Of a stretch of DNA of 58,969 nucleotides, positions 1 through 58,969 are shown one piece after another (position 1 is the first letter of the stretch; the number at the start of each line of letters is the position of its first letter). The position numbers and the translations under genes were made by a program. The notes under the pieces were generated by a model, which worked only from the letters and a program-made list of their open reading frames with translations, ran no database searches and was not told where the DNA came from. This DNA comes from a virus: positions 1 through 58,969 of the IMG/VR virus record IMGVR_UViG_3300032053_000085; one strand, written 5' to 3'.

Positions 1-120
1 CCTACCCCCTGGCATACCGAACATAATAAACATTATCGGACGTTGCCTAGATAGTAGGCAGTAGTGCAAGGGTATTAGGCAGTAGATATAGTGAGGATAA
101 GGTAGGCTTACTATAAGCAG

Positions 121-184
121 TAGCTAGCTAGTACACTAGCTAGCTAGTGTACTAGCTAGCTAGTACACTAGCTAGCTAGTGTAC
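121..184. repeat. Four alternating 16-bp CTAG repeats
   Basis: Two 16-bp units, tagctagctagtacac and tagctagctagtgtac, alternate twice. The units differ only in the last bases (acac or gtgt), so neighbouring units are reverse-complementary around the TAGCTAGCTA core. The array can fold as a long cruciform or bind a symmetric protein repeatedly. It could be an iteron-type origin element or a terminus signal; this is inference. Confidence 0.75.
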
Positions 185-210
185 TAGGAAGGGGGGTCAC
201 TAGCGTATGG

Positions 211-232
211 GTGTGCTAGTGTACTAGCACAC
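211..232. repeat. 22-bp perfect palindrome
   Basis: GTGTGCTAGT-GT-ACTAGCACAC is perfectly self-complementary. It lies just right of the CTAG array and shares its CTAGTGTACTAG core, so the two are probably parts of one element. Confidence 0.75.
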
Positions 233-267
233 TAGGGGGGCATCAACCTCCCGGATTATTTTTTCAA

Positions 268-312
268 AATAATCCTACAAACCAACCTATTTGGGAATAA
301 TCCTACAAACCA
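268..312. repeat. 17-bp direct repeat pair
   Basis: The 17-mer aataatcctacaaacca occurs at 268-284 and again at 296-312, 28 bp apart (about 2.7 helical turns). The first copy also forms the right arm of an inverted repeat (GGATTATTTT ttc AAAATAATCC, 253-275). This spacing fits a protein bound on one face of the helix. Confidence 0.65.
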
Positions 313-498
313 GGGGACCTATCTACAGATCGGGTAAACAAGGTAATCCTCGCTACGCTCGGATTGCACAAAGAGAGCACACACGGACAGAATGTCCGGC
401 GAGAGGCAGAGTGGCCTAGATTTTTTAAGAAATAATGACCTGTATTTCTTAGGGTCTGACTGCTAGGGAAAGTAATGAAATCCCTGTGAAAAACGAAA

Positions 499-528
499 AA
501 AGCCCAGGAGAGCTAGTCCTGGGCTTTA
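499..528 (-). terminator. Intrinsic terminator after the coiled-coil gene
   Basis: AAAGCCCAGGA / TCCTGGGCTTT form an 11-bp stem around a 7-nt loop. Read on the minus strand it is followed by a T-run, directly downstream of the gene that stops at 563. Confidence 0.8.
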
Positions 529-562
529 ATGATACTAGCTAATGGCTAGGAACCGATGTGGT

Positions 563-1813
563 TTATTGGACCTTACGACGGTAGGTTACGCCGTATTGTT
601 GAGGCATACCTGCTAGGCTAGATTCGATCCACCTGTCGTTTTGTCGGAATTCGTCACCTTTCTCGACTTTTTCTTTCGGATCGAGAAGCCGGTACTGCTG
701 CTTTGCTGGTTTTTCAAGCTTTTCGACTTGGGCCTCCAAAGTCGAGACCCGGTCGACTAACGTAGGGCCAGCGATCGTGGCTGGTAGGCCCCATCCTTGA
801 TCCCATTTGAAGGCGGCGGTGACTGCTGGTAGTTCCTTGAGTTGGGCCGATGGCTTAGTTACCATCGACTTACCGGCGGCGATCTTGAGGTCTTGTACTG
901 GGATTGGTGCAGAATTACCGAAAGTAATGGTTGCTTCTGGATAAGGTGAGACCTGCTCCGGCTTGCCTAGAGCCTCATTGCGCTCATTGGTTCGCTGGAT
1001 AACCAGATTGGCAAGACGATCTATTTCGGCGGCTCTAATGGTCGCTGTTTCCTTCCATTTCTTGGCTTCCTTTGTTGCCTGCTCGAACTTAGTTTGCAGG
1101 TGGGATTGATTGCTGTTTAGTTGGGCAGACAGCAACGCATTGGCTTTATTCAATTTCCCAGCCTCCGTGGCGACCGCCAGGAGGCTATCACGAGTACCGC
1201 GAATAGTTTTCTCGTACTGGGCTTCCTTGGCCTGGAGAGCCTTGGAATACTCATCCCGTTCCTTGGCGGCACCGGATGTTTGTAGTTCCGCTATCTTAGT
1301 GGCCTGTTGGCCGACTTCGCCGTACCACTTACAACATACTCCTTCCAGTCGATGGATTTCCTTGCGATCGTCCTCTGCTTTTTTGATGTAGCTATTGTTG
1401 GAGAATTCCAACTGGCTGATCTTGGATTCGAGTTGGTGCGTTAAAGTTTCTAGCTTCAGAATCTCATCCTTCTTTGCAAGGATCATCGACGCCTGGTTTT
1501 TACGGATTGTCTCCACAAAAGCCAGCCTTTCACGCAAATCATCCTGATTTTCTCGTAGATTAGCGATAGTGCTCTCCGACGCACGTCGGCACTCGATGCC
1601 AAGCGTCGCTTGGATCGAGTTCATTGATAATGGGATTCGCAGACGTGTTCCATCTTGCTGGCACACCATGTCAACCCTCGCCGTATAGTCACGCTTCGGT
1701 AATCCGGTGATTTCGTCCGTCTCTAGAGCGTCGTAGGACACGCCTACGACGCTATAAGGTATCGGCACTTCGATAAGAGTCGGGTGGTTGTATGATTTGA
1801 ACGATAATGCCAT
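563..1813 (-). CDS. Long coiled-coil protein with C-terminal YRLL..GDE motif
   Basis: A 416-residue protein of unknown function. Residues about 75-275 are almost continuous heptad-rich coiled coil, preceded by a compact N-terminal region (about 1-75). The last 45 residues hold YRLLDPKEKVEKGDEF followed by a Trp, a short motif that recurs at the end of unrelated small phage proteins. A second one is in this window at 3695-4141. No signal peptide or membrane segment is seen. It ends in a clear terminator and starts at an ATG with AGGA upstream. It is transcribed away from the methyltransferase at 1972. A structural or scaffold-like role is possible, but nothing identifies it. Confidence 0.8.
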   Translation of the reverse strand: MALSFKSYNHPTLIEVPIPYSVVGVSYDALETDEITGLPKRDYTARVDMVCQQDGTRLRIPLSMNSIQATLGIECRRASESTIANLRENQDDLRERLAFVETIRKNQASMILAKKDEILKLETLTHQLESKISQLEFSNNSYIKKAEDDRKEIHRLEGVCCKWYGEVGQQATKIAELQTSGAAKERDEYSKALQAKEAQYEKTIRGTRDSLLAVATEAGKLNKANALLSAQLNSNQSHLQTKFEQATKEAKKWKETATIRAAEIDRLANLVIQRTNERNEALGKPEQVSPYPEATITFGNSAPIPVQDLKIAAGKSMVTKPSAQLKELPAVTAAFKWDQGWGLPATIAGPTLVDRVSTLEAQVEKLEKPAKQQYRLLDPKEKVEKGDEFRQNDRWIESSLAGMPQQYGVTYRRKVQ

Positions 1814-1891
1814 GGTTTAGTAGTTCCTGTGGTAATGAAAAGGGTTTCAACTGTAATTCTAGACTAGTCCGGCACGCCGGAATAGTCCTCT

Positions 1892-1935
1892 AGGGGATTT
1901 TTCTTGAAAAATCCCCCAGTCTGCTATGCTGGGAG
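1892..1935 (+). promoter_or_regulatory. Terminator-like hairpin overlapping a weak promoter
   Basis: GGGGATTTTT cttg AAAAATCCCC is a perfect 10-bp hairpin (1892-1915). Its loop and 3' arm supply a TTGAAA box, followed 15 bp on by TATGCT, close upstream of the methyltransferase gene at 1972. The spacing is short for a sigma70 promoter, so this is tentative. Confidence 0.35.
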
Positions 1936-1971
1936 ACTTCCTTGTCCTAGTAATAGCCAAAAAGGTGTCCC

Positions 1972-2577
1972 ATGTTAATGAGTATGGCGGAAATCTCCGC
2001 GAAGTATGGTCCTATTCGTCGCATCATCCACGTTGGAGCACATTACGGACAAGAAGTTGGTGATTATCTGCGGGCGGGTGCCTCGCAAATTGACCTGTTC
2101 GAGCCGATCGATACAAACATCGAGCATCTAGAACGGGCGTTTGGTGCCAATCCAAGCGTCATTATCCACCATACCGCACTTGGAGATCACCAAGGTACGG
2201 CTGTCATGCACGTGGCAAGCAATGAAGGTCAATCGTCTTCGGTTCTAGAACCGAAGGACCACCTAGCCCAGTATCCACACATATCGTTCCAAAGCTCCAA
2301 AACGGTACCAATGGCGCGTTTGGATGACTTTAGGCTGTCGGGAGCCGACTTTCTCGCTGCCGACGTCCAAGGGTACGAATTGGAGGTTTTACGGGGTGCC
2401 CGGAAAACCTTAGAGAATGTTCGGATGGTTTATTGCGAAGTAAACCGAGCCGAACTCTACAAAGATTGTGCCCAGATAGACGAAATCGACACGTTCTTAG
2501 CCGAGTTCGGCTTTAAACGTGTCGATGTTGCTTGGGTTGGCGGTACTTGGGGCGATGCCCTGTATGTTAAGTCTTAG
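1972..2577 (+). CDS. FkbM-family SAM-dependent methyltransferase
   Basis: A 201-residue class I methyltransferase of the FkbM type, which usually O-methylates sugars. The SAM-binding motif I is IIHVGAHYGQE near residue 18, followed by an acidic strand end (LFEPI, about 42). The FkbM core ADFLAADVQGYELEVLRGA lies near 124-142, and a CEVN strand follows. The AAGGTG ribosome site before the first ATG supports the start, although ATGs also lie at codons 3 and 5. It ends convergently with the next gene (stop codons overlap). In this genome it is the natural candidate for capping glycans made by the three glycosyltransferases at 25177, 27276 and 55327. Confidence 0.85.
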   Translation: MLMSMAEISAKYGPIRRIIHVGAHYGQEVGDYLRAGASQIDLFEPIDTNIEHLERAFGANPSVIIHHTALGDHQGTAVMHVASNEGQSSSVLEPKDHLAQYPHISFQSSKTVPMARLDDFRLSGADFLAADVQGYELEVLRGARKTLENVRMVYCEVNRAELYKDCAQIDEIDTFLAEFGFKRVDVAWVGGTWGDALYVKS

Positions 2578-3131
2578 TTATCGGAAGTCTTGGGAAGGCC
2601 GTCTGATTTCTGATCTGCGGCTTCCCTAGCCATCTGTTGCATCGCGATGCCAACTGCCGCCTGGATGGTCGCACCGATGGCTTGACCCGAGATCGTTTCC
2701 GCTATCGCGGCTAGTTCCTTGGCTTCACAATCGTATGGCATCGTCGAAGCGACGATGCCAGCAGCGGCGATTCCGAAGAACTTGGCAAGTTCGATTGTCA
2801 CCTGCGACCTGTTCTCGGGCGACAGAGTCGCAGCTTTTCGCAAAAGCTGCGTCACGAACGCTTCCAGGAATTCAGCCAGTGGCTCAACCTTATCGTCTTC
2901 GAGGGCGACGACGATCGTCCATGCTAGTCCGTGCGTGAGTCTATTAGCGTCCTCGCTAGATAAGACTGGCTCATCTGACGTAGGATCGCTAGTCACGTCC
3001 AAGTATCCGAGTCCTGCTCCGACCATCGACGTGCCCATATCGAGCATTTCCTGAAGGTTTTCGAGTTCAAACCCCGTAGCGAATGCGACGATAGCGTCGT
3101 GAACTCTTTTTGAACTTTGTGTTTTTCCCAT
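2574..3131 (-). CDS. Conserved small phage protein, unknown
   Basis: A 185-residue, helix-rich, acidic protein. I chose the ATG at 3131 (MGKTQSS...) because AAGGA lies about 10 nt upstream. A longer frame reaching 3512 would run antisense through the HU-like gene and has unlikely composition. Ala-rich segments near the C-terminus (FFGIAAAGIVAS and TIQAAVGIAM) might be amphipathic helices. No family is recognised. It is transcribed divergently from the HU-like gene at 3217. Confidence 0.65.
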   Translation of the reverse strand: MGKTQSSKRVHDAIVAFATGFELENLQEMLDMGTSMVGAGLGYLDVTSDPTSDEPVLSSEDANRLTHGLAWTIVVALEDDKVEPLAEFLEAFVTQLLRKAATLSPENRSQVTIELAKFFGIAAAGIVASTMPYDCEAKELAAIAETISGQAIGATIQAAVGIAMQQMAREAADQKSDGLPKTSDN

Positions 3132-3216
3132 GACCTGATTTTTCCTTGTGGGGGACTGAAATGTGTTATGTTGATGACTGTCAACGAAACCAGTGTAGCC
3201 ATAGGACCAGATAAAG

Positions 3217-3864
3217 ATGACGAAGTTTAAGAAAAAATCCGGAAATATTACGTCGATCGCCGACGAAGTCGCCGCTCTCCATGGGTTGACTAAGACAACC
3301 ATGCGGCCTTTGACTAAGTCGGTTTTCGCCGCCTTAGCCAAACAATTGTTTGAGAGGGGAGCTATTCGGATTCCCGGTCTTGGGTCCATGACCATGGAGT
3401 TCAGTATTAAGTCCGGTGCTCCGCGAGCGTTCGCCCGGTTCAAGTGGCACAAACACGTACGGGATCGTTGGAAGACGATCTTCGAGAATGCGGACAACCT
3501 AGACTTTATCAACTACATCCTCCAGCGAGACGAGACAAAAGATCGACTCCGGGAGACGAATCGTCTAAAAGAACTGGAATTTCGGGCCAGGAAGAAGGCA
3601 CTACGGATCGAACACGAGCGACGAAGGGCGGCTGAGTTAATCAAAGCCGCCACTGGTCTCGACGCAGACGTGTCACAAATCGATGTCAGTATCCTTATTC
3701 CACCCCTCTTATATACGCCTCGGTTACCGGCGCACCGTATTGAAGTACGTGACTTAATAGCAGCGACCGGAGTGTTTCCCCTTGAGAAATTACATCGCCC
3801 CGCACATCTAGAAGCCGGTATCCAGTTGGACCCGACTCTAGTCGACCGTGTTCTTTCTGAATGA
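3217..3864 (+). CDS. HU/IHF-like DNA-binding protein with C-terminal extension
   Basis: The first ~95 residues have the HU/IHF layout: an N-terminal helical dimerisation part (ADEVAALHGLTKTTMRPLTKS), then a helix and RGAIRIPGLGSMTMEF, which matches the turn and first strand of the HU beta arm (GE.V.I.GFG.F), then Arg/Lys-rich strands. The remaining ~120 residues are a charged helix (RLKELEFRARKKALRIEHER) and a tail unlike HU, which is about 90 residues. HU proteins bend DNA and prefer cruciforms and kinks, which matters in a genome full of palindromes. The 3' end overlaps the opposing gene by 170 bp. Alternatively it is a packaging accessory, since terminase follows and no small terminase is recognised. 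Confidence 0.65.
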   Translation: MTKFKKKSGNITSIADEVAALHGLTKTTMRPLTKSVFAALAKQLFERGAIRIPGLGSMTMEFSIKSGAPRAFARFKWHKHVRDRWKTIFENADNLDFINYILQRDETKDRLRETNRLKELEFRARKKALRIEHERRRAAELIKAATGLDADVSQIDVSILIPPLLYTPRLPAHRIEVRDLIAATGVFPLEKLHRPAHLEAGIQLDPTLVDRVLSE

Positions 3865-4141
3865 GTTCATCGATCGTTTCGAAAACCGGGAACATTTCGA
3901 CCCAAGCATTGTCAACACTGACCGCGATATCAACCATATCGCGGGCAAGTTGAGCACAGGCACCATGTTTCGACAAAGCCAACGCTCGGTGGGCAATACT
4001 CTCGATCTGGCGTAGTTCAGATCGAGAGTATTTCCGCTTAGTGGCTTCCGGGCTCTTAAGCCCGGAAGTCACGAGAAGGCGGTGAGCACGTCGGCCTATC
4101 GAGGCCAACCAACCAGTATCGAGTTCATTTGCAGGTAACAT
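3695..4141 (-). CDS. Small protein with YRLL..G motif, antisense overlap with HU-like gene
   Basis: A 148-residue protein. The ATG at 4141 has AGGA seven bases upstream. The C-terminal GYRLLDVRGDVISQGE resembles the YRLL motif of the protein at 563-1813, which argues that this frame is real even though its last 57 codons run antisense to the HU-like gene. The N-terminal half is basic (RRAHRLL, KRKYSRSELRQ) and the middle is helical. A perfect 15-bp-arm hairpin (3995-4032) lies inside. Function unknown. Confidence 0.6.
   Translation of the reverse strand: MLPANELDTGWLASIGRRAHRLLVTSGLKSPEATKRKYSRSELRQIESIAHRALALSKHGACAQLARDMVDIAVSVDNAWVEMFPVFETIDELIQKEHGRLESGPTGYRLLDVRGDVISQGETLRSLLLSHVLQYGAPVTEAYIRGVE
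3995..4032. repeat. Perfect inverted repeat, 15-bp arms, inside a gene
   Basis: AATACTCTCGATCTG and its exact reverse complement flank an 8-nt loop, within the coding sequence of the gene at 3695-4141. Another 10-bp stem (CTTCCGGGCT) lies at 4045-4068. This is one of many such intragenic hairpins in the window. Confidence 0.9.
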
Positions 4142-4208
4142 TAGTATTCCTAATAGTGGATCGACCAGAATAACATATTCTAATCTAAGCGAGTGAATTT
4201 AGCAAGCC

Positions 4209-5630
4209 ATGGAAATCGATTATTACAAGGAACTTGGGGCATTATGCCGTCTTGACTACTTCCAGTTCGTCAAGACGTTTTGGCCCTACGTTTCGACTGA
4301 GAAACTCCAAATCAACTGGCACATCCCGTATCTGTGCAAGGAAATCCAGTATCACAGCGAGCGAATCTTCAACGGGCTGCCAAAAGAGAACGATCTGGTC
4401 ATCAATATTAGCCCAGGTACGTCGAAGTCCACGATCTTCACCACTCTTTATTTGCCCTGGTGCTGGACTCGGATGCCTGGATTCCGATATATCGGAACCA
4501 GTTTCGCCGAAGATTTGGCGTTCGAGTTGACGGTCAAGTCGCGGCGAGTGGTGCAATCGCCGCTCTACCGGAAGTTGTTCCCGGAGATCGAGCTACGCGA
4601 AGACTTGAACAACAAGTCGCTGTGGTCGAATACTCTTGGCGGTGACCGCTACGCCGCTGGTACGGGCGGTAACATCACGGGACGGCACGCTCACTGTATT
4701 GGGATCGATGATCCGCTCGATCCGAAGGGCGGGCGATCCAAGGCTAAGATTGAGGAAGCCGCCAAGTACATCAAGGAAACCTTACCTAGTCGTAAGGTTT
4801 CCAAGGAATTGTCGTGGACCTACATGGTCATGCAACGGATAGCCGTAGGCGATCCGACTGCTGTGTTCTTGGAGAACTTCCCAGGAGTTAAGCTAATCTG
4901 CCTCCCAGGCGAGGAAACAGACTTCATTCACCCGCCCGAGCTACGTCAATACTATGTCGACGGACTGTTTGACCCGGTACGGCTCAGTAGGCGTGTCCTA
5001 CTGAGCCTGAAAGCGGAGTTAGGGGAATTCGGTTATTGCGGACAAATCCTCCAACAACCGATCCCGATAGGTGGTGGGGCCATCAAAACCGACCGGATTC
5101 AGATTCATCTGGCCCCTCCGCCAGACAACGCATTTCGCAAGATAGTGCGATTCTGGGACAAGGCCGCTCTGGCGGATTCTGGAGACTGGACTGTCGGAGC
5201 GAAGCTCGGTATCACGCCCAACGGAGACGTCTGGATATTAGGGATCGTTCGCGGACAGTGGTCTACTGATGCTCGCGAAGCCATAATCAAAGCAACGGGC
5301 CACCTAGACGGTAAACACGTCAGGATAGGCATGGAACAAGAACCTGGTTCGAGCGGAATCGATGCCGTTAAGGAGTCGATTAAGCGACTCCACGGATTCA
5401 ATGTCACGGCTGTGAAAAGCACGGGAAACAAGCTACTTCGTATGGATACATTTGCCACTCAAATCAATGTTGGAAATGTGCATACGGCTATTTCAGGTAA
5501 GGTCTTAGATGACTACCTTAAAGAACTTCGATACTTTCCCGATGGATCAAACGACGACCAATGTGACGCCAGTAGCGGGGCTTACACTATGTTAATCCAA
5601 CACGGAATGAAGCTAGGCGTTATTAAGTGA
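4209..5630 (+). CDS. terL: Terminase large subunit
   Basis: A 473-residue packaging motor that cuts concatemeric DNA and drives it into the prohead. The N-terminal ATPase has a variant Walker A (ISPGTSKST, about 67-75) and Walker B CIGIDDPLD (about 163-171). The C-terminal RNase H-like nuclease shows RFWDKAALADSGDWT, EQEPGSSG and the acidic SNDDQCDA motif near the end. Length is normal for the family. No small subunit is recognised; the HU-like gene upstream could stand in for it, as speculation. The stop overlaps the convergent HNH gene by 18 bp. There is an 11-bp-arm hairpin at 4981-5007 and another at 4775-4802 in the coding sequence. Confidence 0.95.
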   Translation: MEIDYYKELGALCRLDYFQFVKTFWPYVSTEKLQINWHIPYLCKEIQYHSERIFNGLPKENDLVINISPGTSKSTIFTTLYLPWCWTRMPGFRYIGTSFAEDLAFELTVKSRRVVQSPLYRKLFPEIELREDLNNKSLWSNTLGGDRYAAGTGGNITGRHAHCIGIDDPLDPKGGRSKAKIEEAAKYIKETLPSRKVSKELSWTYMVMQRIAVGDPTAVFLENFPGVKLICLPGEETDFIHPPELRQYYVDGLFDPVRLSRRVLLSLKAELGEFGYCGQILQQPIPIGGGAIKTDRIQIHLAPPPDNAFRKIVRFWDKAALADSGDWTVGAKLGITPNGDVWILGIVRGQWSTDAREAIIKATGHLDGKHVRIGMEQEPGSSGIDAVKESIKRLHGFNVTAVKSTGNKLLRMDTFATQINVGNVHTAISGKVLDDYLKELRYFPDGSNDDQCDASSGAYTMLIQHGMKLGVIK

Positions 5631-6287
5631 TGACTGTTTCGGGGGCGTAGTCAATGCTCGTACCGGGTCCCATCCCGCCCCAACGCGATCGTGAACAGTA
5701 CGGATTTTCATCTTATAGTGCCTTGCCCAGTTAGTCAATGTGTCTGTTTTATCACCGATTGTGACTAAGCGGTTGCTACGCCGATTATTGGCTTGCTCCT
5801 GGTTGGTGGACCATCTGCAATTTTCAGGGCAGTAATTCTCGGCGTTACGTTCGCGGTCGATAGAATGCTTAGGGCTTGGCTTCTCGCCCATGTCTGCGAA
5901 GAAATTCTCGAATTTCTTCCAGCGCTCACAGTAACCAATACCACGAGCGCCGTAGTCAGGGTAATCTTTACAATTCGGATTGTCGCACCTTCGTTTCATT
6001 GCCTGCCATGACCGGTACTCAGAAGTCTTCTGCATCCCGTGTGTGGTATTGCGTGCGATCATAGCCGCAGTTTGCAGGCACCCGCAGCTTTGTGTTTTTC
6101 CACTACGCAAACTACCGACACGTATTATCTTACGGTTCCCGCACTCGCATAGACATTCCTGGTGCGATCTGTGTTGTTTTCCATCATGTATCGCGAACGT
6201 AGGCCCGATTGTTTTCAATCGGCCAAAAGTTTCCGAGACAAATCCATTGCTAAAATCACCATTTTGTGCTACAATTAGTTCAGCCAT
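5613..6287 (-). CDS. HNH homing-type endonuclease, copy 1
   Basis: A 224-residue free-standing nuclease of the phage HNH type. Residues ~45-85 carry Cys pairs (CLCECG, CGCL) of a zinc-ribbon-like segment. The centre has YRSWQAMKRRCD, YGARGIGYCERW, DMGEKPSPKHSIDRE, YCPENCRWST and a final N. The C-terminus (GDKTDTLTNWARHYKMKIRT) looks like a helix-turn-helix recognition part ending in AGWDPVRALTTP. I start it at MAEL, matching copy 2 (MAKYIVV). It sits convergent to terL and probably moves by double-strand-break repair. Copies or remnants lie at 40738, 42074 and 49675. Confidence 0.9.
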   Translation of the reverse strand: MAELIVAQNGDFSNGFVSETFGRLKTIGPTFAIHDGKQHRSHQECLCECGNRKIIRVGSLRSGKTQSCGCLQTAAMIARNTTHGMQKTSEYRSWQAMKRRCDNPNCKDYPDYGARGIGYCERWKKFENFFADMGEKPSPKHSIDRERNAENYCPENCRWSTNQEQANNRRSNRLVTIGDKTDTLTNWARHYKMKIRTVHDRVGAGWDPVRALTTPPKQSSLNNA

Positions 6288-6317
6288 TTGGAATAAGTAC
6301 CTATTTTGAGTGGATAG

Positions 6318-6358
6318 AAAAGCCACGGGATTGAGTCCCCGTGGCTTTTTGTATTATA
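6318..6358 (-). promoter_or_regulatory. HNH leader: extended -10 plus 5' hairpin
   Basis: On the minus strand an extended -10, TGC-TATAAT (6353-6358), is followed at once by a 12-bp hairpin (AAAAGCCACGGG/CCCGTGGCTTTT, 6318-6349) and then the HNH start. The transcript should begin at the hairpin foot. Almost the same leader precedes the deleted HNH copy at 49852, and a related one precedes copy 2 at 41403. Confidence 0.7.
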
Positions 6359-6386
6359 GCACAGTTCTCTGTATTTCACCAGACTT

Positions 6387-6418
6387 TGTAACAAAAACAC
6401 CAGTGTTTTTGTTACAAC
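6387..6418. repeat. 14-bp inverted repeat
   Basis: TTGTAACAAAAACA and its reverse complement flank a 4-nt loop in the non-coding gap upstream of the HNH promoter. It may be an operator or part of a terminator pair with the next hairpin. Confidence 0.65.
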
Positions 6419-6451
6419 TTTGGCGGAACCTAATTACTCTGAACTGCCTCC

Positions 6452-6500
6452 AATTAGAGGGCTCCGCCCGATAATTGGCCCTTTTTATTCTTTTTTGTTT
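6452..6500 (+). terminator. Rightward terminator before the RNA gene
   Basis: CCAATTA...TAATTGG pair around a GC-rich inner part, followed by a long T-rich tract (ccctttttattctttttt). It would end transcription arriving from the terminase side before the strong promoter at 6518. Confidence 0.65.
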
Positions 6501-6517
6501 TTATTCCTAGAATTCTC

Positions 6518-6545
6518 TTGACAAGAATTGGCCTATCGGTATAAT
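6518..6545 (+). promoter_or_regulatory. Consensus sigma70 promoter
   Basis: A perfect TTGACA (6518-6523), a 16-bp spacer and a perfect TATAAT (6540-6545), the best sigma70 match I see in the window. Start of transcription is expected near 6552. No open reading frame follows for 300 bp, so its product should be an RNA. Confidence 0.85.
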
Positions 6546-6551
6546 GGAATT

Positions 6552-6723
6552 ACTGTGTTTGAGGCGATAGCCGATAACACTAACGGGAGCTAACGCTAGC
6601 CTACATCCGATTAACTTGAATCGGCTTAGACGTTAGTCTCTAGTTTAGTGTGGTGCCGCCTTTTAAGGGCGGACACCACCAGAAGGGCAGTAGGAAGTGA
6701 CGATAGGCACTTCCTTATCTTTT
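6552..6723 (+). ncRNA. Putative structured phage RNA, about 170 nt
   Basis: A discrete transcription unit: consensus promoter, no open frame, strong local folding and an intrinsic terminator (AGGAAGTG/CACTTCCT, 6692-6715, then tatctttt). A 7-bp stem, ACACTAA (6577-6583) with TTAGTGT (6645-6651), closes a junction of three hairpins: GCTA-acgc-TAGC (6589-6600), CCGATT-aacttg-AATCGG (6607-6624) and AGAC-gtta-GTCT (6628-6639). An alternative pairing is CTAACG with CGTTAG. A GC-rich hairpin follows at about 6649-6679. The loops are too short for a tRNA, and I see no tmRNA, 6S or RNase P signature. It lies between terminase and portal, where a packaging-related or regulatory RNA would be plausible. 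This is inference. Confidence 0.55.
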
Positions 6724-6739
6724 GACCCGAATTCCAGAC
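6717..6739 (+). repeat. 23-bp element, copy 1
   Basis: A 23-bp sequence beginning atcttttgacccgaattc recurs with one mismatch, on the other strand, at 56151-56173. Both copies lie upstream of gene blocks. It could be a phage-specific promoter or operator; no good sigma70 -10 follows it. Confidence 0.6.
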
Positions 6740-6742
6740 TGG

Positions 6743-6771
6743 CCCCATGGTTGAAAGATTCAACCATGGGG
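6743..6771. repeat. 13-bp-arm hairpin in the portal leader
   Basis: CCCCATGGTTGAA aga TTCAACCATGGGG is a perfect hairpin in the non-coding DNA between the RNA unit and the portal promoter. There is no T-run on either side, so it is more likely an operator or RNA structure than a terminator. Confidence 0.75.
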
Positions 6772-6786
6772 AACTCTGGTAATCTT

Positions 6787-6839
6787 TTGCATAATTAGGG
6801 CTACTTCTGTTACAATCTGAGTATTAGCCCTAATTATGC
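6787..6839 (+). promoter_or_regulatory. Portal operon promoter inside an inverted repeat
   Basis: TTGCAT (6787-6792), an 18-bp spacer and TACAAT (6811-6816) form a plausible sigma70 promoter. Its -35/spacer and its start site lie in the two arms of a perfect 14-bp inverted repeat (gcataattagggct at 6789-6802, complement at 6826-6839). A repressor could bind across the promoter, or the transcript could open with half a hairpin. The portal start follows 15 bp later. Confidence 0.6.
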
Positions 6840-6854
6840 TCAGGAGCACGACAA

Positions 6855-8363
6855 TTGGACAGCCTAGCCCATCTAACCAGCACATCGCAATTTATCACGA
6901 ATCTATACGACCGTGCCATGGCAGGTATCCCCGTTCTCGATGGACGCGACGGGACCCGTAGCATCGATCGAGAATGCGGCCACCCAGACGTAGTCACATT
7001 TTCGGATTACATGCAAATGTATCGCCGTGGCGACGTTGCCAAGCGGGTGAACAATCTCGAACCGGACGAGTGCTGGAAAGACTACCCAGAAGTCTACGAA
7101 ACCGAAGAAGAACGGGAAACTCCTTTCGAGAAAGCCGTAGACAAGGTAATTACCCAGTCGCGGCTCTATAGCTACCTACATCGACTCGACCGAATCAGCG
7201 GAATCGGTCGATACGGCGTCTTATTCATCGGCTTAGATGACGGCAACGACTTCGATACGCCTGCCCCTGGATTCGAGGATGACGCTCCCGGTAGTACTCC
7301 GGGCACCGCTAGAATCCTATATTACAGAGTATTCGGCGAAGAATCGGCCCAAATACAAGAATTCGAGACCGATCGAACTAATCCCAGGTATGGCCAGCCT
7401 AAGTTCTATAACCTGATGTTCGAGGATTCGGTAGGCGACGGTCAGACGACCCTAACCCTGGCAAAAGTCCACTGGTCACGTATTGTCCACGTTGCAGACA
7501 ACTTGATTGAGTCTGAAATATTCGGTGCCCCTCGTATGGAAGACGTATTCAATCGTCTTCTGGACTTGCGTAAGGTCTCTGGTGGTTCGGCTGAAATGTT
7601 CTGGAAAGGCGGGTTTCCCGGCCTTTCCTTCGAAGTTGACCCGAAGCAAGGTGAATTTGACGCAGCTCAGCGTACTGAACTGCGTGAAGACGTAAAAGCC
7701 TACGCCGAAGGACTCCAACGCTACATTACGATGGTCGGAGTCTCGGTCAAGTCGCTCGCTCCGCAGATCAGCGATCCAACCAATTGTACTACGAACCTCC
7801 TGATCCTGATCGCGATTACCAAGGGGATGCCACAACAGTCCTTCATGGGCTCGCAACAAGGCCAGTTGGATAGTCCGCAGGATACGATCACTTGGCGAGA
7901 ACGTGTTATGCTCCGAAAGGAACGTCACGTATCCCCAAACATCATCCGGGTAACGCTTGACCGTATGATCCAATACGGCGTACTGCCCCAACCAACTGCC
8001 CAGCTTGACCAGCCGCTCCCGTACGTTATTCGTTGGGAAGCTATGGCACCGCTCAGCGAAGCTGAGCGTGCCCAATTTGCCAAGGATATGACTGAGGCCC
8101 TGGCTCGCTACGCGACAGCCGGTGCCGAATCAATCGTCCCGCTCGGCGAATGGCTTGGTAAGTTCTGCTTATTTACAGCACAACAAGTTAAAGCCGTAGA
8201 AAATGCTGAATCTACCCGCAAGTCGCTCGTCTTCGCGCAACTTGACGGCATGACCGGTTCCGCTGGCGGAAACGCCCCTAGCTCGATCCCGAAGGTTCCG
8301 GGCGGCGGCCAGAAGAAAGACCCAGGCAAAACTCCAACTAACAATGTACAGAAAGCCAAATAA
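6855..8363 (+). CDS. Portal protein (DUF1073 / phage portal 3 type)
   Basis: A 502-residue protein that forms the dodecameric ring through which DNA enters the head and to which the neck attaches. The sequence follows the DUF1073-type portal pattern: RGDVAKRVNNLEPDECWKD near 57-75, SRLYSYLHRLDRISGIGRYGVLFIGL, SRIVHVADNL, then MFWKGGFPGLSFEV and a helical wing and stem. Start is TTG at 6855 with CAGGAG eight bases upstream; no better ATG fits. The C-terminal 40 residues are Gly/Pro/Lys-rich. The Pfam family also includes anti-CBASS Acb1-like proteins, but the position after terminase favours portal. Confidence 0.88.
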   Translation: MDSLAHLTSTSQFITNLYDRAMAGIPVLDGRDGTRSIDRECGHPDVVTFSDYMQMYRRGDVAKRVNNLEPDECWKDYPEVYETEEERETPFEKAVDKVITQSRLYSYLHRLDRISGIGRYGVLFIGLDDGNDFDTPAPGFEDDAPGSTPGTARILYYRVFGEESAQIQEFETDRTNPRYGQPKFYNLMFEDSVGDGQTTLTLAKVHWSRIVHVADNLIESEIFGAPRMEDVFNRLLDLRKVSGGSAEMFWKGGFPGLSFEVDPKQGEFDAAQRTELREDVKAYAEGLQRYITMVGVSVKSLAPQISDPTNCTTNLLILIAITKGMPQQSFMGSQQGQLDSPQDTITWRERVMLRKERHVSPNIIRVTLDRMIQYGVLPQPTAQLDQPLPYVIRWEAMAPLSEAERAQFAKDMTEALARYATAGAESIVPLGEWLGKFCLFTAQQVKAVENAESTRKSLVFAQLDGMTGSAGGNAPSSIPKVPGGGQKKDPGKTPTNNVQKAK

Positions 8364-8365
8364 CC

Positions 8366-8716
8366 ATGGTACGAGATTATAACCACGACGCCGCGAAGTG
8401 TTTCGCAGACTCCCTACGCGACGGGCTTCTGAACGCCGCACAGGCGTATGCAGAAGCCGTTACCTCCGACGAGAACGCCGTAAATTACGGCGTCGCCCCG
8501 GACAAAGAGTACAATGATGTAGAATTAGCCGAACTAATCGAAGCTAATCTGAAGGGCATTGACGGGGGTAGGTGGGATATGACCAACGCGGTCTTCCTAC
8601 CAAAAGTCATCGGTGCTGTTCTTTATTGGCTAAACAAGGAACACGGGAACGACGATGGAAAAACTGGTAGCGAATCTTTCGAGCAAGGTGAGGCAGGAGA
8701 CCCTCCAGGGTCGTAA
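8366..8716 (+). CDS. Small head-region protein, unknown
   Basis: A 116-residue acidic protein. It starts two bases after the portal stop and overlaps the protease/scaffold gene by 62 bp in another frame. Its N-terminal 95 residues look like a normal folded helical protein (AAKCFADSLRDGLLNAAQAYAEAV, then a Glu-rich helix). The last 20, within the overlap, are Gly/Glu-rich. No family is recognised. It could be a head-assembly accessory by position. Confidence 0.65.
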   Translation: MVRDYNHDAAKCFADSLRDGLLNAAQAYAEAVTSDENAVNYGVAPDKEYNDVELAELIEANLKGIDGGRWDMTNAVFLPKVIGAVLYWLNKEHGNDDGKTGSESFEQGEAGDPPGS

Positions 8717-9983
8717 CTACCTAGTCGCTCCTATTTCTATGATGATGCCTGGAGTCTTCTCCGGGTCTGCTGGTCCCATCCTATATAAGGAACCGGACAT
8801 TAAGGCGTCTGTTACCGCCTGGAACGCGAAACCAATCACCATTGGGCACCCTGAGTTGCCCAATGGTGACAAAGTATCTGGATGCACGCCCGAATCTCTG
8901 GACCGTTTATCGGTCGGGATGATCTTCAACACCAAATACAATGCTCGCTCCAAAAAGTTACAAGCCGAAGCGTGGTTTGAAATCGATCGCTTCGCGCAAG
9001 TTGCCGGTGCGGACACGGTCCACACGGCCTTACTTGCGAATCAGAAGTTGGAAGTTAGCACAGGTCTTGTCGTCGAGGCGCTCGTAGCTAACGGAACCCA
9101 CGAAGGCAAGGATTTCGTTGCCACGGCAACGAATTACAAGCCCGATCACCTTGCCATCATTCTCGATGGGGAAGGTGCTTTCTCCCTTAAAGACGGTGCC
9201 GGGCTTCTCGTTAATAAGTCTACGAACCCAAAAGTACGTCCCGAACGCTCGATCAAGTTGGTCGGTAATGCGAAGTCACTTCTTGACCAAGTCGAGAACG
9301 TGACTGCGGCTATTCGCGCCAAGTACGAAGTCTGGTCACCAGATGGTCCTAATACATACGTGTATATCGAGGATATCACGTCATCTTACGTCATCTTCGA
9401 GTTGTACAACTCGAACGGCGACGAGCAGTACTATCAACAAAATTATGAAATTTCTGCTGGCGAAGTTACACTATTAGGAGAACTTATGCCAGTGACCAAA
9501 AAAGTCACCTACTCCGTTCAGAATAAGAAACAAGAAAACATGGAACGCAAAGAACTGATTTCTCGCCTTGGCGATTCGCACGCAGCCTTTATCACCAACA
9601 TGACCGACGAACAGTTCAAAGCAATCGAAGCGGTTGTTGCGAAGCCTGCCGAAGTCAAGGCCCCTGAAGTCTTGGTAGTCAATAGCTTAGACAAGCTTTT
9701 GACGCTAGCAGAGCCTGGCCTTGCCAATCAAGTCAAGGATGCGATGACTGCTGCTGAAGCCACCCGAACAGAATTGATTGACACCTTGGTGGCCAATCAA
9801 TCCCAATTTTCCAAAGAAGACCTCGCCTCGTTCTCCAGTACCATTCTCGGTAAGTTGGCCAAGGCGGTTGTTCCGGTACAAGCTCCAGCAAAGACCCCGG
9901 TCTATGCTGGTCAAGTTTTTGTAGGAAACGGCAAGGAAGTTGCTGTTACCGAAACCGGTTTCGCTCCACCTTCCACCCTCTAA
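8655..9983 (+). CDS. Capsid protease-scaffold fusion (DUF2213-like)
   Basis: A 442-residue protein. Residues ~1-190 match the DUF2213 pattern found beside phage capsid genes: an N-terminal VFSGSAGPILYKEPDIK.., PITIGHP, STGL and PDHLAIILDGEGAFSLKDGAG. DUF2213 proteins are thought to be prohead maturation proteases. Residues ~295-442 are Glu/Lys/Ala-rich helix (MERKELISRLGDSHAAF.., ATRTELIDTLVANQSQF) typical of scaffolds. An in-frame internal ATG at 9486 has its own AGGAG. The 13-bp-arm hairpin at 8836-8869 is in its coding sequence. It probably directs capsid assembly and then cleaves itself and the capsid. Confidence 0.75.
   Translation: MEKLVANLSSKVRQETLQGRNYLVAPISMMMPGVFSGSAGPILYKEPDIKASVTAWNAKPITIGHPELPNGDKVSGCTPESLDRLSVGMIFNTKYNARSKKLQAEAWFEIDRFAQVAGADTVHTALLANQKLEVSTGLVVEALVANGTHEGKDFVATATNYKPDHLAIILDGEGAFSLKDGAGLLVNKSTNPKVRPERSIKLVGNAKSLLDQVENVTAAIRAKYEVWSPDGPNTYVYIEDITSSYVIFELYNSNGDEQYYQQNYEISAGEVTLLGELMPVTKKVTYSVQNKKQENMERKELISRLGDSHAAFITNMTDEQFKAIEAVVAKPAEVKAPEVLVVNSLDKLLTLAEPGLANQVKDAMTAAEATRTELIDTLVANQSQFSKEDLASFSSTILGKLAKAVVPVQAPAKTPVYAGQVFVGNGKEVAVTETGFAPPSTL
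9486..9983 (+). CDS. Possible nested scaffold from internal start
   Basis: In-frame ATG at 9486 (MPVTKKVTYSV...) is preceded by TTAGGAGAACTT, a good ribosome site at normal spacing, inside the protease-scaffold gene. The 165-residue product would be the helical scaffold part alone, as with the nested scaffold gene Nu3 of phage lambda. The DNA shows the site; use of it is inferred. Confidence 0.4.
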   Translation: MPVTKKVTYSVQNKKQENMERKELISRLGDSHAAFITNMTDEQFKAIEAVVAKPAEVKAPEVLVVNSLDKLLTLAEPGLANQVKDAMTAAEATRTELIDTLVANQSQFSKEDLASFSSTILGKLAKAVVPVQAPAKTPVYAGQVFVGNGKEVAVTETGFAPPSTL

Positions 9984-10011
9984 TTCACGAAGCTGAAAGA
10001 CCCAGAGAACT

Positions 10012-10464
10012 ATGACAACCGCATTAGCACGTAAGATTGCAAAAGACACTTTCGAAGGACCACGAGTCGAGCGAACCATCGCAACTGGCCAGACTCTCAA
10101 GCCCGGTCACATGGTAATTATCAATTCGTCCGGTCAGTACACCGTCCAGGCTACGTCTGGCGGCGGTGACGCTCCCCAACTGATGCTTGAAGACAAGTGG
10201 CAAGGGGACGCTACCGCAGGCGGTGGTGTCGATAAGGCGTACACAGCAGGTAATACTGCTGAGGCCGAATATCCTCCAAAGGGATCGCTTCGATATGTTC
10301 GGGTGGCTACAGGCCAGACGATCGTCGTTGGCGACCAGTTGATTTTCAATGGTGCCGGTGCCTTGATTAAAACCACAGGCACACCTGTTCGAATCATCGC
10401 AACCTCCGAGGAAGCTATCACTACGGCGTCCGAACAACTCGTACTCGTCCGTATCGCTTCCTAA
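10012..10464 (+). CDS. Head decoration-like protein
   Basis: A 150-residue, Gly/Thr/Val-rich beta protein between scaffold and major capsid gene, the usual place for a capsid decoration or stabilisation protein. Segments such as TIATGQTLKPGHMVIINSSGQYTV, ATGQTIVVGDQLIFNGAGALI and VLVRIAS suggest a small beta-barrel that trimerises on the capsid surface. No signal peptide. Assignment rests on position and fold-like composition, not on a specific motif. Confidence 0.55.
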   Translation: MTTALARKIAKDTFEGPRVERTIATGQTLKPGHMVIINSSGQYTVQATSGGGDAPQLMLEDKWQGDATAGGGVDKAYTAGNTAEAEYPPKGSLRYVRVATGQTIVVGDQLIFNGAGALIKTTGTPVRIIATSEEAITTASEQLVLVRIAS

Positions 10465-10493
10465 GACCTTAGAAAGAACCAGCAGAAACTAAA

Positions 10494-11597
10494 ATGGATA
10501 ACGTACAAATTCAAAGCGAACAAGCAGTAGTCGGTTCCGGTTCTATCGGTAGCCGCCTTCTAGCACACGGCGGAAACTACGACGCTTTGCGTCCATTCGT
10601 AGGTTCTGACGGTCGATCGTATATTTCCGTCGCGAACGGAAAGTTCAAGGAAGACGGCTCGCCCGTCTACGAAGCCCGAGTTGTCCACAATGCGGGCGCT
10701 GTTCTCTCGAAGAACGAATGGCAGTACCTTGATAATGTGTTGGTGAAAGTCGCCAAGCCCCGCCTCAAGTTGGTAAACTTGATGCGAGCAGGCGGAATGG
10801 CCCGAACCTTCCCACAGGCGTACAACCACTCGGTCTACCAATACGAACGAATCACCGACGTCGATGCGGCTTCGATCTCCATGTCGCCTAAGTCTCGCGG
10901 GACTAACGACCGTGCGGCTGTCGATATCGTCAACATGCCGTTGCCGATCATCCACAAGGAATTTAGTTTCGAGGCTCGCGAAATCGCGATCTCCCGAAAC
11001 AACGGACAGCCTTTGTCCACAGTGAACTTGGAGTTGGGTGCCGCTAGGGTAGCCGACGCCATCGAGTCTCTGGTTCTTGGAACCTGGGGAAGCTACACCT
11101 ACGGCGGCGGCGTCCTCTACGGTCTAACCAACTTCCCGAGCCGAACGACTGGCGGGTTCTTGAATCCTACCGTTAGCGGTTGGACTCCATTCATGCTCTA
11201 CAACTCTGTCATCAAGATGATGCAAGATGCGTTGGCCGTGAATCAGTTCGGTCCTTTCGACTTGTACTACAGCACTGGTTTGATGCAGTACATGCTTCGA
11301 ATGATGACTGATCAGTACGGATCGGGCTCGTTGCTCAAGAATATCAAGGAAATCCCGAACTTGGTCAATGTCGAAATGCTCGACTTCTTGACCGGTAACC
11401 AACTGTTGCTCGTACAACGAAACCCAGCTACGGCTTCGGTTCTCGTCGGCATGGACATGAAGTTGGTACAGTGGGTGTCCGACGGCGGCGAAACGGAAAA
11501 CTTCCGAATCATGGCGATGATCCTCCCATTGATTCAAACGGACGCTTCCAGCCAATGTGGCATCATCCACTATAGTGGAAATGCGACCACCGTCTAA
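10494..11597 (+). CDS. Major capsid protein (HK97 fold, inferred)
   Basis: A 367-residue protein, followed by a strong terminator, in the capsid position after scaffold and decoration genes. Features of an HK97-type capsid include a basic N-arm region, a helical spine region (ELGAARVADAIESLVLGTW), GLTNFPSRTTGGFLNP and an A-domain-like C-terminal beta part (VLVGMDMKLVQWVSDGG). The codon use is strongly biased and regular (cga, gtc, aag), in keeping with high expression. No delta domain for protease cleavage is obvious at the N-terminus. Confidence 0.85.
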   Translation: MDNVQIQSEQAVVGSGSIGSRLLAHGGNYDALRPFVGSDGRSYISVANGKFKEDGSPVYEARVVHNAGAVLSKNEWQYLDNVLVKVAKPRLKLVNLMRAGGMARTFPQAYNHSVYQYERITDVDAASISMSPKSRGTNDRAAVDIVNMPLPIIHKEFSFEAREIAISRNNGQPLSTVNLELGAARVADAIESLVLGTWGSYTYGGGVLYGLTNFPSRTTGGFLNPTVSGWTPFMLYNSVIKMMQDALAVNQFGPFDLYYSTGLMQYMLRMMTDQYGSGSLLKNIKEIPNLVNVEMLDFLTGNQLLLVQRNPATASVLVGMDMKLVQWVSDGGETENFRIMAMILPLIQTDASSQCGIIHYSGNATTV

Positions 11598-11623
11598 TTT
11601 CGGCGGTAGAATAGAAATCTCCT

Positions 11624-11651
11624 AAGCACCCGCAGTTGCGGGTGCTTTTTT
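11624..11651 (+). terminator. Terminator after the capsid gene
   Basis: AAGCACCCGC agt tGCGGGTGCTT followed by a T-run is a textbook intrinsic terminator 27 bp after the capsid stop. It would give the head genes a higher transcript level than the neck and tail genes. Confidence 0.88.
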
Positions 11652-11676
11652 GTGTCCTTAGAAAAACGAGTGTATC

Positions 11677-11889
11677 GTGGCAAAAAGTAAAGTAACTGCA
11701 GGCGAAGTAGAAGTCGATGGTGCCGCAACTGCCGCAGTATCGGAACCAGTGGCGAAAGCATTCCGATTTGAAGTCCTCGCAGGCGTCCATTACGTGGGCG
11801 ATGTGCCCTACGGAAAAGACTCCGTAGTAGCATCTGATGACGACCTTGTGGCAATCTCCGGCAATACTAAGTTCCGTCGGCTAGAATAA
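11677..11889 (+). CDS. Small protein after capsid, unknown
   Basis: A 70-residue acidic protein with a GTG start at 11677 (GTGGCAAAAAGT). The C-terminal half (FRFEVLAGVHYVGDVPYGKDSVVASDDDLVAIS) has the short beta pattern of small phage head proteins that set out a limit or threshold-like loop, but I cannot name a family. Likely a minor head or connector component by position. Confidence 0.6.
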   Translation: MAKSKVTAGEVEVDGAATAAVSEPVAKAFRFEVLAGVHYVGDVPYGKDSVVASDDDLVAISGNTKFRRLE

Positions 11890-11896
11890 AAGCACT

Positions 11897-12178
11897 ATGG
11901 GAATCTTCAAGAAAAAACTGAATAACAAACTCAAATTGCTCGCAGTCCAAGTGGCCCGCGAGCATTTTGCCGCTGCGGGCGGAAATAAGGTAGAGTTCGA
12001 GCGACTCGTTCGCGGAGACTCGCGAGTCGCGATGATCGACCCTATGTTGATTATCCTGTTCATTAAGATTGCGTATCAGGTATTCGAGTACTTCCGCAAT
12101 CGGCCAGTAAATGGTGCCAGCACAGCCGTCGAAACCGACGTGGAAATCTACACAAATTCGTTAAGGTACGAGGAATAA
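11897..12178 (+). CDS. Small membrane-associated protein, unknown
   Basis: A 93-residue protein with a basic N-terminus (MGIFKKKLNNKLKLL) and a hydrophobic stretch (IDPMLIILFIKIAYQVFEYF, about 47-66) that could be one membrane segment. Starts eight bases after the preceding stop and ends one base before the next start, so it is coupled to the next membrane protein. Confidence 0.6.
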   Translation: MGIFKKKLNNKLKLLAVQVAREHFAAAGGNKVEFERLVRGDSRVAMIDPMLIILFIKIAYQVFEYFRNRPVNGASTAVETDVEIYTNSLRYEE

Positions 12179-12179
12179 A

Positions 12180-12497
12180 ATGGACCTGTCGAGCATTATT
12201 ACTATCATCGGCACCCTGATCGGCGGGTCAGGCGGCATTTGGCTGATCTGGACGTTCGTCAAGGGCAAGCTCCCGGCCAATCCTACGCGAGATAAAGTCA
12301 TCGAAGATATTCTTCGGCAGATCAATCGGCAGACTGTTCCGGCTGAAGGTCCATCGGTTCCCGATCGACCTACCGCTCTGCAATACTGCGAAGCAGTATT
12401 GCGGTATCTGGAAAAGAGTGAGACCAAGGCTGGCGTTGACGCCATGGTCAAAGTTATCTCCGAGATCGCAAATCCAAGCAAAGCAGCCAAGGAATAA
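12180..12497 (+). CDS. Single-pass membrane protein, unknown
   Basis: A 105-residue protein with one N-terminal hydrophobic segment (IITIIGTLIGGSGGIWLIWTFV, about 6-27) and a charged helical tail. With its neighbours at 11897 and 12504 it forms a run of small putative membrane proteins in the late operon. Holin, or part of a lysis cassette, is possible but unsupported by a motif. A 10-bp-arm hairpin (12380-12402) is embedded. Confidence 0.6.
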   Translation: MDLSSIITIIGTLIGGSGGIWLIWTFVKGKLPANPTRDKVIEDILRQINRQTVPAEGPSVPDRPTALQYCEAVLRYLEKSETKAGVDAMVKVISEIANPSKAAKE

Positions 12498-12503
12498 TCC
12501 CAA

Positions 12504-12893
12504 GTGGATAAACCATACGGACCAATTGCTGCCCTCGTTCTCGGGGGCATTTTGCTTGTGGGAGCGGGGCAGATGCCAAAGGCTGGCCCGGCACCCTCTG
12601 TAGCCTCCAATTTGGTGGGTACAACGCTCTTTTGCGTCACGGAGAAGTCTACGCCGTCCATTAACGAAACTATCGCCATACGCGATGCTAGGGCCTTCTG
12701 CGAGGCTAATAAGTTTGCCGGATTCCTTTACTTGGACGACGACGATCCGTCGATTCGACCGATGATCGTCGTGGGTGAGATCAAGAATATCCAGTCGCCT
12801 TTCCTGGCAGCCGGTAAAATAGAAAACGGCAAAGTCATCAAACTCGAACGTATCCGCAAGTGGGATACGGGATTATCGGACATACTCAAGTGA
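12504..12893 (+). CDS. Putative exported protein, unknown
   Basis: A 129-residue protein with a GTG start at 12504. The N-terminus (IAALVLGGILLVGAGQMP) looks like a signal anchor or cleavable signal sequence. The remainder has two Cys (CVTEKS.., FCEANKF) and beta-rich segments. The stop overlaps the next gene's putative GTG (GTGA), suggesting translational coupling to the protease. Confidence 0.6.
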   Translation: MDKPYGPIAALVLGGILLVGAGQMPKAGPAPSVASNLVGTTLFCVTEKSTPSINETIAIRDARAFCEANKFAGFLYLDDDDPSIRPMIVVGEIKNIQSPFLAAGKIENGKVIKLERIRKWDTGLSDILK

Positions 12894-13795
12894 TCGACAT
12901 GGAACGATTCATACTATCGGACGGAACCGAAGTCGGAACTGGACTTCAGCTACCTGACGCAGATTCTATTCGCGTATCGGCGGCTATGCCCATGTACGAC
13001 CCGAATCAGATTCTAGACCCTAAAGACATGGAAAAGTCCCTAGGCGGCGATAAGTACAAGACTTTTCGCCGACTACGCCAGCCTTTCGTTATCAACCAAG
13101 GCAGCCTCGGTAGCTGTAATGCCGCAGCTACGGTTGCGTGCTACCTAAATCGTCGATCGCTGGACGGTATGTCCTTCACGGCCCTATCCGTCAATCACCT
13201 ATATTCCAACATCAACGGCGGCCAGGACCAAGGCTCGCAGTTAGTCCACGGACTAACTGCTTCCGCAGAAAAAGGCGTCTCCCCGGTCGAAGTCCGAGTA
13301 AACGGGACGCTGACTAAGTTTCCGCTTAACGTCTACAACCGACGCCAAGTCAACTCTGCCCTCCTAAAGGCAGCAGACGAAGCGGCCAAAACATACGAAT
13401 CATTCGAAGCTTTTCGTGTTCCCACGACAAGCTACCAAGATTTTAAGATGACCATTGCCTCTGCTCTCGCTAGCGACCAGCAGTTGGTGATCGCATTGCA
13501 CGTAGGCAATGCGTTCATGAACCTCCGCAACGGTTACATCCAACAAGGAAACGGTGCCGGTAACCATGCTCTGTGCGTACACAGCGGTAAATGGGTAGGC
13601 GGTGAAGACCTTGTGCATCCAGATATTCAAAACTCCTGGGGACCGACGGTCAACCCGCTACTTGGACCTGTAAAGAGCCAAGGATGGGGAGATCAAGGCT
13701 TCGGGTTAATCACGATGAGCAGCCTGTGGCAATGTGCCAAATACCACGTATTCTGGGTATTCCCCGGAAACCGCTTAATCCCAGGTGCACGATGA
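12890..13795 (+). CDS. Papain-like cysteine protease (C1 family type)
   Basis: About 301 residues. The active-site arrangement of papain-type peptidases is visible: Gln and catalytic Cys in NQGSLGSCNAAA (about 71-81), catalytic His in GAGNHALCVHSGKW, and Asn in DIQNSWGP; a GWGDQGFGLI strand follows as in C1A enzymes. No pro-domain or signal peptide is obvious, so it may act in the cytoplasm or the virion. I start at GTG 12890, which overlaps the upstream stop; ATG 12899 is an alternative. The next gene starts within its stop codon. Possible roles are virion protein processing, host protein attack or lysis; the context does not decide. Confidence 0.85.
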   Translation: MIDMERFILSDGTEVGTGLQLPDADSIRVSAAMPMYDPNQILDPKDMEKSLGGDKYKTFRRLRQPFVINQGSLGSCNAAATVACYLNRRSLDGMSFTALSVNHLYSNINGGQDQGSQLVHGLTASAEKGVSPVEVRVNGTLTKFPLNVYNRRQVNSALLKAADEAAKTYESFEAFRVPTTSYQDFKMTIASALASDQQLVIALHVGNAFMNLRNGYIQQGNGAGNHALCVHSGKWVGGEDLVHPDIQNSWGPTVNPLLGPVKSQGWGDQGFGLITMSSLWQCAKYHVFWVFPGNRLIPGAR

Positions 13796-14439
13796 AATAC
13801 CTAAGTTTGATTTGCCTGCTTTTTGTAGCAGGATGCAACATAATCCCCAAGGCCGACGAGTCGATCATATTGCCAGAACCGGTAATTATCGACAAAGTCG
13901 ATCAAGTACCGTCTAAGCCGGTGCCCATGCCTGCACCGAAACAGGACAAACCGTCTGTTTTAGAACCGGAACAGCCGGTAAAAGTAGCGACAGTACCTAC
14001 CACCAAGGCAAACACAAAACACTGGTCGTATCCAGGATCAACGTCAGACGATGCTAATCGATCCAAACTACGTGTGCATCTAGCGGGAAAGCCGCATTAC
14101 TTATCTACTGAAGGTATGTCAGCAGTCCAGGTACTCGATCTACACGATGCTTTACATATCGCAGAACAGAACGGAACAGCCAGTACCACAGTAACGAGTA
14201 CAGTAACTAAAACGGCACCCGTTGTTCGTAGCACAGTGCAGCAGTATACGATCGCCAGTTGCGGTATCTGTAAATCTGATATGCGTGACGTCTTACCTAA
14301 CTGGACGCGACAAGGCTGGACAGTACTAGAACCGATCGACGAATCCGCGAATCCTCGCGGATTCTACCCGCGATACGAAATCCGTGGAGCAGATGGCTCA
14401 TTTCGGACCCACGTTGGAACACTAAAAAACTGGAAGTAA
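13792..14439 (+). CDS. Lipoprotein with C-terminal thioredoxin-like CxxC domain
   Basis: 215 residues. The start ATG overlaps the protease stop (ATGA). The N-terminus MKYLSLICLLFVAGCN is a lipoprotein signal with lipobox FVAGC, so the mature protein should be anchored at a membrane. A Pro-rich linker (about 22-70) leads to a middle domain with LHIAEQNG, and the C-terminus carries YTIASCGICKSDM, a CxxC redox motif, followed by a short thioredoxin-like tail (YEIRGADGS). Membrane-bound redox lipoproteins are rare in phage late operons. Linked to the papain-like protease, it may act on envelope disulphides or on superinfection; inference only. Confidence 0.75.
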   Translation: MKYLSLICLLFVAGCNIIPKADESIILPEPVIIDKVDQVPSKPVPMPAPKQDKPSVLEPEQPVKVATVPTTKANTKHWSYPGSTSDDANRSKLRVHLAGKPHYLSTEGMSAVQVLDLHDALHIAEQNGTASTTVTSTVTKTAPVVRSTVQQYTIASCGICKSDMRDVLPNWTRQGWTVLEPIDESANPRGFYPRYEIRGADGSFRTHVGTLKNWK

Positions 14440-14442
14440 GTA

Positions 14443-14829
14443 ATGGCAAGAACTACTGACGATCGGGTCGCACTGTTAATCCAGTACGACCGTACGTTTA
14501 TTACCGATCTTCAGCCGTTTATCGATGATGCTAGTCTCATCATCGATAACGTGGTAGCTATTGCGCCCTTACCGACCGATGCCCTCTTAGAACTCGTCGA
14601 GCGGTATCTTGCCGCCCACTTGGTTATGGTGACATCAGGCCAGGTTTCTATGGAAAAAGTCCGCTCCTTGCAAGTCCAATACGGAACTTTGCTGGACAAA
14701 GGCTTCGCCATCACACACTGGGGAACCACTGCCATGATGCTCGATACCACGGGCAGGCTGGCAGCTTTCAACACCCGCCTGATGCAAGGCGGCATAGGCA
14801 AGCAATTCTTCTGGGCCGGGACTGCATAA
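14443..14829 (+). CDS. Head-tail connector protein (gp6/DUF4054-like)
   Basis: A 128-residue mostly helical protein with the layout of head-tail adaptor proteins that dock on the portal: PFIDDASLIIDNV then LLELVERYLAAHLVMV and a long amphipathic stretch. It is followed at once by the head-closure candidate (stop and start overlap), the normal neck gene order. Confidence 0.65.
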   Translation: MARTTDDRVALLIQYDRTFITDLQPFIDDASLIIDNVVAIAPLPTDALLELVERYLAAHLVMVTSGQVSMEKVRSLQVQYGTLLDKGFAITHWGTTAMMLDTTGRLAAFNTRLMQGGIGKQFFWAGTA

Positions 14830-15173
14830 TGGGTATCATTACCAAAGCACAGAAACAAACCCTAGTCTACTGGCCGTATACCGGTGCCGATCTGTACGGG
14901 CAGCCGACTTACGGCACGCCCGTACAGATGACCTGCCGCTGGGACGATATGCTCAAGCAAGTCTACCAAATCGACGGCTCTCCAGTCTTCAGCAAAATCG
15001 AACTAATCACCCGGAAACGGCTAGAGCCCAAGGGTCTAGTCTGGAAAGGCGTCTTAGCCAAGTTCACGGCCACACTACGCCCAGACAACAGTACCGGCGT
15101 CCACGAAATCATTGCTGTATCCTCTACTCCGAATTTACGCAACACTGAAACCCTTTACGAGGCTTGGGCATAA
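14829..15173 (+). CDS. Head-closure / neck protein
   Basis: A 114-residue beta-rich protein (MTCRWDDMLKQVYQIDG, KIELITRKRLEPKGLVW, GVHEIIAVSSTPNLR). Such short beta-barrel stoppers follow the connector in siphophage neck modules. Called by position and size. Confidence 0.55.
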   Translation: MGIITKAQKQTLVYWPYTGADLYGQPTYGTPVQMTCRWDDMLKQVYQIDGSPVFSKIELITRKRLEPKGLVWKGVLAKFTATLRPDNSTGVHEIIAVSSTPNLRNTETLYEAWA

Positions 15174-15547
15174 TGGATATCGATTGGGAGAAACTAGGTT
15201 CTTTCGTCCAGGTAGTTGGCGTGCCCTTTGCCGTGCTATTGCTATTTGTAGGGCCTTTCGTTTATCTTATTTTCGGACTGGTCCGAAAATACGGTGCTCA
15301 GATCGCCGAGTCGCACATGGCATTCATGGAAACGGCATCCCAGACGCAAACAAAGAACGCCGATACACTTTCGCGATTAGAGGATGTGGTTGCCAAAAAG
15401 CACATCGATCACGTAGCTACGCATAGTGCCATCTATCTTATCGCATCGGCGGGTATCTCGCACTTAGATTCCGATCATGCAGCGGCTAGGGACAAACTCA
15501 CACAAGTCGGTCGCGTTCTATCTGCACAGGATCGAAAGAGCGAGTGA
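15173..15547 (+). CDS. Single-pass membrane protein, holin candidate
   Basis: 124 residues from the ATG at 15173, which overlaps the preceding stop (TAATG). A strongly hydrophobic segment (VPFAVLLLFVGPFVYLIFGLV, about 15-37) is followed by a helical, charged cytoplasmic part. The layout matches a one-segment membrane protein. A membrane protein is unusual inside a neck cluster. A holin or spanin-like role is possible without proof. An 11-bp-arm hairpin lies at 15268-15291. Confidence 0.55.
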   Translation: MDIDWEKLGSFVQVVGVPFAVLLLFVGPFVYLIFGLVRKYGAQIAESHMAFMETASQTQTKNADTLSRLEDVVAKKHIDHVATHSAIYLIASAGISHLDSDHAAARDKLTQVGRVLSAQDRKSE

Positions 15548-15915
15548 AATTCAAACTACAGGGCATCGCCGCCCTTACCAAGGCACTCAAGAAGTACGAT
15601 AAGGACGCCGGGCGGGCCTACGCCCGAGGTCTAGGAGGAGTGGCTAGGGCCATCTACGTCGACGCTGATTCCATGGTTCCAGTCGATACTGGTGCTCTCC
15701 GGGAGTCCGGGGACTATTGGATTGAAGGAACCGGCTGGAAATCAGTCGGTTACGTCGGTTACGGTTTTGCCGTCGAAGGATTCGCGCGTACCCCAGCCAA
15801 TTATGCCGTATTCCAGCACGACGAGCCATTTCTGCGAAAATGGCTCGAAGACGCTGTCGACAACCAAGCCGACGACGCTAGCTACCTCTTTTGGCAAGAA
15901 TTATCGTCCGTATGA
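15544..15915 (+). CDS. HK97 gp10-like neck/tail component
   Basis: 123 residues with GTG start at 15544 overlapping the previous stop (GTGA). It has the HK97 gp10 family pattern: basic N-terminal helix (ALTKALKKYDKDAGRAYARGL), MVPVDTGALRES, GYVGYGFAVEGFA and YAVFQHDEPFLRKWLEDAV. Members sit at the head-tail joint. Next gene starts within its stop. Confidence 0.8.
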   Translation: MKFKLQGIAALTKALKKYDKDAGRAYARGLGGVARAIYVDADSMVPVDTGALRESGDYWIEGTGWKSVGYVGYGFAVEGFARTPANYAVFQHDEPFLRKWLEDAVDNQADDASYLFWQELSSV

Positions 15916-16301
15916 AAACTCCAGCCGAATACCTAGAACTCGTGATCCGTACCAAGTGTGCAGCGCTCGGCTACACACTTGCCATCGACCACATGCAGGA
16001 TAAACCCGACAAATTGATCGGGCTTATTAACGGAAAAGGTAAGTTACACCCCCGAAATCTCAACGGAAACCAGACTAAGTACGACTTGGTCGAGGTCCAC
16101 GTCCGGGGATTAGATTACGCCGATACCTCTGCCGTCCTCCCGACACTCTGGGAAGACGTGCTCAAAAACACGTATTTAACGTCCGCATACGGCAAAATTG
16201 TGCAGTGTATCAGTATGGCTAATACAATGGGATGCTTAGGACAAGAACCCCAGAATCGCCGGTGGCGATTCTGCCAAAACTTCTACATTACGGTGATATA
16301 A
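15912..16301 (+). CDS. Tail completion / terminator protein
   Basis: 129 residues from the ATG at 15912 overlapping the gp10-like stop. The order connector, closure, gp10-like, terminator, tube is classic. Segments TKYDLVEVHVRGLDYADTSAV and RWRFCQNFYITV resemble the alpha/beta tail-terminator fold. A 10-bp-arm hairpin is at 16251-16273. Confidence 0.6.
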   Translation: MKTPAEYLELVIRTKCAALGYTLAIDHMQDKPDKLIGLINGKGKLHPRNLNGNQTKYDLVEVHVRGLDYADTSAVLPTLWEDVLKNTYLTSAYGKIVQCISMANTMGCLGQEPQNRRWRFCQNFYITVI

Positions 16302-16305
16302 CCAA

Positions 16306-16764
16306 ATGCCAAATTCGATTCTAACAAATGGACACCGTACCCTCATTACTATCCAGGGCATCACGCCCCAGTTTGAGGAAGTTTCGGTAACGCCGCCCGG
16401 TATTAAAGCAGATGATCCGATAGAGCAGTCTAATATGCGGTCTGTTAATTACCGCACATTCCAGGGCGGGGCGTTGATGACTTTGAGCGAAATGACCGTG
16501 AAGGTCAATTATGCTGTCGGGGCCTTCTCCCTCTTGCTTCCGTTTATCCGCCAAAACCGATACGTCACAATTACGTTCTTCGACGGATCGAGTATCAGTC
16601 TTTACTGCATCATCACATCGTTCACGCCAGAAGAAACACAGACCAACGAGAAGCCGACCGCGACTCTTGTTCTGACCCCAAGCATGCTTACAACCAGTGA
16701 TCCACCAACGGCTACCGGCATCACTTATGCCACTGTTGCTGCGACCACTACTGTCGCTCCTTAA
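16306..16764 (+). CDS. Major tail tube protein, probable
   Basis: 152 residues, beta-rich, followed by the G/GT chaperone pair, which normally comes right after the tube gene. Features: RTLITIQGITPQFEEVSVTPPGIKADD, NRYVTITFFDGSSISLYC and a Thr/Pro-rich end. It has no sheath partner, in keeping with a siphophage. Assigned by position and composition. Confidence 0.65.
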   Translation: MPNSILTNGHRTLITIQGITPQFEEVSVTPPGIKADDPIEQSNMRSVNYRTFQGGALMTLSEMTVKVNYAVGAFSLLLPFIRQNRYVTITFFDGSSISLYCIITSFTPEETQTNEKPTATLVLTPSMLTTSDPPTATGITYATVAATTTVAP

Positions 16765-16779
16765 TTTTAGAAAAGAACC

Positions 16780-17139
16780 ATGTCCAGTTTCAAATTCTCT
16801 GTCAAAACAAAGTCCGTCCCAGTGTATCTGGAAGACGGCGAAGGTGGCGAAGTCACCTACCAAATCCACCAACTCACTGGTGCCACAGCCGACGCTTTGC
16901 GTGCGGCCCAGGCAGCCAAGTTGGTGCTTGATTCCGAAGGTAACGTCAAGGAAATTAAGGACTTCACAGGTCAGTACACCGAGCTTTTAGCTCGGTGTCT
17001 GAAAGACCCCAAGGGCGAGCTTGTCGCACGCAACGTGCTCGAATCCTGGCCTGATGAAGCACTAAAGGGCCTGTATGACATCGCCGCTGACCTCAACGGG
17101 ATGAAACCCAAGGCCGCAGAGGCCGACCCAAAAAACTAA
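16780..17139 (+). CDS. Tail assembly chaperone G
   Basis: 119 residues, located between tail tube and tape measure. The 0-frame product corresponds to lambda gpG: an N-terminal beta part (FKFSVKTKSVPVYL) and helical C-terminal part (YTELLARCLKDPKGELVARNVLESW). Its last codons contain the slippery heptamer A-AAA-AAC at 17130-17136, followed directly by a TAA stop. Confidence 0.8.
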   Translation: MSSFKFSVKTKSVPVYLEDGEGGEVTYQIHQLTGATADALRAAQAAKLVLDSEGNVKEIKDFTGQYTELLARCLKDPKGELVARNVLESWPDEALKGLYDIAADLNGMKPKAAEADPKN

Positions 17140-17447
17140 TAACGGACGACGAGTACCTCTGGTACAAGTTGTCACACGAACTAGGCTGGCCACTCCAACT
17201 CGTTAAGGAACTCACGACCCTTGACGAGTTTGTAAAATGGCAAGCCTATTTTCATAGGCGAAAGCTAGAACACGAAAAACTGGATTGGTACTTAGCAAGT
17301 GTCGCACACACAGTTGCAGGAGCGCTCGGGGGATCAAAACTAGCCCTGGACAAATACCTGCTTCGCTTCGAAGCACCAGTAGTCAAAGTCCAAACCCCGG
17401 AAGAAAGCAAAGCCATTTGGTTGGCTAGCCTAGGAGTCCAAGTATGA
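16780..17447 (+). CDS. G-T fusion made by -1 frameshift
   Basis: Slipping back one base at A-AAA-AAC (17130-17136) continues into a frame that stays open to 17447 and reads LITDDEYLWYKLSHELGWP at the joint. It gives a 222-residue protein whose C-terminal 103 residues are the T domain. The T frame has no good start of its own. Lambda-like phages use the same arrangement to make chaperones that coat the tape measure before tail assembly. The stop overlaps the tape measure start. Confidence 0.85.
17130..17164 (+). promoter_or_regulatory. -1 ribosomal frameshift site
   Basis: The canonical X-XXY-YYZ heptamer A-AAA-AAC is in the correct register for the upstream frame, three bases before its stop. 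A small hairpin (GTACC tct GGTAC, about 17152-17164) lies about 15 nt downstream and could stimulate slipping. Confidence 0.85.
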
Positions 17448-20400
17448 GCGGTCCAAGCCGAGAACTTCCACCACTCGTAGTCCGTATTGATGGTGACAAT
17501 AGCGGTGCTCTTAAATCATTTAAGGGCACCATCGAGGCGGCTAAAGCTACGGCAAAAACTTTGGTCGGGGTGGTTAAAGAGTATGTCGCAGGAAGCAAGG
17601 CTGCCTTCGAGCGGGATTTTACGAATTACCGCCTACTCCAAAAAGCCAAAGAAAAGGAGACGAGGGAAAACTATCGTCGCATGAAGCAGTTGGACAAGGC
17701 TGCCAGCAAAATCGTCATTGCCGAAAACAAGAAAAGCCAAGCGGCGATACGTGACGAGCAACAAAAGACCGTTAAATTCTTCAGGACTAACGCCAAGTCA
17801 CTAAATCGGGATTCTGAGCAGAATTACGGCAGGTTGACCCCTACGTTCAAGGGCACGAAAGGTGTTAAAGCCGCTAAGGGCGGCGTCGACCTAAATGCTC
17901 TCGTGGGTAACGCTGAAAAGACTGCCAAGGCGGTCGCTAGCAAGGATGCCAAAGTCATGGCCAAGGCGGATCGTGATCGTGCCCAGTCTGTCATGGGAGC
18001 ACGTAATGCCCAACGAGCCCAGACTGCCCAGACTAATAAGGAAGCCGCTGCCGGTGTGGCTGAGAAACTTCGCAGAGACAAACAACTAGATAAATCGGCC
18101 AAGCAAAGCCGTACTGAAGAAGATCAAGCGTCACGAAAACGGATGCGACTCTGGGGCCGTGAAAAGGCCCAGGAAATCAAAAACGACAACGAGTCCATCG
18201 CACGATCGAGACGTGGCTACGTCTCGCGTCTGCGCGATTCGACGCAAGAAGCACTTCAGAATGCGAAGCATGATGAAGCTGCGATCAGGGATACCAAGAA
18301 AAAAGAAGACGCGAAGCGAAGTGGCTACGTCTCGCGTCTGCGCGATTCGACGCAAGAAGCACTTCAGAATTCCAAGAACGATTTGGCGGATATTAAATCT
18401 ACCCAAGCCGCCGCTGAGAAGAAATCCAAAACGCTGCAAGGCATCCAGGATTTCTTTAAGAGTGCCCGTAACGAACAACTGAAGGCAGGGGTAGACGACG
18501 CGCTTCAGAATGCAAAGCATGACAGTGCCGCTATCGCCTCCACAAACAGAACTACGGAAAGTCGCGCTCGCGCTGTTCAAGGCATACGAGATCACTTCGC
18601 ACGTGCGAATCGTGAGCGGCTACAGCAAATGGGCCGCGAGCTTACGCAGCAGGCCAGGAATGACGCTGCCGATATTCGCTATCGGCAATCACAAGAACGC
18701 AGGGACGCTAGGGCTGCCCGCGCCGCTAATAGAGGCGGCGGAATGGGTGGTGGCATGGGCGGACGTGCCGACCTATACATGCACTCGGCTGCCGTACAGA
18801 ACATCAGCGGTGGTATTCGCAGCATCGTTGAGCCATGGGCGCAACTAGAAAGCCATATCACAACCATTAAGGTGTTCACTGGTTCAATGGAGAAGGCTCG
18901 CGATGTTGCTGCGCAGCAGCAACAGTTCGCTTTGGTGTCTCCATACTCCTTGAATTCTGTTATGGAAGCAACCGGACTCCTAATGAAGTTCGGTCAGTCT
19001 TCCGTGGATGCGGTTGCGACCGTACAGATGTTGGGCGATGTAGCAGGCGGCAGTTCCGAGCGATTGAAGCACGTGGCTCTGGGCATCGCCCAAGCGGTCT
19101 CGCTTGGCCGACTCCAAGGCCAAGAACTTCGTCAGATGACCGAAGGCGGTTTCAATCCGCTGCGTATCGCTGCTGAGCAGGCTTCTGGAGTAGGTGTTAA
19201 GTCGTCTTACACCGACGAAGAAGAAAAGTTGATCCAACATAAGATCGCAGAGTTTGATCACTTGATGCGTTCCAGAAAGCTGGACGCTAAATTTGCTGTC
19301 GCTGCATTGAAAATGACCACCAGTAAAGGCGGTCGGCACTTTGAGGCCGTTAAGGAAGCTTCCTTAACGCCTATCGGACTCGCAACGCAGATCATGGAAT
19401 CGGTCGAACTTGTTGCAATCGAAACAGTCAAACTGTTTGATAAAGAACTAAAGGCCCTACTCCAGACTGTGCTAGATACGGTTACGGCATTCATCAAATG
19501 GATGCGGGCTAATAAGGCACTTGTAGCCCAGATAGCTATCTTAAGTGCTAAGATAATAGGAGCGTTCCTGGTATTCCACTTGCTTTCGTGGGCTATCGCC
19601 GGGGCTAGATGGGTCTTAGGAGGACTTTGGGAAGCCATGCATGTCGGATACAATGCCATCGCCGGGTTAATTGGATTCGTAGTTTGGCTGGCAGGAGCAT
19701 TCACCGCAGAGGGGGCAGCCGCCACGTCAGCGTGGCTTGCGACGTTCGGGCCGGTAGCATTGATTACAATAGCGGTAGTGGCGGCAATTGCTGCCGTGAC
19801 CGCTCTCGGATTTGCTATAGCAGTGCTAGGTAACGATAACGGCATACAGGGGGTATTCGATAACATCTATAATTTCGGCATGTTTCTGGTTGGCTTTTTC
19901 TACAACTTCGGCCATAACCTGCCGCTAACTTTCGAATTCGTTGCTGCTAATTGGCAAGTCATGGCATGGGATATGATGGAGACGATAGACAAGGCAGTCG
20001 TCGCGATGGGAAAAATTCTCTACGATTTATTTGTGGTCCAATTACCCCAAATGATAGAAGCCGGAAGTGCAATGGCCGGTGAGGCGTTACTTGGTTTAGT
20101 AGGTATGGGCAGTAAAAAAGCGAGCACGGGAGAAAGCGGCACAGCGCTGTTTGGCAACGACAGTATGGTTACTAAAATCCGGGAATCGCTTTACGGGGGG
20201 AAGCCGAAGGGTGGCTACGACACTAGCATGCTTAAGTTAGACACGCCCGACCCTACGGCATTCCTTAAACCGTACATGGGCGGTAGTGCCCTTAATGAAG
20301 CTGCTGTACCTGAGTGGCTCAAGAAATACATGAAAGAAGATGGATCGTATGATATCAATTTCGAGGATTTTGTTAAGAGCGAAGCCGATGCAGGGCCGGG

Positions 20401-20635
20401 GGGTAAGGGTAAGGGCAAGAAGGGCGCAGTCGCTACTCGCGACCACGCCCTTGTCGGAAGTAACGAACAGGCCCAACGAACCTACGACTATACCCAGGCT
20501 ATGATGGGATCAACCGGGGCAGTGACCAAGGACAATGCACCATTGAAGCAAGTTGCTCTTTTAGAGCAAATTGCGCGTAACACGCAACCTGATAACGATC
20601 GAGGCGACTCGATCGGGGACATGGATATAGACTAA
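17444..20635 (+). CDS. Tape measure protein
   Basis: 1063 residues; sets tail length and is ejected with DNA. Residues ~1-440 are charged, coiled-coil-rich and repetitive; two copies of GYVSRLRDSTQEALQN are encoded by identical DNA. Residues ~465-590 match the conserved tape-measure domain (ESHITTIKVFTGSMEKA, SPYSLNSVMEATGLLMKFG, LGDVAGG, GRLQGQELRQMTEGGFNPL). Hydrophobic segments at about 700-840 could cross the host membrane at infection. The Gly/Lys-rich end is flexible. At about 0.15 nm per residue the tail would be roughly 160 nm. It follows the chaperone pair directly. Confidence 0.93.
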   Translation: MSGPSRELPPLVVRIDGDNSGALKSFKGTIEAAKATAKTLVGVVKEYVAGSKAAFERDFTNYRLLQKAKEKETRENYRRMKQLDKAASKIVIAENKKSQAAIRDEQQKTVKFFRTNAKSLNRDSEQNYGRLTPTFKGTKGVKAAKGGVDLNALVGNAEKTAKAVASKDAKVMAKADRDRAQSVMGARNAQRAQTAQTNKEAAAGVAEKLRRDKQLDKSAKQSRTEEDQASRKRMRLWGREKAQEIKNDNESIARSRRGYVSRLRDSTQEALQNAKHDEAAIRDTKKKEDAKRSGYVSRLRDSTQEALQNSKNDLADIKSTQAAAEKKSKTLQGIQDFFKSARNEQLKAGVDDALQNAKHDSAAIASTNRTTESRARAVQGIRDHFARANRERLQQMGRELTQQARNDAADIRYRQSQERRDARAARAANRGGGMGGGMGGRADLYMHSAAVQNISGGIRSIVEPWAQLESHITTIKVFTGSMEKARDVAAQQQQFALVSPYSLNSVMEATGLLMKFGQSSVDAVATVQMLGDVAGGSSERLKHVALGIAQAVSLGRLQGQELRQMTEGGFNPLRIAAEQASGVGVKSSYTDEEEKLIQHKIAEFDHLMRSRKLDAKFAVAALKMTTSKGGRHFEAVKEASLTPIGLATQIMESVELVAIETVKLFDKELKALLQTVLDTVTAFIKWMRANKALVAQIAILSAKIIGAFLVFHLLSWAIAGARWVLGGLWEAMHVGYNAIAGLIGFVVWLAGAFTAEGAAATSAWLATFGPVALITIAVVAAIAAVTALGFAIAVLGNDNGIQGVFDNIYNFGMFLVGFFYNFGHNLPLTFEFVAANWQVMAWDMMETIDKAVVAMGKILYDLFVVQLPQMIEAGSAMAGEALLGLVGMGSKKASTGESGTALFGNDSMVTKIRESLYGGKPKGGYDTSMLKLDTPDPTAFLKPYMGGSALNEAAVPEWLKKYMKEDGSYDINFEDFVKSEADAGPGGKGKGKKGAVATRDHALVGSNEQAQRTYDYTQAMMGSTGAVTKDNAPLKQVALLEQIARNTQPDNDRGDSIGDMDID
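18213..18370 (+). repeat. Duplicated 50-bp segment in the tape measure gene
   Basis: Positions 18213-18262 and 18321-18370 are identical. The segment encodes GYVSRLRDSTQEALQN in both. A degenerate third copy (ALQNAKHDSAA) follows near 18500. Exact identity suggests a recent duplication or gene conversion and a route to change tail length in steps of about 36 residues. Confidence 0.85.
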
Positions 20636-21591
20636 TGACAACATACCCATATCTAGTAGGGGCACATAGCCAACGATTCCGACGGGATGACGAAGGTCAC
20701 CGCTGGTACGATGTGGACTGGCACGTACAGACAGAAACCAAGCACGACAGTCTTGCTTGGATTCTGTCGAACTGGCCTTTATTCACAGTCGGGTCGCCTT
20801 TTGATTTATCCGCTGCGTGGCCCGAAATACGGGGCACTGATCCGTGGGCATTCTGCACGCCGGAGCTTAATATCTCGGCGCACCGAGGTATTAAGGAACA
20901 GTCGCCTGTACAAGACTGGATTGTTTCGCAGACATGGTCTACGAAACAAAGTGGCCGCTGCCAGCAGATTCCTATCGCGAATCCGCTGTACGAGCCGTAC
21001 GAAATGACCGGCGACTTCGTCCATGAGAACCGCGAAGCGGCAGTGGATCGCTTCGGTAAGACTTTACAGCATCCGAACTTCCAGCCTATCAAAGGCCCGG
21101 CTGTCGAATACAAATACTCGTACCCGACGATCAGCTTTTCGTTCAATTCTGGAACACTACCATTATCGACTTACGTTGAACTAATCAACCACGTGAATGA
21201 TGCCCCTCTGTGGGGGCTACCTGCACGTTGCGTCCGGTTCACGGACGCAAAGTGGGCGAGGAAGATTTACGGGGCTTGCGCCTATTACTTCAACGTCTCT
21301 TACACGTTCGAATTCGACATCAAGGGATTCGACCGTGCCGTTCCGGCTGAAGGTAGTATGAAGTTGATGGACGGTGGAAATTTCGGCGATCCGCGAGCAT
21401 TCGAGCCCGCAAAATCGGCATCGGGTGAAAATATCATCGCGCAACTGGATATGTACGGTAGGCAACTAAAAATCGATCGCTTTGACGAGACCGGGCAGCC
21501 GGTCTTCAACGCAGTCCAGTACATCCAAACACCGCAAGTCCACGAGCAGGGCAATCTATTGCTTTTGGGCGTTCCATCTAGCTTAGCGTAA
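20635..21591 (+). CDS. Distal tail protein candidate
   Basis: 318 residues, Trp/Tyr-rich and beta-rich, starting within the tape measure stop (TAATG). Position after the tape measure suggests a distal tail or tail-tip hub protein. No motif I can name; segments such as YKYSYPTISFSFNSGTLPL and FNVSYTFEFDIKGF suggest tail-tip beta sheets. Confidence 0.6.
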   Translation: MTTYPYLVGAHSQRFRRDDEGHRWYDVDWHVQTETKHDSLAWILSNWPLFTVGSPFDLSAAWPEIRGTDPWAFCTPELNISAHRGIKEQSPVQDWIVSQTWSTKQSGRCQQIPIANPLYEPYEMTGDFVHENREAAVDRFGKTLQHPNFQPIKGPAVEYKYSYPTISFSFNSGTLPLSTYVELINHVNDAPLWGLPARCVRFTDAKWARKIYGACAYYFNVSYTFEFDIKGFDRAVPAEGSMKLMDGGNFGDPRAFEPAKSASGENIIAQLDMYGRQLKIDRFDETGQPVFNAVQYIQTPQVHEQGNLLLLGVPSSLA

Positions 21592-21600
21592 AATCATACC

Positions 21601-22083
21601 ATGGCAAAAGAAAAACAAACACTCCAGTCAGATAAAACCGGATTCATGGGAGATCGAGCGACCATCATCGTTCGCGCTCATTACCAGGAATACGAGACAA
21701 ATGAACTAACTACGGCCCAGCACGCCTTCGACTTCGTCAACGACGCATCCGATTCGGCTTGGCAGACTTCCCAGCGGGTCAGCCCGTCTAAGGCGACACC
21801 GCTGAATATCGGGCACTTGGACCCCGGTTCCTGTATCCTAACGCTGTCCCATGAAGTGCCTAAAATGACATCTTCCGTAGATGCCATCTTGCAAAATGCA
21901 CTCAAAAGGAATACAATTAGAATAACTAATGCAGACGGTGTTCAGGTAGGAATCCTCCGACCTCGCCGGGCGATGGTTGTCGAATACGGGTTTCCCGTAT
22001 TCGTACAGTCCAGCGATGCCACTGCCCTCCTAAGTATCACAGCGTTTCCGGTCCACAACAATGAAGAAATTCCTACTGAGTGA
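21601..22083 (+). CDS. Tail-tip associated protein, unknown
   Basis: 160 residues between the distal tail candidate and the mucin-like protein, which starts 23 bp before its end. Beta pattern in ATIIVRAHYQEYE, SCILTLSHEVPKM and AMVVEYGFPVFVQS. Probably a virion component by position; no family recognised. Confidence 0.6.
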   Translation: MAKEKQTLQSDKTGFMGDRATIIVRAHYQEYETNELTTAQHAFDFVNDASDSAWQTSQRVSPSKATPLNIGHLDPGSCILTLSHEVPKMTSSVDAILQNALKRNTIRITNADGVQVGILRPRRAMVVEYGFPVFVQSSDATALLSITAFPVHNNEEIPTE

Positions 22084-25000
22084 GTCCGACCGTCGTGAGC
22101 TAGTCGCTGCATTAGCAAAACAACGTAAAGGTCCGCCGCCCCGCAATATCGCCCGCACGCCAGTATTCCCTTCGCAAGAAGGCGATACCTACTGGGTAAT
22201 CCCGCCCTGTGAGCAGGGATTACCCGCTGCCGAAATCGTCAACGGCGTCCCTACGCCTATTGGCGTACAGGCGTGCCTGTATCGCCACAACTGGGAAACC
22301 ACACAAATGGAAGCAATGGTAGGCCCTACGGGCCTACCATTGCGTGTTCCAGTATTCAATTACTTCACGCAAGCGGAAAACAAGCTTACCCAGGTCTATA
22401 AGCAGAAGGACGGGACTTGGACTAACTCCCGTCCCGAATCATACAATATCGTAGAGAGCAACGCTGCTGGTGCAAGCTCGACTGCCACGACCACGATCCC
22501 GCTACAACAGAGCACGCTTGACCCACACTGTGCCAATACATGCAAGTGGGTAGCAGATGCTCAGGGCGTCTGGCAAGGACCGACGGGAGGATGTGCCAAC
22601 GGCACATCCTCGACTTCATCTACGACCACAGGCACGACTGCTGCCCCTACGACCACCGGCAGCGGCAGTGGCGGTAGCGGTAGTTACAGTACCGCACTTC
22701 CTAATCCCCCAACGCTAGCACCTTGTATCCAAAGCCGCTGTCGCCTGATGTGCGGTAAGGTTACGGGCACTGCTACTGGGACCACAGTTACCGGAACGGG
22801 AACCACTACACCTACGCCGATGATCTACTATCGATCGACGGCGACAGGTACAGGTACAGGAACAACCGGCTGCCCTGATGGTTGTTCGTGCTATGGATTA
22901 GGCGATACGTGTTGGCTACTCGACGGTGAGCTAGTCTCGCACTGTATCGGCCCGGCTCCGACACAGGCCCCCACCACAACACTAAATCCACACGCACCCG
23001 CATGCGATCTCGCCCAGGCTATTTTCGGTACGCCTGACGATATTATCTCGCGCGCTGCCGTACACGGCGGCGTTGCAGAAACCTGGGAAGTCTGCCAAGA
23101 TTGCGATACCGGGAAGACTCCATTGTTCCCGCTAGGCGGGGAGGAATTCCGTAATTCTGACCATCCTAATCTAGTCACAGTCTACGAATCGATCTGCGTC
23201 GAATCCCCATGCTCGATAGACGTCCCGCCTGAAGTTCCAGGACGTGCTGTTTTCCTAGCTTACAGCTACGAAAAACAACTATTCCGATGGGCCGGTGCTG
23301 GTCAGTGGCTAAAGCGGCAGACGGGCCGGTTTAGGGCTAACTGGTTCTCATGCACGCCGTGTTTGGGACGCCCCGAGACTTCACCACCGCATTGGATATA
23401 CGAAAGCACGATGCTGAATGCGGCTAACGGCGTTCGGTACGACGAAGCGGCTGGTGTCTACGTGTTCGAAGTCGAATGCAAAGACGGGCTCAGTTGCACG
23501 TCTTGCGGACGTGCTCCGTACGTCACTATCCCAACAACCATCCCAGCACCGACCACAACGGGCACTGGCACCACTTCGGCACCATCCTCCACCACTTCCG
23601 GCACTGGCACAACTACCGCTACGCCTACGACCACGCCAATCCCGTGCTCGTGTGAACGTCCGACACACTGTGGCGACCCAGGCGAATGTGCTTATACCAG
23701 ATGCTCGATCGGCGGATCACTACTACCTAGAAATTCTAATCTGGCATGCTTCCCAGATTCGACTACTGCTGGCCCGTATACCACTGGTGCCGGTACGACA
23801 CTAAGTCCGAATCAGTGCATTGACAGTTACGGTACTCTCTGTAATTGCGGCGGTATACCTACGACACGTCCCGCCACGGGCGGGACGTGTCCTCCGGGAC
23901 AGGTATTGGTTCATGGGGCAACACCCTGCGATCCGCCATACTGTGTAGACGCCTCAAGTGGACCACCTGCAACAACATCGTTCCCAATACCCTGTCTAGG
24001 TTACTGTAGCTATGTTTCGCGGGTTGTTTCTTTCGGGCCGCCGGTGACGTATGTCTGGACCCTGGAAAGTAACGGTTGTTCTAGGATAAGCAACTGCTTC
24101 TGCGAAGCCCCTAATTTCGATCCGGGCGGGTGTAATCTCCGGTATGAGAACGGGTGCACGGCCAGGGCGGGTGCCACTACCCTGCCACCTTGTAGTTGTT
24201 GCAGCTTTGCTACAACAACTGCTGGTCCTCCTTGTCTATCTGGCCGTTGCCGATATGCCTCCAACGGGGCGGGCGGCTGGACTAAGACCATTGACACTTG
24301 TCCCACCGGGACACAGTGTCCGTGTGCTTCTGCTGCTAGTATCGGAAAGCCGTCAAGTAATGACTGTGATGCGTTCACACTAGCATGCGGACAAGAAGGT
24401 CCGACAACGACTCCGAGCGGGACCGGAACTACGATCCAGCCTACCGGATACGGATGCTGCGTAGAAGTGTGCATCAGTGGAAGTTGGTTGTACAACTGCC
24501 AGCCGGTCGCGACCGCAGCGGACTGTACGGCACTAGGCGGCACAGTTAGTACGAATACTAACTGTACTGATACAGGTGGCGTGTCGCAATGCGACCAGAC
24601 GAATGCCGATGGTATCTGCTGCCGATCAAACGGATTGGGCGGTTATAACTGTTCTGAGCAGGATGCCCATAGCTGCATCGTGACCGGCGGTACCTGGCGT
24701 TCAAGACGATCAGGTGCCTATTGTGATGCAAGAAGTAATTCCTGTCCACACAGCAGTTGCCTTTCCACCACTACGGGCACCACCGGAACAGGCACCACAG
24801 CCGCTCCAACAACGACAGGTGGTGCCACAACGACCGGCGGGGCGACTACCACAGCCGCTCCAACAACGACCGGCGGGGCGACTACGACCGGCGGGGCGAC
24901 TACGACCGGCGGGGCGACTACGACAGGTGGTGCCACAACGACAGCCGCTCCAACAACGACAGCCGCTCCAACAACGACAGCCGCTCCAACAACGACCGGC

Positions 25001-25084
25001 GGGGCGACTACGACAGGTGGTGCCACAACGACCGGCGGGGCGACTACGTCGGGCGGCCTAACCACCGATCCTCCTCCAGGATAA
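22061..25084 (+). CDS. Mucin-like Thr/Cys-rich surface protein
   Basis: 1007 residues, presumably a virion tail adhesin by position. Residues ~1-130 look like a tail-attachment domain (no signal peptide). The rest alternates Cys-rich modules (for example CCVEVCISGSWLYNCQP..., with CC..G.C..C..GG spacing) with Thr/Ser/Pro linkers such as TTTGTTAAPTTTGSG. The last ~90 residues are hexapeptide repeats TTTGGA and TTTAAP encoded by an 18-bp minisatellite, then TDPPPG. Thr-rich PTTT tracts beside Cys-rich knots are the architecture of eukaryotic mucins. They would be excellent O-glycosylation targets; the next gene is a glycosyltransferase with GalNAc-transferase-like motifs. Several long perfect hairpins lie in its coding sequence. 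Confidence 0.8.
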   Translation: MKKFLLSESDRRELVAALAKQRKGPPPRNIARTPVFPSQEGDTYWVIPPCEQGLPAAEIVNGVPTPIGVQACLYRHNWETTQMEAMVGPTGLPLRVPVFNYFTQAENKLTQVYKQKDGTWTNSRPESYNIVESNAAGASSTATTTIPLQQSTLDPHCANTCKWVADAQGVWQGPTGGCANGTSSTSSTTTGTTAAPTTTGSGSGGSGSYSTALPNPPTLAPCIQSRCRLMCGKVTGTATGTTVTGTGTTTPTPMIYYRSTATGTGTGTTGCPDGCSCYGLGDTCWLLDGELVSHCIGPAPTQAPTTTLNPHAPACDLAQAIFGTPDDIISRAAVHGGVAETWEVCQDCDTGKTPLFPLGGEEFRNSDHPNLVTVYESICVESPCSIDVPPEVPGRAVFLAYSYEKQLFRWAGAGQWLKRQTGRFRANWFSCTPCLGRPETSPPHWIYESTMLNAANGVRYDEAAGVYVFEVECKDGLSCTSCGRAPYVTIPTTIPAPTTTGTGTTSAPSSTTSGTGTTTATPTTTPIPCSCERPTHCGDPGECAYTRCSIGGSLLPRNSNLACFPDSTTAGPYTTGAGTTLSPNQCIDSYGTLCNCGGIPTTRPATGGTCPPGQVLVHGATPCDPPYCVDASSGPPATTSFPIPCLGYCSYVSRVVSFGPPVTYVWTLESNGCSRISNCFCEAPNFDPGGCNLRYENGCTARAGATTLPPCSCCSFATTTAGPPCLSGRCRYASNGAGGWTKTIDTCPTGTQCPCASAASIGKPSSNDCDAFTLACGQEGPTTTPSGTGTTIQPTGYGCCVEVCISGSWLYNCQPVATAADCTALGGTVSTNTNCTDTGGVSQCDQTNADGICCRSNGLGGYNCSEQDAHSCIVTGGTWRSRRSGAYCDARSNSCPHSSCLSTTTGTTGTGTTAAPTTTGGATTTGGATTTAAPTTTGGATTTGGATTTGGATTTGGATTTAAPTTTAAPTTTAAPTTTGGATTTGGATTTGGATTSGGLTTDPPPG
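22313..22343. repeat. Perfect inverted repeat, 14-bp arms
   Basis: GCAATGGTAGGCCC and its reverse complement around a 3-nt loop, in the mucin-like gene. The same gene has stems at 22194-22225 (10 bp), 22587-22611 (11 bp) and 23863-23891 (13 bp). Confidence 0.9.
23863..23891. repeat. Perfect inverted repeat, 13-bp arms
   Basis: GACACGTCCCGCC and its reverse complement separated by acg, inside the mucin-like coding sequence. Confidence 0.9.
24800..25070 (+). repeat. 18-bp coding minisatellite (TTTGGA / TTTAAP)
   Basis: About fifteen 18-bp units encode AAPTTT or GGATTT. Variants acgaccggcggggcgact and acgacaggtggtgccaca are interspersed and many copies are identical. Since the unit is a multiple of three, slippage or unequal recombination changes repeat number without a frameshift, so the length of the Thr-rich tail may vary within the phage population. 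Confidence 0.92.
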
Positions 25085-25099
25085 TAATCACTAAACCAC

Positions 25100-25143
25100 T
25101 TGCACAAAAGACCTCCATCAGCTATACTAATGGAGGTCTTTTG
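25100..25143 (+). promoter_or_regulatory. Promoter nested in a terminator hairpin
   Basis: TTGCAC (25100-25105), 17-bp spacer and TATACT (25123-25128) form a good promoter for the glycosyltransferase. The same DNA is an intrinsic terminator: AAAGACCTCCAT...ATGGAGGTCTTT with T-run (about 25107-25143), whose loop contains the -10. Transcripts from the tail operon would stop here while new ones begin within the loop and cannot fold it. Confidence 0.7.
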
Positions 25144-25176
25144 TATCACCTACACTAATACTACGGAAATAAACGA

Positions 25177-27201
25177 ATGGTTAAATACACCATTGCCATG
25201 TCCACGTTCGATGACTACGATGGCGTGTTCTTCACGATCCAGTCGCTTCGGATGTATCATGATCTCACGGATACTGAGATTATTGTCCTGGACAATAATC
25301 CGACCGGCCCGCACAGTCAAGACCTCAAGAACTTCATCAACAACATCCAGACCCCTGAAGTCCCGATCTCCTACCACATAATGGAAGGACAGACGGGTAC
25401 GTCGGCAACTCGGCACAAGTTGTTCGAGTTAGCCACAGGCGAACTCGTAATCGTGATGGATTGCCACATTCTCCTACAGGAAGGTGCCCTGGAAAAGCTG
25501 CATCGATTCTGGGAGTCTGCCGACGAAGATATGAAGAAGAATATATTCGCCGGGCCGCTCTTGATGGATGGGTTGAATTACACAATGACCCACTTCGATT
25601 GCGTCTGGAGAGACCAGATGCTCGGAACTTGGGCAAAGGCATGGAAGAAAGACGGTGAATACTACATCGCCATGCGTAACCCGGACGATGAGAAGACTAT
25701 CTTCATTAAGGAAATCATGGGCGATAAGCCTGTGATGACCCTTAATTGTATCTGGCCTGGACACGAAGCCGCCCTAGAACGTATGGGATTCGAGGGTGCT
25801 GGCATGAACGGCGATGACGTGCCGTTTGAAATCCCAGGCCAGGGCCTAGGATTGTTCATGGCTGCCAAGGAACACTGGCTAGGCTTCCACCCCGACCATA
25901 AGCACTTTGGCGGGGAGGAATGCTACATTCATGCCAAGTATCGACAAGCAGGTCGCAAGGCTCTCTGCTTGCCTTGGATGGTCTGGAATCACCGATTTGG
26001 TCGCCCAGGCGGACCTAAGTATCCTATTACCCGCGAAGGTAAGATGCGGAACTACGTCCTTGAGTTCCTGGAACTCGGCTGGGACTTAGAGCCTATTCGC
26101 CATCACTTCATCGACGAAGTTGGCTTGCCAGCTTCGGCGTGGGAGGCTGTAGTAGCCGATCCTGTAAACTTTGACCCCTATTTCGGGTGGTCACCAAATA
26201 CTGCCCCAAGCAAGATGGTCCCAGATGCCGTATCGAATCTTGGTATGTGGCTGCCTGTAGGACATGACGACTTGCTCGGCATGGCCGTAGCTACGGGAGC
26301 ACACGCACGTGATTTGAATCCACACTTTACGGTATTCATGGAACATGCTCAGAAGTCTCGATCGGTTCTGGAGATCAGTAAACGCCGCGAGACCACTTTA
26401 TGGCTCGCAGCGGGCCTAGCCCAGAGCCGTTGCAAGGGGTGTAAAAGTTCGGAGACATGCGACCGCGAAGGCTGTAGTATGCCCCGAATGGTCTCTTTCC
26501 AGATGGAAAGAGACACGTTAATTGACGTAGTAGCCGATCTGGCGAAAGACACGATCGACTTCGAAGATACGACGTATACGTCGTACGACGATCCGTTGTT
26601 CATGGGGGAAGATCGTTTCGATCTTCTCTACATCCACCACAAGCATACCTTCACTATGCTCAACAGCCAGCTTACTACGTTAGGTAGGCTGACTGACAAA
26701 TATATCCTCTTGACTGGAACAGCCCGTGGTGCCAACGGCATTAAGGGCGAAGATGAGTCTGTGCCTGGACTACTCCACGCAGTGCGTATGTTTGTTAAGA
26801 ACAATCCTGAGTGGTTTGTAAAGTCGCACACGGAGAATGCCTACGGCATGACTGTGTTGTCGCGAGTAGAGGAAGATCGGCCAGAAGTCGAAATCAAGCC
26901 GTGGCCACCAACTAACGACAAGGGCGAGGTATGTGGTGTCGGGCAAGAGATCAAGAAACTCCTGTCTATGCTGGGTATCGAATCCTCTGCCAACTGTGCT
27001 TGCAACGGCGAAGCGTTGCGGCTAGACGGCGAGGGGCCGGATTACTGTGTTGAGAATATCGAATCGATCGTCGATTGGATGCATACGCAAGCAGTCCAAA
27101 GACAGCTTGAGAAGTTCTTCTTCCGGCCTGCGGTACGGGCAACAGTCCATATAGCTATCCGGCGAGCCCGGAAAGCTATAGCAAAAAAGACTTGCTGGTA
27201 A
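25177..27201 (+). CDS. Glycosyltransferase, GT-A fold, GalNAc-transferase-like, with extra C-terminal domains
   Basis: 674 residues. Residues 1-290 are a GT-A glycosyltransferase: MSTFDDYDGVFFTIQSL nucleotide-binding start, metal-binding D95-x-H97 in VIVMDCHILL, and GGEECYIHAKY at 245 followed by NHRFGR. D-x-H plus GGE..H.FR is the pattern of polypeptide GalNAc-transferases (GT27) rather than ordinary GT2 enzymes. The middle part (DLLYIHHKHTFTMLNSQL, then LLTGT) resembles a class I methyltransferase-like fold. The end has GVGQEIKKLLSMLGIESS..CAC..A, a Cys-containing helical domain seen at the C-terminus of phage glycosyltransferases. It follows the Thr-rich mucin-like gene, its likely acceptor; the acceptor is inference. 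Confidence 0.8.
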   Translation: MVKYTIAMSTFDDYDGVFFTIQSLRMYHDLTDTEIIVLDNNPTGPHSQDLKNFINNIQTPEVPISYHIMEGQTGTSATRHKLFELATGELVIVMDCHILLQEGALEKLHRFWESADEDMKKNIFAGPLLMDGLNYTMTHFDCVWRDQMLGTWAKAWKKDGEYYIAMRNPDDEKTIFIKEIMGDKPVMTLNCIWPGHEAALERMGFEGAGMNGDDVPFEIPGQGLGLFMAAKEHWLGFHPDHKHFGGEECYIHAKYRQAGRKALCLPWMVWNHRFGRPGGPKYPITREGKMRNYVLEFLELGWDLEPIRHHFIDEVGLPASAWEAVVADPVNFDPYFGWSPNTAPSKMVPDAVSNLGMWLPVGHDDLLGMAVATGAHARDLNPHFTVFMEHAQKSRSVLEISKRRETTLWLAAGLAQSRCKGCKSSETCDREGCSMPRMVSFQMERDTLIDVVADLAKDTIDFEDTTYTSYDDPLFMGEDRFDLLYIHHKHTFTMLNSQLTTLGRLTDKYILLTGTARGANGIKGEDESVPGLLHAVRMFVKNNPEWFVKSHTENAYGMTVLSRVEEDRPEVEIKPWPPTNDKGEVCGVGQEIKKLLSMLGIESSANCACNGEALRLDGEGPDYCVENIESIVDWMHTQAVQRQLEKFFFRPAVRATVHIAIRRARKAIAKKTCW

Positions 27202-27253
27202 GCAAGTCTTTAGTAGGTGATGCAAACACCCCCGGCACTAGCCGGGGGTGTTT
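27186..27253. terminator. Tandem bidirectional terminators
   Basis: Two stems follow each other. AAAGACTTGCT ggta AGCAAGTCTTT (27186-27211) overlaps the stop of the glycosyltransferase. AAACACCCCCGGC acta GCCGGGGGTGTTT (27224-27253) follows. Both have A- and T-tracts, so they can serve the rightward late block and the leftward early block that meet here. Confidence 0.88.
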
Positions 27254-27275
27254 TGTTTGGGTGCCGTAATCGGAG

Positions 27276-28040
27276 TTAGGCCCGAAATACCTTCGCCATT
27301 TCGTGCACTTCCAAAGCCTTCTCGCTGTACTGCGGGATCAAAGGCCCCGTAGCGGGAGATTCAGGAATCTCCCCATACTTCCAGACGCCGTTTTCGATAT
27401 GCCCAGACGAGTGGTTATCGTGCGTCATATCCCACATATAAACGTAGGTAGGGCTTACCTGATGACCAGCTTCACCGTATGCGACCCGCATACGGTGGAG
27501 GAACAACTGATCGAAGGCTGGATCAAGCACGTCCCGATAGACGTGGTTGTATCCGCCAATCCCCTCCAGGGCAGTTCGGCGGTACGCCGAACTGGCCCAG
27601 AATCGTCCACCAGAATCCTCTACCCGGAACTGGTGCATATAGGTCGAGTAGACGCGACTTGGATACGACCAGACACTGTCCTTGAGAACAGCAGCGTGCT
27701 GGGAGATATGATCCTTTAGGTAGATGTCGTCGTCGTCTACGACGCAGACGGCATCGTATTGGATGCCCTGTATTTCATTGGCAAAGTGGATACCGTGGGC
27801 GTACTTCGTGAGCAAGTTAGGAGCGCGTCCAGGCATCTTAACCATGTAGACACGGCGCTTTGCGCCAGTTGGCCCGAGGAACGTATGTGTGTATCTGTGC
27901 GGTTCGAATCCTTCCTTACGGTCATCAAGTATGAGGATATCGATCTCGTCATCGTGGTCCTGGTCGATGAGGGATCGAACCAAGGTCTCGATCCAGTGCT
28001 GCTGGTGATTAAAAACTGCCGCTAGTGCCAACATTCTCAT
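27276..28040 (-). CDS. Family 2 glycosyltransferase
   Basis: 254 residues, GT-A fold. N-terminal LALAAVFNHQQHWIETLVRSLIDQ with ILILDDR, the metal site VVDDDDIYL (DxD type, about 99-107), and an acceptor-side part with GGYNHVYRDVLDPAFDQLFLHRM. It is the last gene of the leftward early block, next to but convergent with the GalNAc-transferase-like gene. It could extend the first sugar placed on the mucin-like protein; substrate unknown. Confidence 0.85.
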   Translation of the reverse strand: MRMLALAAVFNHQQHWIETLVRSLIDQDHDDEIDILILDDRKEGFEPHRYTHTFLGPTGAKRRVYMVKMPGRAPNLLTKYAHGIHFANEIQGIQYDAVCVVDDDDIYLKDHISQHAAVLKDSVWSYPSRVYSTYMHQFRVEDSGGRFWASSAYRRTALEGIGGYNHVYRDVLDPAFDQLFLHRMRVAYGEAGHQVSPTYVYMWDMTHDNHSSGHIENGVWKYGEIPESPATGPLIPQYSEKALEVHEMAKVFRA

Positions 28041-28336
28041 GATTTGCGAGCCTGTAGTTTCTTCAAAATTAAAGTGATTGGATTGGTCGGGCTTCGGCCT
28101 ACGTTGCCGAAGCCCTCGAAGTCATCCCGATCCTTCGGGTGGAAAAGAGGCTGCCGCTTGGCTGCCCTTTCCCGGTAGACTTCGATTCGTTCTGGCGTTC
28201 CAGGTAGTGTATACGACGGAAGCATAGAATTCGGAAAATCTCCCGAAATTTCTGGGCCAAATATCAGCATCGCTTCCTCGCGGCTGAATGGCATGAAACG
28301 CTCTGCTTCAGGTAAATGGTCTTGTGCTTTGGCCAT
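28037..28336 (-). CDS. Small phage protein, unknown
   Basis: 99 residues, basic C-terminus. Contains DFPNSMLPSYTLPGTPERIE and RQPLFHPKDRDDF, a Pro-rich arrangement that I take to be a conserved phage family without known function. Overlaps both neighbours by a few bases, so it belongs to the SbcC-containing operon. Confidence 0.65.
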   Translation of the reverse strand: MAKAQDHLPEAERFMPFSREEAMLIFGPEISGDFPNSMLPSYTLPGTPERIEVYRERAAKRQPLFHPKDRDDFEGFGNVGRSPTNPITLILKKLQARKS

Positions 28337-28932
28337 TAAAGTTCGATCACGTTCTCGATAGCGGCAAGTTCTGGCATGTGGGTAACGATTATGAATTGAA
28401 ACCCAGTCTCAGTAGCCAGAGATTCCAAGAGGCCGACCAGGCGGCCTCTGTGTTCTTTAGATAGGGCGATAAACGGCTCGTCAAGGACGAGCAGTTTACG
28501 TGCCTGGGGGACTCGTAAGATTAGCGTAGCTAATCTTAACGCGAAGCAAATGATGCTGACGACCCCGCCACCGCAAGCGGTGACTGGGTCATACTCGTTA
28601 CCATCGTCGTCGCGTAATACGCAACGTGCTTCGGTCTGCTCTCGTTTGCGTTCGAAAACGAGAGCAAAGGTGTACTTGTTTTCGGGGAAGATTGCCTGAA
28701 GGCAACGGGTCACTAGGTCCGCGATCGTTTTCTCGCATTGCTGCTGCGTTAGCAATGCGAGTTCTTGGACCTGTAGCATTACTGAATCTAATGCTGTGGC
28801 TTTAGATGCTAGTAATGCTTGCTTGACGCAGGCACGTTCTTTAGCAACAGCAGCGGCATCGTATTCGGCTTTTCGCCCGGCGTAGCGTTCGAGGTGCTGT
28901 TTTATGAACTGGTCGTAGAGGCTCATTGACAC
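28336..28932 (-). CDS. SbcC/Rad50 C-terminal ATPase half (split gene)
   Basis: 198 residues. The C-terminal lobe of an ABC-type repair ATPase: short coiled coil (1-75), ABC signature region TACGGGVVSIICFALRLA, Walker B KLLVLDEPFIALS and H-loop IIVTHMPE. No Walker A is present; it is encoded by the separate gene at 31047-32189. The two lobes should join to make the SbcC/Rad50-like partner of the nuclease at 29273. In most organisms one polypeptide carries both lobes. Confidence 0.85.
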   Translation of the reverse strand: MSMSLYDQFIKQHLERYAGRKAEYDAAAVAKERACVKQALLASKATALDSVMLQVQELALLTQQQCEKTIADLVTRCLQAIFPENKYTFALVFERKREQTEARCVLRDDDGNEYDPVTACGGGVVSIICFALRLATLILRVPQARKLLVLDEPFIALSKEHRGRLVGLLESLATETGFQFIIVTHMPELAAIENVIEL

Positions 28933-29150
28933 AGAGCCTCGTATTCTTTTTTAAGTTCTTCGAACTTAGCCAAACATGCGGCTTCAGAAGCCTCAAGTTC
29001 GGTAATCTTAACTTTAGCTTCCTTGATTGTGGCTACGCCAAAATCGGCCTTCATTCGTTTGAGGATGCTATCTCGCTGGCCGATCGTCTGATTGATTTTT
29101 GCCTTAATAGCGGCGAGTTCGTTTTCTAGCTTTTCAAGTTCTTTGTCCAC
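28923..29150 (-). CDS. Small coiled-coil protein
   Basis: 75 residues, nearly all heptad repeat (LENELAAIKAKINQTIGQRDSILKRM, then KITELEASEAACLAKFEELKKEYEAL). The motif KADFGVATIKEAK resembles small coiled-coil proteins found just ahead of RecF/SbcC-type genes in other phages. It overlaps the SbcC C-half by 10 bp and may replace part of the missing coiled coil. Confidence 0.75.
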   Translation of the reverse strand: MDKELEKLENELAAIKAKINQTIGQRDSILKRMKADFGVATIKEAKVKITELEASEAACLAKFEELKKEYEALCQ

Positions 29151-29325
29151 AACAACGCTCTTTCTTCTGGAAGGTACACTTGCCCTTCACGTCGAATGGG
29201 CAAGGGATAGTAGAGGATAGTACCGGCTTATGGGAAAGTGCGATGATTTCATCGCACTTTTCGCAACGTATCTCAATCCGCAAGAGCGGCGTTGAGTTCT
29301 GTGTAGACTTTTCGCTGCTCTGCAT
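29134..29325 (-). CDS. Small four-Cys zinc protein
   Basis: 63 residues from the ATG at 29325, chosen for the GAGGA eight bases upstream; a TTG at 29283 is an alternative. Cys pairs CEKCDEI, CPFDVKGKC and CC suggest a zinc ribbon. The overlap with the nuclease gene (29273) and with the coiled-coil gene shows tight operon packing. Function unknown. Confidence 0.55.
   Translation of the reverse strand: MQSSEKSTQNSTPLLRIEIRCEKCDEIIALSHKPVLSSTIPCPFDVKGKCTFQKKERCCGQRT
29235..29260. repeat. Perfect inverted repeat, 12-bp arms
   Basis: AAAGTGCGATGA tt TCATCGCACTTT lies inside the small zinc-protein gene. Confidence 0.88.
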
Positions 29326-30157
29326 CGCTGTTTTCCTCGGCCATACGTCGAAGTGATTCACGGAAATTTACCTGGGCATTATCTGCCGTCTTCAGGTATT
29401 CTACCACAGACTGCGTTTCGGCTAGCGACGAAACGGCTAGCGACGGCTGCCAGACAGCAGGGATAGAATCAGGAAACAGATGGGCGGCGTACCCATCGTC
29501 TGCGAGGACTCCTAGAAGCGGCACGTGGTTTTGCTGGTTTGAGGCGAAGCCGAAAAGTGATCCATGGTTGACGAACTTCCCCGAAGACCAGCTTTGGTGG
29601 TTGTCGCCGATTGCGATTCCTGTGAAATATTGGGCATAGCTTGATATGCCCAGCACATTGGACTCGCCGGTAGCACCCACATACTTCGTATTGTTGGTGA
29701 TCCAGGTATACTTATGCAAGGCAGCCACGCCACGCTTCGCGGGGCACGGCGTATTCGGCAGGGTATACTCTCCCCAGGGCATAGACCAAATCGCCACGCC
29801 GGGGTTTATCTCGTACCATGAACCGTGCGGCAGGTCGATTATGGAACCTGCCTTGACTAATGCACCGTAGGCACCATCCATACGATCTGCGAGAACGTGG
29901 TTCTTAAGATCATGCTGCCCTGGAATACAATAGACGTCACCGATAGCCTGCTCGAACATGCTGATCGCCCACGATACCAGACTCGCAGGCGGGTCTGGTC
30001 TATCGAACAGATCGCCTGCTATTAAGATGGGCGTAATCCCGGCTATTTGAAATAGGTCGAGTATCTTGGCTTCCATGACTTCGTACCACGAAGTTTCGGC
30101 CCGCGAGCAAGGAGGCGACTGGCGTAAATGCCAGTCGCTTGTGGTGATTAGGTGCAT
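29273..30157 (-). CDS. SbcD/Mre11-like nuclease
   Basis: 294 residues, calcineurin-like phosphoesterase fold. Motifs: SDWH (I), AGDLFD (II), PGQHD (III, usually GNHD), ALHKYT and GDNHQS (the late His motifs). These bind two metal ions and cleave DNA ends and hairpins with the SbcC ATPase; in T4 and T5 the equivalent pair processes ends and degrades DNA. Starts within the stop of a short upstream frame (TAATG). A hairpin nuclease is noteworthy in this palindrome-rich genome. Confidence 0.88.
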   Translation of the reverse strand: MHLITTSDWHLRQSPPCSRAETSWYEVMEAKILDLFQIAGITPILIAGDLFDRPDPPASLVSWAISMFEQAIGDVYCIPGQHDLKNHVLADRMDGAYGALVKAGSIIDLPHGSWYEINPGVAIWSMPWGEYTLPNTPCPAKRGVAALHKYTWITNNTKYVGATGESNVLGISSYAQYFTGIAIGDNHQSWSSGKFVNHGSLFGFASNQQNHVPLLGVLADDGYAAHLFPDSIPAVWQPSLAVSSLAETQSVVEYLKTADNAQVNFRESLRRMAEENSDAEQRKVYTELNAALAD

Positions 30158-30255
30158 TATCCAATATAGTCCCAGGTTTTAATCCAACTACGTTCTTGTG
30201 GGCATGGACGCGAGCCCGGAGAATTCTCCGGGCACGTTCTAGTGTCTGGTGCCAT
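30157..30255 (-). CDS. Possible microprotein, 32 aa
   Basis: An ATG frame ending TAATG exactly at the SbcD start (MAPDTRTC...TWDYIG). The ribosome site is weak, and a 20-bp palindrome lies within it, so it may be only a spacer. Confidence 0.25.
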   Translation of the reverse strand: MAPDTRTCPENSPGSRPCPQERSWIKTWDYIG

Positions 30256-30361
30256 GACCGTTGGTATTCAACCGTACCGGCCAAGCCGGTACGGTTGTGT
30301 GTTAGTCGCAGTGCGGACGTATGATTCCAGAGCATTCTAGTCTTTTTCCTTGAGTAGCCAC
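30158..30361. other. Palindrome-bearing spacer
   Basis: About 200 bp between SbcD and the next upstream frame without a convincing gene. It holds a 20-bp perfect palindrome (30214-30233, centred on GAATTC) and a 13-bp-arm hairpin with a 3-nt loop (30269-30297). A 22-codon frame ending near 30338 (MALERGNAFKVISNKWLLKEKD, read in two pieces if the start is elsewhere) is too short to call. Confidence 0.5.
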
Positions 30362-30475
30362 TTATTGGAAATAACCTTGAATGCATTCCCCCGTTCCAGG
30401 GCCAAATACGACTACTTCCAATTCATGCTTAGCGGGTGCCGTGAACGGAAATTCATTCGGATCGAAGTAGTTCAC
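30362..30475 (-). CDS. Possible 37-aa protein
   Basis: GTG start at 30475 with AAGG about nine bases upstream, overlapping the previous stop by 23 bp. The product begins MNYFDPNEFPFTAPAKHELE and continues VVVFGPGTGECI. FGPG..GECI is how many metallo-beta-lactamase-fold proteins begin, so this may be a truncated relic. Low confidence. Confidence 0.35.
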   Translation of the reverse strand: MNYFDPNEFPFTAPAKHELEVVVFGPGTGECIQGYFQ

Positions 30476-31037
30476 TGAGTTGCTTAACCTTCCGTGAGAT
30501 TTCATCATTTTGCGACTTAGACAATTTTGGCATACGGCGTACACGCAGCTCAGATGTCTTAATAATCGTTCCTGAAGCGCGGACCTTATATCCCACACTC
30601 CAATAGAAAACCGCTCCCTCGGCCAGCAAGGGTCGGTCAAATGGACTGAACTCTGCTAGGTAAACGTCCGCGAATTCTTGTGGAGATGTATCGTCTGTTA
30701 AGTCAAACATCTCGCAAGACACGATATCATCGTACACTCCGACAACTACGCACTCCCATTGCTGCAATACCTTCACGCGCTTGCCGTTCATTTCAACAGC
30801 GTAAGATTCTTTATGCATGGGGCGTTGCTTTTTTCGACGAGGAAGACGAGCCATTGTTATCGGAGATACTGACTCACCGTCGGTCGCGTTAATGCTCTCT
30901 GCTTCGGTGTTTTCGATGGCCCCCACCTCTCCGGTCGGTTTACTGAACCACCAATCGTCCGCTCGAAGTTTCCTTGTCTCGATGCTGAACTCTGGGTCTG
31001 CAACTCGAGAATCCGTTGACTGCATCAAAATGCTCAT
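30453..31037 (-). CDS. Conserved protein with GAVFYW motif, unknown
   Basis: 194 residues. The N-terminal 60 residues are low-complexity; the conserved-looking part starts near MARLPRRKKQRPM. The core has ECVVVGVYDDIVSCEMFDLT, EFADVYLAEFSPFDRPLL and GAVFYWSVGYKVRASG, then ELRVRRMPK. I associate this GAVFYW..GY pattern with small proteins of bacteria and phages of unknown role. It lies between the split SbcC halves. Confidence 0.65.
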   Translation of the reverse strand: MSILMQSTDSRVADPEFSIETRKLRADDWWFSKPTGEVGAIENTEAESINATDGESVSPITMARLPRRKKQRPMHKESYAVEMNGKRVKVLQQWECVVVGVYDDIVSCEMFDLTDDTSPQEFADVYLAEFSPFDRPLLAEGAVFYWSVGYKVRASGTIIKTSELRVRRMPKLSKSQNDEISRKVKQLSELLRSE

Positions 31038-31046
31038 GATTTATCT

Positions 31047-32189
31047 CTACAATTTTCTACCACACTGAGAACAGGTAGCTCGCTCCGCGAGCACCTGTTC
31101 CAGCTTCCGTTCCGTGATTCGGTATTTAGTTACTTCATTTTCGTATTCCTCATACTGGTTGACTAGGTCGCGAATCCGACTTGAGTTCGTTGGTTGTGCA
31201 AGTATCTTAGCACAACTTTGCCGAAGCGTGTCAGAAATTCTCGATTTTTGCTGAACTATTTCTAGCGTCTGCTTGCCAACTTCCAGAAAATCCGCCTCCA
31301 GCGCCCGGCGTTGTCGGCGACATGCTACCAAACCTTCCAAAGCGGCACCTGCCGCTTCCAAAGTCGATAAGGCTGCAACAGCCTTGGTTTCAGCTACGAG
31401 CGATTCTAGGTCCTGTTTTGTGGCTTTGGTGGCCTGTAGTTTCCTACCGGCTTCTAGAGCACTGTCACAGGCAGCAGATAGCTGAACTAGAGCAGTCCCG
31501 CTACCCCGCAACTGGACTAACTCCCACGTATGTAGTCCTAGATCATTTATTGCATCGGCGAGGCGTGTGATGGTATCAGCCTCTATCTGTAGTAGCGTAA
31601 GCATATCCCCCATTCGGGGGATATGCTTATTGGCTTCCAGGTACGCTTCGAAGCCGGTTAGTTCCTGCTCCGTGGCCTCTAGGAGGATATTGTTCTGCTT
31701 CGACCGTTCCTTTAGCCAGCTAATGGCACGGTCAATGTCTTCCAGAGAAACGATCTTGTTGATCTCCCGGGCTACTTGTCCGGGAGTCAACGATAGGAGA
31801 AAATGAGGATCGTGTTGGGACTGGAAATTAGTTTCCGTCAGATTCAGTACCGTCGCGATCGGCAACGGCTGGTCGCGAGCACAGGCTAAGAACTTCGGCA
31901 GGTCGTTAAGCTGGTAGCCGTAGCCCCGAGTGTCCTTGAACCGTTCGATTACGTTAGGTCCGTCCGCGATTACGTTAGGTCCGTCCGCGATTACGCGGAC
32001 GGACATTTCTGATTCCCCATTGGTCGTCAGGCCCGTGGCGGTTTCATGCAAAGCAAGAAACCGCAACCCACGGACAACGGCAGACTTGCCGGTGTCCGAC
32101 GGTCCTGTAATGACGTTCAGTCCTGGCCTAAGCGGCAGGACTGAACGTCGGTGGGATTGAAAGTTCGTTAGCTTGATTTCTTTTAGCAT
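31047..32189 (-). CDS. SbcC/Rad50 N-terminal half ending at a zinc hook
   Basis: 380 residues from the ATG at 32189, chosen for GGAG upstream. N-terminal lobe MLKEIKLTNFQSHRR with Walker A TGPSDTGKSAVVRGL (about 29-43), Q-loop-like region near FQSQHDPHFLLS, then coiled coil (about 150-365). The protein ends at CSQCGRKL, exactly a Rad50 zinc-hook CxxC. So the split falls at the hook apex and the returning coil plus Walker B lobe are elsewhere (28336). A 21-bp tandem duplication encodes VIADGPN twice near residue 75. A 14-bp-arm hairpin (31598-31629) is in the coil region. Confidence 0.85.
   Translation of the reverse strand: MLKEIKLTNFQSHRRSVLPLRPGLNVITGPSDTGKSAVVRGLRFLALHETATGLTTNGESEMSVRVIADGPNVIADGPNVIERFKDTRGYGYQLNDLPKFLACARDQPLPIATVLNLTETNFQSQHDPHFLLSLTPGQVAREINKIVSLEDIDRAISWLKERSKQNNILLEATEQELTGFEAYLEANKHIPRMGDMLTLLQIEADTITRLADAINDLGLHTWELVQLRGSGTALVQLSAACDSALEAGRKLQATKATKQDLESLVAETKAVAALSTLEAAGAALEGLVACRRQRRALEADFLEVGKQTLEIVQQKSRISDTLRQSCAKILAQPTNSSRIRDLVNQYEEYENEVTKYRITERKLEQVLAERATCSQCGRKL
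31598..31629. repeat. Perfect inverted repeat, 14-bp arms
   Basis: TAAGCATATCCCCC and its reverse complement around a 4-nt loop inside the SbcC N-half. Confidence 0.9.
31946..31987 (-). repeat. Tandem 21-bp duplication
   Basis: Two exact copies of a 21-bp unit (cgattacgttaggtccgtcc plus g), with a partial third. In frame, it duplicates seven residues (VIADGPN) just after the Walker A strand region, probably in a surface loop. Confidence 0.9.
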
Positions 32190-33409
32190 CCCAGTTCTCC
32201 TGGCCTGTGGTAGCTTTGTTTGGGTAATGTGCTGGTCCAAATCTTGGTTTGCTTGCCCGCACAGTACATTTGCTGGATTCCTAGATCGAGTTCCGCGAGG
32301 GAATCGATCCCGTTGTAAAGCATCAAATCGTTAGGATCAATTCGATGAATCGAATTGAATCCGTCAGTTGTCTCAGTTTCGAACGCCTGTTCTACGCCTT
32401 TGGCGTAGAACGGCTGGCCTAGCTCCACGAACGCTTGGAATTTCAGGCCCGATACCGCAATCTGCGGATCGGCCATGTGTGCAGAAATCATCGTATCCCA
32501 AGTCCAGCGGTTTACTTCGACGCCGTAGAACTGCCGACTCCAACGATCCTCGAACTTAAGATTGGCGGCTATTTTGTAGGAATCAGACAGTAAGTAGTTT
32601 CGCCACGCATCAACGAGCATATCGTCCATCATGAATGCGACACACTTAGGTTTGTCGCCTTCCAGCCACGCCACGGAAGCTGAATATATTTTGGCCCCAG
32701 GCTTGGTGCATTTCAAGTGGTTGGTTTCGTAGTCAAACGCCGAGAAGACAGACTTTCCCGCTTCCTGCAAGGCACGGATGATATAGTTCTTCTGCCTAGG
32801 CATTTCCACCATCTTGGCGTAGTCGGGCACTACGTCATACGGTCGACCCGTCGACCGTAAGGCATACCGTAGCCAACGGAAGTGCTGTATCTTGCTTACG
32901 TCTGGATTCAAGAGTCGTCCGTCTTTCATCCGACCGGCAAAGCCGATCGGATAAACCCAGGCGTTGAGTTCCCGAGAGGGAATACGACGCCCGTACCAGC
33001 GATCCCGCATTTCTGCGGGATGCTGCCATAGGTAATCGATAATAGAGTCGTTTGCCTGCCGCCCTAAGACGATAACCGTCTCGGGTTTGATTGATCGGAG
33101 ATTCTCGATCAGCAAAGGCTGGCAATGTCTCCAGCTTTCAGGATTGTCGCCATCGCAGGATGATGCTGCCAGCAGCGTCACGTTACCAAGCATGGCCCCG
33201 TGCTGCTCCAGCATAGATGCCAGCTTGGGTTCGTTTATGAGACCGTCGGCCCGGTCTTCCGGTGAATCGATAACGATCACCGTCTTCCGGGCCGACTGCG
33301 GCATCTGCTTAGGATGGCGGCATTTGGATATCAATCCACATGCCGTACAGTCTGGGCCTAGTTTAATGGGTGCCTGGATTGTAACCTTGGGGGATAAGAA
33401 TGTGAACAT
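32183..33409 (-). CDS. Uracil-DNA-glycosylase-like / 3'-5' exonuclease fusion
   Basis: 408 residues from the ATG at 33409 (MFTFLSPKV), overlapping the clamp stop. Residues ~1-190 resemble Fe-S uracil-DNA glycosylases: CTACGLISKCRHP, VIVIDSPEDRADGL and a C-terminal LLIENLRSIKPETVIVLG. Residues ~225-408 are a DnaQ-like proofreading exonuclease of the PolA type: FDYETNHLK (Exo I), NLKFEDRW (Exo II), YNGIDSLAELDL (Exo III). Many phages fuse these modules. The matching polymerase domain is a separate gene at 42188, so the PolA chain is split and proofreading is in trans. Confidence 0.82.
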   Translation of the reverse strand: MFTFLSPKVTIQAPIKLGPDCTACGLISKCRHPKQMPQSARKTVIVIDSPEDRADGLINEPKLASMLEQHGAMLGNVTLLAASSCDGDNPESWRHCQPLLIENLRSIKPETVIVLGRQANDSIIDYLWQHPAEMRDRWYGRRIPSRELNAWVYPIGFAGRMKDGRLLNPDVSKIQHFRWLRYALRSTGRPYDVVPDYAKMVEMPRQKNYIIRALQEAGKSVFSAFDYETNHLKCTKPGAKIYSASVAWLEGDKPKCVAFMMDDMLVDAWRNYLLSDSYKIAANLKFEDRWSRQFYGVEVNRWTWDTMISAHMADPQIAVSGLKFQAFVELGQPFYAKGVEQAFETETTDGFNSIHRIDPNDLMLYNGIDSLAELDLGIQQMYCAGKQTKIWTSTLPKQSYHRPGELGC

Positions 33410-34431
33410 TATTGCTTTGTTGCTGAGACTGCGTAGAGGAAACCGTCGCCCTTGATCCGTAGGCACGAATCGCAGATTGCGATTGGTGCCCCGTGCTTCA
33501 AGATCAATGATAACACGGATGGATTTACTTGTAAATCCATATCGACCCCGTCGTAGGTAATTGGCTTTTCTTCCTCAGTATCGCCAAAGACGGATTCGGC
33601 TTTGACGATCAGGGTGTTAGCCCGAAGCTGCAACATGACCTTCTGTTCTTCTTTCTTATCCAGGACGAACGCCATGGCCCGATCGACTACTTCCGTAGCC
33701 GATCCAGGCAGCACGATCTCCCTGATCTTCGCCTCGGTGAAGATCGACGTAATGTCTGGATATTCTTCACCTAGCCGACGTACGGAGATAATCAGCCCAG
33801 AGTAAGTCTTCCAGTGAATCCAGTCACGTGTATAGCTAACGGCAGCAGCACCGATTCCGTTCAGCGCTTTGCAGCTAGTTGCCCTAGCCAATATGTGCGG
33901 TTCCGTCGCACCGGTGGCGACGACGAACCGCATAGCCTGATACTTGTTAGTCGCCTGCATCCCGCGAGGGGTGAAGTCGACGCAATTCAAAGCAAACGGT
34001 TCGGCATCCACAGCAGCACAGGCTGCCACCATACCTAGGGCCTCTGAGAAGATCGGAGGCAGGTCTGTGAAGTCTCCAGGTTCTTCGACTTCGTCTGTTT
34101 CCAGCAGAATGTCGGTAGACACTTTGATGTTCTGGCGGCGACCGGTTCCCTTGATCGTAAGCTTCCCATCCACTAAGTCGATATCGACTTCTAGATCAGG
34201 ACTCTTGCGTAAGGTATCCAGTAGTGTCTTAGCTGGCACGGCACACCTATACGGAAACGGTTCCCCTAACGCATTGGTTACACCAACGCGACAGAGGATT
34301 TCCCCATTATACGTGTGTAGCGTCCCGTCCATGAACACGTAGCAACTACTTTGCTCCATGTTCTCTTTGGTGTTGAGTCCCGCAGAGCAGGACTCAAGCG
34401 TTCGTAGTAGGTCTTGTCGGTCAAACTTCAT
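33409..34431 (-). CDS. Sliding clamp (DnaN-like)
   Basis: 340 residues, size and order of a bacterial beta clamp with three repeats of the clamp fold: MKFDRQDLLRTLESCSAGL, VDFTPRGMQATNKYQAM and VNPSVLSLIL with a C-terminal DGFLYAVSATKQ (canonical clamps end YL.MP.). It tethers the PolA-type polymerase. Overlaps the acetyltransferase gene upstream by 11 bp and the exonuclease downstream. Clamp loader is at 39795. Confidence 0.75.
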   Translation of the reverse strand: MKFDRQDLLRTLESCSAGLNTKENMEQSSCYVFMDGTLHTYNGEILCRVGVTNALGEPFPYRCAVPAKTLLDTLRKSPDLEVDIDLVDGKLTIKGTGRRQNIKVSTDILLETDEVEEPGDFTDLPPIFSEALGMVAACAAVDAEPFALNCVDFTPRGMQATNKYQAMRFVVATGATEPHILARATSCKALNGIGAAAVSYTRDWIHWKTYSGLIISVRRLGEEYPDITSIFTEAKIREIVLPGSATEVVDRAMAFVLDKKEEQKVMLQLRANTLIVKAESVFGDTEEEKPITYDGVDMDLQVNPSVLSLILKHGAPIAICDSCLRIKGDGFLYAVSATKQ

Positions 34432-34906
34432 TTTCGTTCCATTCGAATTTTATGCCGATGCCTGTTTCCGTGTGCGGGAAGACGGCTTCACGCAGCGGTA
34501 ACACTGCTTTGAATCCCACCGACTTGAGAAACAGTTGTGCGTCTAAATCTTCTTCAGGCACAGTATAGATCATTCGATCAACAGTTGGCGGTTTGTCCGC
34601 AATAACTCGTAGAAGTAATCGAGTTCCGATGCGTATGCGTCGAAACTCATCACCTACCAGTAGGCGGTCGATACGAATCGTATTTTCCGATGACCAAGTA
34701 GTCACAACATACCCGACAATTTGTCGGGTATGTATGTGTGCTGCTACGTGAACTACGGTATGTGATTCCTCGTCCATGTCCAGTCTATTCTGCCACCACC
34801 TATTACTCTTACGGAATTGCTTGTTGGTAGCATCTAGAGCCTGGATTGATCTCAAATCGAGTGGTCGCGCTACTCGATAATTAACGTAGTTTACTAATGC
34901 GGTCAT
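34421..34906 (-). CDS. GNAT acetyltransferase
   Basis: 161 residues. GNAT motif A is clear: IRIDRLLVGDEFRRIRIGTRLL (V..R..G.G..L type), preceded by QIVGYVVTTW and followed by DAQLFLKSVGFKAV. Acetyl-CoA-dependent acetylation of an unknown amine; in phage replication clusters such enzymes may modify host or phage proteins. Translationally coupled to clamp and nuclease genes. Confidence 0.75.
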   Translation of the reverse strand: MTALVNYVNYRVARPLDLRSIQALDATNKQFRKSNRWWQNRLDMDEESHTVVHVAAHIHTRQIVGYVVTTWSSENTIRIDRLLVGDEFRRIRIGTRLLLRVIADKPPTVDRMIYTVPEEDLDAQLFLKSVGFKAVLPLREAVFPHTETGIGIKFEWNENEV

Positions 34907-35403
34907 TTGTAATCTTGTAGCCAGTCACGGTTTGCGGGGGTTAATAGTATAGACAAGAGTCCGAAGCCATTGCGACAGACTATGCCCTGGTGGGATAAGC
35001 CAAGGTCGTTGGTGACGTATATTGCAGGGTGTCTATCGCGTTTGTGGATGAGTAGCCAGTACGGCGTACCGGCAAGCGAAGCCGCTTTCGCCGACTGTGC
35101 GACGAAAGCGTTCATGCCGCCCTTACCGCCTTCGAGTATGTCGTAGATATGCAACGTATTGTACCCACGCTTAATCTCGATGGTGAATAAGTCAAGTAGC
35201 TTCTGGCCTGCGGCATCTTGGGCACAAAGATCGCCACATGCGTTGGCGGTCTTCTTGCCTTGTTTGGCCCGTTGCGTAGCCCTGCCACCGCTCTGGGATG
35301 ATCTCCAAAAGAGATCATCCCGTTCGCCTACTGACCACCAGAGACTTAGTTCCTTGGCAAGGGTCCGCTCGTAGGCGGACCCTTTTGCTGCTCCGTTAGT
35401 CAT
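34903..35403 (-). CDS. PD-(D/E)xK nuclease, Holliday-junction-resolvase-like
   Basis: 166 residues. KGSAYERTLAKELSLWW at the N-terminus, FWRSSQSGGRAT, GDLCAQDAAG (catalytic Asp) and FTIEIKRGYN (E-x-K) form the restriction-endonuclease-like core of phage resolvases. It would resolve branched DNA before packaging, and cruciforms extruded from the genome's palindromes are possible substrates. Neighbouring stop and start codons overlap on both sides. Confidence 0.7.
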   Translation of the reverse strand: MTNGAAKGSAYERTLAKELSLWWSVGERDDLFWRSSQSGGRATQRAKQGKKTANACGDLCAQDAAGQKLLDLFTIEIKRGYNTLHIYDILEGGKGGMNAFVAQSAKAASLAGTPYWLLIHKRDRHPAIYVTNDLGLSHQGIVCRNGFGLLSILLTPANRDWLQDYK

Positions 35404-35807
35404 TTGTATTGACCAGTCCGATCAAAAACAAGGGTACGACGTTCGCGGGCTTCTCGCTTAGCGTCGGAGATTTCTTCCCTGATCTCTTGGGGCGTGCCCG
35501 AGCCGCTCATATCACGCTCGGGCACGCCGTACTGCCTACGCCATGCCTCGTGAATCTTTATGGCATCCTCCTTCTCCAACACGCCCGACCCTGCTGCGGC
35601 GATGCAGACCTCGGTTGCTTTTTTCCAGGCTAGCATTTCGACTTCACTGGTGCATGGGATGATGTTAAGACTGCCTACCTTGATAGGCCAGCCATAATCG
35701 ATCATAAGTCCGACACGGACTTCCTCACTCATCAGGACAACTAAGTCAAGATCGGATGTTGGAGTTGGGATTCCGTACATACGACTACCGGTAAAGAATG
35801 CTTCCAT
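35400..35807 (-). CDS. Nucleotidyltransferase-fold protein
   Basis: 135 residues. N-terminal GSRMYGIPTPTSDLDLVV matches the minimal nucleotidyltransferase signature GS-x(10)-DxD. The C-terminal half is helical and charged. Such proteins transfer NMP to proteins, RNA or small molecules; some act as antitoxins or in defence. A 13-bp-arm hairpin is at 35491-35528. Confidence 0.75.
   Translation of the reverse strand: MEAFFTGSRMYGIPTPTSDLDLVVLMSEEVRVGLMIDYGWPIKVGSLNIIPCTSEVEMLAWKKATEVCIAAAGSGVLEKEDAIKIHEAWRRQYGVPERDMSGSGTPQEIREEISDAKREARERRTLVFDRTGQYK
35491..35528. repeat. Perfect inverted repeat, 13-bp arms
   Basis: GGCGTGCCCGAGC and its complement around a 12-nt loop, inside the nucleotidyltransferase gene. 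Confidence 0.88.
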
Positions 35808-35809
35808 GG

Positions 35810-36217
35810 CTACAGCACCTTCAATTCTAGTTTAGATTCCTTGGGGGCGTTCGCCTCGGCAACTTGTAGTTGCCAAGACAACGTAAAAGCATCGTTGCGA
35901 TCAGAGCGGATTTGCTGCTGCTCACGGATTGCTTTCAGCCAGTGGTTAAGTTGATACGGATCGATATTCCAGTTGCGGTCCAGGATACCAAGTCGTTCGG
36001 CAGTCTTCACTGGAATCTTGTCAGTTTCTTCATAGTCCAGCAATCGCTGTTCGTCACGAGGACGAACGCGAATGTGCCTAGGTAGCTTAGGCGTAGGGTG
36101 CGCTTCGGCAAACGCTTTCGCAGAAGCGTAAGCAATAGCCTTCTCGGACTTAGCAAACTTCCGCTTTTGTTCGCGTACACGTAGAACTCGTTGTCGTTTA
36201 GTTTTCTTGGAGATCAT
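35810..36217 (-). CDS. Basic small protein, unknown
   Basis: 135 residues, very basic N-terminus (MISKKTKRQRVLRVREQKRKF) and a helical body ending KLELKVL. Its start overlaps the stop of the flap-exonuclease gene. A nucleic-acid-binding role fits the charge; no family recognised. Confidence 0.6.
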   Translation of the reverse strand: MISKKTKRQRVLRVREQKRKFAKSEKAIAYASAKAFAEAHPTPKLPRHIRVRPRDEQRLLDYEETDKIPVKTAERLGILDRNWNIDPYQLNHWLKAIREQQQIRSDRNDAFTLSWQLQVAEANAPKESKLELKVL

Positions 36218-37065
36218 TCCACTATTCCTTCGGGGACGTAATTAGTCGAACCTATCGTCTCGGCGAGCAGGTTCCAGTTTAACCGCCGTGGCGGTTGTTC
36301 TTGTAGTACGTTAGCTTGCGTCCCTGGATAGGGGAGCGTCACTAACGGCTTGTTTCGAGTATAGATATCTAACCCATTGGAAAACAGATCATACTTTTTG
36401 TTTTCCGGTTTAATCTGGCCATTGAGCCACTTGATAGCAGTCTTCTCCGCTACGCCCGGAATGCCTTCGACGTTGTCGGAGGTACAACCAGTCCAAGCCT
36501 TGACGCTAGCCCACTGAATGGGGGATATCCCCCATTCAGTACGGAACGATTCTTCGGTGACCTGCTTATGGCTGACTGGATTATAGATCAAAACGTCGGG
36601 CCGGAGCAACTGGTATAAGTCAGCATCGGTGCTGACGATAACCAGTTGAACACTTGGATTGTTGACGATGATTGATCCGATCATATCGTCGGCTTCGTAG
36701 CCAGTCTGCCCGAACTGATTAAACGCACCCATTCGGCTAAGTAGCTGGGGCATGCGATCGATTTGTCGGTGCATGCCCTGGCGCTCCCTCTTGGCTTTAG
36801 GATCAGCCGCTTCCTTGGCTTCCCGCTCCGATCTACGCTTCTGCTTGTATGGCGGATAGGCTTCCTGCCTGATCGACTTCCGTGAATCGAAGGCGAAGGC
36901 GAAGTTATGCGTACGATAAATGCGTTCCAGTTGTAGGCAAGTTTGCCACAACTGGTAGAGAACGCCTGTATACTCGTTAGGGTTATCCGGGTGCGTAAGT
37001 TCGCCTACCGTGTGTAGGGCACGGTAGGCGAGATTGGAAACGTCTATGATTATACACTTTTTCAT
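36214..37065 (-). CDS. 5'-3' (flap) exonuclease
   Basis: 283 residues from the ATG at 37065. PolA N-terminal-domain / T5 exonuclease type: IIIDVSNLAYRA, FAFDSRKSIRQEAYPPYKQKR, GYEADDMIGSI (metal site), IVSTDADLYQLL and the helix-hairpin-helix DNVEGIPGVAEKTAIKWL. It removes RNA primers and flaps. Together with the separate exonuclease (32183) and polymerase (42188) it makes up a PolA split into three genes. It contains a 28-bp perfect palindrome (36523-36550). Confidence 0.92.
   Translation of the reverse strand: MKKCIIIDVSNLAYRALHTVGELTHPDNPNEYTGVLYQLWQTCLQLERIYRTHNFAFAFDSRKSIRQEAYPPYKQKRRSEREAKEAADPKAKRERQGMHRQIDRMPQLLSRMGAFNQFGQTGYEADDMIGSIIVNNPSVQLVIVSTDADLYQLLRPDVLIYNPVSHKQVTEESFRTEWGISPIQWASVKAWTGCTSDNVEGIPGVAEKTAIKWLNGQIKPENKKYDLFSNGLDIYTRNKPLVTLPYPGTQANVLQEQPPRRLNWNLLAETIGSTNYVPEGIVE
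36523..36550. repeat. 28-bp perfect palindrome in coding DNA
   Basis: ACTGAATGGGGGAT followed immediately by its reverse complement, with no loop, inside the flap exonuclease gene. Palindromes of this size without a spacer are normally counter-selected because they extrude as hairpins. Confidence 0.92.
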
Positions 37066-37147
37066 TTTCGCCTCATGCACCCGCAAACAAGTAATGAATA
37101 CGCCACTAAGCAGGCGTAAAACCACCAAAAATCTTTTAGATCGACTA

Positions 37148-38203
37148 TCATTCGTATCGGCTTTTCCGTTCGACTGTCATTTGATTACGCCAGTCAGTGT
37201 AGCACTTGACGAGGAACTCGCCAAGTGCTGATTCCAGATTTGATTTCTCGATATAGGAAATCAAATCCTCGTAGAAGTACGACTTATCGCCCAGGAATGG
37301 TAGCTTGTATCTGCCACCTGGGCAAGTAATGTACTTGTTTGCTACAAGCCAGTTTAGTGTCGAGCCGGTCCCATCAACACCGAAAGTCGGATAAAAGTCT
37401 AGATCAAATGGAACCTTCGATCCATTCATCCGGTTCTTCACTACCCTGACCGTGACTACATCGCCGATCTGCGTCTTTGTTTTCTGGACTTCCTTCTCGA
37501 TCTTGCCGGATAGTTTAGTCTCAATCTCGATGTGGCACCAGAATTTTAGAGCCCGACCGCCAGGGACAACGTCACTCGGCGAATACTTATTCGCCTTGTT
37601 CACGTTGTCGCGGTGCTGCGATACTCCTAGGAGTATTGAGCCTGTCTCCTTTAGCTTCGGCACCAGCAACCGCAAGCGGTCGCTGTGGATGCGTCCGTGG
37701 GCCATACCGTAGCTACCGTCAGGGTCTTTGTCTTCGGCCCGTGCCTTTGCGGAGTCTTCGATATGCTTGATGGCGACGGCAGGCAGCCATGAGTCCCACG
37801 AGTCGACTAGCACGATCGCCGGTTCGCGATAGATAACATCCATCGCGTCGTACAGGTGGTCAAGGCTCTCGGCTTTCATGTGCTCTAGCCGGTTCGCCAA
37901 CTTCGACCCGAAAAAGGTTTCGGTGTCAAAGTTGCTACCGTTTTCCCCGTCGAAGATCACCAAGCGGTGATCGGCGTACGCTGTATTATTGGCGGCTTCC
38001 GCCAATAATACTTTGGTGTAGTAGCTCTTGCCGCTACCGCTGGGTCCATGGAACCAGCAGTAGCGGCCAGGGCCGACTGCTTGGCCGATCTTGCCGGATA
38101 CCATTAAATCAAACAGATCGCAACCTAACGATAGGTCTGGATCAGCAAGAATAGTATCCTGCATGTTCTCGACAGCTTGTGCCAATTTATCTAGTTTGTT
38201 CAT
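37148..38203 (-). CDS. RecA-like recombinase
   Basis: 351 residues. Walker A FHGPSGSGKSYY (about 51-62), Walker B IVLVDSWDSW, then GILL..SQHRDN and a basic KNRMNGSKVPF that matches the RecA loop region (RKNK.A.PF). N-terminal oligomerisation part is short. It drives strand exchange in recombination-dependent replication, next to the single-strand binding protein. A 13-bp-arm hairpin (37983-38011) is in the gene. 82 bp without a gene lie between it and the exonuclease. Confidence 0.85.
   Translation of the reverse strand: MNKLDKLAQAVENMQDTILADPDLSLGCDLFDLMVSGKIGQAVGPGRYCWFHGPSGSGKSYYTKVLLAEAANNTAYADHRLVIFDGENGSNFDTETFFGSKLANRLEHMKAESLDHLYDAMDVIYREPAIVLVDSWDSWLPAVAIKHIEDSAKARAEDKDPDGSYGMAHGRIHSDRLRLLVPKLKETGSILLGVSQHRDNVNKANKYSPSDVVPGGRALKFWCHIEIETKLSGKIEKEVQKTKTQIGDVVTVRVVKNRMNGSKVPFDLDFYPTFGVDGTGSTLNWLVANKYITCPGGRYKLPFLGDKSYFYEDLISYIEKSNLESALGEFLVKCYTDWRNQMTVERKSRYE
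37983..38011. repeat. Perfect inverted repeat, 13-bp arms
   Basis: GTATTATTGGCGG and its complement around ctt, inside the recA-like gene. Confidence 0.9.
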
Positions 38204-38351
38204 TAGTTACCTCGTCTGCTATCAGTGCGTTCAGTAGTTCTGTTACCGTCGCATGCCAACTACGCAATCGGCTTTTAGGGACCATACAGTGCGGCGATTG
38301 GAATGACTCAATTTCGCTTTTGAGTTCTTGAAGCTTAGTTATCTTATCCAT
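38187..38351 (-). CDS. Small protein, 54 aa
   Basis: MDKITKLQELKSEIESF... ending ADEVTNEQTR. The ATG is preceded by GAGGAAAAC, a strong ribosome site, and the end overlaps the RecA start by 17 bp, as in a coupled operon. Helical and charged; unknown function. Confidence 0.65.
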   Translation of the reverse strand: MDKITKLQELKSEIESFQSPHCMVPKSRLRSWHATVTELLNALIADEVTNEQTR

Positions 38352-38372
38352 GTTTTCCTCAGAGTGTAAAAG

Positions 38373-38399
38373 AAAGTAGCCCGCTTTCGCGGGCTACTT
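38373..38399 (-). terminator. Terminator between SSB and RecA units
   Basis: AAGTAGCCCGC / GCGGGCTACTT form an 11-bp stem with a short loop; on the minus strand a T-rich tract (ttcttttac) follows. It would lower RecA transcription relative to the single-strand binding protein. Confidence 0.8.
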
Positions 38400-38444
38400 G
38401 GCAGTCGTCCCCCGACAACTACTGTTTCAAAATGCCGGTGGGAA

Positions 38445-39317
38445 TCATTCCCAACCGGCATCAAAGGGTGCGTCTGCCGGGACAGACGACACGACTTCAA
38501 CGTCATCAGCAGGCCGGGTAGCCTCTGACTGTTGGCGTGTTCGGCTTGGTCTGGCCGGAGCATCTTCCTTTGTTTGGCTTTCTGGTGGTGCCGACTTGGT
38601 TACCGGCACACAATCGATGAAGCGTGCTTTCGCTTCATCGTAGGATAGTTTATTCAAAGCTGCGTCCAAGTTAACAACAGTTGCCATTGCCTTAGCTACT
38701 TCGCCGTCGAGTCCCTTGTGCGGACTGAAGTCAAAGACTCCGGCTTTATAGAACTTCGATCCCTCGTAGCTCCCTTCGGCCCAATCAAACTGAATGATCG
38801 ATCCTTGTCTAGGATCAGCAAAGACGCCCGCATGCTCTTGGCCGCGTCGCTTTTTCTTCTGGTTCGCTGCTTCGAACAACTGCTCTGCGAAATTCGCATA
38901 GCTGAAGTCGAGCACGTAGTTCTTATTGACGTCTTGACCGTCCATGGTCAAGACGTACACGTTCATCAATCCCATGCGTTGAGCACGTTTTTTGATGCCT
39001 GCTGCTGCGAGCGCATCGCCGATCGGACACTTCTCGTTGAAGGTCTGAGCACAGTCAAAGTAGGAATCTTTGCCCGCAGGGCCAAGATTCCTGTGCCGGA
39101 AGTAGTCACGGAAAAAATACATTTTTCCGGGAGCTACTCGCGGCGAGCAGGTCGTCTTGTATGGAAGCACTACCAATTCCATTTGGCAGGCTTTTGCAAT
39201 CTTCAGCCGTGGCACGGACTTCGGAATGTTAATCATGTAGAACCCAGGACCAGTGTCGCCAATGCGTGCGACTTCATCATCGATCGAGAGTACGTCAGTT
39301 TCGAGTTGTGTTGTCAT
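38445..39317 (-). CDS. Single-stranded DNA-binding protein (gp32-like)
   Basis: 290 residues. The central region has FRDYFRHRNLGPAGKDSYFDCAQTFNEKCPIG, GLMNVYVLTMDGQDV, GVFADPRQGSIIQF and KAGVFDFSP, a pattern I associate with T4 gp32-type proteins of diverse phages. It has a linker rich in Ser/Pro/Thr and an acidic C-terminal tail (ADDVEVVSS...DAPFDAGWE), used in SSBs to recruit partners. Flanked by RecA-like and mediator-like genes. Confidence 0.75.
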   Translation of the reverse strand: MTTQLETDVLSIDDEVARIGDTGPGFYMINIPKSVPRLKIAKACQMELVVLPYKTTCSPRVAPGKMYFFRDYFRHRNLGPAGKDSYFDCAQTFNEKCPIGDALAAAGIKKRAQRMGLMNVYVLTMDGQDVNKNYVLDFSYANFAEQLFEAANQKKKRRGQEHAGVFADPRQGSIIQFDWAEGSYEGSKFYKAGVFDFSPHKGLDGEVAKAMATVVNLDAALNKLSYDEAKARFIDCVPVTKSAPPESQTKEDAPARPSRTRQQSEATRPADDVEVVSSVPADAPFDAGWE

Positions 39318-39731
39318 TTATTCAGCCATGCCTACGGGGTTTGAGTTGGTGAACCCGCGAATGACGAGTTCTGTAAGGTACTTGCACGCCGAACGCTTTA
39401 CGTCCAAGGCGTTTACGATTGCTCGTGTGTTATCCACGGCAAACTTAGCAGCGATCAAAGCTTCTTCCGCTGCGATAACCGCTGGTTGCACTACGACGAG
39501 TGTATCAACAAGATTTTCGGTCATCTTAGGAAAACCGTAAGAAAGTGGATCATTTCTGATCGCAAGTTCTGTCTTGGCTTTGATCAAGTTCAAAGCCTGG
39601 GCGGCTTTGTGTTGCTTGTTTAGTTCATCGGCCAAGGCCGATTCCCAAGTCGAGATATCTTGCGGCAGCACAGCTAGTGCTTCAGGAAGTCCGCCGACGC
39701 TCACTTCCAAATCTACATCTTCTTTTGTCAT
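39318..39731 (-). CDS. Possible recombination mediator (UvsY-like position)
   Basis: 137 residues, mostly helical, directly upstream of and adjacent to the SSB gene. Size and helical pattern resemble T4 UvsY, the mediator that loads recombinase on SSB-coated DNA, but sequence similarity by eye is weak. The ATG at 39731 is only six bases after a perfect -10 box, so the transcript may be leaderless. Confidence 0.5.
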   Translation of the reverse strand: MTKEDVDLEVSVGGLPEALAVLPQDISTWESALADELNKQHKAAQALNLIKAKTELAIRNDPLSYGFPKMTENLVDTLVVVQPAVIAAEEALIAAKFAVDNTRAIVNALDVKRSACKYLTELVIRGFTNSNPVGMAE

Positions 39732-39737
39732 GATGAC

Positions 39738-39780
39738 ATTATACCTTACTGGGGGACACGTTTGGTCACACTCGGTGACC
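39738..39780 (-). promoter_or_regulatory. Promoter with adjacent inverted repeat
   Basis: On the minus strand a perfect TATAAT (39738-39743) sits upstream of the start at 39731. An inverted repeat, GGTCAC actcg GTGACC (39764-39780), covers the expected -35 position, where no good -35 box exists. This suggests a promoter that depends on, or is blocked by, a protein bound at the repeat. Confidence 0.45.
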
Positions 39781-39794
39781 GTTATTGAGATTAA

Positions 39795-40724
39795 CTATAG
39801 CTGCTTGGCAGCAATAAGCTTCCAACAAACTGCTAAAAATCCCGCTTTTTTCGAATTAAAAAACGGCTCTCGCATTTCCAAAATGCAGCGAGCCGCCAAC
39901 GGAGCACTGTTTGTCTTAGCCATGCACGATTTGGCGTAAGCCAAAACGTACCAACGAGCCGGTTCTAACTGGTCATCAGGAATCGCATTTACTGTACTGT
40001 AAATCAAATCCCAAGTTCCTTGCTTGAATATAATCGCTTTACACAGATCACGCAAGTCCTGACGTGCTTCAAGATCGTCTTCGATCGACTTGAATCCTGC
40101 GATCACTTCAGTATCAAAGTCAACAGCGACGGCTTGTTCCAGCAGGACCAGAGCCGTTCGCATTGATCCATTCGCGGCTTTGGCAATAGTTGTTATCGCC
40201 TGGTCGGGTGCTGTTTTACCTTCCGATGCAAGCACGTCGGCCAATCGAGTAACCAGGGCCAATACCGATATTTCGTTGAGCGTGAACCCTGTGATTCGCG
40301 TACGGATTGCCTTGTCGATCTTTTCCGGTTGCGAGGAACATAGCACGAAATAAATATACGGGGGCGTGTCTTCGAGTAGTTTTAGAAATCCCTGTGCTGC
40401 GGCTTTGCTAATCCCGTGGAACTCGTCTAGAATATAGCAGGTATTCCCGCCGCCCAGTGGTCTAAATTGACTCTGTTGCTGAATCTCCCTGACTGCGTCG
40501 ATACCGGTATCCTGTGCCATGTTGCGCTCCACGATATTCATACCAGTGGCACCGGCTTTTGCTGCCATGATACGGGCTAGCGTAGTTTTACCTACTCCGG
40601 GCGGCCCCCAGAAGCCGATGACATGAGGCGGCGTATCTCCGAATCCGCGTAACTGATTTATGACAGCCTGCTGACCGGCAACAGCGTCTAGCGTTGTCGG
40701 CCTGTATTTGTGATATAGTCCCAT
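39795..40724 (-). CDS. Clamp loader ATPase (DnaX/RFC-like)
   Basis: 309 residues. MGLYHKYRPTTLDAVAGQQ is the classic start of DnaX/RFC proteins; Walker A GPPGVGKTT (about 40-48), Walker B CYILDEFHGIS, sensor-1 region LCSSQ and arginine finger KAIRTRITGF. One gene for the whole loader as seen here implies a simplified complex. No zinc module. Works with the clamp at 33409. Confidence 0.9.
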   Translation of the reverse strand: MGLYHKYRPTTLDAVAGQQAVINQLRGFGDTPPHVIGFWGPPGVGKTTLARIMAAKAGATGMNIVERNMAQDTGIDAVREIQQQSQFRPLGGGNTCYILDEFHGISKAAAQGFLKLLEDTPPYIYFVLCSSQPEKIDKAIRTRITGFTLNEISVLALVTRLADVLASEGKTAPDQAITTIAKAANGSMRTALVLLEQAVAVDFDTEVIAGFKSIEDDLEARQDLRDLCKAIIFKQGTWDLIYSTVNAIPDDQLEPARWYVLAYAKSCMAKTNSAPLAARCILEMREPFFNSKKAGFLAVCWKLIAAKQL

Positions 40725-40737
40725 TAGCGTATTCTGG

Positions 40738-41403
40738 TTAGTGTTTTGATTGCATGGTAAACGCCGATAGTGGTTCCCATCCTCTATTTAGCCGCTTGCG
40801 AACTAGCTCAGCAGAGACATTGTAGTGTCTGCACCAATTAGCTAGCGTGTCAGTTTTATCGCCAATCATAATCAGGCGATTAGAGCGGCGGTTATTATTT
40901 TGTTGTTCGGGAGTAGCCCAGCGGCAATTACTTGGTTCGTAATTGCCATCCTTGTTCGGGAACCGGTCTAGTGTATGCTTCGGACTTGGTTTTTCGCCCA
41001 TGTCTAGAAAGAAATTCTCGAATTTCTTCCATCGTTCGCAGTAGCCGATTCCACGTCCGCCGTAATCGCTGTAGCGATTTCTTGCCTTGTTATCGCATCG
41101 CTGTATCATACCTGCCCACGCTGCATATTCTGGAGTGGCTGACATGCTGTGTACGGTTGCCATAGTTGCGGTTGTTTCGCGGCGGAAGCAGCCGCAACTG
41201 ACGGTGGTTTGTTTCTTTAAGCTCGCTACGCGGTACACTCCAGTAGCGCCGCACTCGCATAAACAGACTTGGTTGACGCATCTACTACCGCATCTACCGT
41301 ACGCCAATGTGAAGGGTGGACCCAAGGTCGTAAGACGACCATAGGTTTCCGGGACGAATTCGGTGCATACTCGCACCGAATGGACTACAATGTACTTAGC
41401 CAT
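40738..41403 (-). CDS. HNH homing-type endonuclease, copy 2
   Basis: 221 residues from MAKYIVVHSVRVC at 41403 (AGGAA seven bases upstream). Same architecture as copy 1: CLCECG and CGCF pairs, AAWAGMIQRCDN, YGGRGIGYCERW, FENFFLDMGEKPSPKHTLDR, YEPSNCRWATPEQQNNN, then GDKTDTLANWCRHYNV and RGWEPLSAFTM. It separates clamp loader and dNMP kinase genes. Its first 27 residues are nearly identical to the remnant at 49675-49852. Confidence 0.9.
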   Translation of the reverse strand: MAKYIVVHSVRVCTEFVPETYGRLTTLGPPFTLAYGRCGSRCVNQVCLCECGATGVYRVASLKKQTTVSCGCFRRETTATMATVHSMSATPEYAAWAGMIQRCDNKARNRYSDYGGRGIGYCERWKKFENFFLDMGEKPSPKHTLDRFPNKDGNYEPSNCRWATPEQQNNNRRSNRLIMIGDKTDTLANWCRHYNVSAELVRKRLNRGWEPLSAFTMQSKH

Positions 41404-41434
41404 TTGAAACATTCCTAGTGTTTTGATTGGATAG

Positions 41435-41475
41435 AAAACCCAAGCGGTAACAGCCGCTTGGGTTTTCGCATTATA
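41435..41475 (-). promoter_or_regulatory. HNH leader: extended -10 plus 5' hairpin
   Basis: TGC-TATAAT (41470-41475 on the minus strand) then a 13-bp hairpin AAAACCCAAGCGG/CCGCTTGGGTTTT (41435-41466) and the conserved tctatccaatcaaaa stretch before copy 2. Stem sequence differs from the other two leaders, but the pairing is kept. Confidence 0.7.
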
Positions 41476-41495
41476 GCATATTTCTCGTATATTCT

Positions 41496-42077
41496 TCAAG
41501 AATTCGCCCATTGGTGCAGAACATCTTCGACTTTGTCGTAGAGTTCTTGAAGTGATCCGTTATTCTCGATAGTGTAGTCCCCTTCTGCCCAATAATCTAG
41601 TTGCATTTCTGAACGATGATCAGATTGGGGAGTTTCGCGATCGGACCAGACGTAAATAAACAACGAATCGAGAGACCGGCCCCATGCGACTTCGTTTGCA
41701 AATCGAGTGTCGTAGAATGCAGTGCGGTAGTCACCGCGACTGCGTTCTTCGGCTATTTTGACCCAGCAATCCTGGCCATGGATATCTCGACCACATTCCG
41801 TGCCTAACAGTTGTAGCCATTTACGAACTTCTACGAAGTTACGTTTAACGTAGTCCACACCAAATCGCCATACCAAAGCACGATATTGCTCGTGCTGTGC
41901 TTTAGTGATCGATACGCCAGTATGAATCCAGGGATTCAAAATGGCTAGTTGTTCGTACAGTGGGTCGGCAAAGCCTCTCGCTGTGAAGTGGTGCGTATCT
42001 TCCAGGTACTTCGCAATGACGGATTTACCGGCATTGCGATTGCCCATGAGAAATACTGCTTTTGGTAGATTATTCAT
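41496..42077 (-). CDS. Deoxynucleoside monophosphate kinase
   Basis: 193 residues of P-loop kinase. Walker A LMGNRNAGKSVIAKYL (about 10-25), then ARGFADPLYE, a lid region around VRKWLQLLGTECGRDIHG and DTRFANEVAW. Resembles phage dNMP kinases such as T4 gp1 that supply dNTP precursors. Start ATGA overlaps the end of a remnant HNH fragment. Confidence 0.8.
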   Translation of the reverse strand: MNNLPKAVFLMGNRNAGKSVIAKYLEDTHHFTARGFADPLYEQLAILNPWIHTGVSITKAQHEQYRALVWRFGVDYVKRNFVEVRKWLQLLGTECGRDIHGQDCWVKIAEERSRGDYRTAFYDTRFANEVAWGRSLDSLFIYVWSDRETPQSDHRSEMQLDYWAEGDYTIENNGSLQELYDKVEDVLHQWANS

Positions 42078-42172
42078 TGTTTCTTCTTCGGTCCTGTGGG
42101 TCCTGTTGGTGTTGACAGGGCTGTTGCTTCGGTCCAGCCTTTTCTTATCCTACGCTTTACTGTGCTGGACTG
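42074..42172 (-). pseudogene. C-terminal remnant of a fourth HNH gene
   Basis: A 32-codon open stretch without a start, ending TGA at the kinase ATG. It reads SSTVKRRIRKGWTEATAL then STPTGPTGPKKKQ. This parallels the C-terminal tails of the HNH copies (RTVHDRVGAGWDPVRALTTP and ELVRKRLNRGWEPLSAFTM). The HNH body has been lost, leaving only the tail between polymerase and kinase. Confidence 0.65.
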
Positions 42173-42187
42173 CTAGTTATTATTCGA

Positions 42188-43579
42188 TCATTCTCGACCA
42201 GTATATGCGACTTTGTCGAACCAGGATACATCAGATATCTCAGTCTCGGTTTTAAGCGGCAGGATAACCCATGGGTTATCTTGTTTGATTTTTGTCGTCA
42301 TGTGGTAATTAGCCATTGCAACATAGTCATGCAGTTCGTTTTTCGGTACTATCGCTAACAACGAATCGTGTACTTCTAGGAACAAGCGGGACCGCATTCT
42401 AGTTCGTCTGATCTCGGCATCGATCGTAGTAATTGCCCGGAGCAATAGATGAAAGGCGGAACCTTGAATAGGCATGTTGATTATGAAATTACGCTTCTCT
42501 GCTCCCCACCAAGTGAATCCAGATAACGTGTGGCAATACCCCTTCTGCTGGTACGATTGATACCAGTCACGACGCCACTGATCGTATTCTGGGTAACGCA
42601 CCTTCCAGAAGTCGTGCTCGACTTCCTTGATGTGCGTTACCATCGCGTCAGGTCCGGGCTGCTCGATCCATTTCTTCTCTACGAAGTCGTAGGTCAAGCC
42701 CAGTCGTTTGATTCCCTTGCTTGCAAGGTAATCAACCATGCCCGTCTTTACGGCTGTCTTCCACAGCCGTAAAGCCACGTCGACGTAGTAGTTCCCGTAG
42801 AACCAGGAAAACACAGCGTCCGATTTAGCCGCAGTCCGTAGGACTTTGGCTAACTTTAGGTTGTCCCTGATCCAATCATCGCCGTACTTGTAGCACTGCT
42901 TACTGACTGCCGTGTGCATGTCGTAACCCGTGTTCAAGTTATCGATCATGGTCGGGTCTTTGTGGTAGCAGGCTGCCACGTGGACTTCTAGAGCCGAGTA
43001 GTCAATTTCAACGATATACTGCCCATCAGGAGGGCAGATAGTGCTCTTGACGTATCGCGTAATGCCTACATTACGCGAAGGTAGATTGTTCAGATTAGGT
43101 GCTTCGGCTGAGCCACGGAATGATTTAACCGTGTTCAGGTTCAAGCTACCGTAGACCCTACCATCGACGATTTCTCGGGAGAAAGCGTCGAGATAGGTGC
43201 CTTTGAGTTTCTGGAACTTCTGGAGTTTCAGAAATTCGGTAACGTAGTCGTTGTCCAGTGCGAGCAGGGCGTTCTCGTCTAGCTTGTATCGCCCGGCCTC
43301 TGACTTAGTCGCCCCCGGCAATTGCATGTGGCCATACAACACCCATGCTAATTGATCGCGAGAACCGAGCGAGCATTCCTTGCCGAATTTCCGTTGTTGG
43401 ATTTGGTAAATCTCGTGCTTCCGTAGGATAGCACTTGATTGCCTAATCTTGTCGGTTACTTCGGCTTGGGCAGTCGCCAGCTTGGCTGGATTGACTGGGA
43501 GGCCGACGCTCTCCATACGCGAAAGGGCAATAGCCCCTTCGTGAAATAGTCGATAAGCGGAACTTGTGGCCGGACGCAC
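42188..43579 (-). CDS. DNA polymerase, family A polymerase domain (split PolA)
   Basis: 463 residues containing only the polymerase domain. Thumb-like N-terminus (LSRMESVGLPVNPAKL, LGSRDQLAWVLYG), SFRGSAEAPNLNNLPSRN, motif A VEIDYSALEVHVAACY (catalytic Asp; His replaces the usual Arg), motif B region RTAAKSDAVFSWFYGNYY and motif C LEVHDSLLAI. Proofreading and 5' nuclease domains are separate genes at 32183 and 36214. Remnants of HNH genes on its downstream side suggest that homing elements helped to break up this region; inference. A 12-bp-arm hairpin (42746-42774) and an 18-bp palindrome (42263-42280) lie in it. Confidence 0.92.
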   Translation of the reverse strand: MRPATSSAYRLFHEGAIALSRMESVGLPVNPAKLATAQAEVTDKIRQSSAILRKHEIYQIQQRKFGKECSLGSRDQLAWVLYGHMQLPGATKSEAGRYKLDENALLALDNDYVTEFLKLQKFQKLKGTYLDAFSREIVDGRVYGSLNLNTVKSFRGSAEAPNLNNLPSRNVGITRYVKSTICPPDGQYIVEIDYSALEVHVAACYHKDPTMIDNLNTGYDMHTAVSKQCYKYGDDWIRDNLKLAKVLRTAAKSDAVFSWFYGNYYVDVALRLWKTAVKTGMVDYLASKGIKRLGLTYDFVEKKWIEQPGPDAMVTHIKEVEHDFWKVRYPEYDQWRRDWYQSYQQKGYCHTLSGFTWWGAEKRNFIINMPIQGSAFHLLLRAITTIDAEIRRTRMRSRLFLEVHDSLLAIVPKNELHDYVAMANYHMTTKIKQDNPWVILPLKTETEISDVSWFDKVAYTGRE

Positions 43580-43582
43580 GGG

Positions 43583-43984
43583 CTACTTACCTTTGGTTGG
43601 AGTCGATGAACGTAATGCATAAGTCCCACCGTGAACAGTCGCGGTCTGCGTTGCACGACCGCGACTATCGCGAATAGTAACAACGCCGTTAGGTCGGGTC
43701 TGAATAGACCCGACGATCCTTCCTTGGTTGTCTCTGATTTTGATAGGTGCCTGCGTCACTGGCGGTGCGTTGAAGCGGTTCCTGTTTGGATCGGGTAGAT
43801 CAACCAGAGCCGGTAGCTGGCGGCTTAAGGGAGCTAGATCGCGTCCCATGGCGTTCAAATCCAAGCGAAACGTCTGCGCTTGAACCGGTGCCTTCGATGC
43901 GTCTGGGTAGCCAGGATATGGAGGGAAGCCATTCTGGCAGAATGCGGTTCCCGTTAGTAGTAAGAATGCTAGTAGTGTTTTCAT
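43583..43984 (-). CDS. Secreted small protein, unknown
   Basis: 133 residues from the ATG at 43984. MKTLLAFLLLTGTAFCQNG is a cleavable signal peptide, so the product is exported. The mature part is Pro/Asn-rich at first, then has IKIRDNQGRIVGSIQTRPNGVVTIRDSRGRATQTATV, a beta pattern. An exported protein among replication genes is unusual and could act in the periplasm, for example in superinfection control. Confidence 0.7.
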   Translation of the reverse strand: MKTLLAFLLLTGTAFCQNGFPPYPGYPDASKAPVQAQTFRLDLNAMGRDLAPLSRQLPALVDLPDPNRNRFNAPPVTQAPIKIRDNQGRIVGSIQTRPNGVVTIRDSRGRATQTATVHGGTYALRSSTPTKGK

Positions 43985-44103
43985 TCTGGTAGACTGATCC
44001 AATCGTAAAGGTCTTGTTTAGTATAGAACACCGGTTTGCCGAGAATAAGAGCGACTCCTACGCAAATCTCCGCGACAAGTGATTTTTCGCCTTCTCTATC
44101 CAT
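43981..44103 (-). CDS. Small protein, 40 aa
   Basis: ATG at 44103; stop overlaps the next start (ATGA). Sequence MDREGEKSLVAEICVGVALI then LGKPVFYTKQDLYDWISLPE is protein-like and well packed between neighbours. Function unknown. Confidence 0.5.
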   Translation of the reverse strand: MDREGEKSLVAEICVGVALILGKPVFYTKQDLYDWISLPE

Positions 44104-44105
44104 GA

Positions 44106-44855
44106 TTAGTACTTCTTGCCTCCTGCCTTTTGGCGATTCTCTGGCTTGTGATCTGCCCGTGTCGCGTTGTACGCTGCTTTCTTCGCAAGCAGCGTACCTA
44201 CGTTAATGTTTAGGAAGCCGCACAGATCGAATACTCGGATAAGAACGTCGGCTAACTCGACTCCGATCATTGTTTCATCGGTTAATTTATCATCCATCAG
44301 TCCACGTCGATGCCCTTCCAGGGCTTCGACGCACTCGGAAATAATCAGAGCGATCTTGGTGGGCACTACCAGCGGGTTATCCATCTGGTCCCACCAACCA
44401 GCGGCGACATTATCGGTGTTGATGCGTTCGCACATAGCGTCCAGCACTCGTGTTTCGAGTGCTGCGTAGTCGACTTCCGGTTCGGGCTGTTCGACTACCT
44501 TAACACCGTCAATCGGAAACGTCTTGGCAGTCGTTTCGAATTGCACGCCGTACTTGTGCTTACCGTAGTAATCGTCGATAAACCGTGCTGGTTCCGTAAG
44601 CCCGGTTTCCGGGTTAATTGCTAATCCGTTGTAACTTGACATTCTTAGTCTTGCTTCTCTGCGTAAGGGGGAACTGATTAAGGCTTCTTCGACTGAAAGT
44701 CGTTTCCAGCGTGGCCATGTTGCTATCATAGCTTTGGCTCGCTCGCCTGCTGCTATGAATTCTCCTCTTTTCTTGATTCTTTCGGCTTTTTCGCGGTTTC
44801 GGCGTACTATTTCCTTATCGGAACTAGCACCCCACTCGCGTCCTGAATCGCTCAT
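44106..44855 (-). CDS. MazG-like nucleotide pyrophosphohydrolase
   Basis: 249 residues. The C-terminal ~110 are MazG-like: IALIISECVEALEGHRRGLMDDKL, IGVELADVLIRVFDLCG (EELADVLIR-type metal site), then YNATRADHKPENRQKAGGKKY. Such enzymes remove abnormal or signalling nucleotides and help phages against starvation responses. The N-terminal 140 residues are charged and unassigned. Its start overlaps the DnaB stop. Confidence 0.85.
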   Translation of the reverse strand: MSDSGREWGASSDKEIVRRNREKAERIKKRGEFIAAGERAKAMIATWPRWKRLSVEEALISSPLRREARLRMSSYNGLAINPETGLTEPARFIDDYYGKHKYGVQFETTAKTFPIDGVKVVEQPEPEVDYAALETRVLDAMCERINTDNVAAGWWDQMDNPLVVPTKIALIISECVEALEGHRRGLMDDKLTDETMIGVELADVLIRVFDLCGFLNINVGTLLAKKAAYNATRADHKPENRQKAGGKKY

Positions 44856-46237
44856 TAAACAAACTCGCTTTTCAGGTGGTAACGTCCGATCGAAGGCGAT
44901 CCCGCGACCGCAATCTGCCTAGTAGGCAGATTGAGTAAGTATTCCTGCTCACGTAGCTTGATCCAGTTGAATCTTACTACCTGTTGTTGGCGTTCGTACT
45001 GATCGAGATTTATCCCGATCACTCCGTTGCAGTGGGCGTTAATACCCTTCGATCCTTCGAAGTCAGCTAAGCCCAACCACCGAGTAGTATAGCCACTAGC
45101 CTTGGATTGGGAAGCGGTAAGTACGAGAATTTTGTATTTACTACTAATCATGCGAAGCATGGCGAAGTTATGGTCGATCGCTTCATGTGTCTGCATGGCC
45201 GGATCGCGGGCGATCAGCCCTGCGTAGTCCACTGCTACGATCTCTGGTAGCCATCCTTGCGTAGCCCAAGCATCCAGCTTGTTGTCGAGATCAGCTACGG
45301 AAAACGTCCTCGCAGGCTTCGAAATAATTCGAAGCCTGTTTGGATCGCCCTTGGAAGCAACAGCCGCCCAGGCGGCTGTTGCTTCGTCTTCCGTGTAGCC
45401 TTCCTTAGCGTATCGTTCGCTGAACGATACTTTGATTTCCTTTTCTTCGTAGCCGATTGATTCCGGTATGCAGTATTTACCGGGAAACATCGGTTTCCCG
45501 ACGAATGCTGTCGTCCATCGCTTTAGGCATTGCTCACGACTCAAGTCACCTAGATTGAAGAATGCAACACGTCTGTTCTGCAACACTGCTCGCTGGCATA
45601 AGGCAGCCAAGTGACTGCTTTTACCGGAACCGTCGGTTCCGATAAAACTCACCAAGGCATCTAGGTGGAGCGATGGCCCAAACCATTGGGCCATTGCCGA
45701 TCCAGGCGGGAACTGAATCACGCTCTGGTATTTGGTTTGGTTGAACGCATCACTGACTGCCGTAGCATCTTCGAGCGGACTGATGTAATCAGACTGCTCG
45801 GCAAATACTGGCATCTTGAACTGTGATAGCGTATCAGCCGCCCGCTGCGTTTCGCCATTGCTCAACGCAGCATTAGCTCGATCGATAGTAGACTTGACTA
45901 CGTTACGCGAAACCGTACGTTCGATCAGGTCCACGCAGTAGTCGGCATTCATGTCGACCGGCTTGAGCGACGACAAGAACTTCTCCACGATCGCTTTGTT
46001 GGCACGGTCTGCCGTAATGCTCCACTCGCCGTAGATTGCGGTGAGCGTAGCAGGTCCGGGCGCTTCATTAAACTCCCGGTAGTGTTTGGCTGCCCAGCCA
46101 AACACTAGATTTGCCCAAGTATTAGCAAAAGGCTTCTCTGGGACGTGCTTGCATACTTTTGCAAGCACGTCCGTCTGTAGGCAACATGCGGCGACGGCGA
46201 GCCGTTCGTCTGACCCATCGTAATTTTCTACTTGCAC
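44855..46237 (-). CDS. Replicative DNA helicase, DnaB-like
   Basis: 460 residues. N-terminal domain (1-150) like the DnaB primase-interaction region; RecA-type motor with Walker A IGTDGSGKSSHLAAL, FNLGDLSREQCLKRW, Walker B EIVAVDYAGLI, and LTASQSKAS. The C-terminus has RFNWIKLREQEYLLN. Unwinds the fork with the primase encoded just upstream (one-base contact). Six hairpins with 11-15 bp arms are embedded, the densest cluster in the window. Confidence 0.88.
   Translation of the reverse strand: MQVENYDGSDERLAVAACCLQTDVLAKVCKHVPEKPFANTWANLVFGWAAKHYREFNEAPGPATLTAIYGEWSITADRANKAIVEKFLSSLKPVDMNADYCVDLIERTVSRNVVKSTIDRANAALSNGETQRAADTLSQFKMPVFAEQSDYISPLEDATAVSDAFNQTKYQSVIQFPPGSAMAQWFGPSLHLDALVSFIGTDGSGKSSHLAALCQRAVLQNRRVAFFNLGDLSREQCLKRWTTAFVGKPMFPGKYCIPESIGYEEKEIKVSFSERYAKEGYTEDEATAAWAAVASKGDPNRLRIISKPARTFSVADLDNKLDAWATQGWLPEIVAVDYAGLIARDPAMQTHEAIDHNFAMLRMISSKYKILVLTASQSKASGYTTRWLGLADFEGSKGINAHCNGVIGINLDQYERQQQVVRFNWIKLREQEYLLNLPTRQIAVAGSPSIGRYHLKSEFV
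45354..45385. repeat. Perfect inverted repeat, 15-bp arms
   Basis: GAAGCAACAGCCGCC and its complement around a 2-nt loop, inside the dnaB-like gene. Neighbours: 45313-45338 (11 bp), 46080-46107 (13 bp), 46141-46172 (13 bp), 44911-44933 (11 bp). Confidence 0.92.
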
Positions 46238-47115
46238 TATCGTTCCTTTGGTAAGCCTGCGAGGGCGCGAAGTTCATTTATTTCTGCGTCACCGGCTTCA
46301 CCAGGATCGGCAGCATTGAGATTCACAACTGTTGTGCGTCCGGGGAAGCCGCTCAGAGCAACGGCCAGTTCCCTGGCCTTCTGCTGTGCCGGAATCGAGT
46401 TATCGAATACGATAACTCGATTCCAGATATCGGATAGCCAAGCTACCTGTTCCAGCGTGTACGCCAGTCCGAACGTAGCCACAGCACCCCTACCGACGTT
46501 GATAGCTGATAGCGGACCTTCAGTAATGATACAGCTATCGCGGACGAATTGGTTCCCGAAAACTAGGTGCTTTTCGTGATAAGATTTTTCCTCGGTAGTC
46601 GCGGTCTGATAGCGGGGCTCCTGCCCGACGGCGGCTCTTGCAGTCCATGCAACGAGCCGCCGCCCGTGATAGATCGGGATGAATGCACGTCTCGGGTAAT
46701 TTGAGAAATTACCCGTGGCTTGCATTCCCCAGACCTGTTCTAGGTAGTCTAGATCATACCCGCGATCTTCAAGGTACATGGACACCGCTGGCACGTCGCG
46801 TAACGGCTGTAATTGTGTTGGTGGTGTGTACACACCCATAGCCGTCGGGCCTTCGGCTACGACGAAGGCACGGTCCCCTAGAAGGGCGTTAATCTCGACT
46901 CTAGGTGCGTTGGTCAGTTGGTGGAGAAGTTTGGGTACAAACTTTCCTCCACACTGATAACAGGATGCCCGTCGCATGTCATCGCGGATACCTAGGTGGT
47001 AGTTCTGCGAGTGACATTGAGGACATTCGCGAATCTGGCACCAACCTGCTCTACTATGTTTATTTTGTTTAGACCAGTCGATACGGTACTTATCGAGAAA
47101 TTCTGTCAGCATCAT
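46237..47115 (-). CDS. DNA primase (zinc finger + TOPRIM)
   Basis: 292 residues. N-terminal zinc ribbon CPQCHSQNYHLGIRDDMRRASCYQCGG (about 35-58), then a TOPRIM core: IITEGPLSAINVG (catalytic Glu) and VIVFDNSIPAQQKA (usual DxD replaced by DNS). Makes RNA primers for lagging strands. A 15-bp-arm hairpin (46391-46424) sits in the TOPRIM coding sequence. Confidence 0.85.
   Translation of the reverse strand: MMLTEFLDKYRIDWSKQNKHSRAGWCQIRECPQCHSQNYHLGIRDDMRRASCYQCGGKFVPKLLHQLTNAPRVEINALLGDRAFVVAEGPTAMGVYTPPTQLQPLRDVPAVSMYLEDRGYDLDYLEQVWGMQATGNFSNYPRRAFIPIYHGRRLVAWTARAAVGQEPRYQTATTEEKSYHEKHLVFGNQFVRDSCIITEGPLSAINVGRGAVATFGLAYTLEQVAWLSDIWNRVIVFDNSIPAQQKARELAVALSGFPGRTTVVNLNAADPGEAGDAEINELRALAGLPKER
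46391..46424. repeat. Perfect inverted repeat, 15-bp arms
   Basis: GGAATCGAGTTATCG and its complement around aata, within the primase gene. Confidence 0.92.
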
Positions 47116-47414
47116 TGGGTAATTATTACCTCGGATTCAGTTTCAATCCAGACGTGGGCACCGGCAGTGTGGTTTTGTTCTTCTGGTTTGCTTTGATTAC
47201 GTGCTGATTTACGTGAATTATGGTTTTCATTAGGTTTCGGTTCTTCTATCCAGTCATTACAAAAGGTAGTATTCTCACCACAGCAGAATGGCCACACGCC
47301 GTCTACTTTATCGTGGCAGGAGTACCGAAACCGGACTCCCGCGAAAATGCGTTGACACTTGCGGCATCGCATTGATCCTGTGGCCCAGCCGTGTTTGAAT
47401 TTTTCGTAGTTCAT
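47112..47414 (-). CDS. Zinc-ribbon-like small protein
   Basis: 100 residues. CRKCQRIFAG, SCHDKVDGVWPFCCG and CNDW give several Cys for metal binding, followed by an Asn/Lys/Glu-rich linker and a short beta end (HVWIETESEVIITQ). Overlaps primase start. Unknown role. Confidence 0.65.
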   Translation of the reverse strand: MNYEKFKHGWATGSMRCRKCQRIFAGVRFRYSCHDKVDGVWPFCCGENTTFCNDWIEEPKPNENHNSRKSARNQSKPEEQNHTAGAHVWIETESEVIITQ

Positions 47415-47503
47415 TATCGTTTTCTAATCTTCTGGTACAGTTTGTAGCTATAGCCACGCACAGCAAACACCAGTACAATCAGCAATAAAGCAATGTATTC
47501 CAT
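47414..47503 (-). CDS. Single-pass membrane microprotein, 29 aa
   Basis: MEYIALLLIVLVFAVRGYSY then KLYQKIRKR: one hydrophobic helix and a basic tail. GAGGATAGG precedes the ATG, and the stop overlaps the next start (TAATG). Small one-helix membrane proteins of this type occur in many phages; role unknown. Confidence 0.65.
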   Translation of the reverse strand: MEYIALLLIVLVFAVRGYSYKLYQKIRKR

Positions 47504-47504
47504 C

Positions 47505-48059
47505 CTATCCTCGTCTTGCCGCTCGGGCAGTTAGCTTGATGAATTCCTTAAACCGCGAATGTTCCAAGTGGAACCTTCGCATACGTGGCGTGCCATTTGG
47601 CATGATTTCCGTGAACCATTGCAGGATAAATAGTCTCCCTGGAGGCAGATGGTTGTAGAGAATGTCGTCCACTGGTGCATTTTTAAGGTAGTCTCGGTAC
47701 TTGGTCAAGGCGTCTTGGACGTACTCGGCTTCGATTTCGCAGCCTGCGTCGGCAATCTTTATGGCCATTTCGAATGCTTCAATGGATACATTGACGCATG
47801 TCGCCATGGGGTCGCGGGATGCTAGCTCTGCGTACCACTTAGCGTTTTTGGCGATCGTTTTGGCGTGAGGAAGATCAGGCAGGCCCCCATGCTGAAGCCA
47901 TCGAATGATGGCTTCAGCGTCCGAAAAAGAAACCCCAGCGGCGAGCACACTTGACCAGTAGGAAATGCCCGAATTCTGCGGCGCTATTTGCACGTACTGT
48001 TTATGTAACTTGGCCGCTGGGGTAGACCCGTTGGATTCTTGTAAGCTTTTGAATGACAT
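47505..48059 (-). CDS. Phage protein, unknown
   Basis: 184 residues, mixed helical protein (DAEAIIRWLQHGGLPDLPH, IEAEYVQDALTKYRDYL) with a basic C-terminus (HLEHSRFKEFIKLTARAARRG). It holds a 12-bp-arm hairpin at 47891-47918. No family recognised. Confidence 0.65.
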   Translation of the reverse strand: MSFKSLQESNGSTPAAKLHKQYVQIAPQNSGISYWSSVLAAGVSFSDAEAIIRWLQHGGLPDLPHAKTIAKNAKWYAELASRDPMATCVNVSIEAFEMAIKIADAGCEIEAEYVQDALTKYRDYLKNAPVDDILYNHLPPGRLFILQWFTEIMPNGTPRMRRFHLEHSRFKEFIKLTARAARRG

Positions 48060-48101
48060 TCGTTATTCTATCGTTTCGTCTCGGGGGTGTCTGATTTTGC
48101 G

Positions 48102-48338
48102 TTAATCGTCCAGTTCGGACGGCCTAGGCCAGAATGGTAACTTCCTGTACCATTCGATGTTCTTTTGGCGGAGTTGCCGCTGTTTTATGACCTTGACCAC
48201 TATGTCCACGTCTTCCTTGATGCAGTCGAGCATGGCAATCGTGAGGACTTCGGCTTCGGTCCAGTCGTTGGTCTTGCAGAAGTTAGCGAAGCATTCGCTA
48301 ACTTCTGCTGGTACTTCGTCTATTTGGCTACTGCTCAT
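48102..48338 (-). CDS. Small protein, 78 aa
   Basis: Start at the ATG at 48338 (MSSSQIDEVP), which overlaps the helicase stop (ATGA); the longer frame upstream is antisense-like helicase shadow. Acidic N-half, basic C-half (VVKVIKQRQLRQKNIEWYRK). Contains a 15-bp-arm hairpin (48276-48308). Unknown. Confidence 0.6.
   Translation of the reverse strand: MSSSQIDEVPAEVSECFANFCKTNDWTEAEVLTIAMLDCIKEDVDIVVKVIKQRQLRQKNIEWYRKLPFWPRPSELDD
48276..48308. repeat. Perfect inverted repeat, 15-bp arms
   Basis: GCAGAAGTTAGCGAA and its complement around gca, within the 78-residue gene. Confidence 0.92.
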
Positions 48339-49669
48339 GGTTCTAGCATAGCCTCCTGGAGCATGGCAAGAGTATTTAATTGATTTTGTTTTTTTCCATC
48401 CACGATGGTATCCGAAATAGTTGATTTTTCTTGGAGAACACGGCAAAGCTTTTCTTCGATCGTATTGGCAGCGACCAGGTAGATTACTTCGGTCGCATTT
48501 AGTTGCCCGATTCGGTAGTTGCGGTCCTTGGCCTGGAGTATGTGCCTGGGTGCCCATGGAAGCTGCGTGAAAACGGTTCTTGTAGCCGCATTGAGGGTGA
48601 TACCCGCACCGGCAGCCACTATCTGGCACACTATGATATCGATATCTGGATCGGTTTCGAACTGTGTGATGATCCGCGTTCGTTTCTTCGCGGGCACCGA
48701 GCCGTCTATCACTAGTGACCTACCGGGGGTAACTCTACGGTGGATCACATCAATCATCTGTGTGTTAATAGCAAAGACGATTATTTTTTCGCCTGGGCGA
48801 TCTGCTAACGCCTTTCGAAGCCACTCGACGACTGCCCTGGCTTTACCACGGGCAGTCGTCATAAGCATCTGCGTAGTTAGACTGAGTCTGTTCGCCCCTT
48901 GATTACCGAAGCGGTTAAACTGCCCCGTGGCTGATTTAACGTACTGTTCGTGTAAGACCCGGTAATCGCTGTCGTTATCGAGAGGCACTGTTTCCATGCG
49001 TATGTGCTGCTCTGGTAGGTCTAGTATTTCCTTCCTGCGTCGGATCATAAACGGCGAAATACTTTTGTGTAATTCACCGAGATTCGTCGCCCCTGTATAG
49101 TCCCATCTACCTTGGCTATCGATGAATCGCGGAGCACAGTATTTCCAAGCATACTGATTGAATGAGGGGAATAGATCGGGACGAATAATGTGCAGAATCG
49201 CGAAGAAATCTTTCGGCCTGTTAGCCACGGGCGTACCCGACAATCCAAGTACTCGCGGGCATCGCCGTGCAAGCGAGATAGCGGCTTTAGTCCAACGTGC
49301 TTCAGGGTTCTGAAGTGCGTGGGCCTCATCAAACGCCAGATATTTGAAGTTTTGCTCCGCCAGCCACGGTAGTTGGTCTGCTAGAATATCGTAGTTGATA
49401 ATCGTTAGCGGTTCCTCTACGTCTCCCTCATAAAGAGAGCGACCGTCAACTACGAGCGCTTTACGTCCTGTCCAGGCGTGAAATTCTTTGGCCCAGTTGT
49501 GTTTAACAGACGAAGGGCATACCACTAATGCAGGGTAGCTATTTTGCCGCTCCATGTAATTTATGGCGATCGCTGTTTTGCCAAGTCCTGGGTCGTGGGC
49601 CAGTAACGCTCGTCCGTTGGCTTTTTCGATGAATTGGATATCTTCGATCTGGTAGGGGAATAATTCCAT
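48335..49669 (-). CDS. SNF2/DEAH-type helicase
   Basis: 444 residues of superfamily 2 ATPase. Motif I ALLAHDPGLGKTAIAI, Ia VVCPSSVKHNW, II YLAFDEAHAL, III GLSGTPVANRP, then the second RecA lobe with IIVFAINTQMIDV, VAAGAGITLN and motif VI QAKDRNYRIGQ. SNF2-like helicases without a nuclease domain occur in many phages and remodel protein-DNA complexes or branched DNA. Confidence 0.92.
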   Translation of the reverse strand: MELFPYQIEDIQFIEKANGRALLAHDPGLGKTAIAINYMERQNSYPALVVCPSSVKHNWAKEFHAWTGRKALVVDGRSLYEGDVEEPLTIINYDILADQLPWLAEQNFKYLAFDEAHALQNPEARWTKAAISLARRCPRVLGLSGTPVANRPKDFFAILHIIRPDLFPSFNQYAWKYCAPRFIDSQGRWDYTGATNLGELHKSISPFMIRRRKEILDLPEQHIRMETVPLDNDSDYRVLHEQYVKSATGQFNRFGNQGANRLSLTTQMLMTTARGKARAVVEWLRKALADRPGEKIIVFAINTQMIDVIHRRVTPGRSLVIDGSVPAKKRTRIITQFETDPDIDIIVCQIVAAGAGITLNAATRTVFTQLPWAPRHILQAKDRNYRIGQLNATEVIYLVAANTIEEKLCRVLQEKSTISDTIVDGKKQNQLNTLAMLQEAMLEP

Positions 49670-49674
49670 GCTGG

Positions 49675-49852
49675 TTATCTATACTGATTCTGCCTTCGCG
49701 GCATTGTAAGTGCTAGTAGCGGTTCGATTCCGTTGTTTATGCGGGATTTCACTGTGGAGTAGTTGGCGTTGTAGGGTCGTGAGACGACCATATGTTTCTG
49801 GGGTGAATTCGGTGCATACTCGCACCGAATGGACTACAATATACTTAGCCAT
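49675..49852 (-). pseudogene. HNH endonuclease remnant, internal deletion
   Basis: Begins MAKYIVVHSVRVCTEF then PETYGRLTTL, nearly identical to copy 2, and then the frame changes. In another frame the DNA reads YSTVKSRINNGIEPLLALTM and ends TAA at 49675, matching the HNH C-terminal tail. So about 160 central codons, including the HNH motif, were deleted and the ends joined out of frame. The leader (49883-49923) is still intact. Confidence 0.85.
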
Positions 49853-49882
49853 TTGAAATAATTACCTATTTTGATTGGATAG

Positions 49883-49923
49883 AAAAGCCACGGGATTGAG
49901 TCCCCGTGGCTTTTTGCATTATA
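49883..49923 (-). promoter_or_regulatory. HNH leader preserved before the remnant
   Basis: TGC-TATAAT (49918-49923, minus strand) and a 12-bp hairpin with the same stem and loop as at 6318-6349. About 75 bp of leader differ at only a few positions from that of copy 1, pointing to recent duplication. Confidence 0.75.
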
Positions 49924-49926
49924 GCA

Positions 49927-50268
49927 CTATTTTTGCTGGACTTCAGCAAATTGATACCACCGCGACTCCGAGGTACGCCATTTCATCTGGCCGGGACGGT
50001 ACTGTACTATTAAAGTATAGGTCCACGGTTCGTCGACGTGGTTCCGCACCCTGCCTTTGAGCGGCTGGTAGGCCCACTGCATCGGCCACAATTTCTGCCA
50101 ATGTGCTTTACGTTGGACTATGGCTACTGGACACTCAAACGAGTCGCATTCTTCTAGTTGCTTTTCCTCTACGACTACGAGTAGCTGATATGATTCGTAC
50201 TCGTATGCGATGTAATGCTCGCCTATAGAAGGTGAGCCTATTCTTACGATTTCCCAGCCGTGGGGCAC
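49927..50268 (-). CDS. Small protein, unknown
   Basis: About 113 residues from a GTG at 50268 (MPHGWEIVRIGSP), placed just after the sigma-like stop. An ATG at 50385 would add a Gly/Asn/Gln-rich segment that overlaps the sigma-like gene by 112 bp and looks non-globular. PHGWEIVRIG..GEHYI resembles a short family of phage proteins beginning GW..VR.G.P..GE.Y. Last residues WYQFAEVQQK. Unknown. Confidence 0.55.
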   Translation of the reverse strand: MPHGWEIVRIGSPSIGEHYIAYEYESYQLLVVVEEKQLEECDSFECPVAIVQRKAHWQKLWPMQWAYQPLKGRVRNHVDEPWTYTLIVQYRPGQMKWRTSESRWYQFAEVQQK

Positions 50269-50273
50269 TCCGA

Positions 50274-50792
50274 CTATGCCGTTATTACCCACGCCGCCGT
50301 CCGCTTCGTGCGTTTGGTTACTTTCTCCTTGATCCCCTCGATCGTGTCCAGGAGTTTGTCCTTGTTCGTTTCCGTTGCTTGGCATAGTCGTCTAGTTAAT
50401 CCTATTGCTTTCCGGCTTTCTAGCCGCTCGTACGCTTCAATGACGGCGAGTTCGTCTTTGTCGAACTCTGCCGGTATGCCAGTAACGTCCAGCGTCACGC
50501 ATTCGCCGTACGCATTTGTACTGACGTATTGAATCCGTGAGCGTCGATCTGACTTTTTGATCTGGGCACGAACGAAGTTGAGTGCCACCGTACCAGCAAA
50601 TGTAGTCATCTGACCACGGGTCGGATCGAACTTATGCTTGTATTTTAGCCAAATAACTACGAAATCTTGGAAATAATCGTCGTAGGATACACGATTTTGT
50701 TGGCTAGTATGCCATCCTTTGTATAAAATCTTATGTATCAAAGGACCGGCACCGCAAAACATTGGCTCGCTAAGGATTGTATTCAACAACAT
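50274..50792 (-). CDS. Sigma-factor-like protein, region 2 only
   Basis: 172 residues. YDDYFQDFVVIWLKYKHKFDPTRGQMTTFAG matches sigma70/ECF region 2 (D..Q..FL.....FD..RG.F.TYA), the core-binding and -10-recognition part. The C-terminal 60 residues lack a clear region 4 helix-turn-helix. First gene of the leftward early block, under the promoter at 50838. Either a small alternative sigma that directs RNA polymerase to phage promoters, or a decoy that binds core enzyme. Confidence 0.6.
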   Translation of the reverse strand: MLLNTILSEPMFCGAGPLIHKILYKGWHTSQQNRVSYDDYFQDFVVIWLKYKHKFDPTRGQMTTFAGTVALNFVRAQIKKSDRRSRIQYVSTNAYGECVTLDVTGIPAEFDKDELAVIEAYERLESRKAIGLTRRLCQATETNKDKLLDTIEGIKEKVTKRTKRTAAWVITA

Positions 50793-50837
50793 GATTCGAC
50801 TGTCTCCGAAGGGGGATGTGGGGGTTAAGTTGCTTTG

Positions 50838-50865
50838 ATTGTATCGAAACGCGAACTGGTGGCAA
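50838..50865 (-). promoter_or_regulatory. Leftward early promoter
   Basis: Minus strand TTGCCA (50860-50865), 16-bp spacer and TACAAT (50838-50843), about 45 bp ahead of the sigma-like gene. It lies in the divergent gap and could drive the whole replication block down to 27276. Confidence 0.65.
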
Positions 50866-50901
50866 GGGGTTGCTACAAATAATTTTCGAAAGTCCGTCTA
50901 A

Positions 50902-51582
50902 ATGCGAAAACAAAACGTACTGGTGCTTGGCGATACTCACTGCCCCGGAATGCTTCCGGGCTACCCGAAGTTCTGTGAGCATGTAGGAAAACAGTACAAA
51001 TGCACCAGGGTCGTACACATTGGAGATTGCGTCGATAACGCCGCAATCTCTTTCCACGACAAGCACCCCGGACTCAGTTCCGCCGCCGAGGAATACAAAA
51101 AAGCCAAGAAACAAGTTCTGGAACTCTGGCGACGGTTTCCTAGGCTAACTCTCATCACCGGTAATCACGACGCTCTTACCGAAAGGCAGGCAACAGCCGC
51201 AGGCTTATTGCCTGAATGGATTAAAGATTTCAACAATATGTGGTTTACGCCCGGATGGACTGTTGTCCCTCGCTTCGGCCATCTTGAGATCGACGGTGTC
51301 CGATACGAACACGGCGATGCGGGCAAGACAGGTAATTTTGCTGCTGTTAAAACGAGCAGGGCACGCTTTCAGAGCGTTGTTAGCGGTCACTGCCACTCTG
51401 AAGCCGGTTGCTGGTTTACGTGCAACGGTAGGGCCAAGGTGTTCGGCATGAACGTCGGCACTGGAGTAGATCACGATCTACTCCAGTTTGAATACGGCCA
51501 GAAGTTCACCGCCAAACCCGTTGTTGGGTGTGGCGTAGTTATTCAAGGCAAAATCCCTGTCTTTATTCCAATGGACTTGTAA
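50902..51582 (+). CDS. Metallophosphoesterase
   Basis: 226 residues of calcineurin-like fold: LGDTHCPG (motif I), HIGDCVD (II), TGNHDALT (III), and VVSGHCHSEAG near residue 160. First gene of the short rightward block. Substrate unknown; phage enzymes of this type may be 2',3' phosphatases, nucleases or phosphodiesterases. A 13-bp-arm hairpin is at 51460-51487. Confidence 0.88.
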   Translation: MRKQNVLVLGDTHCPGMLPGYPKFCEHVGKQYKCTRVVHIGDCVDNAAISFHDKHPGLSSAAEEYKKAKKQVLELWRRFPRLTLITGNHDALTERQATAAGLLPEWIKDFNNMWFTPGWTVVPRFGHLEIDGVRYEHGDAGKTGNFAAVKTSRARFQSVVSGHCHSEAGCWFTCNGRAKVFGMNVGTGVDHDLLQFEYGQKFTAKPVVGCGVVIQGKIPVFIPMDL

Positions 51583-51584
51583 TC

Positions 51585-51851
51585 ATGGCAATGTGTAGTA
51601 AATGCGGCTGGTGTAACCAGTTGGTTTCGTATATCTGTGCTGCCCAGTATCGGCATGGCGGCCAGCAACTCGTGCTCTGCTCGGGTTGCTGGAAATCCGG
51701 CAAGCGATGCTTCGTGCATCCTGATTCCGGGGAGATACTGGCCGCCCCAAAGGAATCGATCTTTCAGGAGATTCCTGTCTGGTACGACGATGGCGGATAC
51801 GTGACTGGTGAAGGCGGAACTTGGTGGGAGGAACCTTCGAATGCCAACTAA
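51585..51851 (+). CDS. Cys-rich zinc protein
   Basis: 88 residues from the ATG at 51585. CSKCGWC at the N-terminus and CSGCWKSGKRCFVH suggest two metal sites. Acidic, Trp/Glu-rich tail. Overlaps the next gene by 11 bp. Function unknown. Confidence 0.65.
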   Translation: MAMCSKCGWCNQLVSYICAAQYRHGGQQLVLCSGCWKSGKRCFVHPDSGEILAAPKESIFQEIPVWYDDGGYVTGEGGTWWEEPSNAN

Positions 51852-52140
51852 CATCGTGGCACGTCTAGCCAACAAAATCAGGCGTAAATACCCCCATTTG
51901 AAGTTTCGGATACGGCGACAGCGCCTACTCGACGCATTCGCCACGGCTCATCTACAGGCACACGACGGGACGTACATAATCACCATCGATAGAGAGATCA
52001 AGCCTGATCTCGCAGCGTTTTTGCTCGTCCATGAGTGTGCTCATTGCGCAAGCTACAATATGGAGACGGAAGAACACGGCCCGTCATTCTGGCTGGCTTA
52101 TCGCGATATGTACGCTATCTACTCTGAATTCACCGCCTAG
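51841..52140 (+). CDS. SprT-like zinc metalloprotease
   Basis: 99 residues from the ATG at 51841. LLVHECAHCASYN holds an HExxH-type zinc-binding helix (HECAH), and HGPSFWLAYRDMYAIY downstream provides the third ligand region, as in SprT/WLM small metalloproteases. Such enzymes cut DNA-protein crosslinks. Basic N-terminus (ARLANKIRRKYPHLKFRIRR) could bind DNA. Confidence 0.75.
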   Translation: MPTNIVARLANKIRRKYPHLKFRIRRQRLLDAFATAHLQAHDGTYIITIDREIKPDLAAFLLVHECAHCASYNMETEEHGPSFWLAYRDMYAIYSEFTA

Positions 52141-52155
52141 ACGAGGAGTAGCGGC

Positions 52156-52161
52156 TATAAT
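52156..52161 (+). promoter_or_regulatory. Possible -10 box for phoH
   Basis: TATAAT preceded by no good -35; 45 bp ahead of the PhoH start. A small hairpin (TAGGT catttACCTA) lies between. Weak evidence. Confidence 0.3.
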
Positions 52162-52205
52162 CAGATAGGTCATTTACCTAAAACACCAACCGAAAGCCCC
52201 AAGTC

Positions 52206-52865
52206 ATGGCAAAACGAGCAAGGAAAGTCCCCGATTCGCAGGTCAATGATGCCTGGGAAATACCAAAGCGAGTGACTCTATCCTCATACCAGCAACTAGC
52301 CTACAAGGTTATTGATACCAACAGCATTTCCATTTTGGGCGGAGAGGCCGGTTGTGGTAAGACTTTTACTGCCATGTACTACGCAATTGAATCTATTAAG
52401 TCTGGGCGATACGACGATCTCGTGGTTATCCGTAGCCCAGTTGAAGCCGGGCGTAGTCGCCTCGGCTTCATTCCGGGCACCGTGGGCGAGAAGATGGCCC
52501 CGTGGTGCGTTCCTATGCTAGATATCGCAAAGGAGCTACGCTTCGACCGCGAGATCAAGTTCTTACCGCCCGGATACATCCAGGGGATGACCATCAACGC
52601 ATTCGTTCTAGTGGATGAATGCCAGAACTTAGATTTGTCCGAGTGGGAAATGGTTGTCACTCGACTTGGTAAAGGCGGTAAGATTTGCTTCACTGGGGAT
52701 GCCCATCAGGACACTAGACGAGTCGGCGGCATGCTTCCATTTATGGAAGCAACCGCTGACGTTACCAGTATCGGGCAATACGTGTTCCCGGATGACGCTA
52801 ATCAGCGCCATCCGGTTGTACGCGACGTAACTAGGGCATTACGCAAGTACCGCGAAACACACTAG
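52206..52865 (+). CDS. phoH: PhoH-like ATPase
   Basis: 219 residues. Walker A GGEAGCGKTFTAM, RSPVEAGRSRLGFIPGT, Walker B FVLVDECQNLD and FTGDAHQDTRRV are the full PhoH signature. Common in environmental phages as a presumed RNA-associated helicase or ATPase; function uncertain. Ends convergent with the small gene at 52862. Confidence 0.95.
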   Translation: MAKRARKVPDSQVNDAWEIPKRVTLSSYQQLAYKVIDTNSISILGGEAGCGKTFTAMYYAIESIKSGRYDDLVVIRSPVEAGRSRLGFIPGTVGEKMAPWCVPMLDIAKELRFDREIKFLPPGYIQGMTINAFVLVDECQNLDLSEWEMVVTRLGKGGKICFTGDAHQDTRRVGGMLPFMEATADVTSIGQYVFPDDANQRHPVVRDVTRALRKYRETH

Positions 52866-53035
52866 AACTGCTTCAGATCGTTTGCTCTGTTGACTTTAAT
52901 GTCGGTTACGCCTTTTTCCTGTAGCTCACAGACGAACGTGTGGCATGCCACACGTTCGTCTTTCTTGAAGGATTTCGACGACGGTACGTCGAAATCTGGG
53001 TCTGTGTACGCGACAGTCCAGTATTTATCTTCCAT
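52862..53035 (-). CDS. Small protein encoded across a 32-bp palindrome
   Basis: 57 residues: MEDKYWTVAYTDPDFDV then PSSKSFKKDERVACHTFV and CELQEKGVTDIKVNRANDLKQF. A beta-alpha-like small domain. The stretch DERVACHTFV is encoded by a perfect 32-bp palindrome (52930-52961). Last gene of the second leftward block, overlapping the membrane gene upstream. Confidence 0.7.
   Translation of the reverse strand: MEDKYWTVAYTDPDFDVPSSKSFKKDERVACHTFVCELQEKGVTDIKVNRANDLKQF
52930..52961. repeat. 32-bp perfect palindrome in coding DNA
   Basis: AGACGAACGTGTGGCA followed without a spacer by its exact reverse complement, centred on GCATGC. The longest perfect palindrome I found within a gene in this window. 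Confidence 0.95.
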
Positions 53036-53219
53036 CGCCGATCGCCTTTGCTCCCATAAAAAAACCTATAACACAGGCGAATAAGGCTGTGCCGATAAGC
53101 TGGGTAATACTGAGTCCCCCTATCAGTAATGCTAGGCCGGTAGCACCCATCGCGATAAGTGCTCCAAATACAGCGCAGGCTAGTATTGCAGTCCGTGCGT
53201 CGTCGTTTATTTTACTCAT
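53025..53219 (-). CDS. Two-helix membrane protein
   Basis: 64 residues with two hydrophobic segments (ILACAVFGALIAMGATGLALLIGG and LIGTALFACVIGFFMGA) joined by a short Thr/Gln turn. Size and topology fit a small holin or membrane antiholin, but other small membrane proteins cluster here, so the role is open. Confidence 0.65.
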   Translation of the reverse strand: MSKINDDARTAILACAVFGALIAMGATGLALLIGGLSITQLIGTALFACVIGFFMGAKAIGDGR

Positions 53220-53400
53220 TCTTTGCTGCCTGCTTTAAGTCCACGTTTTCTAAGGTTAGTTGGTTGCATAAGTCACAGAGTTCATTGACTCGTGCGTCCC
53301 GATGTTTGATTATGTTCCGCTGATCGACGGCTAGTGCCGTAATTAGCAGTAGGGCGAACAGCATTCCCCAATGCAGGGAATCGATTGATCTATTTTTCAT
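53212..53400 (-). CDS. Membrane-anchored coiled-coil protein
   Basis: 62 residues: one N-terminal helix (WGMLFALLLITALAV) followed by a charged coiled coil (RDARVNELCDLCNQLTLENVDLKQAA). A spanin-like inner-membrane protein is conceivable in a lysis cluster with the preceding two-helix protein; no outer partner is identified. Confidence 0.55.
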   Translation of the reverse strand: MKNRSIDSLHWGMLFALLLITALAVDQRNIIKHRDARVNELCDLCNQLTLENVDLKQAAKNE

Positions 53401-53499
53401 TTTGGTAGCAAATACGAGTAGTTAAAAGGCAATTCGATATCCTGATCTTTACTTCCGGCGATCAAGTTCCTTGAGGATAATTACAGAGTTGATCTTCAT
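53397..53499 (-). other. Microprotein frame interrupted by one base
   Basis: From an ATG at 53499 (GAGGA upstream, overlapping the previous stop) the frame reads MKINSVIILKE and stops soon after at 53449. Skipping one base after KE opens LIAGSKDQDIELPFNYSYLLPK, ending in an ATGA overlap with the next gene. Either a 16-residue peptide, a decayed 33-residue gene, or a frameshift site. Confidence 0.35.
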
Positions 53500-53696
53500 T
53501 CTAGGTCCTCAGCACAAAAAGCCAGAACACAGGCAACAACACCCAGGAACCCGGTGATAGCCTCAGCCCCGACGAACCAAAGAGCAATGCATATCCGGCT
53601 CTTTGGTTCGGGTTCTCCGACTAGGTGGGCTGCAACCAGGGAAACGGTAAGTAGGCATAGGCCCAGTAAAAATGTTCTTATTCGCACAGTTGCCAT
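53496..53696 (-). CDS. Two-helix membrane protein
   Basis: 66 residues from the ATG at 53696: basic start (MATVRIR), helix TFLLGLCLLTVSLVAAHLV, charged turn (GEPEPKSR) and helix ICIALWFVGAEAITGFLGVVACVLAF. Holin-like topology. A 13-bp-arm hairpin at 53573-53610 is in the gene. It overlaps the upstream gene by 19 bp. Confidence 0.6.
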   Translation of the reverse strand: MATVRIRTFLLGLCLLTVSLVAAHLVGEPEPKSRICIALWFVGAEAITGFLGVVACVLAFCAEDLE

Positions 53697-53923
53697 CCTT
53701 TTGATGAGGCCACCCAAGGCCCCGATAGTTTTTCTGTTGATCCGGTACTAACTTCTCGGATCGCCCCGTTGAAAAATACGCCGCAGGCAAACGTCTTGCC
53801 TCTCCTGATGTGGACTAGAGCTTTGTTTGCTACCACGCAGGCAGCAATCCAGCCATCTACTTCCCACTCGGCACTATCTGGATTGAATGCTAGTTTATTC
53901 GTCGGTGGTTTGGTTGTCAACAC
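53678..53923 (-). CDS. Small protein, unknown
   Basis: 81 residues from GTG at 53923 with AAGGA seven bases upstream. Beta-like segments (SAEWEVDGWIAACVVANKALVH, KTFACGVFFNGAIREVS) followed by WVASSKGWQLCE. Unknown. Confidence 0.6.
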   Translation of the reverse strand: MLTTKPPTNKLAFNPDSAEWEVDGWIAACVVANKALVHIRRGKTFACGVFFNGAIREVSTGSTEKLSGPWVASSKGWQLCE

Positions 53924-54299
53924 GTTTTGGTCCTTTCTGCTTCAATGGTAGTGCATGACGCAACGATTCGGGCCAAACTTTTTTATTTAATCGCTCGGGA
54001 TCGCTGTCGGAATGTGTCCATGACTCGCGGAACAATCGACTATGTAGTCGATAGTCCTTATTCTCGAACTTGGTTATCCCATCAAAAGTGATGGGATACT
54101 CTTTGTCGCAGAGGCACCAGCCACGGACTTGAAACTTGCCGTTGGCCGGATTCCATTCCCATGCGATCATCTGATCGTATACCGGACGGCCTTTCATATC
54201 GAATATATGGCTTAATTCGATGCAGTCTACGTGCGTGCTGGGATGTTCGGCAAGGCCGAACATCCCAATGCCTAGCGATAATAGCCATGCTAGTTTCAT
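53895..54299 (-). CDS. Exported protein of a conserved small family
   Basis: 134 residues from the ATG at 54299. MKLAWLLSLGIGMFGLAEHP is a signal peptide. Mature part: VDCIELSHIFDMKGRPVYDQMIAWEW, QVRGWCLCD and YRLHSRLFRESW. The D.IEL.H..D..GR.V.DQ....W pattern is one I associate with planctomycete proteins and their phages (memory, not a search). Possibly a periplasmic factor. A 13-bp-arm hairpin (54239-54267) covers the signal-peptide codons. Confidence 0.7.
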   Translation of the reverse strand: MKLAWLLSLGIGMFGLAEHPSTHVDCIELSHIFDMKGRPVYDQMIAWEWNPANGKFQVRGWCLCDKEYPITFDGITKFENKDYRLHSRLFRESWTHSDSDPERLNKKVWPESLRHALPLKQKGPKRVDNQTTDE

Positions 54300-54718
54300 C
54301 ACGGCAGTGGCTTCCATCTAGTGGGCTGGTTGTCTCTGTCCCACTCTAGGGTGCGGTATCCTTCTTCGCCAGTGGTTACACTACTGAACGCTTGGGGCAC
54401 GGTTGTTCTATCCCAGCCTCCCCGTACCCACTCGCCGCCCATGAAAAGCATTACATGCCTTGCTGGATTCAGGCCGTAGTGCCCTGAGTTAGCAAGACTG
54501 GTATGTCGGATGGTTTCTATCGGATAACCATCCTCTGGAACTACTTCTACTGGGCGGTCGATCGTGATCGACCCCCAGATCGGGAACGCCTGCGACCACC
54601 ACTGCGACGATGGCATTCTGCCGTACTCCACGGCGTGCCGTCGTATTATTTCTGGGGTCATTAACTGGCCCGAGAACGCAGTTTCGGGCTCACGTATAGT
54701 AACAGGTATATTTGGCAT
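54299..54718 (-). CDS. Phage protein, unknown
   Basis: 139 residues. Contains TPEIIRRHAVEYGRMPSSQWWSQAFPIW and GHYGLNPARHVMLFMGGEW. Ends at the start codon of the exported protein. No family recognised. Confidence 0.6.
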   Translation of the reverse strand: MPNIPVTIREPETAFSGQLMTPEIIRRHAVEYGRMPSSQWWSQAFPIWGSITIDRPVEVVPEDGYPIETIRHTSLANSGHYGLNPARHVMLFMGGEWVRGGWDRTTVPQAFSSVTTGEEGYRTLEWDRDNQPTRWKPLP

Positions 54719-54851
54719 TATTTAGAGTCTTTCGGTTGGAGGATTTCTGTTGAGCAGATGGTACGATTGTTACGTCCATCGACAGTGTGTCGTAGTTAAT
54801 CATAGCCAGAATCAAGTTTCCGGCAAGTACGCCCCATGTGAATGATTTCAT
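54690..54851 (-). CDS. Small exported or membrane peptide
   Basis: 53 residues from the ATG at 54851. MKSFTWGVLAGNLILAMINY is a hydrophobic signal-like start; the remainder is Ser/Asn/Lys-rich with a Cys near the end. It overlaps the next gene. Function unknown. Confidence 0.45.
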   Translation of the reverse strand: MKSFTWGVLAGNLILAMINYDTLSMDVTIVPSAQQKSSNRKTLNNAKYTCYYT

Positions 54852-54880
54852 TTGGGAGTCCCGGAAGTACAGGGGGAGGG

Positions 54881-55327
54881 TCAAGTTTTTCGTTTTTTAG
54901 CGTTCGCCCGCTTGCGTGCGTCCGCCTGATAGGAACTGAGACCTTGGAGCACACCGGCAGGATTTGCCAGCCTAATTGATGACTGAAGCAGGTCGTTTGT
55001 TCCTATCAGGCGTAACAGGGGCACGCCTGTGGGTGCTAGTAGTAGGTACTCCGTAAGGTGCCTGAACTTCCTAACGAGCACCAAATCAAGACCGGTCTGC
55101 GTAGCGACCTCGTCTACCCAAACCGGTCGCTGCTCGCTTGGTGGGATTTTCGGAGCACCAATCTTTTTCGGGCGGCCTCTGTGCTTACGAAGGACTTGTG
55201 CGATGAGAGGCTGCGGGAAACCTGTGAGTTCTTTGATCTTATCCCATGTACGTTCCGCAGGCGGAAGGGACATGGCGGCTGATTTTATCTCCGCGATAGC
55301 GCGGCGGGACGGCTTGATTTCTGTCAT
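54881..55327 (-). CDS. Helix-turn-helix-like protein
   Basis: 148 residues from the ATG at 55327, within the stop of the fucosyltransferase gene. Region TWDKIKELTGFPQPLIAQVL then RKHRGRPKK suggests a helix-turn-helix followed by a basic RGRPKK tail, as in DNA-binding regulators. C-terminal part has LLLAPTGVPLLRLIG and ends RKRANAKKRKT. Possible regulator of the adjacent block. Confidence 0.55.
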   Translation of the reverse strand: MTEIKPSRRAIAEIKSAAMSLPPAERTWDKIKELTGFPQPLIAQVLRKHRGRPKKIGAPKIPPSEQRPVWVDEVATQTGLDLVLVRKFRHLTEYLLLAPTGVPLLRLIGTNDLLQSSIRLANPAGVLQGLSSYQADARKRANAKKRKT

Positions 55328-56127
55328 TATTGATTCTCGCAAGGTGCACTCGCGTGCCAATCGGCTGGGAATATAGGCGGTCCCGGCTTATTGTCCGTAA
55401 GCCAGTTCGTTGGATAGACCACGCCCTGGGTGGTATTGGATAGGTAGGCACCGAGCCACCCAAACGTGGAATTTCCAATGATATGGTAGTCGAACTTAAT
55501 CATATAGCTCAGATCGATCCACGGGTCTCGATCTTCGACGGCAATCAATTGTATGCTACGGCTAATCTCGTTCCACATTCGCGGGACGAGGGTATATTGG
55601 CACCATTCGTAGTCGTCGGAATAGATCACAAAGCGATCTATTCCCTTGGATTGGTGGAGATTCTTAGCATGCTTGATGAAATATTCAGCAGGCATGACTC
55701 CGTGCCAAGCGGTCGAACATGGATTGGTCACGTAATCGCCACGTCTTACGTGGATACAGGCACGTTTCGATAAGCCTCGCGGACGCCACTGGATACGTCG
55801 ACGGAACCAGTCCCTGACGTCTGACGTCCAGTAGTCCAGGGATTGGAAGTAACCTTCGAGACGATAGTTCTTGGCAGGATCGTAGTTTGCCGGAACTGAT
55901 TCCTGGTAACGCTCGTCACAAGGCACTTGGCGTGCGCCAGGACGCACGCCAAGTGCTCCGAGCCGGAAAGGGCGGGGTGTTATACCTGGAGTGTTCTGGT
56001 ACGCTTCCAGGAGGCTACAATCGGCTTCTATCAGGTGTTCGTTGCCCGGGCCGACAACCGATAGGGCGGCGGCATACTGAAAAACTTGATTACCCAACCC
56101 CCCCATTAGGGTTATATGCACTGTCAT
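55327..56127 (-). CDS. GT11-type (alpha-1,2-)fucosyltransferase
   Basis: 266 residues from the ATG at 56127 (AGGAG upstream). GT11 signatures are clear: MGGLGNQVFQYAAAL at the start, IHVRRGDYV near residue 130 (HxRRGDY), FVIYSDDYEWCQ, and IIGNSTFGWLGAYLS at the C-terminus. These enzymes transfer fucose from GDP-fucose to galactose. It heads the second leftward block. With the other two glycosyltransferases and FkbM it could build and cap a glycan on the mucin-like protein, or alter host surface glycans. A 14-bp-arm hairpin is at 55923-55956. Confidence 0.88.
   Translation of the reverse strand: MTVHITLMGGLGNQVFQYAAALSVVGPGNEHLIEADCSLLEAYQNTPGITPRPFRLGALGVRPGARQVPCDERYQESVPANYDPAKNYRLEGYFQSLDYWTSDVRDWFRRRIQWRPRGLSKRACIHVRRGDYVTNPCSTAWHGVMPAEYFIKHAKNLHQSKGIDRFVIYSDDYEWCQYTLVPRMWNEISRSIQLIAVEDRDPWIDLSYMIKFDYHIIGNSTFGWLGAYLSNTTQGVVYPTNWLTDNKPGPPIFPADWHASAPCENQ
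55923..55956. repeat. Perfect inverted repeat, 14-bp arms
   Basis: GCACTTGGCGTGCG and its complement around ccagga, within the fucosyltransferase gene. Confidence 0.92.
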
Positions 56128-56150
56128 TGAATTATGCACTCCTGTACTAG

Positions 56151-56173
56151 GTCTAGAATTCGGGTCAAAAGAT
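56151..56173 (-). repeat. 23-bp element, copy 2
   Basis: Read on the minus strand it matches the element at 6717-6739 with one difference. It lies 24-46 bp ahead of the fucosyltransferase start, the expected place for a promoter, and contains TTTGACC. Confidence 0.6.
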
Positions 56174-56588
56174 TAGTAACTGACTCACTACGTTCGTTAG
56201 TACTAGATACTGTAGCAGAGGGGAGCAGTGGTGTAAACACCACTGCTACTAGGTTTTGCTGACTTTTCCAAAAGTCATGTCAAACCGCTCAGAGCGGTTT
56301 CACGAAGGAAGCCCATACCCACGTGACTAAAAAGCACGTCGGTTGGACTCCCTGAGAACTTGCATACGGTCAAGACGACGTCGCTAGCCCCACGATCCGC
56401 TCCGCATTTTCGCGGTCGGACCAGCGAGATTTATATGGCGAAAATGCCAGTAGCCAGGGCTCTCGCTCACCTTTAGGAAGGCTTGAGTCGCACCCTTGTC
56501 GCTGAGGCTACTCCTGGTAGCGACCGGTTCTAGACTTGCGCCACGTAGATTACCCCGCCGCAAGTAAGACCAGTATAGCCACATTCAG
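56174..56588. other. Long non-coding, hairpin-rich spacer
   Basis: No convincing gene. Stems visible: AGCAGTGGTG taaa CACCACTGCT (56224-56247), GACTTTT cc AAAAGTC (56261-56276), AAACCGCT cag AGCGGTTT (56282-56300), a nested CCGC/GCGG stem near 56396-56420, GTCGCT..AGCGAC (about 56498-56523) and ACTTGCG..CGCAAGT (about 56534-56565). With the strong terminator after it, this could be a structured RNA transcribed rightward. No known RNA family is recognised and no strong promoter is seen at its left. Confidence 0.45.
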
Positions 56589-56629
56589 CGTTTCGGGGCA
56601 GGAATTTAGGTGATTCCTGCCCCGAAACG
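56589..56629 (+). terminator. Strong terminator, 17-bp stem
   Basis: CGTTTCGGGGCAGGAAT and its exact complement around a 7-nt loop, followed by gggatttttctt. It isolates the tail-fibre gene from upstream rightward transcription and ends 10 bp before the -35 box of the next promoter. Confidence 0.92.
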
Positions 56630-56639
56630 GGGATTTTTC

Positions 56640-56668
56640 TTGAGGTCTGTATTAGTTTGTGTTATACT
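56640..56668 (+). promoter_or_regulatory. Tail-fibre promoter
   Basis: TTGAGG (56640-56645), 17-bp spacer, TATACT (56663-56668). Start of transcription near 56675, some 37 bp ahead of the fibre start. Confidence 0.75.
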
Positions 56669-56711
56669 GGTGCCCTAGCCACGCCACTACCGTACTTATT
56701 TTGGATTGCCC

Positions 56712-58969
56712 ATGGACTCGCCTGATATCGTAGAAGTAATTCTGGAAGGAACTTCGACCGTCGTAGAGGTCGAAGTTCCTGGTATTCCGGGTCCAGCCGG
56801 TATTATTGGCAATATTGCCAATAATACCATTGTGGGCAATATTGCCGGAAGTACGACCGTTCCTGTCGGGCTTACGGCAACGGAAGTGAAAGCGCTTCTA
56901 GCCACAACCCCCTCCGATTTAGTGGGTCTAGGTGCCGGTGTATCTGCTGCCCTAGCAGTAGCTATCGGTGTTACTGGTGGTTTAGTAGTAAAAGATGGGG
57001 ATGTAGGCTCTAGCACTGGTAGTGCTCTATCCCTATCAGGATTTCTATCAGCTTCAGGTGTGAGAACGAGTTCAGGCAATGGGTTACTGCTAGCTACCAG
57101 TGGCAGCTACAATGCGGGTACTCGACTCCAAAACTTGGGAGTGGATGGCAAGGCCAGATTAGCCAATTACGCAGGTACCGGCGGGGTGTATTTAGATACG
57201 ACAGTTGCCGACACGTTGTCGATTCGCAACTTGGCTGATAGTGCTGGTGGCTCTCTGGCTTGTTTAAGGGCAACAATCGGAGGGACAATACCGGCAGGTC
57301 CACCGTTAAGCCCTTTGAACATCGTATCTGATGGCGGCGGCAGGTTGGTATCGTTTGTTTACACCGGAACCGAGTACATTGATACTTTGGCTGGTGGAGT
57401 GCTCAAAGGTTTCAAGGCAACCGGAACGGTTCCGTTTGTTATTGATTCAGGGTCAGCGACACTAAATCTGCAAACGGGCGGAGCGAATCGTCTTAGCATC
57501 GATGGCACTGGTAACGTGACAGCAAGCGGAACGGTTAAAGCAGGAAACGGCACAGGTGGAGTTGGCTCAGGTGATCGTTACACGATCTACCACACTGACA
57601 CGACTTTCAATCGATCAGTTGGGTTGTATCACGCTGAAGACGGTACAGAAGGTGGACTAAAGGCAACAAGCCGAATCGTGATGAAGCCGGGAGGGAATTT
57701 TGTAATTTCCCCTACTGGTCAATCAACGGTAACTGCGTCAATGGCAGTAGCCTCTAGCGAGTTCCAATGGACTACGTTCAACGGCACATTAGTATTCTTG
57801 CCAACGGCTACAAGCGTCGTCCCTGCGAAATTCAGGGGCCTTGCGAGTCAAACGGCTAACTTGCTTGAGTGCCAAACAAGCACACCGACAACGGTATTCT
57901 CGGTTAGTCCAACTGGAGACATCACGGCAAGCGGAGTAGTTGATGCGAGGACTGCAACTAGCGGACATAGGCTAGGTCATTTTGGTGTCGTAGACGCGGT
58001 TACGTTTGGGGTGCCTGGAACTAGCTATGGGAGCTTTCAAGCTGGCAGTAACGGAGGGTTCACATGGCTTAGTGGGGCATTAGGTCTTTGGTATCAGTCC
58101 GCTAGCGTGATGCAGATTAGCAATAGCTCGACTGTATCCAATGCCCTTGGCTCTCTGGCTTGTGCTAATGTAACGGCAAGCGGAACGCTAAACGTCACTG
58201 GTGCAGCATCATTCGGAACAAACCTAAGTGCTACATCGGTAACAATTAGCGGCTTGCTCGATCTTCGCCCAGCGGCAACAGCCAACATAATCCAGTTCGC
58301 AACAAATGGTTTTCTTCGCTCGGATACTTCACAGCTCACGCTTTACAACGCTGGAACAGCGACAAACGGCATTAGTTTCAATCGCAACGGAACAACCCTA
58401 AACCTATCATCTACATACATGCTTGGTTGGGGATCGGCGACGCAGGCCGATGGTGGTGTCATTGATACTACACTGTCTCGATTGGCAGCCGGAGTAATAG
58501 GGGCGGGAGGTAGTATCCAGTCAACTGCAGGAACTTGGTTGATTGAAAACTCTAACGGTTCATTCAGGTTTTGGACCGATGTTTGGGCATCAAGGCAAAG
58601 CAATGGGGTTTTGCAGATCGGGACGACGAATAACAATGCACTTGGCTCTCTGGCTTGTGCAAACGTAACGGCCAGCGGAACGGTGACAGCCTCTAGCACT
58701 GGCACCCACACGTTTGGCACGACTAATACGGTGACGATGGCTGCGGGTTCGTTAACAGCAAGCGGCAATGTTAGAGCCTCTGGAAGTAGTAGTTTTGGCT
58801 CAGCGTCCAATGGCGGAAGTGCTTTAGAGGCTTATGGCACTACAGGTATTCTCACTCCCTTTCGTGTTTACGTTAATGGCTCGCAGAGTTTCCGAGTGAC
58901 GGATGCTGGGGTAGTCGAAGCTTTATCTACGGGAACTCACACATTCGGCACGACTAATACGGTGACGAT
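56712..58969 (+). CDS. Tail fibre / receptor-binding protein, 3' end beyond window
   Basis: Open from the ATG at 56712 (MDSPDIVEVILEGTSTVVEV) to the end of the window, over 750 codons without stop. A collagen-like start (PGIPGPAGIIG) is followed by a long Thr/Ser/Gly/Ala-rich beta-repeat body. A motif NALGSLACANVTASGT recurs (near 57250 as GSLAC, 58145 and 58641), with further TASGT and FGTTNTVTM units. This pattern is typical of trimeric phage fibres. Its base use (more A, fewer CTAG) differs from the rest, suggesting exchange with other phages. Position at the end of a block with its own promoter fits a host-range gene. Confidence 0.8.
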   Translation, partial: MDSPDIVEVILEGTSTVVEVEVPGIPGPAGIIGNIANNTIVGNIAGSTTVPVGLTATEVKALLATTPSDLVGLGAGVSAALAVAIGVTGGLVVKDGDVGSSTGSALSLSGFLSASGVRTSSGNGLLLATSGSYNAGTRLQNLGVDGKARLANYAGTGGVYLDTTVADTLSIRNLADSAGGSLACLRATIGGTIPAGPPLSPLNIVSDGGGRLVSFVYTGTEYIDTLAGGVLKGFKATGTVPFVIDSGSATLNLQTGGANRLSIDGTGNVTASGTVKAGNGTGGVGSGDRYTIYHTDTTFNRSVGLYHAEDGTEGGLKATSRIVMKPGGNFVISPTGQSTVTASMAVASSEFQWTTFNGTLVFLPTATSVVPAKFRGLASQTANLLECQTSTPTTVFSVSPTGDITASGVVDARTATSGHRLGHFGVVDAVTFGVPGTSYGSFQAGSNGGFTWLSGALGLWYQSASVMQISNSSTVSNALGSLACANVTASGTLNVTGAASFGTNLSATSVTISGLLDLRPAATANIIQFATNGFLRSDTSQLTLYNAGTATNGISFNRNGTTLNLSSTYMLGWGSATQADGGVIDTTLSRLAAGVIGAGGSIQSTAGTWLIENSNGSFRFWTDVWASRQSNGVLQIGTTNNNALGSLACANVTASGTVTASSTGTHTFGTTNTVTMAAGSLTASGNVRASGSSSFGSASNGGSALEAYGTTGILTPFRVYVNGSQSFRVTDAGVVEALSTGTHTFGTTNTVT
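58716..58969 (+). repeat. 23-bp direct repeat in fibre gene, second copy at window end
   Basis: The sequence starting ggcacgactaatacggtgac occurs at 58716-58738 and again at 58947-58969, where the window stops. It encodes GTTNTVT. The coincidence of the window edge with a repeat may be chance, or may mark an assembly break at repetitive DNA. Confidence 0.85.

Follow-up and report, generated by a model that had tools for sequence, protein, structure and literature searches.

Phage Genes for a Thr-Rich Tail-Region Protein and a GT27-like Glycosyltransferase Lie Side by Side

A gene for a Thr-rich tail-region protein (P0002) is directly followed by a gene for a glycosyltransferase (GT) resembling polypeptide GalNAc-transferases (P0001) in a 58,969-base IMG/VR virus record, the whole of which is called the window here. 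In our computations the gene pair was present, the enzyme showed a GT27-like fold and motifs, and its genes were recurrently adjacent to genes for Thr-rich proteins and were present or absent jointly with them. The same arrangement is found in dozens of uncultured phages and some bacteria, a recurrence suggesting that such phages coat a tail protein of their own with sugars. We consider it likely that P0001 adds sugars to the Thr tracts of P0002 to give a mucin-like tail stalk, with a second GT (P0003) extending the glycan.

By its gene content the window belongs to a tailed phage. Its plus strand carries terminase, portal, capsid-related, tape measure and tail genes, and the replication genes are on the minus strand. 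The first 25 kb had no DNA match among 50,697 phage records, and the terminase had only remote relatives. The tape measure gene (17444..20635, plus strand) was recognized by PHROG tape measure matches, and its homologues lie upstream of the gene pair in relatives; its position places P0002 in the tail module. Two further tail-module genes (20635..21591 and 21601..22083, both plus strand) precede the P0002-P0001 pair in conserved order, and the first of them was used as an independent anchor (see below). Since its gene comes behind those for the tape measure and two conserved tail proteins, we infer that P0002 is a virion component.

P0002 (22061..25084, plus strand), the proposed acceptor, has 1007 aa with 178 Thr and 66 Cys and consists of an N-terminal domain, Cys-rich modules and Thr-rich tracts. 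The N-terminal domain (aa 1-127, 22061..22441, plus strand) was conserved in the alignment of homologous upstream proteins; its AF2 model was mediocre (pLDDT 64), and fold searches with this model gave no known fold. The C-terminal array (aa 907-1007, 24779..25081, plus strand) is the proposed mucin-like O-glycosylation tract. An earlier note on this DNA had described about 15 TTTGGA/TTTAAP repeats. The array was indeed found, but it comprises 13 hexapeptide units, nine TTTGGA and four TTTAAP. The densest 60-aa segment contained 32 Thr, compared with a maximum of 24 in 2000 composition-preserving shuffles, and TRF picked up the DNA of the array at 24797-25056 with scores up to 290. As the note had stated, the enzyme gene comes next; it lies on the same strand, at a distance of 93 bp.

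P0001 Resembles Polypeptide GalNAc-Transferases

P0001 (25177..27201, plus strand), the proposed initiating GT, has 674 aa. Motifs, profile, AF2 model and Foldseek all defined a GT27-like GT-A domain at aa 1-330 (25177..26166, plus strand). All three motifs named in the earlier note were located on the plus strand: D95-x-H97 within MDCH (25459-25467), GGEE at aa 245-248 (25909-25920) and NHRFGR at aa 271-276 with H272 (25990-25992). Residues D13, D95, H97, E247, H272 and N292 were invariant in 51 diverse relatives; the family search pattern contained the GGE and the W-x-H motif, and D13, D95, H97 and N292 lie outside this pattern.

P0001 matched Glycos_transf_2 (PF00535) with 36.4 bits, above the cut-off of 23.3, and so did all 51 relatives. 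When the profile of the GT-A domain was searched against all PDB sequences, GALNT10 (3e-5), GALNT4 (9e-4) and GALNT7 (2e-3) were matched over most of the domain, and GALNT12 and GALNT1 stayed below significance. TarS, TarP, TagF and other GTs matched mainly the N-terminal half of the domain profile. The alignment with GALNT10 takes in DSH and GGE. The AF2 model was good over aa 1-330, with block pLDDT values mostly above 90. In a Foldseek search of the PDB with this model the 50 best matches were all GalNAc-transferases (best E 5e-12), a count that is inflated by the many GALNT entries in the PDB. TM-scores were modest, partly owing to the two-domain query.

Like the enzymes of family GT27 (CAZy, GALNT1-20), P0001 has a GT-A fold, with these enzymes as its best PDB matches, the D-x-H and GGE motifs, and a Thr-rich acceptor candidate next door. 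Its His follows GGEx by 24 residues, and GALNTs have a C-terminal His at matching spacing from the GGE motif. Unlike GT27 enzymes, P0001 lacks the Golgi anchor and has an extra CmcI-like C-terminal domain, and it shares only about 15% sequence identity with GALNTs. No transmembrane-like segment was detected in P0001 (maximum 19-residue hydropathy 1.61), and the Pfam search revealed neither a TAGT (PF20691) match nor a ricin-type lectin domain, the C-terminus being a different domain. Since the ricin domain is missing, we name the enzyme GT27-like rather than GT27. The GalNAc-transferase-like nature proposed in the note was thus backed by the profile matches in the PDB, by the predicted fold and by the invariant metal-site residues, and we conclude that a GT27-like assignment of P0001 is supported by profile, fold and metal-binding motifs.

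In the P0001 Clade Most Enzyme Genes Are Preceded by Genes for Thr-Rich Proteins

Viral contigs were scanned for a DNA pattern coding for GGE-(66 nt)-W-x-H-[RS]-F-G. This resulted in 119 loci, and a P0001 homologue was encoded at all of them, as supported by HMM search. The family is large and has members in uncultured phages and in bacteria; four queries found no member in cultured phages among 50,697 records. An ORF was counted as Thr-rich when it coded for at least 20 Thr per 60 aa on the same strand and at most 2.5 kb upstream. In the P0001 clade such an ORF was present at 29 of the 34 loci with enough upstream DNA, mostly as the adjacent gene. Downstream of the GT it was found at 1 of 64 loci, and loci with an upstream ORF only outnumbered those with a downstream ORF only by 23 to 1 (p = 3e-6). 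Among 565 random anchors placed in 120 control loci, none had a Thr-rich ORF. In the rest of the family, outside the P0001 clade, 12 of 58 loci showed a Thr-rich upstream neighbour. After removal of redundancy at 80% identity the values were 24/29 for the clade, 6/35 for the rest of the family and 1/64 for the downstream side. By BLAST with masking of low-complexity sequence, the Thr-rich upstream proteins fell into about 18 unlinked groups, so that the Thr tract is their common feature.

The AAP-repeat control set provides a rough background and does not consist of tail loci. We therefore also selected loci by the unrelated tail protein encoded at 20635-21591, independently of the GT, and required at least 6.5 kb of downstream sequence. 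Among the 32 loci obtained, 24 had both the GT and a Thr-rich protein, seven had neither, one was borderline (GT present, 17 Thr per 60 aa), and none had a Thr-rich protein but no GT. The seven loci with neither gene form a single clade and may therefore reflect one joint gain or loss, so that the 32 loci do not stand for independent events. The co-occurrence in related phages, which the note had proposed to look for, was thus seen both in the upstream counts and with the tail-gene anchor. The note would have been refuted by a fold without a GT27-like donor site or by a lack of co-occurrence in relatives; the results on fold and co-occurrence both favoured it.

The reverse search gave a different picture. 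Only 3 of 119 viral loci coding for TTTAAPTTT-like tracts carried the P0001 GT family. Any GT2 was present in 7 of 50 whole Thr-tract records versus 1 of 50 in the control, and a search of these 50 records with the GT-A domain profile found no P0001-type GT, in a set that held no known positive, unlike the locus-level scan, which did contain known positives. Since most TTTAAP-tract loci lack a P0001-type GT, Thr tracts often exist in phages without the enzyme. The association runs from the enzyme to the tract, not from the tract to the enzyme, and a linker role for phage Thr tracts in general cannot be dismissed. The loci L121-L238 include many viral contigs with TTTAAP tracts and no GT2 family member; tracts of this kind are frequent in phages.

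Other clades of the GT family are found in different surroundings. At L010, L016, L023, L071 and their relatives the GT gene lies 3' of a conserved gene ending in WKCTKLCHFCKNNW...GFDIGFYEAPG, with no Thr tracts, and at L045, L046, L054 and L058 it lies behind a gene with a terminase-looking C-terminus. The enzymes at both types of loci probably have other acceptors. Because these clades are sited elsewhere, the family as a whole is not bound to one acceptor.

A Second GT Gene Adjoins the Pair in Many Relatives

The GT2 at 27276 pointed out in the earlier note corresponds to P0003 (27276..28040, minus strand), a second GT-A glycosyltransferase. Taken alone it was a weak case, since its PF00535 match (2.9e-4) is below the cut-off, but it proved real as a family: a P0003-like GT was located next to the pair, usually in convergent orientation, in 18 of 27 relatives with the pair and in 0 of 7 without it.

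The note had also assigned a GT11 (55327-56139; PF01531, 1.7e-19) and an FkbM protein (1972-2577; PF05050, 2.1e-19), and both assignments were right. Its idea of a complete set that initiates, extends, fucosylates and methylates a glycan was not supported. GT11 was present in only 3 of the 27 relatives with the pair, all of them close relatives, and FkbM also in 3 of 27 and in addition in 2 of the 7 relatives lacking the pair. We rejected both as parts of a conserved glycan module; initiation and one extension step make up the supported module.

Some Bacterial Relatives Follow Short Thr-Tailed Peptides

In bacteria, 25 of 69 loci had a Thr-rich ORF upstream of the GT; of 219 control anchors taken from these loci, 3 did (p = 1e-14). 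The neighbours in Rhizobiales and related bacteria are short proteins in which an RR...PAHA export signal, scored as a TAT signal in several cases, precedes a Thr-rich tail about 15-90 residues long. In Rhizobiales the nearest Thr-tailed TAT peptide usually ends 3-72 nt before the GT gene, and tandem paralogues are often present further upstream. In both examples scanned (L381, a locus of Oricola, and L405) the GT carried a fused domain of the type HprK-related kinase A (TIGR04352; E-values 7e-25 and 3e-27). In these bacterial cassettes the kinase domain is N-terminal; the phage enzyme P0001 lacks it. The loci look like an uncharacterised peptide-modification system. Nothing points more strongly to the Thr tract as the possible substrate than these peptides, which comprise an export signal, a Thr tail and little else.

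Tandem TAT-signal peptides with ends of the type PAHA-(A/S)-Thr tail were seen directly upstream of the GT at L381, L390, L405, L406, L421 and L425. At L375 an ORF that by eye looks PqqD-like takes the place of the TAT peptides.

Proposed Function and Alternative Explanations

P0001 would be a soluble, metal-dependent GT-A enzyme related to polypeptide GalNAc-transferases. In the host cytoplasm it would take a sugar (probably an N-acetylhexosamine) from a nucleotide donor and attach it to Thr residues in the tracts of P0002, which would be glycosylated before or during tail assembly. In many such phages P0003 probably extends the first sugar. The outcome would be a mucin-like, glycosylated stalk attached to the tail. 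As the most likely benefit, such a stalk would be stiff, hydrated and resistant to proteases and would keep the Cys-rich modules extended outward; adhesion through the glycans, or shielding, are alternative benefits.

The Thr tracts might instead be mere flexible linkers, and the GT might be there for another target, for instance the Cys-rich modules or further proteins of the tail. A P0001-type GT is absent from most viral loci that encode TTTAAP tracts, and the homologues of P0002 have Cys-rich modules in common besides the Thr tracts, as this explanation would expect. On the other hand, the upstream neighbours of the GT are largely unrelated outside their Thr tracts, the bacterial relatives sit behind short TAT peptides with little beyond signal and Thr tail, and no anchored tail module had a Thr-rich protein without the GT. 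We therefore regard the linker explanation as unlikely. Even less probable is an alteration of the host surface by P0001 (O-antigen or LPS seroconversion, superinfection exclusion) in the manner of GtrB-type moron genes. A weak PHROG match of P0001 to GtrB-like O-antigen conversion (1.4e-3) and the GT11 and FkbM genes elsewhere in the genome, which suggest tailoring of surface glycans, would fit such a role. Unlike GtrB-type enzymes, however, P0001 has no membrane segment or anchor, its fold is GT27-like, there is no gtrABC-like operon, and the gene is surrounded by tail genes, with relatives directly behind a Thr-rich gene in the tail module. Phage GTs that glycosylate modified DNA bases (TET-associated or T4-type) do exist, and a TAGT match below threshold (0.087) was seen in the GT11 protein of the window, not in P0001. 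For P0001 we consider this role hardly credible, as it lacks a TAGT match and its context is the tail module and not the replication genes.

A further possibility, compatible with glycosylation of P0002 by P0001 and not exclusive of it, is that P0001 is bifunctional and also methylates the sugar that it adds. This concerns its C-terminal domain (aa 436-674, 26482..27198, plus strand), which was delimited by the AF2 model and alignment and whose homologues weakly match CmcI-type O-methyltransferases. The homologue L118 passed the Pfam cut-off for RMNT_CmcI (3.5e-5; 24.0 bits versus 23.2), and the AF2 model shows alternating strands and helices at aa 436-562. Against this, the domain in the window's own P0001 had no Pfam match, a profile search with it found no solved structure, and the C-terminal approximately 240 aa are missing from many members of the family. 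Because L118 passed the cut-off and the window's own copy did not, a methyltransferase role is only a suggestion, and we think bifunctionality rather improbable.

Comparison with Known Systems

The enzyme GtfA/B, which initiates the glycosylation of serine-rich repeat glycoproteins, belongs to a different GT family than GT27. In Gram-positive bacteria these glycoproteins are low-complexity Ser/Thr adhesins, O-glycosylated in the cytoplasm by dedicated GTs and exported through an accessory Sec system, an arrangement foreign to phages (PMC6973325, PMC7948813). The mycobacteriophages Che8, Corndog and Myrna encode GTs that glycosylate their own structural proteins, the acceptors being capsid and tail-tube proteins (Freeman et al. 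2023, as described in PMC12363180 and PMC11256854). As in those phages, P0001 is proposed to act on the phage's own protein; in the window the candidate acceptor is a dedicated Thr-rich tail-region protein encoded beside a GT27-like enzyme. Phage self-glycosylation is thus already known, and in our best reading this combination is what is new. In open-licence PMC papers, neither the pairing of a GalNAc-transferase-like enzyme with a Thr-rich protein of a phage nor its bacterial counterpart was found described.

The chances seem evenly balanced that these enzymes represent a widespread, undescribed group of GT27-like "threonine-tract glycosyltransferases", acting on phage mucin-like tail stalks and, as fusions to HprK-related kinases, on exported bacterial Thr-tailed TAT peptides, and forming, in prokaryotes and viruses, a counterpart to the mucin-type O-glycosylation of animals. 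If this were true, many uncultured phages would make mucin-like structures themselves, with an enzyme fold familiar from the initiation of animal mucins. It would become possible to test directly where mucin-type O-glycosylation came from in evolution and what low-complexity Thr tracts do in phage tails, and a soluble, bacterial-type enzyme would be at hand as a tool for adding sugars to Thr repeats.

Other Features of the Window

A family A DNA polymerase seems to be divided between two minus-strand genes some 9 kb from each other (32183-33466 and 42188-43579); the polymerase part, which corresponds to phrog_17 positions 835-1237, lies upstream of the one that matches positions 663-820. Near the start of the contig, at 121-204, a tandem palindromic repeat has units of TAGCTAGCTAGTACAC. 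A large open ORF at 56706-58967 is cut by the contig end. Its product, probably a tail fibre, has a PGIPGPAG stretch in the N-terminal part and repeats (HTFGTTNTVT) internally.
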